33,171 bases of DNA from Sedimentisphaerales bacterium (GCA_030611315.1 JAUWPZ010000028.1:1-33171), one strand, 5' to 3'; counted from the stretch's first letter, positions 1 through 33,171 are shown. Made by a program: numbers and translations. Notes: generated from the sequence alone by a model not told the origin.

Positions 1-639
1 AAGAGATACGAAGATGCCAAGCAACTGTGGCAGCGTGTTGTGGATACCTGTCCTGATAGCAGCGATGTGATTGTGATGAAGTCGCGGGCCGGGATAATAA
101 AGGCCGATATTAACCTTGGAGATGACCCCAACGTCCTGGCCGATGTCAATGAGTTGATTGCCGATTTTAACGACCATCCAGCTCTGCCGAGGGCTGTGTT
201 CGTGGTCGGCGAAGAATATTATAACGAGGCTTTTCAGCATGAAAACGAAGGCCGTGACGCTGAAGCCAAAGACCATTTCAGAAAAGCCATAGCCGTATGG
301 GAAAGAGTCATATCGGAGGTTCCTGAGCCCAATTCCACGACGATGGCACATGCTCACTACTTCTCAGCTCTTTGCTATCGTCGACTAGCCGAACACGAGA
401 AGGCCATAGAGTACTATCAAGAGACGGTCCGTCGATGGCCGAACTATCGGTTTGCTTGGAACGCCCAGTTTCTTATAGCCCGCGGTTTTGAGCAACTCGT
501 AAGAGATGGAAAGATTCCCCCATCCGATGCCGGAGTAATGATACGATATGCGTGCGAGCAGGTAATTACCAAGTATCCTGACTGTGCCGCGGTTAGGGCC
601 GCAACCAATCTCTTGAACCGATGGAAGTCGGTGAACTGA
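1..639 (+). CDS. TPR-repeat protein, 5'-truncated by window edge
   Basis: The frame is open from base 1 to the TGA at 637-639, and the residues before the first possible internal start (GTG at 40) continue a TPR-like helix (KRYEDAKQLWQRVV), so the real start lies outside the window. At least three tetratricopeptide-like helical pairs are visible: the one at the left edge, one around AKDHFRKAIAVWERVI, and one around HYFSALCYRRLAEHEKAIEY with the typical W/Y-P ending. TPRs are protein-binding scaffolds; no catalytic domain is seen in the visible part. The next gene starts 18 bases downstream, so they are probably co-transcribed. Whether an N-terminal signal or other domain exists cannot be judged. 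Confidence 0.75.
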   Translation, partial: KRYEDAKQLWQRVVDTCPDSSDVIVMKSRAGIIKADINLGDDPNVLADVNELIADFNDHPALPRAVFVVGEEYYNEAFQHENEGRDAEAKDHFRKAIAVWERVISEVPEPNSTTMAHAHYFSALCYRRLAEHEKAIEYYQETVRRWPNYRFAWNAQFLIARGFEQLVRDGKIPPSDAGVMIRYACEQVITKYPDCAAVRAATNLLNRWKSVN

Positions 640-657
640 CTATAGAGGAGACGCGAA

Positions 658-2139
658 ATGAATAGGAAATTTCTAATTTGTGTTCTTGGGCTCGGCGTTG
701 TAGTATTTGGTACGGGCAGGAGTTTTGGATGTCCTTGCCAGGATCCTGTAGCCAACATGAGCATAGACCCCTCTACACACGACCCCTATAGCGGGGCATA
801 CTATGTGTGCGTGGGGCAGTCCATAACCTTCGATGCGTCGAGTTCCTACGATCCTGATTGTGAGGGTGAGTGCGATTGCGAGGACACGCTTGAGGGGATC
901 AGGAAGTTTGAATGGGATTGGGAAAATGACGGAACTTATGACGAGACAGAAGAGCCGGGAGATGGTATAGCCACACACACATATTCCATCAAAGGAACAT
1001 ATTATATGAAGCTGAGAGTGCATGACGACGATGACGACTGTTGTTGTAGCGGGACCGGGTGTGAGGACAGGACCGACACGTGGATGGCAGAGGTCGTTGT
1101 CATGGACGTTGATAAGATTGTAGAAGCAGGGACTTCCGATGAAGGCCCCCTGTACACAGGCAAGAATGGCGAGGTCGATATTGAAGCCAAGCCAGACCCG
1201 GCCGGTTCCATGTGGCCATATGGCAGTCCGGTATGGTCGGTAATTGGTCCGGCAGGGTCGAGCCCGTCATTGTTTCCCGAGACGCATTCGGATACGACAA
1301 CCCTCTCAGGCCTCAGTGTAGCTGGGGACTACACAGTTACGGCGAAATGCTGTTCCTCGTCGTTAGGTGATTGGATCACGGTTAACGCACTGGAGATCAG
1401 GTCGCAGACCATATCTCCAGAACCGAGTGATAATAGAGACAGGACCACATTGGGACTCGGAGAGCAAGTCCTGTGCTCAATTTATCCTTCTGTTACGGTC
1501 GATTGGTCGCTAGAAGGCGGGGGTTCGGTGCAACCGGAAACTGGAACCTACACAATCTTTACAGCAAGCAAAAGCCCGTCATATACGGTTATCCATGCAG
1601 AGATCGAAGACGTTGACTGCACGTTGGATTTTGAGGCGATCCCTCCAGAAGGGATGGAGTATGGGCCTGATAATGAATGGACTGACGAGTACCCCCATAC
1701 CGATGGACCTCCAAATGTGTTCATAGGCAATGGCAGGTACTTCCCGATCACTATTCTACCTACGACAGTGTCTTTCTATGGGTTGGAATTTCGAGAGAAC
1801 CTGCCTGGGAATAATTGGACATGGCCTGACGGAACCTCTGGATCAATTCCGAGTCAAAAAGTTCCATTTTCCGTAAACTTTGGCAACCATGGTGGTGATT
1901 CGGTTGAAGCTCCCCCAGAACCTTACAGCTATCTCCATGACGGGAACAGCTATGTGGCATTTAGTTACTTCGCAGACGTTCCCCTGGAATACAAGAATGA
2001 GATTGGTGTGTGGGTCGAGTTCATGTCCGCTAGTGAGAATAGACATGAGGTGAAGTTCACCTCATCCGGCTCATGTTCTCTTAAGGTGATCGCCGATAAT
2101 ACACAAGAATCCGATGCTGAAGGACCATGGCAAGATTAA
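658..2139 (+). CDS. Secreted PKD-domain protein, Cys/Asp-rich insert
   Basis: The 493-residue product starts at an ATG behind a good Shine-Dalgarno (gaggag). Residues 1-24 form a signal peptide (hydrophobic LICVLGLGVVVFG), probably cut near SFG-CP. Residues about 50-150 form a PKD-like beta domain: GQSITFDASSSYDPD, then FEWDWENDGTYDE, then THTYSIKGTYYMKLRVHD. The domain is interrupted by two cysteine/acid-rich stretches (CEGECDCED near 68-76 and a run of five Asp then three Cys near 123-130). The rest is beta-rich and unassigned. PKD domains are extracellular Ig-like folds. The acidic loops might bind calcium and the cysteines might form disulfides, which is inference. A TPR gene precedes and a lipoprotein gene follows. 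The function is unknown. Confidence 0.75.
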   Translation: MNRKFLICVLGLGVVVFGTGRSFGCPCQDPVANMSIDPSTHDPYSGAYYVCVGQSITFDASSSYDPDCEGECDCEDTLEGIRKFEWDWENDGTYDETEEPGDGIATHTYSIKGTYYMKLRVHDDDDDCCCSGTGCEDRTDTWMAEVVVMDVDKIVEAGTSDEGPLYTGKNGEVDIEAKPDPAGSMWPYGSPVWSVIGPAGSSPSLFPETHSDTTTLSGLSVAGDYTVTAKCCSSSLGDWITVNALEIRSQTISPEPSDNRDRTTLGLGEQVLCSIYPSVTVDWSLEGGGSVQPETGTYTIFTASKSPSYTVIHAEIEDVDCTLDFEAIPPEGMEYGPDNEWTDEYPHTDGPPNVFIGNGRYFPITILPTTVSFYGLEFRENLPGNNWTWPDGTSGSIPSQKVPFSVNFGNHGGDSVEAPPEPYSYLHDGNSYVAFSYFADVPLEYKNEIGVWVEFMSASENRHEVKFTSSGSCSLKVIADNTQESDAEGPWQD

Positions 2140-2211
2140 AACTTCGTAGGGATTTGTCGCGAATGACACGACTACAAAACCTGATTGCAATAAGCAGAAA
2201 GGAGCTCGATT

Positions 2212-3054
2212 ATGCGTGAATCTGTTAGGTTTGAGTGGTTGACCGTAATACTAATTATTGCATGTTGCGTTGGTTGTTCAAAGGCCCCTTCTGTGAAACC
2301 GCCCGAAGAGTTGGAGAAAACGGAGAAAGCGGAAGAGTCGGAAAAAGCACAAGAATTGGAGAAGGGGCTTGCGGCAATTCGCAGCCAGAACGTGGGTAAA
2401 GGAACGGACTGGGCCAAACTGGAAGCTGAAAGCCTTGAATTGGCGAAAGACTTTGACTCACCTGCGGATTTGGGCAGGATATATGCTACAATCGCCCGTA
2501 TTTACTCAGATGCAGGGTTTACTTCAAAGGATGCGCAGATACCGAAGACTATTGAGTACGCCAAAAAGGCCCTTGGATACCCCCTCGACGTACCAACGCA
2601 GTGCTACATGTATGGGAAGTGGGGCGGTGCCTTGATAGCGAAGTCTTCGGGTTATCCGAAGGAAGAGATGGCCAAAGTAAGGCGGGAAGCGGTAGTCCCC
2701 ATTCTACGCGGGCTCAAATTAGCTCTGGACAACAAGGCACCGAAGGAAATACAGGAACCGCCTCTTTTTAAGATATTTCATCTCTACGGACAGAAAAACA
2801 GTCCCTACAACCAGAAACAACTAAAAAAACAAGAAGAACAGGTTGCCATACAAGAGAAAGTCAAACTACTTAACGAACTCTATATTCAACGCTTGGCACT
2901 TACACAGAGATGTGTCACATTGTATTCGCGAAAGCCGTATGAAACGGATGAATTATTCGATATGGCGAGTGAGATTCTCGCGAAGCACAAGGATTTTGTT
3001 GAAGAACTCGTAAGCGAAGTAGAGACAGAAATCGTAAGGAAACGGAAAGAATAA
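2212..3054 (+). CDS. Putative lipoprotein of unknown function
   Basis: The 280-residue protein starts at an ATG seven bases after aaaggag. The N-terminus is a lipoprotein signal: a hydrophobic segment (LTVILIIACC) followed by V-G-C-S, so Cys22 would be the lipidated residue. A lysine/glutamate-rich stretch follows (residues about 33-52, repeated EKxEE/ELEK units), likely a linker or short coiled coil. The remainder is predicted mostly helical and has weak TPR-like character (ADLGRIYATIARIYSDAGF; TIEYAKKALGYP), which could make it a helical-repeat protein like the TPR gene at the left edge. I recognise no enzyme motif. It is 72 bases from the PKD gene and may belong to the same unit. Confidence 0.65.
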   Translation: MRESVRFEWLTVILIIACCVGCSKAPSVKPPEELEKTEKAEESEKAQELEKGLAAIRSQNVGKGTDWAKLEAESLELAKDFDSPADLGRIYATIARIYSDAGFTSKDAQIPKTIEYAKKALGYPLDVPTQCYMYGKWGGALIAKSSGYPKEEMAKVRREAVVPILRGLKLALDNKAPKEIQEPPLFKIFHLYGQKNSPYNQKQLKKQEEQVAIQEKVKLLNELYIQRLALTQRCVTLYSRKPYETDELFDMASEILAKHKDFVEELVSEVETEIVRKRKE

Positions 3055-3428
3055 CTTGATCAGGGCCGTCCCCCCATCAAGTAATAAATCTCTTGAGGAC
3101 AATCGTGAGATCGGTTGGTTGTCCAAATGGAGGAGTCGATCGGGAAGTGCAGACATGCACAGGAGGTGACGGTCGCAACGACCATCAGTCGGGGCAAATA
3201 GTTTTGGTCGGCGAAAACACATTTTAAATTCCGCAATTTTAATAATAGTGAATTAACACCACATTAGCTCTTTGACAAGATTTCTCTCTAAATGCCCTTG
3301 CCTGAGAAGCAGGCAGAAGCTATAATCCAGGGCGACAAGTATACCCTTGAAGGGTAGTAAATTCCCGCGAGTAAGATTGTAACTTATTGTTCTAAAGCCA
3401 CTTACCCGCGAACAAACAGGAAATTTCA

Positions 3429-3515
3429 ACTGAGAGCACTATATATATTGCTACGACACTTCCCGCCTGCACAAATGTTGAAATATCCTAAGTTGTTATA
3501 CTGAGAACACTGTAT
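3429..3515. repeat. Direct repeat pair upstream of the DUF6807-PF06439 gene
   Basis: The 16-mer actgagagcactatat at 3429-3444 recurs with two mismatches as actgagaacactgtat at 3500-3515, a centre-to-centre distance of 71 bases. Both copies lie upstream of the candidate promoter at 3577-3605. Two near-identical sites at this spacing are compatible with a pair of regulator-binding sites, but the repeat could also be chance in AT-rich DNA. Confidence 0.4.
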
Positions 3516-3576
3516 CATAAATCAAGAGGATTGTCAATAGGGAAAATTTCTGCCCGAAAAAATTGCCGGATAATAC

Positions 3577-3605
3577 TTGAAAAATGTGGGCAGGCTTATT
3601 AAAAT
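3577..3605 (+). promoter_or_regulatory. Candidate sigma70 promoter for the 3669 operon
   Basis: A ttgaaa hexamer (3577-3582) and a taaaat hexamer (3600-3605) are separated by 17 bases. This would start transcription near 3612, giving a leader of about 57 bases before the ATG at 3669. Confidence 0.5.
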
Positions 3606-3668
3606 TCTCAGTTTCGCCTCAAAAGAAATTGATATGCTGAAAAAAGCCGAATAGAAAGGAGCGCAGAA

Positions 3669-5531
3669 ATGAAAAGTCCCATTTCAGTACTAAAAGTCGT
3701 GATTTTTGTGTTCGCCGTGCTTGCAGTTTGTGCGTTTGGACAGGCAGGCTATGCCGAGACTCTGGCGCGAATTACGGTTGACAATGCCGAGCACTCCAGC
3801 CGTGATGCTGTTGTCTCCGCGGCCCTTGAGGGCATCTCCGCCAAACAGTTGGCAGGTGGCGTAAAGCTCATGAAGATTACGGATTCGGGCAAGAAGCCGG
3901 TTGTTTCACAGGTCGAGCCGGGCAGTCCGCCGCGCCTGTGGTGGGTGATGTCGGGAAATACACCGCCGGGCAGCAAGGTTGTTTATGAGCTCCTCGAAGG
4001 CGCTCGTAGAACGACCGGCGCGATTAAAGTGACCAAAAACGACAAGTTCCTTGATATACAGGCCCACGGCCGCAAGGTCCTGCGATACAATCATGCGCCG
4101 GTTCCGCCGCCGGAGGGCAAAGACCCGCTTTATACACGAAGCGCATTTATTCATCCGCTGTGGTCGCCGAAGGGGGCCGTTCTGACGAACATTCATCCTG
4201 CCGACCACATCCATCATCTGGGGATTTGGATGCCGTGGACGCACACCAAGTTCGAGGGCAAGGAGGTGGATTTCTGGAATCTTGCCAGGGGACAGGGTAC
4301 GGTGCGATTCGTTAAGTTTCTCTCGACGACAAGCGGCCCGGTCTTTGGCGGCTTCAAGGCCGAGCATGAGCACGTTGCCTTACAGACCGCCCGGGGCGAG
4401 AAGGTCGTCCTCAGGGAGACATGGGACGTTCGCGTTTATAACACCGGCCGTGCCAATAAAGACTCCTGGCTGATTGATTTTGTCTCGAGGCAGACGTGCG
4501 TGGCGGATAGTCCGCTGCATCAGGACAAGTATCGCTACGGCGGCTTCGGCTTTAGAGCGGCCGCTGAATGGACAGGCGACAGGTCGGCCTACCTGACAAG
4601 CGAGGGGAAAACCGGTGAGGATGGGCATGCCACAAGGGCGCGCTGGTGCGATACCTCCGGGCAAATCGGCAAGGACTGGCAGGGCATCACCTTCTACAGC
4701 CATCCGGAGAATTTCCAGCACCCCGAGCCGATGAGAATCTGGCCCACAAATATGAAACAGGTATTTTTCAACTGGGCGCCTTCGCAGGCCGGTGATTGGG
4801 AAATGAAGCCCGGCGTCGAGCACGTCTTCCGCTACAGGCTTTACGTGCACGAGGGCAAGGTCAACGTCGATAGGGTCGAGCAGGTCTGGGACAACTACGC
4901 CAAACCGCCGAAAGTAACGCTGGAAAAGCCGGGCGGCAGGAGCGAAAGAATCGCGTTGTTTGACGGAACGGACTTTAAACACTGGACGAGCGGCAGTGAT
5001 AAGCCCGTCGAATGGGTCATACAAGGCGATACGATGACGATTAAACCCAGGTCCGGCAACATTTTGACTAAGCAAAAGTTCCGGGATTTCAAGATGCACC
5101 TGGAGTTCAAGACCCCCCTGATGCCCCCGAACGTAAAGGGGCAGGGCCGCGGTAACAGCGGCGTTTATATACAGCAGCGTTACGAAATCCAGATTCTCGA
5201 CTCCTATGGCCTGGAACTCCAGAAAAACGATTGCGCATCAATTTACAGGTTCAGGGCGCCGGACAAAAACGTCTGTAAAAAGCCGAACGAGTGGCAGGAA
5301 TACGATATTATCTTCCAAGCGGCCCGCTTTGACGGCAAGGGCCCTGATGCCAAAAAGACCGACAACGTCCGCATAACATTGCGGCACAATGGCGTTCTGG
5401 TTCACGACGACGTGGAAGTGCCGAACAAAACAGGGGCCGGTCAGCCGGAAGGCCCGGAAGATGGGCAGATTAAACTGCAGAACCACGGCAACGAAGTTTC
5501 GTTCCGCAACATCTGGATCGAACCGCTGTGA
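3669..5531 (+). CDS. Secreted DUF6807-PF06439 (3-keto-disaccharide hydrolase-type) fusion
   Basis: The 620-residue protein has a signal peptide (residues 1-29, hydrophobic VVIFVFAVLAVCAF, cut near GYA-ET) and an aaagga Shine-Dalgarno. Residues about 35-420 match DUF6807 (PF14100), with the family's histidine-rich core TNIHPADHIHHLGIWMPW at about 173-190 followed by KFEGKEVDFWN. Residues about 427-620 are a PF06439 (formerly DUF1080) jelly-roll domain: ALFDGTDFKHW, then GRGNSGVYIQQRYEIQILDS, then the closing NHGNEVSFRNIWIEPL. PF14100 was once labelled 'methane oxygenase PmoA', but no membrane monooxygenase features are present, so that name should not be used. PF06439 is linked to hydrolysis of 3-keto-glycosides; the DUF6807 activity is unknown. 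Fusion suggests both act on one extracytoplasmic substrate. The next gene encodes a second DUF6807 protein. Confidence 0.88.
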   Translation: MKSPISVLKVVIFVFAVLAVCAFGQAGYAETLARITVDNAEHSSRDAVVSAALEGISAKQLAGGVKLMKITDSGKKPVVSQVEPGSPPRLWWVMSGNTPPGSKVVYELLEGARRTTGAIKVTKNDKFLDIQAHGRKVLRYNHAPVPPPEGKDPLYTRSAFIHPLWSPKGAVLTNIHPADHIHHLGIWMPWTHTKFEGKEVDFWNLARGQGTVRFVKFLSTTSGPVFGGFKAEHEHVALQTARGEKVVLRETWDVRVYNTGRANKDSWLIDFVSRQTCVADSPLHQDKYRYGGFGFRAAAEWTGDRSAYLTSEGKTGEDGHATRARWCDTSGQIGKDWQGITFYSHPENFQHPEPMRIWPTNMKQVFFNWAPSQAGDWEMKPGVEHVFRYRLYVHEGKVNVDRVEQVWDNYAKPPKVTLEKPGGRSERIALFDGTDFKHWTSGSDKPVEWVIQGDTMTIKPRSGNILTKQKFRDFKMHLEFKTPLMPPNVKGQGRGNSGVYIQQRYEIQILDSYGLELQKNDCASIYRFRAPDKNVCKKPNEWQEYDIIFQAARFDGKGPDAKKTDNVRITLRHNGVLVHDDVEVPNKTGAGQPEGPEDGQIKLQNHGNEVSFRNIWIEPL

Positions 5532-5583
5532 AAAAATGATGCAAGTATCTTGAACCTCGAATATAGAAAGGCAGGAGATAATT

Positions 5584-6543
5584 ATGAACAGTACAACGAA
5601 ATTTATTGCTGTGGTTTTGGCCGTTACGATTATGTGCGGCTGCGTCTTTGCGAAGGAGGCCGAGTTTTCCTGGAAGGACAAGAAAGGACAATACATTGAT
5701 TTGCTTTTTGGCGGGCGCAAGGTAACACGGTATATGTATGCCCACGATACGTCAACCGAGCAGCGGAAGTTCGAGACATATAAGCCGTTTCTGCATGCTT
5801 TTGACGCTGCTGGAAAGAAGCTGCTGACCAACGGGCCGGACGGCGAAAATCCTTATGGCGATGGGATAAAATATCCGCACCATCGCGGGATATTTATCGG
5901 CTGGAACAAGTTGACCTTTGAGGGTAAGCAATATGATCTGTGGCATATGAAGGAGGTGCACCAGGTTCATCAGAAGTTCCTTGAGCTGACCGCCGGGCCG
6001 GACCTGGCGAAATTAACGTCGCTTGTTCACTGGAACGACAAAGAGGGCAAGGCGATTATCGAAGAGAAACGGCAGATGACCGTTTATCGTCGGAGTGGTT
6101 CGTCGATTCTGCTGCTGGATTTCGTAACGGAGCTAAAGGCCGTAAGGGGTAACGTCTATCTCAACGGCGACCCTGAACACGCAGGCTTTCAGTATCGGCC
6201 GCACAACGACGTTGCCAAGGCCCCAAAAGATGACAGGGCAAAGTATCTGTTTCACAAGGAGGAGATTGACCCGAAGAAGGACAAGGATTTGCCCTGGGCG
6301 GCGATGTCGTACGGGCTCAACGGCAAACAGTACAGCGTCCAGCACATGAATCACCCGAACAATCCGAAGGACACCGTCTATTCGGCGTATCGGGATTACG
6401 GGCGTTTCGGCGCATTTTTCAAGCAGAATATCGACGCCGGCCAGACCCTGACCCTGCGATATTGCATTTGGGTAACCGAAGGCCCAATGCCGGAGCGCTC
6501 GCAATTGGAAAAGAACTATTCGGCATATCTCAAGCGGCGGTAA
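5584..6543 (+). CDS. Exported DUF6807 (PF14100) family protein
   Basis: This 319-residue protein follows the DUF6807-PF06439 gene after 52 bases, behind an aggag site. Residues 1-23 form a signal peptide (FIAVVLAVTIMCGCVFA). Cleavage after VFA is most likely, although Cys20 in MCGC could be a lipidation site. The rest is a single DUF6807 domain with the family hallmark YPHHRGIFIGWNK at about 98-109 and KQYDLWHMKE shortly after. The length fits a stand-alone family member. The paired histidines (99-100) parallel the HIHH motif of the upstream protein and may be catalytic or substrate-binding. The catalysed reaction is not known. 'Methane monooxygenase' labels sometimes given to this family are unsupported. 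Confidence 0.85.
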   Translation: MNSTTKFIAVVLAVTIMCGCVFAKEAEFSWKDKKGQYIDLLFGGRKVTRYMYAHDTSTEQRKFETYKPFLHAFDAAGKKLLTNGPDGENPYGDGIKYPHHRGIFIGWNKLTFEGKQYDLWHMKEVHQVHQKFLELTAGPDLAKLTSLVHWNDKEGKAIIEEKRQMTVYRRSGSSILLLDFVTELKAVRGNVYLNGDPEHAGFQYRPHNDVAKAPKDDRAKYLFHKEEIDPKKDKDLPWAAMSYGLNGKQYSVQHMNHPNNPKDTVYSAYRDYGRFGAFFKQNIDAGQTLTLRYCIWVTEGPMPERSQLEKNYSAYLKRR

Positions 6544-6674
6544 CATAGCCGAGCGGCAAATTCGTCGAGGAGGTTCTGAGCTTGAGAGTTAACGAAGTGT
6601 CTTGTAAGGATGCGTACGTATTTAAGGCTGCCAATGTGAAATGAAAGAGGGGGTATTTTCGGGAGAAATTTCAA

Positions 6675-6702
6675 TTGCGTATTACCCTTCGCTGGTTATA
6701 AT
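6675..6702 (+). promoter_or_regulatory. Sigma70-type promoter for the isomerase-like gene
   Basis: ttgcgt (6675-6680) and a perfect tataat (6697-6702) are separated by 16 bases. Transcription would start near 6709. This is one of the best promoter matches in the window. Confidence 0.6.
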
Positions 6703-6720
6703 GTTGAAACGCTCTCGATG

Positions 6721-6746
6721 CCCCGTGGCAACGGGGGCCGGTTTTT
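6721..6746 (+). terminator. Leader hairpin with T tract, possible attenuator
   Basis: ccccgt (6721-6726) and acgggg (6731-6736) form a perfect 6-bp stem with a four-base loop. Five T follow at 6742-6746 after a five-base gap. It lies just downstream of the predicted start site near 6709, so it could attenuate the 6902 transcript. It could equally end transcripts from the DUF6807 gene upstream. Confidence 0.35.
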
Positions 6747-6818
6747 GGGCGTAAGTCTTTTTGATGAAACAAGTTATATATCTGTTCGTCCTCAATATGG
6801 AGGAAATTGCAATAAAAA

Positions 6819-6834
6819 GACGCTCGTAAGCGTT
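6819..6834 (+). promoter_or_regulatory. Second leader hairpin
   Basis: acgct (6820-6824) and agcgt (6829-6833) form a perfect stem with a cgta loop, extended by one G-T pair. It is flanked by an A-rich stretch on the left and a broken T-rich stretch on the right, giving a weak two-sided terminator look within the same untranslated leader. Confidence 0.3.
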
Positions 6835-6901
6835 ATTTCTTATAGATTCACGCATTTTACAGAAGGATTCTGAGAAAATTTTGGGTTAAGGAGAATAACA
6901 A

Positions 6902-7909
6902 ATGGCAAGACCTGTAACACTATTTACCGGCCAGTGGGCGGATTTGCCCCTGGCTGAATTGGCTAAAAAAGCGGCAAGCTGGGGATACGATGGGCTGGAA
7001 TTGGCCTGCTGGGGTGACCATTTCGAGGTTGACAAGGCCCTTTCGGACGACGGCTATTGCAAGGCCAAACGCGCCCTGCTGGAGAAAAACGGCCTTGAGG
7101 TTTTTGCAATCTCGACGCACCTCGTCGGCCAGGCGGTTTGTGACAACATCGACGAACGTCACAAATCAATTCTGCCCGGGGACGTCTGGGGCGACGGCGA
7201 GCCCGAGGGCGTCAGGAAACGTGCGGCCAAAGGAGTCATCGACGCTGCCAAGGCCGCCAAGAAGCTCGGCGTAAAGGTCGTCAATGGCTTTACCGGCAGC
7301 TCAATCTGGCACATGGTTTATTCGTTCCCGCCAGCTTCAGGGGAAATGCTCCAGGCCGGTTACGACGACTTTGCCAAACGCTGGACGCCAATCCTCGACG
7401 CTTTCAAGGCCGAGGGCGTAAAGTTCGGCCTGGAAGTCCACCCGACGGAAATCGCCTTTGACATTGCCTCGGCACAGCGCGCCGTCGATGCCGTCAAGGG
7501 CCACGAATGCTTCGGCTTCAACTACGACCCAAGCCACCTCGGCTACCAGGGCGTGGACTACGTCAAGTTCATCCGTACCTTCCCGGACCGCATCTTCCAC
7601 AGCCACATGAAGGACGTATGGTGGGGTCACGGCGATGGAACCGTGGGTGTCTTCGGCGGTCATACCGACTTCGCCGACCCGCGACGCTTCTGGGACTTCC
7701 GCTCGATAGGCCACGGCGATATCAACTTCGAGGAAATAATCGTCGCTCTGAATGATATCGGCTATAAGGGACCACTTTCAGTTGAGTGGGAAGACAGCCG
7801 AATGGACCGCGAGCACGGCGCCAAGGAAGCCTGCGATTATATCAAGAAAGCCGACTTCAAGCCGTCACAGGTCGCCTTTGACGCTGCTTTTGATAAAGAA
7901 TCAAAATAG
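6902..7909 (+). CDS. Sugar phosphate isomerase/epimerase-like TIM-barrel protein
   Basis: The 335-residue product begins at an ATG behind aaggag. It lacks a signal peptide and should be cytosolic. It belongs to the xylose-isomerase-like TIM-barrel superfamily (PF01261): [13 protein letters not shown] at about 28-40, [11 protein letters not shown] at 177-187, [11 protein letters not shown] at 207-217, HSHMKDVWW at 233-241, and SVEWEDS at 293-299. Residues Glu178, Asp209, His235 and Glu295 sit where the family keeps its divalent-metal ligands. Members isomerise, epimerise or dehydrate sugars and keto-sugars, and are often encoded beside Gfo/Idh dehydrogenases, as here. The substrate cannot be named. 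It has its own promoter and a hairpin after the stop. A related TIM barrel is fused into the exported protein at 18298-20526. Confidence 0.87.
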
Positions 7910-7923
7910 AGCTTTTCTTACTT

Positions 7924-7942
7924 GCCGGATGCGTAATCCGGC
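7924..7942. terminator. Hairpin after the isomerase-like gene
   Basis: gccggat (7924-7930) and atccggc (7936-7942) form a perfect 7-bp stem with a five-base loop, 14 bases after the stop codon. No T tract follows, so intrinsic termination is uncertain; mRNA 3'-end protection is an alternative. Confidence 0.4.
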
Positions 7943-7979
7943 ATTCACAAAACCACAATAATTAAGGAACAGCTTACTT

Positions 7980-8147
7980 ATGTCGGGAAAAGATAGGATT
8001 AGCCGGCGCCGGTTCATTAAAAGAGCGCCCGCTAAAATGGGACACTGTTCACAAAGTGTTTCTCGCTGGCCCCGGAGCCGGCCGTTTGCTTTGGCGTCCC
8101 ATGCGCAGCCTATGGCATCTGTAAACTTTTTACAGAAAGGAGATTGA
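7980..8147 (+). pseudogene. Remnant of a Tat leader from a lost Gfo/Idh-type gene
   Basis: A 55-codon frame starts at an ATG preceded by aaggaa and encodes MSGKDRISRRRFIKRAPAK, a textbook twin-arginine n-region (S-R-R-x-F-I-K). It is very like the starts of the Gfo/Idh proteins at 8151 (NRRQFLKRA) and 27685 (TRRRFIKKA). The hydrophobic part of a Tat signal never follows. Instead the frame runs into a palindromic element (8037-8102), continues with unrelated residues, and stops four bases before the next start codon. The likeliest reading is a decayed or truncated oxidoreductase gene whose body is gone. A real small protein is less likely. Confidence 0.55.
8037..8102. repeat. 66-bp palindromic element with terminal and inner inverted repeats
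   Basis: The ends atgggac (8037-8043) and gtcccat (8096-8102) are perfect 7-bp inverted repeats. Inside are two more stems: acact/agtgt (8042-8046 and 8055-8059) and gctggc/gccggc (8065-8070 and 8077-8082, one G-T pair). The three-stem plan resembles the cloverleaf-like element at 15321-15372. It sits exactly where the Tat-leader remnant stops resembling its relatives. Confidence 0.45.
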
Positions 8148-8150
8148 AAA

Positions 8151-9461
8151 GTGTCTCAAAAGAAAAGCATTAATACATTAGGCATTAATCGACGTCAGTT
8201 CCTCAAAAGAGCAACCGGTATCACGGCGGGCGCACTGACATTTCCATATATTGTCTCTTCGTCGGCGTTGGGAAGAGACGGCAGCGTTGCCCCAAGCAAT
8301 CGTCTCGTGATGGGCTGCATCGGTGTGGGCAGCATGGGCTCGGGCGATATGCGAGGCTTCCTCGGCAAAAAGGAGGTACAGGTTGTTGCCGTTTGCGATA
8401 TCGACAGGGGCAAGCGCGACAACGCCAAGAAAACCGTGGACGGCAGATACAAGAACAGTGATTGCAAGACTTATTTAGATTTCCGCGATATTATTTACCG
8501 TGATGATATCGATTTGCTCTCGTTAGCATTGCCGGACCAGTGGCATTCTATCCCTGCGGTTATGGGGGCCCGCGCCGGCAAGGATATCCACGCCCAGAAG
8601 CCTCTGGCCCGCACTATCCGTGAAGGTCGGGCTATTTGTGATGCGGTGAAACGCTACGGCCGAATCTGGCAGACCGGAAGCCAGCAGCGGTCGGGCGGAA
8701 ACTTCCACCGCGCCTGCGAGCTGGTACGAAACGGGCGAATTGGTAAGGTGTATAAGGTTGAGGTGGGTCTGCCTACCGGAGGAAGCTCCGACAATAAACC
8801 GGTCCAGCCGGTCCCCGATGGTGTTGACTGGGACTTCTGGCTCGGCCCGGCCCCCTGGGTGCCGTACAGAGGCATTATGCACTGGAACTGGCGGTGGATG
8901 ATGGACTACTCCGGCGGACAGCTTACCGACTGGGCGGGCCATCATATCGATATCGCGCACTGGGGCATGGACCTCGAGCGTACCGGCCCGGTCGAAATCG
9001 AAGGCAAAGGCGAGTATCCCAAAGACGGCATCTACGACGTGCCGATGACGTATAATTTCACCTGCAAGTACGCCAATGGCATTGTAATGACCGTCGCCAA
9101 TAACAAGCAAATCCCCCAGGGTACGAAATGGACCGGCGACAAGGGCTGGGTCTATGTCAAACGCGGCAAGCTCGAGGCCGACCCAAAGAGCGTTCTCGAT
9201 GAGGTAATCGGCCCCAACGAGACTCATTTGTACGAAAGCCGCGACCACAAGCAAAACTTCCTGGACTGCGTAAAGAGCCGTAAAGAGACAATCGCACCCG
9301 CAGAAATCGGACATCGCTCTATCAGCGTGGGACTGCTCGGCGAAATCGCAATGCTCACCGAGGAAAAACTAAAATGGGACCCCGATAAAGAGCTATTCGT
9401 TAATAATGAGCGCGCCAACAGGTATCTGTCAAGGCCGATGCGCAGCCCCTGGTCCGCCTGA
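8151..9461 (+). CDS. Tat-exported Gfo/Idh/MocA family oxidoreductase
   Basis: The start is a GTG behind aaaggag. The 436-residue protein has a twin-arginine signal (INRRQFLKRA at about 12-21, then a weakly hydrophobic stretch to about 42). It is thus expected to be folded with its cofactor before export. A Rossmann fold follows, with GVGSMG at 58-63 and VCDIDRGK at about 81-88. The family EKP motif reads AQKP (148-151): the lysine is kept and the glutamate replaced by glutamine. The C-terminal domain has HHIDIAHWG and ends in RPMRSPW, as does the protein at 27685, its closest relative here. Family members use bound or free NAD(P) to oxidise or reduce sugars; the substrate is unknown. The ThuA gene starts 73 bases later. 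Confidence 0.88.
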   Translation: MSQKKSINTLGINRRQFLKRATGITAGALTFPYIVSSSALGRDGSVAPSNRLVMGCIGVGSMGSGDMRGFLGKKEVQVVAVCDIDRGKRDNAKKTVDGRYKNSDCKTYLDFRDIIYRDDIDLLSLALPDQWHSIPAVMGARAGKDIHAQKPLARTIREGRAICDAVKRYGRIWQTGSQQRSGGNFHRACELVRNGRIGKVYKVEVGLPTGGSSDNKPVQPVPDGVDWDFWLGPAPWVPYRGIMHWNWRWMMDYSGGQLTDWAGHHIDIAHWGMDLERTGPVEIEGKGEYPKDGIYDVPMTYNFTCKYANGIVMTVANNKQIPQGTKWTGDKGWVYVKRGKLEADPKSVLDEVIGPNETHLYESRDHKQNFLDCVKSRKETIAPAEIGHRSISVGLLGEIAMLTEEKLKWDPDKELFVNNERANRYLSRPMRSPWSA

Positions 9462-9534
9462 GGCGGATAAAATCGATTATCGCAAACGAGTTGTTTCGGA
9501 AACAGATGTTGGAGAAAAACGAAAGGGCCTGAAA

Positions 9535-10440
9535 ATGGATAAGATACTAAAACTGATTGGTGTTGTACTTGTTTGTGCAGTGTGCGTATGGCTGTTTGTG
9601 AGCACGCTGCAGGCGGCTTCACCGAAGGAGCTGCGTAAGCTCAAGCCCGAGGAGATTGAGAAGATAACGGCGGCATTGCCTTCGAGGGCGGCTGTCAAGC
9701 CGGCCAAGCCGCGGAAACTGCTCGTATTCTGGCGGTGCGAAGGATTCTTCCATAAGTCAATACCCGTGGGCAACAAGGCGCTGGAGCTTATGGGCAAGAA
9801 AACAGGCGCGTACGAGGCGGTGATTACGGACGACTACTCGGTATTCACGCCGGAGAAACTCAAGCAGTTCGATGCGATATGCCTGAACAATGCGACCGGG
9901 TTGAAATTTGACCCCAAAGAAACGCCCGATAGATGCGAGGCCCTGATGGATTTCGTCAAGAGCGGCAAGGGTATTGCGGGTATTCACGCTGCGACGGACA
10001 ATTTTAAGAAGTGGCCTGCAGGCGAAGAAATGATGGCCTGTAAATTTACCGCCCATCCCTGGGGCAGCGGCGGAACCTGGGCGATTAAGATTGATGAGCC
10101 CGACCATCCGCTTATGGCGCCCTTTAAGGGTAAGGGCTTTAAGATAAAGGATGAGATTTACCGAACGGACCCGCCGCTGTATTCGCGGGACAAGCAGCTT
10201 GTCCTTATGAGCCTGGATATGAGCGACCCGGCTACGAAATCGAAGGCGTCCAAGCCGACGGATGCGGATACCGGTATCAGTTGGGTCAAGAACGTGGGCA
10301 AAGGACGGTTATTCTACTGCTCGCTGGGACACAACGACCAAATTTACTGGAACCCGGCAGTGTTGCGGCATTATCTGGCGGGCATTCAGTTTGCTTTTGG
10401 TGATTTGAAAGTCGATACGAAACCGAAAACCTTAAGATAG
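9535..10440 (+). CDS. Exported ThuA-like protein
   Basis: I place the start at ATG 9535, behind aaaggg and directly ahead of a signal peptide (residues 1-27, LIGVVLVCAVCVWLFVST, cut near LQA). The frame extends upstream to 9406, but that part overlaps the previous gene and lacks signal character. The 301-residue product has the ThuA (PF06283) glutamine-amidotransferase-like fold: KLLVFWRCEGFFHKSIP at about 63-79, LNNATGLKF, GKGIAGIHAATDNF, and a late GRLFYCSLGHNDQIYW. ThuA proteins are associated with trehalose or other disaccharide use and occur beside PF06439 and Gfo/Idh genes in planctomycetes. Their chemistry is not settled. A HEAT-repeat gene follows after 19 bases, so the two are probably one operon. 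Confidence 0.85.
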   Translation: MDKILKLIGVVLVCAVCVWLFVSTLQAASPKELRKLKPEEIEKITAALPSRAAVKPAKPRKLLVFWRCEGFFHKSIPVGNKALELMGKKTGAYEAVITDDYSVFTPEKLKQFDAICLNNATGLKFDPKETPDRCEALMDFVKSGKGIAGIHAATDNFKKWPAGEEMMACKFTAHPWGSGGTWAIKIDEPDHPLMAPFKGKGFKIKDEIYRTDPPLYSRDKQLVLMSLDMSDPATKSKASKPTDADTGISWVKNVGKGRLFYCSLGHNDQIYWNPAVLRHYLAGIQFAFGDLKVDTKPKTLR

Positions 10441-10459
10441 TTCTGGAAAGGGTTCAGAA

Positions 10460-11158
10460 ATGGAACAGTTACTGGAGAAAGTAAAGACCTACGATTGGGG
10501 CCAAAGCCGCACCGCGCTGACCGAGCTGAGTGAGCTCGTGAAGAAGTCGCACGGCAACGCCGCGGAACTGAGCAAATACGAGAAAGGTATGCTTGGCGTG
10601 CTTAAGTCGGACGCAAAACGGGCCGGTAAGCAGTTTATCTGCAGGCAATTGAGCATTATCGGCACCGAGCGGTCCGTACCAGCTTTGGCTTCAATGCTGG
10701 CAGGCGAAGAGACCTCCGATATGGCAAGATATGCCCTGGAGCGCATACCCGGCGAAGCCGTCGATGATGCATTGCGAAAGGCTGTGCCGAAGACAAAAGG
10801 CAAGATAAAGGTCGGCATAATCAACTCGCTGGGTCAGCGCGGCGACAAGAAGTCGGCCAAAGCGCTAAGCGGGCTGGTCGGCAGTTCCGACAAGATGATA
10901 GCCGGCGCCGCTGCCGCCGCTCTGGGACATATTGGCGGCTCCGATGCTTCAAAAGCGCTGGCAAAGGCCAAGGACGCCGCTGCCGGCAAATTGCGGAATA
11001 TCGTTCTCGATGCTTATCTCAAGTGTGCCGACCGGATGGTGGCCGGTGGTAACAAGATTGGGGCTTTAAGCATATACAAGGAACTTCAGAAAAAAGATAT
11101 GCCGACGCCTATCCGTACCGCTGCCCTGCGTGGTATAGTTAATGCGACAAAAAGGTAG
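10460..11158 (+). CDS. HEAT-repeat protein without signal peptide
   Basis: The 232-residue product starts at an ATG behind aaaggg, 19 bases after the ThuA gene, and ends nine bases before the next HEAT-repeat gene. It consists of helical HEAT-like units, for example VPALASMLAGEETSDMARYA, SAKALSGLVGSSDKMIAG and AAAALGHIGGSDASKALAKA, each with the usual A-L-x-x-L/I-G core. There is no signal peptide, in contrast with its two neighbours. That is odd, because ThuA proteins of planctomycetes can carry HEAT repeats in the same chain. This gene may be a split-off partner or a cytosolic scaffold. No enzymatic motif is seen. Confidence 0.75.
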   Translation: MEQLLEKVKTYDWGQSRTALTELSELVKKSHGNAAELSKYEKGMLGVLKSDAKRAGKQFICRQLSIIGTERSVPALASMLAGEETSDMARYALERIPGEAVDDALRKAVPKTKGKIKVGIINSLGQRGDKKSAKALSGLVGSSDKMIAGAAAAALGHIGGSDASKALAKAKDAAAGKLRNIVLDAYLKCADRMVAGGNKIGALSIYKELQKKDMPTPIRTAALRGIVNATKR

Positions 11159-11167
11159 GGGCAAAAA

Positions 11168-12592
11168 ATGAGAACCAGGTGCGCCGGTTTTGAGCACTCA
11201 AAACATGGGTTACTTGCTTTTTTGCTCTTGTGCTCTTTTGCTTTTTGCTGCGCTGCCTCCGAGCAGCCGCAGGATGACGCCCTTGCAATCGTCCTCGATG
11301 TACTCAAGAGCAACGACCAGGAGATGCAGGCTGTTGCCATAGCAATGGTCAAGGAAATTCCCGGGACGGAAATGACGAAAGCCTTGGCCAAAGAGCTGCC
11401 GAATCTTTCGGCTAAAAGCCAGGTCCAGTTGCTCTCGGCGCTGGCCGACCGTGGTGATTCTGTTGCTCTGCCTGCTGTTGTCACTGCTGCAAAAGCCAAA
11501 GATGCATCTGTTCGTACCGCGGCATTGAAGGCATTGGGCCAATTAGGTAATGTCTCGAATGTTACCCTTCTGGCACAAATGGCGGCGGAGACCACAGGCG
11601 CCGAACAAAAGGCCGCCCGCGAGAGTCTATATCGGCTGCGAGGCGCGGAAGTTGATAAGGCGATTCTGGACCGAATCCCGAAGGCTGATTCAAAGGCGAA
11701 AGTTGAGCTGATTAGCGCTCTGGGAGAACGCAGCACTTATGCGGGCGTGAAGACTTTATTGGAAACCGCAAAGGACCCCGACCGCAAGGTTCGAGTCGAA
11801 TCATTCAAGACTCTAAAAGTCATCGCAAAGCCGGAGGATTTGCCTGTGCTGGTTGCTCTTCTACTCAATTTACGAAGCTCCTCCGACCGCACAGAGGCCG
11901 AAAAAACCGTCGCTGCCGTCGCTCACAAAATCGATGGACACAACCGCCAGGCACAGGCCGTGTTGGCTGTGCTGCCTTCGGTCAAAGACGTCAAGAAGCG
12001 GTCCTCTTTGCTGAGTGTGCTCGGAAGGATAGGGGACAACAGCGCTTTGCCTTCGCTTCGCAAAGAGCTGAGCAGCAAAGAGGCCGATATTCGCACCGCT
12101 GTTATCCGTTCGCTCTCTGCCTGGCCTGCTCCTGAACCAATCTCCGACCTGCTGAACATAGCGGAGAATTCCGACAATCAGATACATCGAATTCTGGCCC
12201 TGCGGGGCTTTGTCCGCCTGCTTGGGATTGATAGTGAACGGTCTGCAAAAAAGACGACTGAAATGTACGCCAAGGCAATGAGCCTGGCGCCGAATCCAAT
12301 GGAAAAGAAAGGTGTGCTATCGGGACTGGCCGAGGCGAAATCTCTCGACGCGATGCAAATGGCGGCGGATTACCTGAAGGACAAGAGCTTGCAGGCCGAG
12401 GCGGAAGTTGCCGTTGTTAAAATCGCCCGGGGAATCTACGACAGCGCTGCCGAGAAGGATAAGATCAACCTGGCAAAACCGGTCAAAGAGTTGTTGGAAA
12501 AGGTTGTTAAAATAACAAAAACAGATTTGCTCAGTCAACAGGCACAAGAGTTGATTAAAAAATATTCAGCCTTGGATGTGCAGGTGAAATAG
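11168..12592 (+). CDS. Exported HEAT-repeat protein
   Basis: The 474-residue protein starts at an ATG after aggggc. Residues about 14-30 (LLAFLLLCSFAFCCAA) form a signal peptide. The rest is an array of HEAT-like helical pairs spanning roughly 40-440. Clear units are QLLSALADRGDSVALPAVV, AALKALGQLGNVSNVTLLAQ and SLLSVLGRIGDNSALPSLRK, spaced about 30-40 residues apart. HEAT arrays are solenoid scaffolds and no catalytic residues are evident. As the third gene of the ThuA-HEAT-HEAT unit, it may present or hold partner enzymes outside the cytoplasm; this is inference from context. About 150 bases separate it from the next gene, including a cctttcgtcaaagg hairpin at 12674-12687. Confidence 0.78.
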   Translation: MRTRCAGFEHSKHGLLAFLLLCSFAFCCAASEQPQDDALAIVLDVLKSNDQEMQAVAIAMVKEIPGTEMTKALAKELPNLSAKSQVQLLSALADRGDSVALPAVVTAAKAKDASVRTAALKALGQLGNVSNVTLLAQMAAETTGAEQKAARESLYRLRGAEVDKAILDRIPKADSKAKVELISALGERSTYAGVKTLLETAKDPDRKVRVESFKTLKVIAKPEDLPVLVALLLNLRSSSDRTEAEKTVAAVAHKIDGHNRQAQAVLAVLPSVKDVKKRSSLLSVLGRIGDNSALPSLRKELSSKEADIRTAVIRSLSAWPAPEPISDLLNIAENSDNQIHRILALRGFVRLLGIDSERSAKKTTEMYAKAMSLAPNPMEKKGVLSGLAEAKSLDAMQMAADYLKDKSLQAEAEVAVVKIARGIYDSAAEKDKINLAKPVKELLEKVVKITKTDLLSQQAQELIKKYSALDVQVK

Positions 12593-12740
12593 TAGAAGAA
12601 TTGTAAGTTTTGTCGACCTTTGCCCGGTTGGCAAAATTTGAGACCGGACAATTGAAAGCCGGTTTGTTGCAGCCCTTTCGTCAAAGGAGTGTCGGCTTCA
12701 ATCAAATGGTTGGATTGGTTATTTTACAGGAGAATAAACT

Positions 12741-13859
12741 ATGATTGAACAGTTGAAGAAGAGGAAAACATTTAAGTGTCGCCTTGAAATTCAAGGCTGC
12801 AAGGCCATCACTCTAATATCGATTCTCATTTGTTTATCTCTGATGCTTTCTTCCTGCACCGGCCCTGCAGGACCTGCAGGAAACCAACTCATCCAGGAGG
12901 CAAAAGATTCAATCCAGAGCGCAGATAACGCTATGGGGGACTGGCAGGGAAGCTGGACGCTGGATGACGGAACCGATTCCGGGCCGCTCGTAGCACAGGT
13001 GATAGCCCTGGGTAAGGGTGAGTATCGAGCCAATTGTCTTGAAGAATTTGACAAGCGCGCCACACCTCCGGGGCTTAATGGGCGGCTCGACGGCGAGACC
13101 GTGCGATTTACGGGAAAAGCCATAAGTGACAGGTTTGAGTATGTGCAAGGGAAAATTGAAGGTGGTAAGTTCACGGGGACTTTCAGCAGGCCGGAAGAAA
13201 AGGGCAGCTTTGCTTTGAAAAAAGTAATTCGCCTTTCGCCCACATTGGGAGCCAAACCGCCGAAAGGCGCTATTGTGCTTTTCGATGGCACAAACTTCGA
13301 CCAATGGAAACATCCGAAGAAAAAGGAGGGTGAAGACGAGGTAAAATGGGAGCTGACCGAAGGTCGTGCAATGCGGCCCAGGCGAGGCGCCGGCTCGATT
13401 ATCACGAGGAGACAATTTGCCGATGTCAAGCTGCATATTGAATTTCGCACGCCGTTTCAGCCGGAAAAACGCGGCCAGGGACGCGGTAACAGTGGCGTGT
13501 ACCTCCAGGGCAGATACGAAGTGCAGGTGCTTGATAGCTATGGCCTCGAAGGCAAGAGTAACGAATGCGGCGGTATCTACGGCGTAAAGGAGCCTCTTGT
13601 GAATATGTGTGCTCCGCCGACGCAGTGGCAGACTTACGATATTACTTTCCACGCGCCGCGTTTCGACGGCAACGGTAAAATGAAAAGCAAGCCAACCTTG
13701 ACGGTATATCACAACGGCGTATTGGTCCACGATAAGACCGAAGCCGGAGGTGCGACGACAGCCTCGTTGGGAGGTGATGCGGCCAAGCCCGAAGGCATAT
13801 ATCTTCAGGACCACGGCAATCCCGTCCGGTACCGCAACATTTGGGTGGTTGAATTATAA
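12741..13859 (+). CDS. PF06439 (DUF1080) lipoprotein with N-terminal accessory domain
   Basis: The 372-residue protein starts at an ATG behind aggag. A long n-region leads into a hydrophobic stretch and a lipobox L-S-S-C with Cys39, so it should be membrane-anchored. A short GPAGPAGN segment follows. Residues about 65-165 form a small beta-rich domain (GDWQGSWTLDDGTDSGPL, then KIEGGKFTGTFSRPEEKGSF) that I cannot assign. Residues about 178-372 are a PF06439 domain: IVLFDGTNFDQWKHP, GRGNSGVYLQGRYEVQVLDS, and NHGNPVRYRNIWVVEL-like closing strands (here DHGNPVRYRNIWVVEL). It closely parallels the C-terminal domain of the 3669 protein. PF06439 is associated with cleavage of 3-keto-glycosides. It directly precedes three tandem Gfo/Idh genes, which would supply such keto-sugars. 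Confidence 0.87.
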   Translation: MIEQLKKRKTFKCRLEIQGCKAITLISILICLSLMLSSCTGPAGPAGNQLIQEAKDSIQSADNAMGDWQGSWTLDDGTDSGPLVAQVIALGKGEYRANCLEEFDKRATPPGLNGRLDGETVRFTGKAISDRFEYVQGKIEGGKFTGTFSRPEEKGSFALKKVIRLSPTLGAKPPKGAIVLFDGTNFDQWKHPKKKEGEDEVKWELTEGRAMRPRRGAGSIITRRQFADVKLHIEFRTPFQPEKRGQGRGNSGVYLQGRYEVQVLDSYGLEGKSNECGGIYGVKEPLVNMCAPPTQWQTYDITFHAPRFDGNGKMKSKPTLTVYHNGVLVHDKTEAGGATTASLGGDAAKPEGIYLQDHGNPVRYRNIWVVEL

Positions 13860-13967
13860 CATGCTGAATTCGTCGAGTTTCGGTTTTGGATATGAATGTT
13901 TGGAATAATAGTTTTGGATAATAATTAAAGATTTCAACAATATAGTTTGTTTTTTAAGGAATGTAAT

Positions 13968-15320
13968 ATGAAAAACCGGAAAAAAACAACTAAGCAGCAG
14001 ACAAGGATGTCTCGGCGCGATTTTATAGGGGCCGCTACGGCTGTGGCGGCCTTTACGGTTGTGCCGCGAGGCGTGCTGGGAGGTCCGGGCAATGTCCCAC
14101 CCAGCGAAAAGCTCAATATAGCGGGCGTCGGGGTCGGCGGTATGGGCAAGAGCAACGTCAGGGCATGTAAGGGCGAAAACATTGTTGCGCTCTGTGACGT
14201 GGATGAGAGCTATGCCGGTAAGGTTTTCCAAGAGTATCCCAATGCCAAAAAATGGAGCGATTACCGTAAGATGCTCGACCAGCAAAAAGATATTGACGCG
14301 GTGATTGTGGCCACTCCGGACCATACCCACGCGGTTATTGCTATGGCGGCGATGAAGCGGGGCAAACACGTTTATGTCCAGAAACCGCTGACACGCACGG
14401 TCTATGAGGCTCGTATGCTGACAGAAGCGGCCCGCAAGTACAAAGTCGCCACCCAGATGGGCAACCAGGGCCATTCGGGCGAAGGGGTCCGCCTGATATG
14501 TGAATGGAGCTGGGCCGGCGCCATCGGCCCGGTCCGCGAGGTGCATGCCTGGACCAACAGGCCTGTTTGGCCCCAGGGCATTGATAGGCCACCCGAAACG
14601 CCTGATGTGCCGTCCACGCTGAACTGGGACCTTTGGGTTGGGCCCTCACCGATGAGGCCGTATCACCCGGCTTATTTGCCGTTCAAATGGCGAGGCTGGT
14701 GGGATTTCGGCGGCGGGGCGCTGGCGGATATGGCCTGTCACGTAATCGACCCGGTCTTCTCGGCCCTTAAACTGGGCTATCCAATCACTGTTGAAGCCTG
14801 TGCGACCAAGGTGAATAAAGAAACTTTCCCCCACGCCTCTATCGTGCGTTTCGAGTTCGGCGGCAGGGGCGATATGCCCGCAGTTAAGCTGCACTGGTAT
14901 GACGGCGGTATGAAGCCGGCGCGGCCGGATGCCCTGGAGCCGAACCGCAAGTTGGGACAGGCCAGCAGCAATGTGTTCTTTATCGGCGACAAGGGCGTAT
15001 TGAGGTGTGGCGAGTACGGCGACAGCCCGCGGCTGATACCCGAAAGGAGAATGAAGGAATACAACCGTCCGCCCAAGACCCTTCCAAGGATAGAGGGCAG
15101 TCACGAGCAGAACTGGATAGACGCCTGCAAGGGCGGTGTGCCGGCATGCTCGAACTTCGACTACTCGGGCCCGCTGACCGAAACCGTTGTGATGGGCAAT
15201 CTTTCTCTTCGCCGCTTAGGCAGGAAACTGACGTGGGACGGCCAGAATATGAAGATTACTAACGACGACGAAGCCAACGAATACGTCAACTTGCCGTATC
15301 GCAAGGGCTGGTCGCTTTAG
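13968..15320 (+). CDS. Tat-exported Gfo/Idh/MocA oxidoreductase, tandem copy 1
   Basis: I choose ATG 13968, seven bases after aagga; an upstream TTG at 13947 has no ribosome site. The 450-residue protein has a twin-arginine signal ([16 protein letters not shown] at about 14-29, then [10 protein letters not shown]). A Rossmann motif GVGVGGMG lies at 53-60. The EKP motif reads VQKP (137-140). The C-terminal half contains [30 protein letters not shown] and the catalytic-region histidine in CHVIDP. It is the first of three tandem paralogues (with 15531 and 16945) sharing the same signal type. A 152-bp stretch is nearly identical to the next copy. Substrate unknown; a glycoside or sugar is expected. 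Confidence 0.88.
14490..14641 (+). repeat. Near-identical tract shared with 16050-16201 (copy A)
   Basis: Aligned by eye at a constant offset of 1560 bases, this tract differs from 16050-16201 at five positions in 152, while the coding sequence on either side diverges at once. The sharp borders suggest gene conversion between the tandem oxidoreductase genes. Confidence 0.7.
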
Positions 15321-15372
15321 TGTGGCACGGCCATCTTGGCCGTGTTTTCACGGGCTGGAAGCCCGTGCCACA
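15321..15372. repeat. Cloverleaf-like palindromic repeat element
   Basis: Outer arms tgtggcacgg (15321-15330) and ccgtgccaca (15363-15372) are perfect inverted repeats. They enclose two further perfect 8-bp hairpins, cacggcca/tggccgtg (15326-15333 and 15337-15344) and cacgggct/agcccgtg (15349-15356 and 15360-15367). It begins at the first base after the stop of the preceding gene. The structure is typical of small interspersed palindromic repeats and might also end transcription or stabilise mRNA. Confidence 0.65.
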
Positions 15373-15530
15373 CCAAGATAGCGCTTTAATGAGTTGCTTG
15401 GCTAAACACATACTCTTGCCCGTGTTCTTGTGGTTCGAACCTGATGAGGTCTTTTGTTCTAAAGCTAAGACGAGGGCGAACGATTGGAGATGAAAAGCGC
15501 AGGTTTGGTGTAAATTAGGGAACCTTAATT

Positions 15531-16874
15531 ATGAAAAAAACGAACGTTCTGCAGAAAAGAGTACTTACTCGGCGTGATTTTATTGGCGGCGCTGCTGCCG
15601 CGGCGGCCTTTACGATTGTGCCCCGGCATGTGCTCGGAGGCCCCGGTAATACACCGCCGAGCGAGAAGCTCAACATCGCCGGCATAGGCGTGGGCGGCCA
15701 GGGGGCAAGCGACCTGAGAGGTGTGGACAGTGAAACAATAGTCGCCTTGTGCGACGTGGACTGGTCGCGCGCAGGCGGCACCTTCAGGCGGTATCCCAAC
15801 GCTAAGAAATACAAGGACTACCGCAAAATGCTCGACAAGGAGGAAAAGAACATCGACGCGGTGGTCATTGGTGCACCGGACCACATACACGCACCGGCCT
15901 CAATGGCGGCCATCAAGCGAGGCAAACATGTCTATTGTGAAAAGCCGCTGACTCACTCGGTATATGAGGCCCGCAAAATCGCCGAGGCCGCACGCCGGTA
16001 CAACGTCGCTACACAAATGGGAAATCAGGGTCAGGCATCCGAGGAAACCCGCCTGATATGTGAATGGATCTGGGCCGGCGCCATCGGTCCGGTCCGCGAG
16101 GTGCATGCCTGGACAAATAGGCCTGTTTGGCCCCAGGGCATTGATAGGCCACCCGAGACGCCTGATGTGCCGTCCACGCTGAACTGGGACCTTTGGGTTG
16201 GCCCGGCGCCGCAGCGGCCCTATCATTCCGCCTATGTGCCGTTTAAGTGGCGGGGCTGGTGGGATTTCGGGACCGGAGCGCTCGGTGATATCGGCTGCCA
16301 TCGTATCGACCCTGTCTTCCGGGCACTGAAGCTCGGCCATCCGACGAGCGTGCAGGCGGTATCGACCCTGGTCAACACCGAGTCGTATCCCGCGGCGTCG
16401 ATGGTACGGTACGAGTTCGGCGGCAGAGGCGATATGCCCCCGGTAAAGCTGACCTGGTATGACGGGGGGATGAGGCCTCGCAGGCCCGATGAGCTGGAGG
16501 ACGGTCGGCAATTAGGCACAAACGGCATATTATTCGTTGGCGACAAGGGTAAGATGCTCGAAGCCAGGCTGTTACCTGAGTCGAGGATGAGAGAATACAA
16601 AAAACCACCGGAAATGATACCCCGCTCGCCGGGACATCACCAGGAGTGGATTGACGCCTGCAAGGGCGGTAAGCCTGCTGGCTCGAATTTCCCCGACCAC
16701 GCCGGTCGGCTGGCCGAAGCCGTCCTCCTGGGCAATGTCGCTCTGCGCCCGGAGCTGAGAGAGAAAATGAACCGGACGAAACTGTTGTGGGATGGGCCGA
16801 ATTTGAAGATTACCAATGTTCCCGAAGCCAATCAATTCCTGCAGCGCGAGTATCGCGACGGCTGGACACTGTAA
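15531..16874 (+). CDS. Tat-exported Gfo/Idh/MocA oxidoreductase, tandem copy 2
   Basis: This 447-residue protein starts at an ATG after a weak aggga site, 158 bases beyond the palindromic repeat. The twin-arginine signal is LTRRDFIGGAAAAAAF (12-27) with the cut region near RHVLGG. The Rossmann motif GIGVGGQG is at 51-58. Here the classical EKP motif is intact (CEKP, 136-139), unlike both tandem neighbours. The C-terminal domain has [30 protein letters not shown] and [20 protein letters not shown]. It is highly similar to copy 1, including the near-identical 152-bp tract. Keeping three copies with different EKP motifs suggests different substrates or steps rather than dosage alone. Confidence 0.88.
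   Translation: MKKTNVLQKRVLTRRDFIGGAAAAAAFTIVPRHVLGGPGNTPPSEKLNIAGIGVGGQGASDLRGVDSETIVALCDVDWSRAGGTFRRYPNAKKYKDYRKMLDKEEKNIDAVVIGAPDHIHAPASMAAIKRGKHVYCEKPLTHSVYEARKIAEAARRYNVATQMGNQGQASEETRLICEWIWAGAIGPVREVHAWTNRPVWPQGIDRPPETPDVPSTLNWDLWVGPAPQRPYHSAYVPFKWRGWWDFGTGALGDIGCHRIDPVFRALKLGHPTSVQAVSTLVNTESYPAASMVRYEFGGRGDMPPVKLTWYDGGMRPRRPDELEDGRQLGTNGILFVGDKGKMLEARLLPESRMREYKKPPEMIPRSPGHHQEWIDACKGGKPAGSNFPDHAGRLAEAVLLGNVALRPELREKMNRTKLLWDGPNLKITNVPEANQFLQREYRDGWTL
16050..16201 (+). repeat. Near-identical tract shared with 14490-14641 (copy B)
   Basis: This is the partner of 14490-14641. Five differences in 152 bases were counted by eye. It encodes the segment from LICEW through WDLWVG in both genes. 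Confidence 0.7.
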
Positions 16875-16944
16875 TTACTTCCGTCCGGCTCAAAATAGGG
16901 AGTGCGAAAACCGCCGGGGATGAACACAATTAAGGAGTTTAACC

Positions 16945-18252
16945 GTGAAAAAGAACATGATTACACGTCGGCAGTTTTTGGGCGGCGCCGCTGCGGCCGC
17001 TGCGTTTACCATTGTTCCTCGCCATGTCTTGGGAGGCCCTCGCCATGTCGCGCCGAGCGAGAAGCTCAACATCGCCTGTATCGGTATCGGCGGGATGGGA
17101 GGCTCTGATTCGAGCCAGGTCGGCACGGAAACAATAGTGGCATTATGTGATGTGGATTGGAAACGTGGAGCGGGTGCGTTCAATAAGTACCCCAACGCGA
17201 AAAAATACCGCGATTTCCGAAAGATGCTGGAAAAGGAAAAGAGCGTCGATGCCGTAACGGTATCGACGCCGGATAATACGCATGCAGTCGCGGCAATGAT
17301 GGCGATAAAGATGGGCAAGCATGTCTATTGCCAAAAGCCCCTGGCGCATGACATCTTTGAAGTCCGCCGGCTAACCGAGGCCGCCCGCAAGTATAAGGTG
17401 ATGACGCAGATGGGTATTCAGCTTCACGCGGAGGGCTACCTTCGGCTGGTGGTGGAGATGATTAAATCAGGCGTTATCGGAAAGGTCAGAAGGGTGGATA
17501 TCTGGAGCGGTAAGAATTGGGGCGGCGGTACAAAGCCGACTGATACGCCCCCGGTTCCTGAGACGTTGGACTGGGACCTGTGGCTCGGCCCGGCCCCGTG
17601 GCGGCCCTATCATCCGGTTTATGTTCCTTCCAACTGGCGGCGATGGTGGGATTTCGGGACAGGCACTTTAGGAGATATGGGCTGTCATATAATAGACCCG
17701 GCTTTCTGGGCCCTTGATTTGGGTTATCCGACGAGCGTCGAGGCAAGTCCCGGTGAATTTAACAAAGAGACTTATCCGAAGAAAACCATCGTTAAATGGC
17801 AGTTCCCTGCCCGGGGCCAGTTGCCCCCGATGACGCTGACCTGGTATGACGGCGCCAACAAACCGCCACGCCCGAAAGAGCTTGATGAAGGACGCAATCT
17901 GCCCGGCCAGGGCGGTCTTTATTATGGCGATAAGGGTGTTATTCTTGCCCCGCACGGCGGCGGGCCGAGACTCCTGCCGGAATCGAAAATGAAAGGTTTC
18001 AAGCCGCCCGAGCCGTTCCTGCCGAGGGGCGTTAATCACTGGCAGGAATGGATTAGTGCCTGTAAGGGCGGTCCGAAGCCGCTGGCTGATTTTGACTACG
18101 CCGGACCGCTCACCGAGACCATTTTGCTGGGCAACGTGGCGGCCCTTGCCGGTCGGAAAATAAAGTGGAATGGGCCGAAGCTCAAAGTTGCCGATATGCC
18201 CGAAGCAAACAAATATCTAAAACGCGATTATCGTCAGGGGTGGACCCTGTAG
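16945..18252 (+). CDS. Tat-exported Gfo/Idh/MocA oxidoreductase, tandem copy 3
   Basis: The start is a GTG seven bases after aaggag; an ATG at 16957 is a weaker alternative because it leaves almost no n-region. The 435-residue protein has the Tat signal ITRRQFLGGAAAAAAF (6-21) and IVPRHVLGGP. Its Rossmann motif GIGGMGG is at 47-53, and the EKP motif reads CQKP (129-132). The C-terminal part has LDWDLWLGPAPWRPYHP, WWDFGTGTLGDMGCHIIDP and TLTWYDGANKPPRP, as in copies 1 and 2, but it is the most diverged of the three. The next frame begins immediately after its stop, and the fusion gene 18298-20526 probably shares its transcript. Confidence 0.88.
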   Translation: MKKNMITRRQFLGGAAAAAAFTIVPRHVLGGPRHVAPSEKLNIACIGIGGMGGSDSSQVGTETIVALCDVDWKRGAGAFNKYPNAKKYRDFRKMLEKEKSVDAVTVSTPDNTHAVAAMMAIKMGKHVYCQKPLAHDIFEVRRLTEAARKYKVMTQMGIQLHAEGYLRLVVEMIKSGVIGKVRRVDIWSGKNWGGGTKPTDTPPVPETLDWDLWLGPAPWRPYHPVYVPSNWRRWWDFGTGTLGDMGCHIIDPAFWALDLGYPTSVEASPGEFNKETYPKKTIVKWQFPARGQLPPMTLTWYDGANKPPRPKELDEGRNLPGQGGLYYGDKGVILAPHGGGPRLLPESKMKGFKPPEPFLPRGVNHWQEWISACKGGPKPLADFDYAGPLTETILLGNVAALAGRKIKWNGPKLKVADMPEANKYLKRDYRQGWTL

Positions 18253-18297
18253 ATGAAAACCGCCAATTTTAACTTGAATTTGCAGGAGAAAATGAAA

Positions 18298-20526
18298 ATG
18301 AACAAACCTACAAAGCTTACCTGTGTATTGTTGGTGCTTGTATTGTGTATCTGCTCTCTGTCTCAAACTGCTCGGGCCGCCGAGAAGGAGAGCCCCGTTA
18401 GAAATTTTGCAGCGGCCGATGTAATACACCAGGGCGGTATTTCTAACGGGGAGAACTGGAAGCTGGGCATGCAGGCGTACAGCTTTAATCGCTTTACGTT
18501 TTACGAGGCGGTGGACAAGAACAAGGCGCTCGGCATGCGCTACATCGAGGCTTATCCCGGTCAAAAGCTGAGCAGGGAAAAACCCGATATCAAGACCAGC
18601 CACGATATGCCCCCGACCGAAAAGAAGGAAATGCTGCAAAAGCTCCGCCAGGCGGGCGTCAAGCTGATAAATTACGGCGTGGTCAAGCTGCCGAACAACG
18701 AGGCCGAGGCTCGAAAGGTCTTTAACTTTGCCCGCGAGATGGGGATTGAGACGATTGTCTCCGAGCCGCCGGAGGACGCCTTCGATTTGCTCGAGAAATT
18801 GTGCGAGGAGTTCAAGATTAACGTGGCCATCCACAATCATCCCAAGCCGTCGCGCTACTGGGACCCCGATACGGTGCTCAAGGTCTGCAAGGGACGCAGC
18901 AAGCGAATCGGGGCCTGCGCCGATACCGGCCATTGGATGCGCTCCGGCGTCAATCCTGTCGAGGCGATAAAGAAGCTCGGCGCCGCCGGTCGCATCATCA
19001 GTCTGCACTTTAAGGACCTCAATGAATTTGGCGTTCGCGGTGCGCACGACGTGATTTGGGGCACGGGCAAGGCGAATGTTGATGCGATTTTGGCTGAGCT
19101 TGCCCGCCAGAAATTCAAGGGCGTTTTTTCAATCGAGTATGAGCATAACTGGCTCAACTCGATGCCTGAAATCGCCGGTTGTGTCTCATATTTTGAGCGC
19201 ACCGCGGCTAAACTGGGCCAGACAGACTGGAAATGGCTCTTCAACGGCAAGGACCTGAAAGGCTGGGATGGTGACCCGCGATTGTGGTCGGTCAAAGACG
19301 GCGTTATTCGCGGAGAAACTACGGAGGAAAACCCCGCTAGCGGCAACACGTTCCTTGTCTGGCGGAATGGCAAGCTCAAAGACTTCGAGTTGAAACTCAG
19401 GTTCCGTATCCAGAACGGCAATTCCGGAGTGCAGTATCGCAGCAAGGAAGTCAGCAAATGGGTTATCAGCGGCTATCAGGCCGAGGTGCAGAACGCCCCG
19501 GGAAAGGTCGGTTTCCTCTACCATGAAAAGGGACGCGGCTGGCTCGTCAACGTCGGTGATATTATGGAGATAGATAAAGACGGCAAAAAGAATGTCATCG
19601 GTAATGTTTCCGATAAAGATGCCTTGATAAAGGCCGGCTATTACAACGACAAGGACTGGAACGAGTACCACATTATCGCCCAGGGCAATCACCTCAAGCA
19701 CTACCTCAATGGCTATCCCACGATGGAGCTGATTGACAACGACCGCGTTACCAATCCGGACGACCCCAGGGACACTAAAGGCGCCGCGAAGGAAGGCCTG
19801 CTGGCATTGCAGATTCACGCCGGGCCGCCGATGGTCGTTGAGTTCAAGGACATCCGCATAAAAGAGTTGAAATCGAAATACGGTGATGGCCGGGTCATCT
19901 TTAACGGCAAAGACCTGAAGAATGACTGGGGGGTCAAGGGAGACGACGAAAAGAGCAAATGGGAGGTCGGCATCGCCGCGATATCGCCGGATGACCCCAA
20001 AAAGCTGGTGAATAAGGGCGGCCAGGGCGCGATGATTAACCTCGCCGGCCGTCATGGCGATAGTATCGATATCTTCTCCAGAGAAAAGTTCGGCGACTGC
20101 CGAATCGAGCTGGAAGTAATGGTGCCGCAGGGTTCCAATTCCGGCATCTACGTTATGGGCGAGTATGAGATTCAGGTGCTGGACAGTTGGGGTAGAGCAA
20201 AGATGAGCGGCGGTGATATGGGTGCGGTTTACGGCGCCGCTCCGCCTCGCGTCAACGCCTGCAAAAAGCCCGGCGAATGGCAAAAGTACGTGATTGAATA
20301 CCAGGCCCCCAGATTTGACGCCGGCGGAAAAAAAATCGAGGGCGCCAACGCCAAACTAATCAAGGTGGAGCTCAACGGCCAGGTGCTGCATGAGAACGTC
20401 GAAATCAAAGGCCCGACGGGCAGCGCACTGACCGGCAAAGAAGCGCCGACCGGCCCGATTATGTTCCAGGGCAACCACGGCCCCGTGGCGTATCGCAATA
20501 TTATTGTGAAGCCTTTGGTCGAGTAA
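18298..20526 (+). CDS. Exported three-domain protein: TIM barrel plus two PF06439 domains
   Basis: I choose ATG 18298, nine bases after aggag, over an in-frame ATG at 18253, because it gives a compact signal peptide (KLTCVLLVLVLCICSL, cut near ARA-AE). The product is 742 residues. Residues about 55-305 are a xylose-isomerase-like TIM barrel: MQAYSFNRFTFYEAVD, VAIHNHPKPSRYWDPD, GACADTGHWMRSG, SLHFKDLNEFG and FSIEYEHNW supply the usual Asp/His/Glu metal-site positions. Residues about 310-525 are a first PF06439 domain (WLFNGKDLKGWDGDPRLW, NGNSGVQYRSKE). Residues about 530-740 are a second (VIFNGKDLKNDWGVKGDD, GSNSGIYVMGEYEIQVLDSW, NHGPVAYRNIIVKPL). A lyase/isomerase-type barrel joined to two keto-glycoside-cleaving modules suggests channelling of successive steps outside the cytoplasm. 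This is inference; each domain call is firm. Confidence 0.88.
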   Translation: MNKPTKLTCVLLVLVLCICSLSQTARAAEKESPVRNFAAADVIHQGGISNGENWKLGMQAYSFNRFTFYEAVDKNKALGMRYIEAYPGQKLSREKPDIKTSHDMPPTEKKEMLQKLRQAGVKLINYGVVKLPNNEAEARKVFNFAREMGIETIVSEPPEDAFDLLEKLCEEFKINVAIHNHPKPSRYWDPDTVLKVCKGRSKRIGACADTGHWMRSGVNPVEAIKKLGAAGRIISLHFKDLNEFGVRGAHDVIWGTGKANVDAILAELARQKFKGVFSIEYEHNWLNSMPEIAGCVSYFERTAAKLGQTDWKWLFNGKDLKGWDGDPRLWSVKDGVIRGETTEENPASGNTFLVWRNGKLKDFELKLRFRIQNGNSGVQYRSKEVSKWVISGYQAEVQNAPGKVGFLYHEKGRGWLVNVGDIMEIDKDGKKNVIGNVSDKDALIKAGYYNDKDWNEYHIIAQGNHLKHYLNGYPTMELIDNDRVTNPDDPRDTKGAAKEGLLALQIHAGPPMVVEFKDIRIKELKSKYGDGRVIFNGKDLKNDWGVKGDDEKSKWEVGIAAISPDDPKKLVNKGGQGAMINLAGRHGDSIDIFSREKFGDCRIELEVMVPQGSNSGIYVMGEYEIQVLDSWGRAKMSGGDMGAVYGAAPPRVNACKKPGEWQKYVIEYQAPRFDAGGKKIEGANAKLIKVELNGQVLHENVEIKGPTGSALTGKEAPTGPIMFQGNHGPVAYRNIIVKPLVE

Positions 20527-20641
20527 CTTTTGTGGCCTCAGGGCAAGTGAAGGTTTGTGAGGTTTTGTTCGTTTTGAGTGTTTACCGAACGGCCTGACAG
20601 AATAAACGTCCGATAAAGCAACGACATTATTGGGTGGCCGG

Positions 20642-20663
20642 GGCGTTAAAATCGCCAAACGCC
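20642..20663. promoter_or_regulatory. Candidate operator next to the -35 element
   Basis: ggcgtt (20642-20647) and aacgcc (20658-20663) form a perfect inverted repeat with a 10-base spacer, ending two bases before the -35 hexamer of the 20752 promoter. The position suits a dimeric regulator. Confidence 0.35.
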
Positions 20664-20665
20664 GC

Positions 20666-20694
20666 TTGACAGTCGTTGATAATTGTGTTATATT
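20666..20694 (+). promoter_or_regulatory. Strong sigma70-type promoter for the 20752 gene
   Basis: A perfect ttgaca (20666-20671) and tatatt (20689-20694) are separated by 17 bases. Transcription would start near 20701, 50 bases ahead of the ATG. The 12-mer over the -10 region (gtgttatattat, 20685-20696) recurs exactly in the promoter at 25955-25983. Confidence 0.65.
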
Positions 20695-20751
20695 ATCTAC
20701 CGGTAAAGTCAACGAACAATTTGTTACTTTTTTGGAGTTTACAGAAGCACA

Positions 20752-22107
20752 ATGAGTAATCAAAAGACCAATAACAAAATCGACAGGCGCAGTTTTCTGC
20801 GCTCTACGGCAGCGGCAGGAGCGTCTCTGGCATTTTCGCCGGCGGCATTTGGGGCAAGTGCCGGCAAGGCGGACGACATTAACATAGCCCTGCTCGGCTG
20901 CGGGGCTCAGGGGATGGTCCTGATGGAAGCCGCTCGCAGGATTCCCGGCATCCGTTTCAAGGCTGTCTGCGATATCTGGACGGCCTACAATCAAAGGCGT
21001 GTTTCGCGCATCCTCAAGGCCTACAAGCACGAACACAATACGTATGTGGATTACCAGGAGATGCTTGCTAAAGAAAAGGACCTTGACGCAGTCATAATTG
21101 CTACGCCTGATTTCCGGCACTCTGAGCACACAGTTGCCTGCTTGAAGGCCGGGCTGCATGTCTATTGCGAAAAGGAGATGTCCAACACTCTCGATGGCGC
21201 CAAAAAGATGGCCGTGGCCGCAAAGGAAACCGGAAAGCTGCTGCAGATAGGCCATCAGCGCCGCAGCAATCCACGTTACAGGTACGTTTATGAAAAGCTC
21301 GTGTCAGGAGCCAAGATTCTTGGCCGAATCACCACAATCAACGGCCAGTGGAACCGCAGCAAAGCCGCCTGCGAGGACCTCGGCTGGCCCCCAAAGGCCG
21401 AACTCGACCAGGCCACTCTGGAGAAGTACGGTTTCAAATCGATGCAGCAGTTTAAAAACTGGCGATGGTACAAGGGCATGGGCGGCGGCCCGATCGTTGA
21501 CCTCGGTTCGCACCAGATTGATATTTATAGCTGGTTCCTCGGAGCCAATCCCAGGTCTGTTATGGCCAGCGGCGGCATCGACTACTGGAAAGGCCGCGAC
21601 TGGTACGACAATGTTATGGCCGTCTTCGAGTATGAAACTAAGGAAGGAACCGCCAGGGCCTTCTACCAGACCATTACGACCAACAGCAGCAGAGGGTATT
21701 TCGAAAACTTCATGGGCGATGAAGGCTCACTGGAAATCTCGGAAGCATCCGGATACGGCAGTCTTTACCGCGAGGCCTGGGTGCCCGCGGAGAACTGGGA
21801 CAAATGGGTCAAGATGGGCTACATCAAAGAACCCGAACAGCCGGAAGAAGAAAAGCCCGCCGGCGACGCCGTGCTCGATGTACGCGAGTCGCCCGAGCCG
21901 CCGAGTTACGACATACCGGTTACTATGGAAGGCAAGCCTTATCACCAGCCGCACCTCGAGAATTTCTTCGATGCGATTAAAGGCAAGGCAAAACTCAATT
22001 GTCCCGCAGAAATCGGATACGAAACGGCTGTTACCGTACTTAAAGTCAACGATGCGGTGGCCGCAGGGCGTAAGCTGGAGTTCAAACCTGAGGACTTTGA
22101 GGTCTGA
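20752..22107 (+). CDS. Tat-exported Gfo/Idh/MocA oxidoreductase with EKE variant
   Basis: The 451-residue protein has a twin-arginine signal (IDRRSFLRSTAAAGASLAF at 10-28, cut near FGA). The Rossmann motif is LLGCGAQG (47-54). The EKP motif reads CEKE (139-142), with the proline lost. The C-terminal domain has QFKNWRWYKGMGGGPIVDLG, then SHQIDIYSWFLG. Near 360-385 there is an acidic insert (EPEQPEEEKPAGDAV) not seen in the other copies. It forms a different subgroup from the 13968-18252 trio. It has its own promoter and possible operator. The cytochrome gene follows after a short gap, so the oxidoreductase and electron-transfer proteins are probably co-transcribed. Confidence 0.87.
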   Translation: MSNQKTNNKIDRRSFLRSTAAAGASLAFSPAAFGASAGKADDINIALLGCGAQGMVLMEAARRIPGIRFKAVCDIWTAYNQRRVSRILKAYKHEHNTYVDYQEMLAKEKDLDAVIIATPDFRHSEHTVACLKAGLHVYCEKEMSNTLDGAKKMAVAAKETGKLLQIGHQRRSNPRYRYVYEKLVSGAKILGRITTINGQWNRSKAACEDLGWPPKAELDQATLEKYGFKSMQQFKNWRWYKGMGGGPIVDLGSHQIDIYSWFLGANPRSVMASGGIDYWKGRDWYDNVMAVFEYETKEGTARAFYQTITTNSSRGYFENFMGDEGSLEISEASGYGSLYREAWVPAENWDKWVKMGYIKEPEQPEEEKPAGDAVLDVRESPEPPSYDIPVTMEGKPYHQPHLENFFDAIKGKAKLNCPAEIGYETAVTVLKVNDAVAAGRKLEFKPEDFEV

Positions 22108-22184
22108 ATACTGCATTTAAGCGGGCGGTTTGTATAATGTTTGCCTGCCGGCACCAATACATTTGGAAAAGGATTGACAATAAA

Positions 22185-24065
22185 GTGAGCAAAGGATTGG
22201 TAATAACAGGCGTTTTGTCCCTGATGGTATTGGCCTTGCCTGTTGCCGCCGAGGCGGAAGGAAAAAAGCTTGGCGATGAAAGTGACGGCAGCCGAGCACA
22301 CTCGATACACGTAATCCCTCTGCTTACCGAGGAAGGGGACAGAATTGCTCCCGATGACGACCCGCTTTTGCCCTTTTCGATGCGCCAAACCTGCGGCGAA
22401 TGCCACAGCTATCAGATAATTGGTAATGGCTGGCATTTTAACGCCCCCGACGCCAACGCTGCGCCCGGCCGACCGGGTCAGCCGTCGATTTTCTCTGACG
22501 CCCGCACCGGCACTCAGATTCCTCTTTCATACCGCCCCTGGCCGGGGACATACAAACCCGAGCAGCTCGGTCTGACGCCGCGGCAGTTCACCAGGCGTTT
22601 CGGCAGTCATACGCCGGGCGGCGGCGCAGGAGAGCTTGACACGCCTCTCGATGATGAGATTATGCGCGAGATGGTATCGGGCAAGCTGGAAATCAACTGC
22701 CTGAGCTGCCACAACGCCGACCCCGCCCACAACCAGGGCGATTTCGCCGGCCAGATTGCCCGCGAGAATTTCCGCTGGGCCGGCGCCGCCACAACTGGAA
22801 TTGCTACAGCGAGCGGCTCGGCCAGAGATATGCCCGACACCTATGACCCGGTGATGCCGGACCCGCTGGACGACCCCAAGCTGGTTCCGCCGGCTATAAG
22901 CTACAAACAGGGCATATTTGACAGCAAAAAGTGGGTATTTTTTGACATCAAGAGAGAAGTGCCGAGCCATCGCTGCTACTTCTGCCATTCCAATCTATAC
23001 ATTGAGAACGAACACACCGAGAAATGGTCCACCGACGAGGATATTCACATGACCGCCGGCCTGAGCTGCGTGGATTGCCATCGTAACGGCATTGACCATA
23101 ATACCGTCAGGGGATATGAAGGCGAGGCATCTGTCTCGAAAAATCACATAGCCGCCGAATCGTCGTGCGAAGGTTGTCATCTCGGCGAGAAATCATCGGC
23201 AGAGCCTGTAGCGGGCCGATTCGGCGCCCCCGTGCCGCAGCATCCGGGCATTCCCCCGGCACACTTTGAGAGGCTCACCTGCACCGCCTGCCACAGCGGC
23301 CCGTGGCCCGGAGAAGAGACTGTTCTGACTAAAACATCCCGGGCCCATCGCCTGGGGACGATTGGCGTCAATAAATCGCATGAGGCGCTGCCTCACGTCA
23401 TCTCTCCCGTCTTCGCCACGCAGGGCGATGGCAAAATTGCTCCTCATAAGCTTCTATGGCCTGCTTTCTGGGGCAGTCTCAAGGATGGTCAGGTTGAGCC
23501 GGTTGCCTTTGACGCTGTCGGAAAAATCCTCGGCGAGACTCTGGCTGATTTGAAGCGGCTGCGTTCGGGGGACTGGCCTGCTTTCACCGCCGAACACATC
23601 ACCGGGGGCTTGAAGACCCTTGCATCGGATAAATCAATAGAAGGGACGCCCGTTTATATCAGCGGCGGCAAACTCCACAAACTGGATGATTCGGGGGCAT
23701 TGAGCGTCGAAGACCACGCAGCGGCCGAGCCGTATCTCTGGCCCATCGCCCATGATGTCAGGCCGGCTGCCCAGGCACTGGGCATCCGCTATTGCACGGA
23801 TTGCCATGCCACAGATGCGCCGTTCTTCTTCGGTAATGTCGCCGTCGATTCGCCGGTTGTCTCCGAACGCCAGGACGTCAAAAAAATGTATGATTTCCAG
23901 GATATCGATGTTACCTACGCCAAGGCGTTTGCTTTTTCGTTCGTATTTCGTCCGTGGATGAAGGCAGTCGCTCTTTGTTCGTGTGCGGTTCTGGCTGCCG
24001 TATTGTTGTTATATGTACTAAAGGCCCTGGCTTTTGTTGCAAAATTGCTGGGCGAGGAAGATTAG
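22185..24065 (+). CDS. Seven-heme cytochrome c with C-terminal membrane anchor
   Basis: I prefer the GTG at 22185 (626 residues), which follows aaaagga and leads straight into a signal peptide (LVITGVLSLMVLALPVAAEA). An in-frame ATG at 22137 gives 16 more residues but has no ribosome site. Seven CxxCH heme-binding motifs are visible; numbered from 22137 they are CGECH 86, CLSCH 188, CYFCH 280, CVDCH 311, CEGCH 344, CTACH 382 and CTDCH 553. A transmembrane segment near 609-631 (VALCSCAVLAAVLLLYVL) anchors the C-terminus, leaving the hemes outside the cytoplasm. The b-type membrane gene follows after 28 bases. Together they look like a quinone-linked electron-transfer module. The partner is not known. 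Confidence 0.88.
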   Translation: MSKGLVITGVLSLMVLALPVAAEAEGKKLGDESDGSRAHSIHVIPLLTEEGDRIAPDDDPLLPFSMRQTCGECHSYQIIGNGWHFNAPDANAAPGRPGQPSIFSDARTGTQIPLSYRPWPGTYKPEQLGLTPRQFTRRFGSHTPGGGAGELDTPLDDEIMREMVSGKLEINCLSCHNADPAHNQGDFAGQIARENFRWAGAATTGIATASGSARDMPDTYDPVMPDPLDDPKLVPPAISYKQGIFDSKKWVFFDIKREVPSHRCYFCHSNLYIENEHTEKWSTDEDIHMTAGLSCVDCHRNGIDHNTVRGYEGEASVSKNHIAAESSCEGCHLGEKSSAEPVAGRFGAPVPQHPGIPPAHFERLTCTACHSGPWPGEETVLTKTSRAHRLGTIGVNKSHEALPHVISPVFATQGDGKIAPHKLLWPAFWGSLKDGQVEPVAFDAVGKILGETLADLKRLRSGDWPAFTAEHITGGLKTLASDKSIEGTPVYISGGKLHKLDDSGALSVEDHAAAEPYLWPIAHDVRPAAQALGIRYCTDCHATDAPFFFGNVAVDSPVVSERQDVKKMYDFQDIDVTYAKAFAFSFVFRPWMKAVALCSCAVLAAVLLLYVLKALAFVAKLLGEED

Positions 24066-24093
24066 TAGCTCTGATTGAGAATGTGCAGGTATT

Positions 24094-24711
24094 ATGTTTA
24101 AGATTATTACGATTGTTGGTTTTGCAGTTACGCTCGCGGGTATTGTTTTGCATCGTCTAATTAGTCCCTCCGGCCCACGAAAAGCCAAAAAAACGCAGTC
24201 CGACAAAGGCAAATCAAGCCTCCTGCTTGTTTTAAGAAGGCTGGTATATCTGCTGGCGCTGCTTAGCTTTGTGGTTTTGGTGATTACCGGGTTTTATCCG
24301 CTGCTCGTTCTGGGCGAGCATATTTCCGGCTACCTGGTTATGCTGCATGCTACTTTCGCGCCGGTTTTTGCCGTTTGCCTGGCGGTCCTCGCTTTGATGT
24401 GGGCAGACAAGTGCCGTATCGACTACAACGAATATCCGGTGATGCGGCGTATCGTCCGGCTTCTTACCGGGACCAAAGCCGCCGATGAGGAAGCTCCCTG
24501 CAAAAATTCCGGCCCCGGACAGAAAATAGCTTTTTGGCTGATTATCCTGCTGGCTTTGCCGTTAATCTTGTCGATTGTTGTCATCCTGCTGGGGTATTCG
24601 GGTACTCATCAGCAGGAATGGTTCTTGGCTGCGCATCGCTATATAGCCTTGGTTTTCTCCTTGATTGCAATTATTCATACTTACCTGCTGACCCGAATGC
24701 AGGCCAGGTAA
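24094..24711 (+). CDS. Integral membrane b-type cytochrome-like subunit
   Basis: The 205-residue protein has five predicted membrane helices, at about 3-21, 44-73, 80-103, 145-168 and 177-199. Histidines in or next to helices (76, 85, 181 and 195, the last two 14 residues apart in one helix) are what a di-heme b-type cytochrome of the FdnI/cytochrome b561-like fold would use. That assignment rests on topology and histidine spacing, not on a clear signature. It lies 28 bases after the heptaheme cytochrome gene, so the two likely form a complex that passes electrons between the quinone pool and the periplasmic hemes. The direction of flow cannot be told from sequence. Confidence 0.7.
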   Translation: MFKIITIVGFAVTLAGIVLHRLISPSGPRKAKKTQSDKGKSSLLLVLRRLVYLLALLSFVVLVITGFYPLLVLGEHISGYLVMLHATFAPVFAVCLAVLALMWADKCRIDYNEYPVMRRIVRLLTGTKAADEEAPCKNSGPGQKIAFWLIILLALPLILSIVVILLGYSGTHQQEWFLAAHRYIALVFSLIAIIHTYLLTRMQAR

Positions 24712-24801
24712 CTAATTGCTCGGTTATGTATTGTTGGGTTATTTCGATTTTCTTTACACAAGACAGGTCTCTTCGAGAGACTGGGAAGGAGCACATAAGC
24801 G

Positions 24802-25908
24802 ATGGATAAGGTAAAAGTAGCCGTGGTTGGGCTTGGTTTTGGTGCGGAATTCATTCCTCTTTATCAAAAACACCCCGATACTGAGTGTTATGCGATTTGC
24901 CAGAGAACCGAGGACCACCTCAATGAGATTGGCGACCAGTTTGGAATTGAAAGACGGTTTACGAAGTTCGAGGACCTCTTGGGCATCGATGAATTGGACG
25001 CTATCCACGTTGTCTCGCCGATTGCCGACCATGCCTGGATGACGTTGGCCTCTTTGAACGCCGGCAAACACGCCGCCTGCACGGTCCCGATGGCGACTAC
25101 CACGGAGGACTGTCTTGCAATTGCCGAGGCGCGGAAAAAGTCCGGCAAGGTGTATATGATGATGGAAACCGCCGTTTATACGCGGGAATTCCTCTATGCA
25201 AAAGAGCTGGTCGAGACTGGTAAACTGGGCAAGATTCAGTTCCTGAGAGGCTCACATCAGCAGAATATGGGCCTGCCGGGCTGGCCTGATTACTGGTACG
25301 GCTTTCCGCCTATGCACTATGCGACCCATGCCGTCAGCCCGCTGCTTTGCCTTGCGCAAAAGCAGGCCGAATCCCTTGTCTGCCACGGCTCAGGCCAAAT
25401 CAGCGAGGAATACGCCAGGAAATACGGCTCGCCCTTTGCTGTCGAGACCGCTATCCTCAAGCTCGCCGATTCGGACCTTGCCTGTGAGGTTACCAGGTCG
25501 CTTTTCGATACGATTCGACAGTACCGGGAGAGCTTCGACGTCTATGGCACGAAGCTTTCATTCGAGTGGGAGCAGATAGCCGGCGAAGGGCCGATAATAT
25601 ATTCCGGTTATGAGGATGCCGAAAGAGTAGAGGCCCCCGATTATGGGCATTTGCTGCCTAAAGAGATAGCTCCATTCACCGGGCACGGCGTCTATGACGA
25701 TGAGCACGAGCATACTTCCTTTATCCAGGGCGCCGGTCACGGCGGCTCGCATCCGCATCTGGCCCATGAGTTCATTCGCGCGATTATCGAAGAGCGTCAA
25801 TCCGCTGTCGATGCGAATACGGCGGCGAACTGGACAATGGTGGGAATCTGCGCACACGAATCCGCACTGAACGACGGCAAAAGAATCAAGCTCCCACAGC
25901 CGGATTAG
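24802..25908 (+). CDS. Cytosolic Gfo/Idh/MocA-like protein lacking the EKP motif
   Basis: The 368-residue protein starts at an ATG behind ggaaggag and has no signal peptide; it begins directly with the Rossmann strand (KVKVAVVGLGFGAEF, 3-17). The dehydrogenase fold is clear (HVVSPIADHAWMTLASLNAGK), but where relatives have EKP this protein has TVPMA (94-98). The catalytically important lysine is therefore missing. The C-terminal part is rich in histidine (DDEHEHTSF, HGGSHPHLAHEF). It may use a different mechanism, bind a sugar or cofactor without redox chemistry, or be a divergent enzyme. It is the only family member in the window without a Tat signal, so it could act on the product after import. 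A short hairpin (gtctcttcgagagac, 24767-24781) precedes its ribosome site. Confidence 0.82.
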   Translation: MDKVKVAVVGLGFGAEFIPLYQKHPDTECYAICQRTEDHLNEIGDQFGIERRFTKFEDLLGIDELDAIHVVSPIADHAWMTLASLNAGKHAACTVPMATTTEDCLAIAEARKKSGKVYMMMETAVYTREFLYAKELVETGKLGKIQFLRGSHQQNMGLPGWPDYWYGFPPMHYATHAVSPLLCLAQKQAESLVCHGSGQISEEYARKYGSPFAVETAILKLADSDLACEVTRSLFDTIRQYRESFDVYGTKLSFEWEQIAGEGPIIYSGYEDAERVEAPDYGHLLPKEIAPFTGHGVYDDEHEHTSFIQGAGHGGSHPHLAHEFIRAIIEERQSAVDANTAANWTMVGICAHESALNDGKRIKLPQPD

Positions 25909-25954
25909 GCCCAATTTTTCAAAAAGATACTTCTCCGGAAGATTATTAAAAAAA

Positions 25955-25983
25955 TTGTGGTTTTGCTGCGCAAGTGTTATATT
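25955..25983 (+). promoter_or_regulatory. Candidate sigma70 promoter for the permease gene
   Basis: ttgtgg (25955-25960) and tatatt (25978-25983) are separated by 17 bases. A ccggc/gccgg hairpin (25994-25998 and 26005-26009) lies in the leader just downstream. The -10 region shares the 12-mer gtgttatattat with the promoter at 20666-20694. Confidence 0.5.
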
Positions 25984-26049
25984 ATGCAGATATCCGGCGA
26001 TGGTGCCGGGAGAATATAATCGACGTAATTTTAGTTAGGAGAACAAATT

Positions 26050-27489
26050 ATGAGTAATGGAGTACTGCCGGATTATGTAAAAATGGCAAAGCCGAATCCG
26101 ATTCAAAACAGGGCTCCCTGGTACAAGAACACCGCCCCCACGTACGCAGGTATTTTCCTCTGGTTCGTGTTCTGGAGCCAGGCGCCGACCGGCGGCGAGG
26201 CGGCGGGCGCGCCCGGCGGTGTGTTGGGCCATGGTATTGGCGCGGCCATTCTTGGGCTGATTATTGCTGCGCTGCTGTGCCACTTTCTGTTCTATCTGGT
26301 TCCGGGGTTGCTTGGTATGAAGACGGGCCTGCCTCTTTACGTCATCGGGACATCTACTTACGGCGCGCAAGGCGGATTCCTGATGCCCGGTTTTCTGATG
26401 GGCGTGCTTCAGTTCGGCTGGCTTGGCGTTAATTCGTTTTTCGCATCGAAGGCCATTGCGTCTTTCTTCGGCCCCAGCGAGGTTACTTGGAAGATTATTG
26501 CTGTGATCTGGGCGGCTGTTGCTGCGTTCGTCGGACTCAAGGGTATTCAGTACGTTGCTAAAGTCGCTACGTTCCTTCCTTTGATCCCCTTGGCAATTCT
26601 TGCCATTATGCTCGGGAAAACTATCGGCGGGATCGGCGATTTCAATGCGGAAGCTCTGGTAACCGCAGGGACCGTTGAGGGAGGCGCAACGAGCGGTTTG
26701 AGCTTCCTTGGTGTGATATTCTTGAGCATAACGTTTGTGGTTGGTTTCTTCGCGACGGCGGGCGCGGCCGGCGTTGATTTCGGCATGAACAGTAAGGACG
26801 CCAAAGACGTTCAGATGGGCGGCTTGGTCGGAATCGCTCTGGCTACTATCGTCGCAGCCGGTGCAGCCATTCTGATCGCTGCGGGCAACTTTGGCGCAAC
26901 GGGCAATTACGCGATGAACCCAGCTTCAGCCGATTTCATGGGAGGCTTGATGGGTTCTGTCGGTACAGGCAAAGTCATGGCTCTGTTGCTGGCTGTTGCA
27001 GCTTTCCCACCGGCATGCTTCTCGTCGTTCATCGCGGCTAACAGTTTCAAGACAACGCTTCCAAAAGTGAACCCGTTTATTTCTGTCGGTATTGGCGCCG
27101 GTATCAGCATTCTTTTGGCCATCACCGGTTTGGCGGGCAAGGCTGGCGATGTCTTCACAGTGATCGGTGCATCTTTCGGCCCCGTTTGCGGAGCTATGAT
27201 GGTTGATTACCTGATGGCTGGTAAGAAGTGGGCAGGTCCGCGGTCCGGATTTAACCCGGCCGGATGGATTTCCTGGGTGGTTGGCTTTATTGTTGGAATG
27301 CTGCCGTTGGTGAGCAGTGTGAAGATTCCGGCTGCACCGCTGGCGGCTTTCGCTGTGGGTGCCGTGCTCTATTATATCCTTGCCAAGGCGGGGCTTGAGT
27401 CAAAAGTGCTCGAAATGACCCCGGCTCCGGCTCCAGCTCCTGCAGAGAGTGCACCGCAGGAAGCACCAGGCGGAGAGAAGAGCGAATAA
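26050..27489 (+). CDS. NCS1-type (cytosine permease-like) transporter
   Basis: The 479-residue protein starts at an ATG behind taggag. It has about 12 hydrophobic helices and resembles the CodB branch of the nucleobase:cation symporter-1 family: KTGLPLYVIGTSTYGAQG and GVLQFGWLGVNSFFASKA near helices 2-3, and GPVCGAMMVDYLMAGKKW near helix 10. Known NCS1 members import cytosine, allantoin, hydantoins, thiamine and similar compounds. A sugar substrate would be unusual, so its role in this locus is open. The C-terminus has an odd proline/alanine/glutamate tail (PAPAPAPAESAPQEAPGG). It has its own promoter and a strong terminator (27539-27575), so it appears to be a single-gene unit. Confidence 0.8.
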   Translation: MSNGVLPDYVKMAKPNPIQNRAPWYKNTAPTYAGIFLWFVFWSQAPTGGEAAGAPGGVLGHGIGAAILGLIIAALLCHFLFYLVPGLLGMKTGLPLYVIGTSTYGAQGGFLMPGFLMGVLQFGWLGVNSFFASKAIASFFGPSEVTWKIIAVIWAAVAAFVGLKGIQYVAKVATFLPLIPLAILAIMLGKTIGGIGDFNAEALVTAGTVEGGATSGLSFLGVIFLSITFVVGFFATAGAAGVDFGMNSKDAKDVQMGGLVGIALATIVAAGAAILIAAGNFGATGNYAMNPASADFMGGLMGSVGTGKVMALLLAVAAFPPACFSSFIAANSFKTTLPKVNPFISVGIGAGISILLAITGLAGKAGDVFTVIGASFGPVCGAMMVDYLMAGKKWAGPRSGFNPAGWISWVVGFIVGMLPLVSSVKIPAAPLAAFAVGAVLYYILAKAGLESKVLEMTPAPAPAPAESAPQEAPGGEKSE

Positions 27490-27684
27490 TCGCCAATCGC
27501 GAGTGATTTTGCTTTATATAGGTTTATTTGCTAATAAGGCGGGGATTCGGATTTGTCCGAGTCCCTGCTTTTTTTGTGTTTTTTGCGGCATGGGATGCTG
27601 AACCTGTCGGCAAGTTGTTGAAATTGAGATGGAATTTTGGTATTAAAGAGCTTGAATTAGACGCAATCGAAAAAGGCCGATATC
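27490..27684. other. Short spacer with terminator, no gene
   Basis: This stretch holds the terminator at 27539-27575. I see no clear promoter for the gene at 27685, whose ribosome site is a modest aaagg. Confidence 0.4.
27539..27575 (+). terminator. Strong intrinsic terminator after the permease gene
   Basis: A 13-bp stem (27539-27551 with 27556-27568, two G-T pairs) and a tttg loop are followed directly by seven T (27569-27575). With the preceding tttgctaataagg (27527-27539) it is repeated in diverged form at 29084-29134. Confidence 0.85.
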
Positions 27685-28983
27685 ATGACAAACGAGAAAA
27701 AAATTACCCGTCGCAGGTTCATTAAGAAGGCATGTTGTGCCTCGAGTCCATTAGTGCTGCCCTATCTCCTTCCGATATCCCTGTTTGGCAAAACAGCGAT
27801 TCGGCCCAGTGAACGGATAACCATGGGCGCCATCGGCATCGGTAGTCAGGGGACCCATGACCTCAAGGCCTTTCTGCAGCTTCCGGATGCTCAGATCGTC
27901 GCTGTCTGTGATGTCAGCCGCCCGGCGCTACAGCGCGGACTCAAACTGGTCAATGACAAGTACGGCTCCGCCGACTGCCGCGCATACCACGATTTCCAGG
28001 ACATCCTTCAGCGCGAGGATATCGATGCCGTATCCATAGTCACTCCCTGTCACTGGCATAGCCTCATGGCGCTGGCGGCTGTCCGCGCCGGCAAAGACAT
28101 CTTCATGGAGAAGCCTGTCGCGCTGAGTCTGCAGGAAGGAAAGATGCTGCGGGAAGCTGTCCATCGCTACGACACCGTCTTCCAGCTCGGGACTCAGCAA
28201 CGGTCCGGCAGGAACTTCCGCTTTGCCTGTGAATTGGCGCTCAACGGCAGGCTCGGCAGGCTTCATACCGTTAAAGTGGGCTCTGCCCACGGACGAGTCA
28301 CTGCCAACATGCCCCCTGTGCCTGTCCCCGACGGGCTCGACTATGATAGCTGGCTTGGGCCGGCACTTTGGTCGCCCTTCAACGAAAAGAAGATGATACG
28401 AGGCTACCACGAGCACATGAGCGATTTCTCCCTGGGCATGATTCATTGTTGGGGCATCCACCACCTGGATATCGCCCAATGGGGCGCCGGCACGGAAAAT
28501 ACGGGACCCTCTGAGATTTGGGGCACCGGCGCCTTCCCGCGCGACGGCACATGTGACTGCATGTTGGGCTGGGATGTCACGATGAAGTTTGCCGATGACC
28601 TGACAATGAGCTTTACAGATGACACCAAAAACCCCCATGGAGTTCGCTTCGAGGGTGACCGGGGCTGGGTCTTTGTCAATCGTGGAACTCTCAAGGCACA
28701 ACCCGATTCCTTGCTGAAAGAGCAGATCAAACCTGACGAACACCGCCTGCCCGTAAGCACAAACCACTTTCAGAACTTTCTGGACGCCGTACGGACCGGA
28801 GAAAGGCCCATATCTCCGATAGATGTGGCGGTTCGTTCGGACTCCCTGTGCCATTTGAGCTACATCTCAGTCCAATTAGGACGCAAGCTGAGCTGGGACG
28901 CCGAACGAGAACGGTTTATCGATAACACCCAGGCCGACAGGCTATCCTTGCCTCGGCCAATGCGAAGTCCATGGCGCCTGTAG
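27685..28983 (+). CDS. Tat-exported Gfo/Idh/MocA family oxidoreductase with intact EKP
   Basis: The 432-residue protein starts at an ATG eight bases after aaagg. The twin-arginine signal is ITRRRFIKKACC (7-18), followed by LVLPYLLPISLFG. The Rossmann motif is AIGIGSQG (49-56), and the EKP motif is intact (MEKP, 141-144). The C-terminal domain has GIHHLDIAQWG and ends in RPMRSPW. Those features and TQQRSGRNFRFACEL make it the closest relative of the protein at 8151, though the two genes lie about 18 kb apart. The gene is flanked by related terminators (27527-27575 and 29084-29134), so it is insulated from both neighbours and may be a separately moved cassette. Substrate unknown. Confidence 0.88.
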   Translation: MTNEKKITRRRFIKKACCASSPLVLPYLLPISLFGKTAIRPSERITMGAIGIGSQGTHDLKAFLQLPDAQIVAVCDVSRPALQRGLKLVNDKYGSADCRAYHDFQDILQREDIDAVSIVTPCHWHSLMALAAVRAGKDIFMEKPVALSLQEGKMLREAVHRYDTVFQLGTQQRSGRNFRFACELALNGRLGRLHTVKVGSAHGRVTANMPPVPVPDGLDYDSWLGPALWSPFNEKKMIRGYHEHMSDFSLGMIHCWGIHHLDIAQWGAGTENTGPSEIWGTGAFPRDGTCDCMLGWDVTMKFADDLTMSFTDDTKNPHGVRFEGDRGWVFVNRGTLKAQPDSLLKEQIKPDEHRLPVSTNHFQNFLDAVRTGERPISPIDVAVRSDSLCHLSYISVQLGRKLSWDAERERFIDNTQADRLSLPRPMRSPWRL

Positions 28984-29043
28984 CTCAAAATACACTAAGC
29001 GGCGGATACCGCAATTTACACCTTTACTTTTAACTTTTGTATT

Positions 29044-29070
29044 CTCAAACTGACCATCGGTCAGTTTGAG
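29044..29070. repeat. Perfect 12-bp inverted repeat with 3-base loop
   Basis: ctcaaactgacc (29044-29055) and ggtcagtttgag (29059-29070) are exact reverse complements around atc. Seven T begin nine bases later. It may be the first of two tandem terminators for the 27685 gene, or a dyad operator. Confidence 0.7.
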
Positions 29071-29095
29071 TAACATAGATTTTTTTGCTAATAAG

Positions 29096-29134
29096 GAGGA
29101 GATTCGGATTTTTCCGGGTCCCCGCTGTTTTTTT
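29096..29134 (+). terminator. Intrinsic terminator, diverged copy of the one at 27539
   Basis: An imperfect stem (agattcgga side 29100-29108, tccgggtc side 29113-29120, with outer pairs) is followed by seven T (29128-29134). Together with the upstream tttgctaataagg (29084-29096) it aligns with 27527-27576 with about six differences. Confidence 0.7.
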
Positions 29135-29189
29135 GGCCAATTTTCGGGAAAATCGCTGCAAAGAAGTACGAAAATAGCCTTCTCAGAGC

Positions 29190-29218
29190 TTGACAATCCG
29201 ACATAAATAGAATAGAAT
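29190..29218 (+). promoter_or_regulatory. Strong sigma70-type promoter for the 29315 operon
   Basis: A perfect ttgaca (29190-29195) and tagaat (29213-29218) are separated by 17 bases. The start site would be near 29225, giving a leader of about 90 bases ahead of the lipoprotein-Agl23-ApbE operon. Confidence 0.65.
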
Positions 29219-29314
29219 ACTTTTTTTAACTTAGTGTGGTATCCGATAGTTTGCTTCAATCGGTAGTTTCGTTAGGAACAGAAATTTGTGGATTTTTGAG
29301 GTTAAAAGGAAATC

Positions 29315-30199
29315 ATGAGAAAAGATTTTGGTTCAATTATCAAAGTTTGTGTATTGGTGCTGTTTGCTGTTTGTGTATGTTTTGTAGCTTCCTGCAAGGA
29401 GTCTTCTCCGCCGGATAAGGAGCCTGATACTCCAACTGTCAAAACCCCGGACGAGTCAAAAATTCCCGATGAGTCGAAAACCCCCGATGAGTCGAAAACC
29501 CCCGATGAATCGAAAACCCCCGATGAATCGAAAACCCCGGACGAGTCTAAAACTCCGGATGAGTCTAAGACGCCAGACGAAACAAAAGCTGCTGACGGCC
29601 CCAAAATGGTGCCTATCGACATCAAGATGCCAAAACCCATGTTCGTAGGTACGCCTCAGGATACACGGGTGCCCAACCTCGAAAAACCCACCGGCAAGTC
29701 TCGTCCGCCGTTTCTGGCCCCGGAGGGAACTAAAAATGTCGCACTCGAAAAACCAATCTCCGGCAGCGACGAAGAGCCAATCATCGGCGAAATCGAAATG
29801 ATAACCGATGGTGACAAGGAAGCCGCCGACGGCAGCTATGTCGAGTTGGGTCCGTTCACCCAGCAAATCACTATAGACCTCGAGGCCGAGCACAATATCT
29901 ACGCGATTGTTGTATGGCATTACCATAAGCAGGCCTGGGTTTATTATGATGTGGTGGTACAGGTTGCCGATGACGCTGATTTCATAACGAATGTCAAGAC
30001 GCTGTTCAATAACGACATCGACAATTCATCCGGTCTGGGTGTCGGCAAGGATATGCACTATAGCGAAACCAATGAGGGCAAGCTTATCGACGCCAAGGGC
30101 GTCAATGCCCGTTATGTTCGCTTTTACAGCAACGGCAATACCGCCAATGACTTGAATCACTATATCGAAGTGGAAATTTACGGCAAGCCGCTTAAATGA
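29315..30199 (+). CDS. Lipoprotein with PDESKT repeats and discoidin-like C-terminal domain
   Basis: The 294-residue protein starts at an ATG behind aaagga. A hydrophobic stretch (VCVLVLFAVCVCFVA) ends in V-A-S-C, so Cys27 would be lipidated. Residues 44-91 are eight hexapeptide units of the form TPDESK (one begins with I, the last reads TPDETK), a flexible charged stalk. Residues about 140-294 are beta-rich, with NVALEKPISGSDEEP at the start and ARYVRFYSNGN then YIEVEIYGKPLK at the end. That pattern is typical of F5/8 type C (discoidin-like) carbohydrate-binding domains; I infer the fold from the pattern. The stop overlaps the next start (ATGA), so translation of the two is likely coupled. 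It may place a sugar-binding module at the cell surface. Confidence 0.78.
   Translation: MRKDFGSIIKVCVLVLFAVCVCFVASCKESSPPDKEPDTPTVKTPDESKIPDESKTPDESKTPDESKTPDESKTPDESKTPDESKTPDETKAADGPKMVPIDIKMPKPMFVGTPQDTRVPNLEKPTGKSRPPFLAPEGTKNVALEKPISGSDEEPIIGEIEMITDGDKEAADGSYVELGPFTQQITIDLEAEHNIYAIVVWHYHKQAWVYYDVVVQVADDADFITNVKTLFNNDIDNSSGLGVGKDMHYSETNEGKLIDAKGVNARYVRFYSNGNTANDLNHYIEVEIYGKPLK
29444..29587 (+). repeat. Tandem 18-bp coding repeat, eight units
   Basis: Eight 18-bp units encode the TPDESK stalk of the lipoprotein. The middle units are almost identical at the DNA level and the outer ones diverge, which suggests expansion by slippage. Confidence 0.85.
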
Positions 30200-31857
30200 A
30201 ATGGCCCAAAAAATGTTGCGTGCTTATCCTGGCCGCGACAGTTGTTGCGTTTTCGCTGTGCCTACCACGGCTCCGGCAGCGCCCGATGCACGGCGACGAG
30301 GCGGTTCACGCCGTCAAGTTCGGGGACCTGCTGGAGAGGGGCGACTATACTTACGACCCGAACGAGTTCCACGGCCCGATGCTTAACTATCTGACTTTGG
30401 TCCCTGCCTGGTTGGCCTCAGCTGAGACATTGACCGAGATAAGCGAATTCACCCTGCGCATTGTGCCTGTCTTCTTCGCCGTGCTGATGGTGTTGGGGCT
30501 TTTGCTGCTGGTCGATGGTCTGGGGAGGGCCGCCGCGGTTTGTGCCGCTCTATTGACCGCCCTCTCACCGGCTATGGTTTTTTACAGCCGGTATTACATT
30601 CAGGAAATGCTCCTGGTGAGTTTCACTTTCGGTGTGATTGTTTTCGGGTATCGTTATACTAAGAGCGAAAACATCCTATGGGCAATATTGACGGGAGTGT
30701 GTCTGGGCCTTGTGCACGCGACCAAGGAAACGTGCATCATTGCTTTTGGTTCAATTTTTCTGGCCATTGTGCTTGTGCTGATGCTGCGGTGCCAACAAGA
30801 CGGCCATCGAGGTTTTATCAAAACCCTCAAAACGATAAAAGGCTCGCATTTTATTGCCGGTCTTTTGGCTGCTATGGTAGTCTCCGTGCTGTTTTTCACA
30901 TCATTTTTCGACAATCCACGGGGAATCCTCGATTCGGTTCTGACTTATGGAACCTACTTCGACCGGGCTAGCCAAAACGAAATACATCAGCATCCCTGGT
31001 ATTATTACCTCAAAATGCTTCTCTTTTTCAAGTATGGCGAGGGGCCTGTCTGGAGTGAAGCATTAATCGTTTTTCTTGCTGTGGTCGGCTTCATCGTTGC
31101 GATGATAAGAAAGGGCATATCCGCTGTCGATTTTCACTTGCTCAGGTTCATCGCCTTTTATACGCTCACAATGACTATTATCTATTCCGTCATCCGGTAC
31201 AAGACTCCCTGGTGTATGCTGGGATTTCTGCACGGCATGATTCTGCTGGCGGGCGTAGGGGCCGTGGCGCTGGTAAAGCTCGTGCCGAAAGTTGTGCCGC
31301 GCTTGATTGTTGTCGGCTTGTTGATTGCAGCTTCGGCTCACTTGGGCTTCCAGGCGTATCGGGCGAGTTTCGTATCCTATGCCGACAGCCGTAATCCGTA
31401 TGTCTATGCACATCCGACGACGGATGTTTTGACAGTAGCTCGGCAGACGGAAGAGATGGCTGAGGTACTCAAACGGTTGGCCGAGGAAGAGCCGAACGAT
31501 GTCGAGATGCATATTCAGGTCATCTGTCCGGGGCACGATTATTGGCCGCTGCCCTGGTATCTGCGCCGAATCGAAAAAGGCGCCGTCAGATGGCGCGATA
31601 TTGTGGCTGATGACGTACCGGCTGCGTCTATCATTATTGCTTCTCCGGATATGGAACAGGAGCTTCTGAGAAAGTTATACGAATTGCCGCCGCCGGGAAA
31701 AAGGAATCTATATGTGCCTTTGTTCGATACTGATATGTATTTGCGCCCGAAAGTGGAACTGCGAGGTTATGTAAGGAAGGACCTTTGGGACCGCTCCGTG
31801 AATAGAGAAGTACCGGACGTCGTCGATTCAATAACCGGAAAAAAAAACGAAAAATGA
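30196..31857 (+). CDS. Agl23-like (TIGR03663) membrane protein, PMT/GT39-type fold
   Basis: The 553-residue protein overlaps the lipoprotein stop by four bases. The N-terminus has one hydrophobic helix and then RPMHGDEAVHAVK, with the Asp34-Glu35 pair typical of the first periplasmic loop of C-type (PMT/ArnT-like) glycosyltransferases. Then come FHGPMLNYL, SPAMVFYSRYYIQEMLL (124-140), about ten membrane helices up to residue 400, and a soluble C-terminal part. This matches the 'flippase activity-associated protein Agl23' family, named for genes near polysaccharide flippases and not for a proven reaction. Use of a lipid-linked sugar donor is the likely chemistry. Its operon partners are a putative sugar-binding lipoprotein and an ApbE flavin transferase. 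Confidence 0.78.
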   Translation: MKWPKKCCVLILAATVVAFSLCLPRLRQRPMHGDEAVHAVKFGDLLERGDYTYDPNEFHGPMLNYLTLVPAWLASAETLTEISEFTLRIVPVFFAVLMVLGLLLLVDGLGRAAAVCAALLTALSPAMVFYSRYYIQEMLLVSFTFGVIVFGYRYTKSENILWAILTGVCLGLVHATKETCIIAFGSIFLAIVLVLMLRCQQDGHRGFIKTLKTIKGSHFIAGLLAAMVVSVLFFTSFFDNPRGILDSVLTYGTYFDRASQNEIHQHPWYYYLKMLLFFKYGEGPVWSEALIVFLAVVGFIVAMIRKGISAVDFHLLRFIAFYTLTMTIIYSVIRYKTPWCMLGFLHGMILLAGVGAVALVKLVPKVVPRLIVVGLLIAASAHLGFQAYRASFVSYADSRNPYVYAHPTTDVLTVARQTEEMAEVLKRLAEEEPNDVEMHIQVICPGHDYWPLPWYLRRIEKGAVRWRDIVADDVPAASIIIASPDMEQELLRKLYELPPPGKRNLYVPLFDTDMYLRPKVELRGYVRKDLWDRSVNREVPDVVDSITGKKNEK

Positions 31858-32840
31858 CCATGCCCAAAAAACCGGAGACTTGTTTTGTCCGGAGCGATTG
31901 CCGTTCAATTGACGGGATGTTGCGTTATTCCCATGAGGCAATGGCAACGACCTTTGAGGTCATCATCGTGCATGAGGATGGCCGCTATGCCCGGCAGGCC
32001 GCCGCCGCCGCATTCAGTGAGCTTGACCGGCTCGAAGGCGAGCTTAGCCGATTCATCGAAAACAGCGATATCTCCCGGCTCAACAACCTTCCTGCCAATC
32101 ATCCGCTGCTGCTTGGTTTGGCCGCGTTCGAGTGCCTCCAGCTCAGCGCCGGGTTGTATGGTGAAACCAGCGGAGCTTTTGATATTACTATCGGTTCTCT
32201 GTTGGCGTGCTGGCGCGGCGACGATGGGACAAGTCGTACGCCCAGCGAGGAACAGTTGAACCTTGCTCGTCAGCTTACCGGCATGGGCCTTCTCAAGCTG
32301 GATGAAGCCGAACATACGGTCGAGCTGCTCAAAAGCCCGGTGCACGTTGACCTCGGCGGGATAGGCAAAGGCTACGCCGTTGACCGGATGGCTGAGTTGC
32401 TGCGCGAGTGGAGTATTGATATTGCTTTGGTCTCCGGGGGGTATAGTTCGGTTTTGGCTCTTGATGGGCCGCCCGGTAAAAAGGGCTGGCCGCTGACGTT
32501 GAGCAATCCGCGCGACCGCAAAGAGACGCTGGTTCGTACTAATTTGCAGGGCCGGGCACTGAGCGGCTCAGGTATGGAGAAGGGCCGGCATATAATCGAC
32601 CCGCGCACCGCTCGGCCGGTCGAGGGCAAGCTCACAGCTTGGTCCTCGGCCCCGGATGCTGCGACGGCAGATGCCCTTTCAACCGCTTTTATGGTGATGA
32701 GCCCGGAGCAAATCAAACAATACTGCCTGCGACATCCGGATGTGCTGGCTATGATTATAGTCCAGGAAAAAGACAAAGAAGGGGCCGAGAAAGAGAAGAT
32801 TTTGCATTTCGGTCCCTGGAAAAAAGAAGAACTGCTTTGA
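31854..32840 (+). CDS. apbE: FAD:protein FMN transferase (ApbE family)
   Basis: The 328-residue protein begins at an ATG that overlaps the previous stop by four bases; a second ATG lies two codons in. It shows the ApbE (PF02424) signatures: MATTFEVII near 30-38, GAFDITIGSLLACW at 107-120, VDLGGIGKGYAVD at 165-177, HIIDPRT at 246-252 and DAATADALSTAFMV at 268-281, the last being a region that binds Mg2+ and FAD. ApbE transfers FMN from FAD onto a Thr/Ser of target proteins, often subunits of Rnf, Nqr or other membrane electron-transfer complexes. No target gene is seen in the window. There is no obvious signal peptide or lipobox, although many family members are exported. An 8-bp inverted repeat (ctggaaaa 32816-32823, ttttccag 32841-32848) spans the stop codon. 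Confidence 0.9.
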   Translation: MTMPKKPETCFVRSDCRSIDGMLRYSHEAMATTFEVIIVHEDGRYARQAAAAAFSELDRLEGELSRFIENSDISRLNNLPANHPLLLGLAAFECLQLSAGLYGETSGAFDITIGSLLACWRGDDGTSRTPSEEQLNLARQLTGMGLLKLDEAEHTVELLKSPVHVDLGGIGKGYAVDRMAELLREWSIDIALVSGGYSSVLALDGPPGKKGWPLTLSNPRDRKETLVRTNLQGRALSGSGMEKGRHIIDPRTARPVEGKLTAWSSAPDAATADALSTAFMVMSPEQIKQYCLRHPDVLAMIIVQEKDKEGAEKEKILHFGPWKKEELL

Positions 32841-32929
32841 TTTTCCAGCGGCCTCAAATCCATTCGGGCGAGTAGTAAAATGGCGGTTATGTAAATTGCG
32901 TAAGTTAACACAGTTGCTTCAAGGCTTGG

Positions 32930-32949
32930 ATTCCCGCTTTTGCGGGAAT
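32930..32949. repeat. attcccgc/gcgggaat palindromic repeat
   Basis: attcccgc (32930-32937) and gcgggaat (32942-32949) form a perfect 8-bp stem around tttt, with the flanks ttgg and gac. This matches a well-known, widespread bacterial intergenic repeat whose spurious translation reads HSRKSGNP. It is 46 bases upstream of the probable intron. Confidence 0.7.
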
Positions 32950-32995
32950 GACAAAGATAAGAAAAATTGAAGAATTGGGAGGATATAAAAAATGA

Positions 32996-33171
32996 GTGCG
33001 CCAAGTGAAGCTGATGTGAGCAAGCTGGATAATCCAGCCTGGCTAAAGGCTAACCACCAGGCCAGAACGGAACTTTGCGTGTAGGGAGGTAACGAACTAT
33101 GCGAAGCCAAAGGGAAGGCGGATTATCGGCCACAACGCAAGTGAAGGTATTCAGCCCCGAAATTGTCAACA
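32996..33171 (+). mobile_element. Probable 5' end of a group II intron (domain I), cut by window edge
   Basis: At 32996 the sequence reads gtgcgcc, matching the conserved GUGYG 5' end of bacterial group II introns. Structured RNA-like sequence follows: a gctgg/ccagc stem (33024-33028 and 33034-33038), a gcctgg/ccaggc stem (33037-33042 and 33057-33062), gaacgg, aggtaacgaactatgcgaag, and acgcaagtgaagg near 33140. The last resembles a conserved motif of domain I in many such introns. This is recognition from memory, not an alignment. The catalytic domain V and any reverse transcriptase would lie beyond the window. The insertion point is one base after an ATG that has its own ribosome site. Confidence 0.6.

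Follow-up and report, generated by a model that had tools for sequence, protein, structure and literature searches.

The window analysed here, a stretch of 33,171 nucleotides from a Sedimentisphaerales bacterium, carries three open reading frames on the plus strand that follow one another in order with short gaps, at 20752-22107, 22137-24065, and 24094-24711. Their domains are those of a Tat-type Gfo/Idh/MocA oxidoreductase (TatGfo), a seven-heme cytochrome c (cyt7), and a b-type membrane subunit, and judged from the sequence the three genes are one operon, which bears out the initial annotation that they are encoded together. The surrounding region contains the following features.

13947..20526, plus strand: upstream block in the same direction, with three BT_2158-like Gfo proteins (at 13947, 15531, and 16945) and a fusion protein at 18253
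Start 18253, plus strand: isomerase / 3-keto-disaccharide hydrolase fusion, part of the upstream block
20752..22107, plus strand: TatGfo, Tat-type Gfo/Idh/MocA oxidoreductase and candidate partner of cyt7 (451 aa; PF01408 at 8e-19 and C-terminal Gfo domains)
22137..24065, plus strand: cyt7, seven-heme cytochrome c that has a signal peptide and, at its C-terminus, a membrane helix (642 aa; 7 CxxCH; PF14522, Cytochrome_C7, above the cut-off)
24094..24711, plus strand: FdnI/b561-like membrane cytochrome b, probably with one heme (205 aa; PF01292, Ni_hydr_CYTB)
24802..25908, plus strand: cytosolic Gfo/Idh without signal peptide (in relatives 81-89% identical, at the same operon position)
26050..27489, plus strand: NCS1-like permease (in other lineages an MFS transporter is found in its place)
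Start 27685: further Gfo of the operon, between the permease and F5/8C-type lipoprotein genes
29315..30199, plus strand: lipoprotein-like protein with an F5/8C-type (galactose-binding-like) domain
30196..31857, plus strand: TIGR03663 (PMT-like, 'Agl23') membrane protein, a recurrent operon member
31854..32840, plus strand: ApbE-type FMN transferase without signal peptide, a recurrent operon member

Between the Gfo stop codon and the first ATG of cyt7 there are 29 bases. As an alternative, translation may well begin at the GTG at 22185, which is better placed for the predicted signal peptide and would give the gap of 77 bases that had been stated initially; counted from the first ATG, that distance does not hold. 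Relatives of the upstream-block genes are likewise found upstream in most family-level relatives. The three Gfo proteins at 13947, 15531, and 16945 scored 453-598 bits against the BT_2158 glycoside 3-dehydrogenase model (NF058561), which has a cut-off of 750, and are thus related to this enzyme but below threshold. At the other end of the operon, the absence of a signal peptide from ApbE is common to the window and most family relatives.

TatGfo combines an RRSFLR Tat-type motif with GFO_IDH_MocA domains. The residues R12, R13, and F15 (R12-R13-x-F15) are invariant in 32 homologues, as expected of a Tat signal and in agreement with the export route first suggested for this protein; the Pfam TAT_signal model gave 21.2 bits, just below its cut-off of 22.7. 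Among the same 32 homologues the GxGxxG glycines (G49/G51/G54) and H254 are invariant, and K141 and D250 are conserved in more than 90%. The predicted fold (pLDDT 87) is that of Gfo enzymes, with a Z-score of 38.8 to 3q2k, and the fold matches include sugar 3-dehydrogenases, NAD-dependent glycosidases, and the solved glucose-fructose oxidoreductase (GFOR). The GxGxxG motif, the EK-motif lysine, the catalytic histidine of the C-terminal domain, and the fold together place TatGfo in the Gfo/Idh/MocA family. Its score with NF058561, 83 bits against the cut-off of 750, does not assign it to the BT_2158 glycoside 3-dehydrogenases.

Exactly seven CxxCH motifs are present in cyt7, at residues 86, 188, 280, 311, 344, 382, and 553, and shuffling of its residues in 20,000 trials never produced more than two. 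The model (mean pLDDT 84) has a signal-like helix at the N-terminus and a single helix at the C-terminus, consistent with the membrane-anchored seven-heme cytochrome described initially. In the homologues of cyt7, seven histidine residues outside the CxxCH motifs are invariant. These would fit bis-His ligation of all seven c hemes, and their match in number to the hemes suggests that cyt7 is an electron relay more likely than a catalyst. The sole solved structure clearly above background in comparisons with the cyt7 model was 1sp3, an octaheme protein from Shewanella, with a Z-score of 8.3 (2.2 for the next row), and a Z-score near 8 can mean a common arrangement; Foldseek alone gave no useful match to cyt7. 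The match of cyt7 to this octaheme tetrathionate reductase (OTR; TIGR04315) extends over 309 residues, and the two may be alike in fold; the latter has eight hemes, whereas cyt7 has seven, a set of histidine residues that would fit bis-His hemes, and a membrane anchor. A possible likeness in fold is retained, but membership of cyt7 in the OTR family was ruled out by its TIGR04315 score of 19.5 bits against a cut-off of 375 and by the seven hemes. The same model gave only short sub-threshold matches to the proteins of relatives.

The membrane subunit scored 34.0 bits against PF01292 (prokaryotic cytochrome b561), above the cut-off of 30.1, and its profile matched FdnI, the gamma subunit of formate dehydrogenase-N (1kqf_C), at 1.5e-9. 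Its only conserved histidine residues, H85 and H181, align with the FdnI pair H57/H155, and no histidine was found at the position of FdnI H18 in the profile alignment. The ligand lost in this way is presumably that of the heme on the cytoplasmic side. Because only one histidine pair is kept and the H18 equivalent is absent, the subunit is probably a mono-heme cytochrome. The initial annotation had assumed a di-heme-type partner, which would need two histidine pairs and was ruled out. A natural fusion of cyt7 with the cytochrome b was found at five loci. Many members of the cytochrome b family have an extra N-terminal helix compared with FdnI.

In 44 of about 58 loci that could be assessed, from many genera of Planctomycetota, Omnitrophota, and Sumerlaeota, cyt7 is preceded on its own strand by a TatGfo homologue, either immediately or with one gene in between; this is our own count, for which wider regions were taken, loci with a contig end at cyt7 were excluded, and one locus was read from coordinates. 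At two loci ApbE lies between TatGfo and cyt7. Ten more cyt7 loci, including ones from Omnitrophota and Sumerlaeota, came from genome contigs. The cytochrome is present in 36 of 61 related genomes, and a search of a phylum sample returned 51 of 392 genomes at E 0.001, many with weak local matches, about 32 of which were counted as cyt7 for co-occurrence. Both genes were found in 34 of the 61 relatives, cyt7 only in 2, TatGfo only in 4, and neither in 21 (Fisher 2e-10), and the corresponding figures for the phylum sample were 14/18/3/356 (p 1.6e-14), with p-values that are indicative and overstate independence because the genomes are related; the Gfo search scored up to 27 candidates per genome for the 61 relatives and up to 4 for the phylum sample, so that a small number of the Gfo absences could be spurious.

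Gfo domains were matched 53 times in the window's own genome. In a phylogenetic tree the TatGfo proteins, whether next to a cytochrome or not, all fell into one clade, separate from the other Gfo proteins of the window in the tree, six in number. Clade, gene order, and co-occurrence rule out a chance adjacency from abundant Gfo genes. The tree distances of Gfo and cyt7 correlate with r 0.81, and those of other operon genes do so no less closely. Neighbours such as nitrite or sulfur enzymes with no link to sugar oxidoreductases had been named in advance as evidence against the pairing. The main clade does not have such neighbours, but at nine distant cyt7 loci a gene with an FGE-sulfatase domain occupies the upstream Gfo position. 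In a literature search on Gfo/MocA proteins, cytochromes, and 3-keto enzymes, which covered few subscription journals, the TatGfo-cyt7 pairing was unreported.

TatGfo is present but cyt7 missing in four related genomes. In the first (G003), the genes after TatGfo encode a cytochrome with eight hemes, unrelated to cyt7, and ApbE. In the second (G034), TatGfo is followed by NqrD-/NqrE-like (PF02508), NqrF-like, and NqrB/RnfD-like genes and by an FMN_bind fusion, in which an FMN-binding domain (DGITGAS) is joined to a domain 43% identical to the F5/8C protein of the window. The third (G004) has the order TatGfo-permease-F5-PMT-ApbE without any cytochrome, and in the fourth (G022) an MFS-like transporter stands after TatGfo. 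In a more distant genome without cyt7 (G187), the series TatGfo-F5-PMT-ApbE is preceded by a membrane protein with weak likeness to MauE. Several paralogues of TatGfo occur on their own. The neighbourhood comparison proposed at the outset as a check was thus favourable, in the count of loci across three phyla, in co-occurrence, and in the replacement of cyt7 by other electron-transfer modules. A functional link of TatGfo with an electron-transfer module is well supported by these gene contexts.

The Gfo fold of TatGfo is common to GFOR from Zymomonas and the aldose-aldose oxidoreductase from Caulobacter. GFOR is a Tat-exported enzyme that does not release its NADP. In both enzymes the cofactor is recycled by a second sugar without a cytochrome partner, whereas TatGfo adjoins cyt7. 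A rival reading is that the genes share only their regulation in a sugar operon, with the cytochrome pair acting as a general electron-transfer unit of these bacteria and TatGfo being redox-neutral like GFOR or the NAD-dependent glycosidases. Known Gfo enzymes with bound NAD include redox-neutral ones, the solved GFOR and NAD-dependent glycosidases share the TatGfo fold, the G004 operon has no cytochrome, some TatGfo paralogues are solitary, and the distant cyt7 homologues stand beside another partner, the FGE-sulfatase protein. Yet co-regulation alone appears distinctly unlikely, given a Gfo gene directly upstream across three phyla, the co-occurrence in genomes, and the two other redox modules found as replacements. 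Redox coupling of TatGfo and cyt7 is likely. Direct electron transfer between the two proteins is inferred, and a place in the same operon is no proof of it.

The best explanation, to which we give slightly less than an even chance, is that TatGfo, cyt7, and the cytochrome b work together in the envelope as a single redox unit, in the oxidative direction. TatGfo would hold NAD(H) tightly and exchange hydride with a sugar, a sugar derivative, or a 3-keto sugar outside the cytoplasm, and cyt7 would recycle its cofactor and pass the electrons on to the membrane via the cytochrome b. The permease and the cytosolic Gfo encoded downstream could take up the oxidised product and reduce it. The direction from sugar to cytochrome to membrane appears more likely because the genes of the unit stand, in the window as in most close relatives, behind those for glycoside 3-dehydrogenase-like and 3-keto hydrolase proteins and ahead of a transporter and a cytosolic Gfo.

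A dehydrogenase linked to cytochrome c is also found in LacABC, in which the enzyme is FAD-dependent and the cytochrome is mono-heme, as in the Agrobacterium system; here, in contrast, an NAD-type Gfo/Idh stands beside a seven-heme cytochrome. No FAD dehydrogenase family of any kind, and so none of the LacABC type, was found among the window proteins scanned. The likeness lies in the cytochrome c-linked oxidation of sugars or glycosides at C3, which is carried out by LacABC from Caulobacter and by the Agrobacterium glucoside 3-dehydrogenase (PMC9007349, PMC9915066). The membrane-bound LacABC works in the periplasm, and its genes are found near those for DUF1080 hydrolases (PMC9007349, PMC9915066).

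Electrons could also run in the opposite direction, from the cytosol (NADH via NQR, quinol, or an NQR-like complex) through the cytochrome b and cyt7 to Gfo, so that a keto sugar would be reduced outside the cell as a fermenter's electron sink. We regard this as somewhat unlikely: the upstream 3-keto pathway genes begin with an oxidation, FdnI-type b subunits usually have dehydrogenases as partners, and the transfer from quinol to a keto sugar would be roughly uphill energetically. Several observations nonetheless speak for it. The nearest solved fold to cyt7 is a reductase-type octaheme protein, the G034 variant has an NqrF-like NADH-oxidising subunit, and the window's own genome encodes NQR and RNF. 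Terminal oxidases are missing in nearly all of the 61 relatives, with COX1 found in 1, full-length cytochrome bd in 1, and partial bd-like matches in 4. The order Sedimentisphaerales, to which the locus of a close relative was assigned, is described as strictly fermentative and without a respiratory chain (PMC11266412).

The lack of clear terminal oxidases in the relatives and the description of the order as fermentative make electron flow to the respiratory chain doubtful, which weakens that part of the initial annotation. A search limited to the futalosine pathway found no menaquinone genes of this type in the genomes of the window's family. A quinone pool in the organism is possible because its genome encodes NQR and RNF. 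A wider scheme, which we also regard as somewhat unlikely, would be that in strict fermenters a Gfo/Idh nicotinoprotein exchanges electrons with a heptaheme cytochrome, that the membrane modules (heptaheme plus b, octaheme, or NQR-like) can stand in for one another, and that the whole acts as a sugar-based external electron sink or redox loop, not for oxygen or nitrate respiration. Exported Gfo/Idh proteins are abundant in Planctomycetes, in general without a known acceptor for their electrons; if they have a conserved partner among the cytochromes, this question would become testable with a defined protein pair. Such a partner would also mean that bacteria described as strict fermenters run electron transfer in the envelope via multiheme cytochromes.

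It would be unusual for electrons to pass from NADH to heme with no flavin in between. The recurrent ApbE and the FMN-binding subunit of G034 suggest that a flavin may act as an intermediate between NAD(H) and heme. The flavinylation motif [ST]GA[ST] was absent or sporadic across all operon families and present only in the G034 variant; as the motif is not conserved, the idea that the adjacent ApbE flavinylates one of the operon's proteins was rejected for now. In this respect the window operon is unlike the ApbE-linked flavinylated NQR/RNF-like systems (PMC8238504, PMC11334425), and the main text of both papers mentions neither MocA nor Planctomycetes. The operon and these systems are alike in their recurrent apbE, and G034 has NqrB/D/E/F-like genes together with its DGITGAS FMN_bind protein.

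At three loci (L073, L085 and L116) a tandem pair of genes of the type encoding the Tat-type Gfo/Idh/MocA oxidoreductase (TatGfo) is located upstream of the heptaheme cytochrome c gene (cyt7). Ahead of distant cyt7 homologues, the Gfo is replaced by an FGE-sulfatase-domain protein (L098, L102, L105-L108 and L110-L112), and in the group formed by L105-L108 and L110-L112 an ApbE-type FMN transferase and a distant Gfo are found beside it in divergent orientation. In the single-contig genome G001, cyt7 is found in two pieces far apart (L087 and L118), reflecting either an inversion or an assembly error.

Other redox modules also occur beside TatGfo. In the related genome G003, an eight-heme cytochrome unrelated to cyt7 (L131:6512-7621) is directly preceded by TatGfo and followed by ApbE. 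At L134:3422-9283, NqrB/D/E/F-like genes share one operon with TatGfo, and this operon also encodes an FMN_bind protein fused to an F5/8C-type (galactose-binding-like) domain. The genome of the window itself (L157, L158) encodes a complete-looking NQR complex, which has hydrogenase-like genes beside it, and its RNF genes form a cluster of their own.

Further genes of the window are:
3669-13859, further DUF6807, ThuA, HEAT, isomerase and 3-keto-hydrolase genes
29315-30199, F5/8C lipoprotein with a repeated PDESKT linker
31854-32840, ApbE without a signal peptide

The first of these regions constitutes a large cluster for sugar degradation. A second, membrane-anchored ApbE is encoded on C161 (L127).
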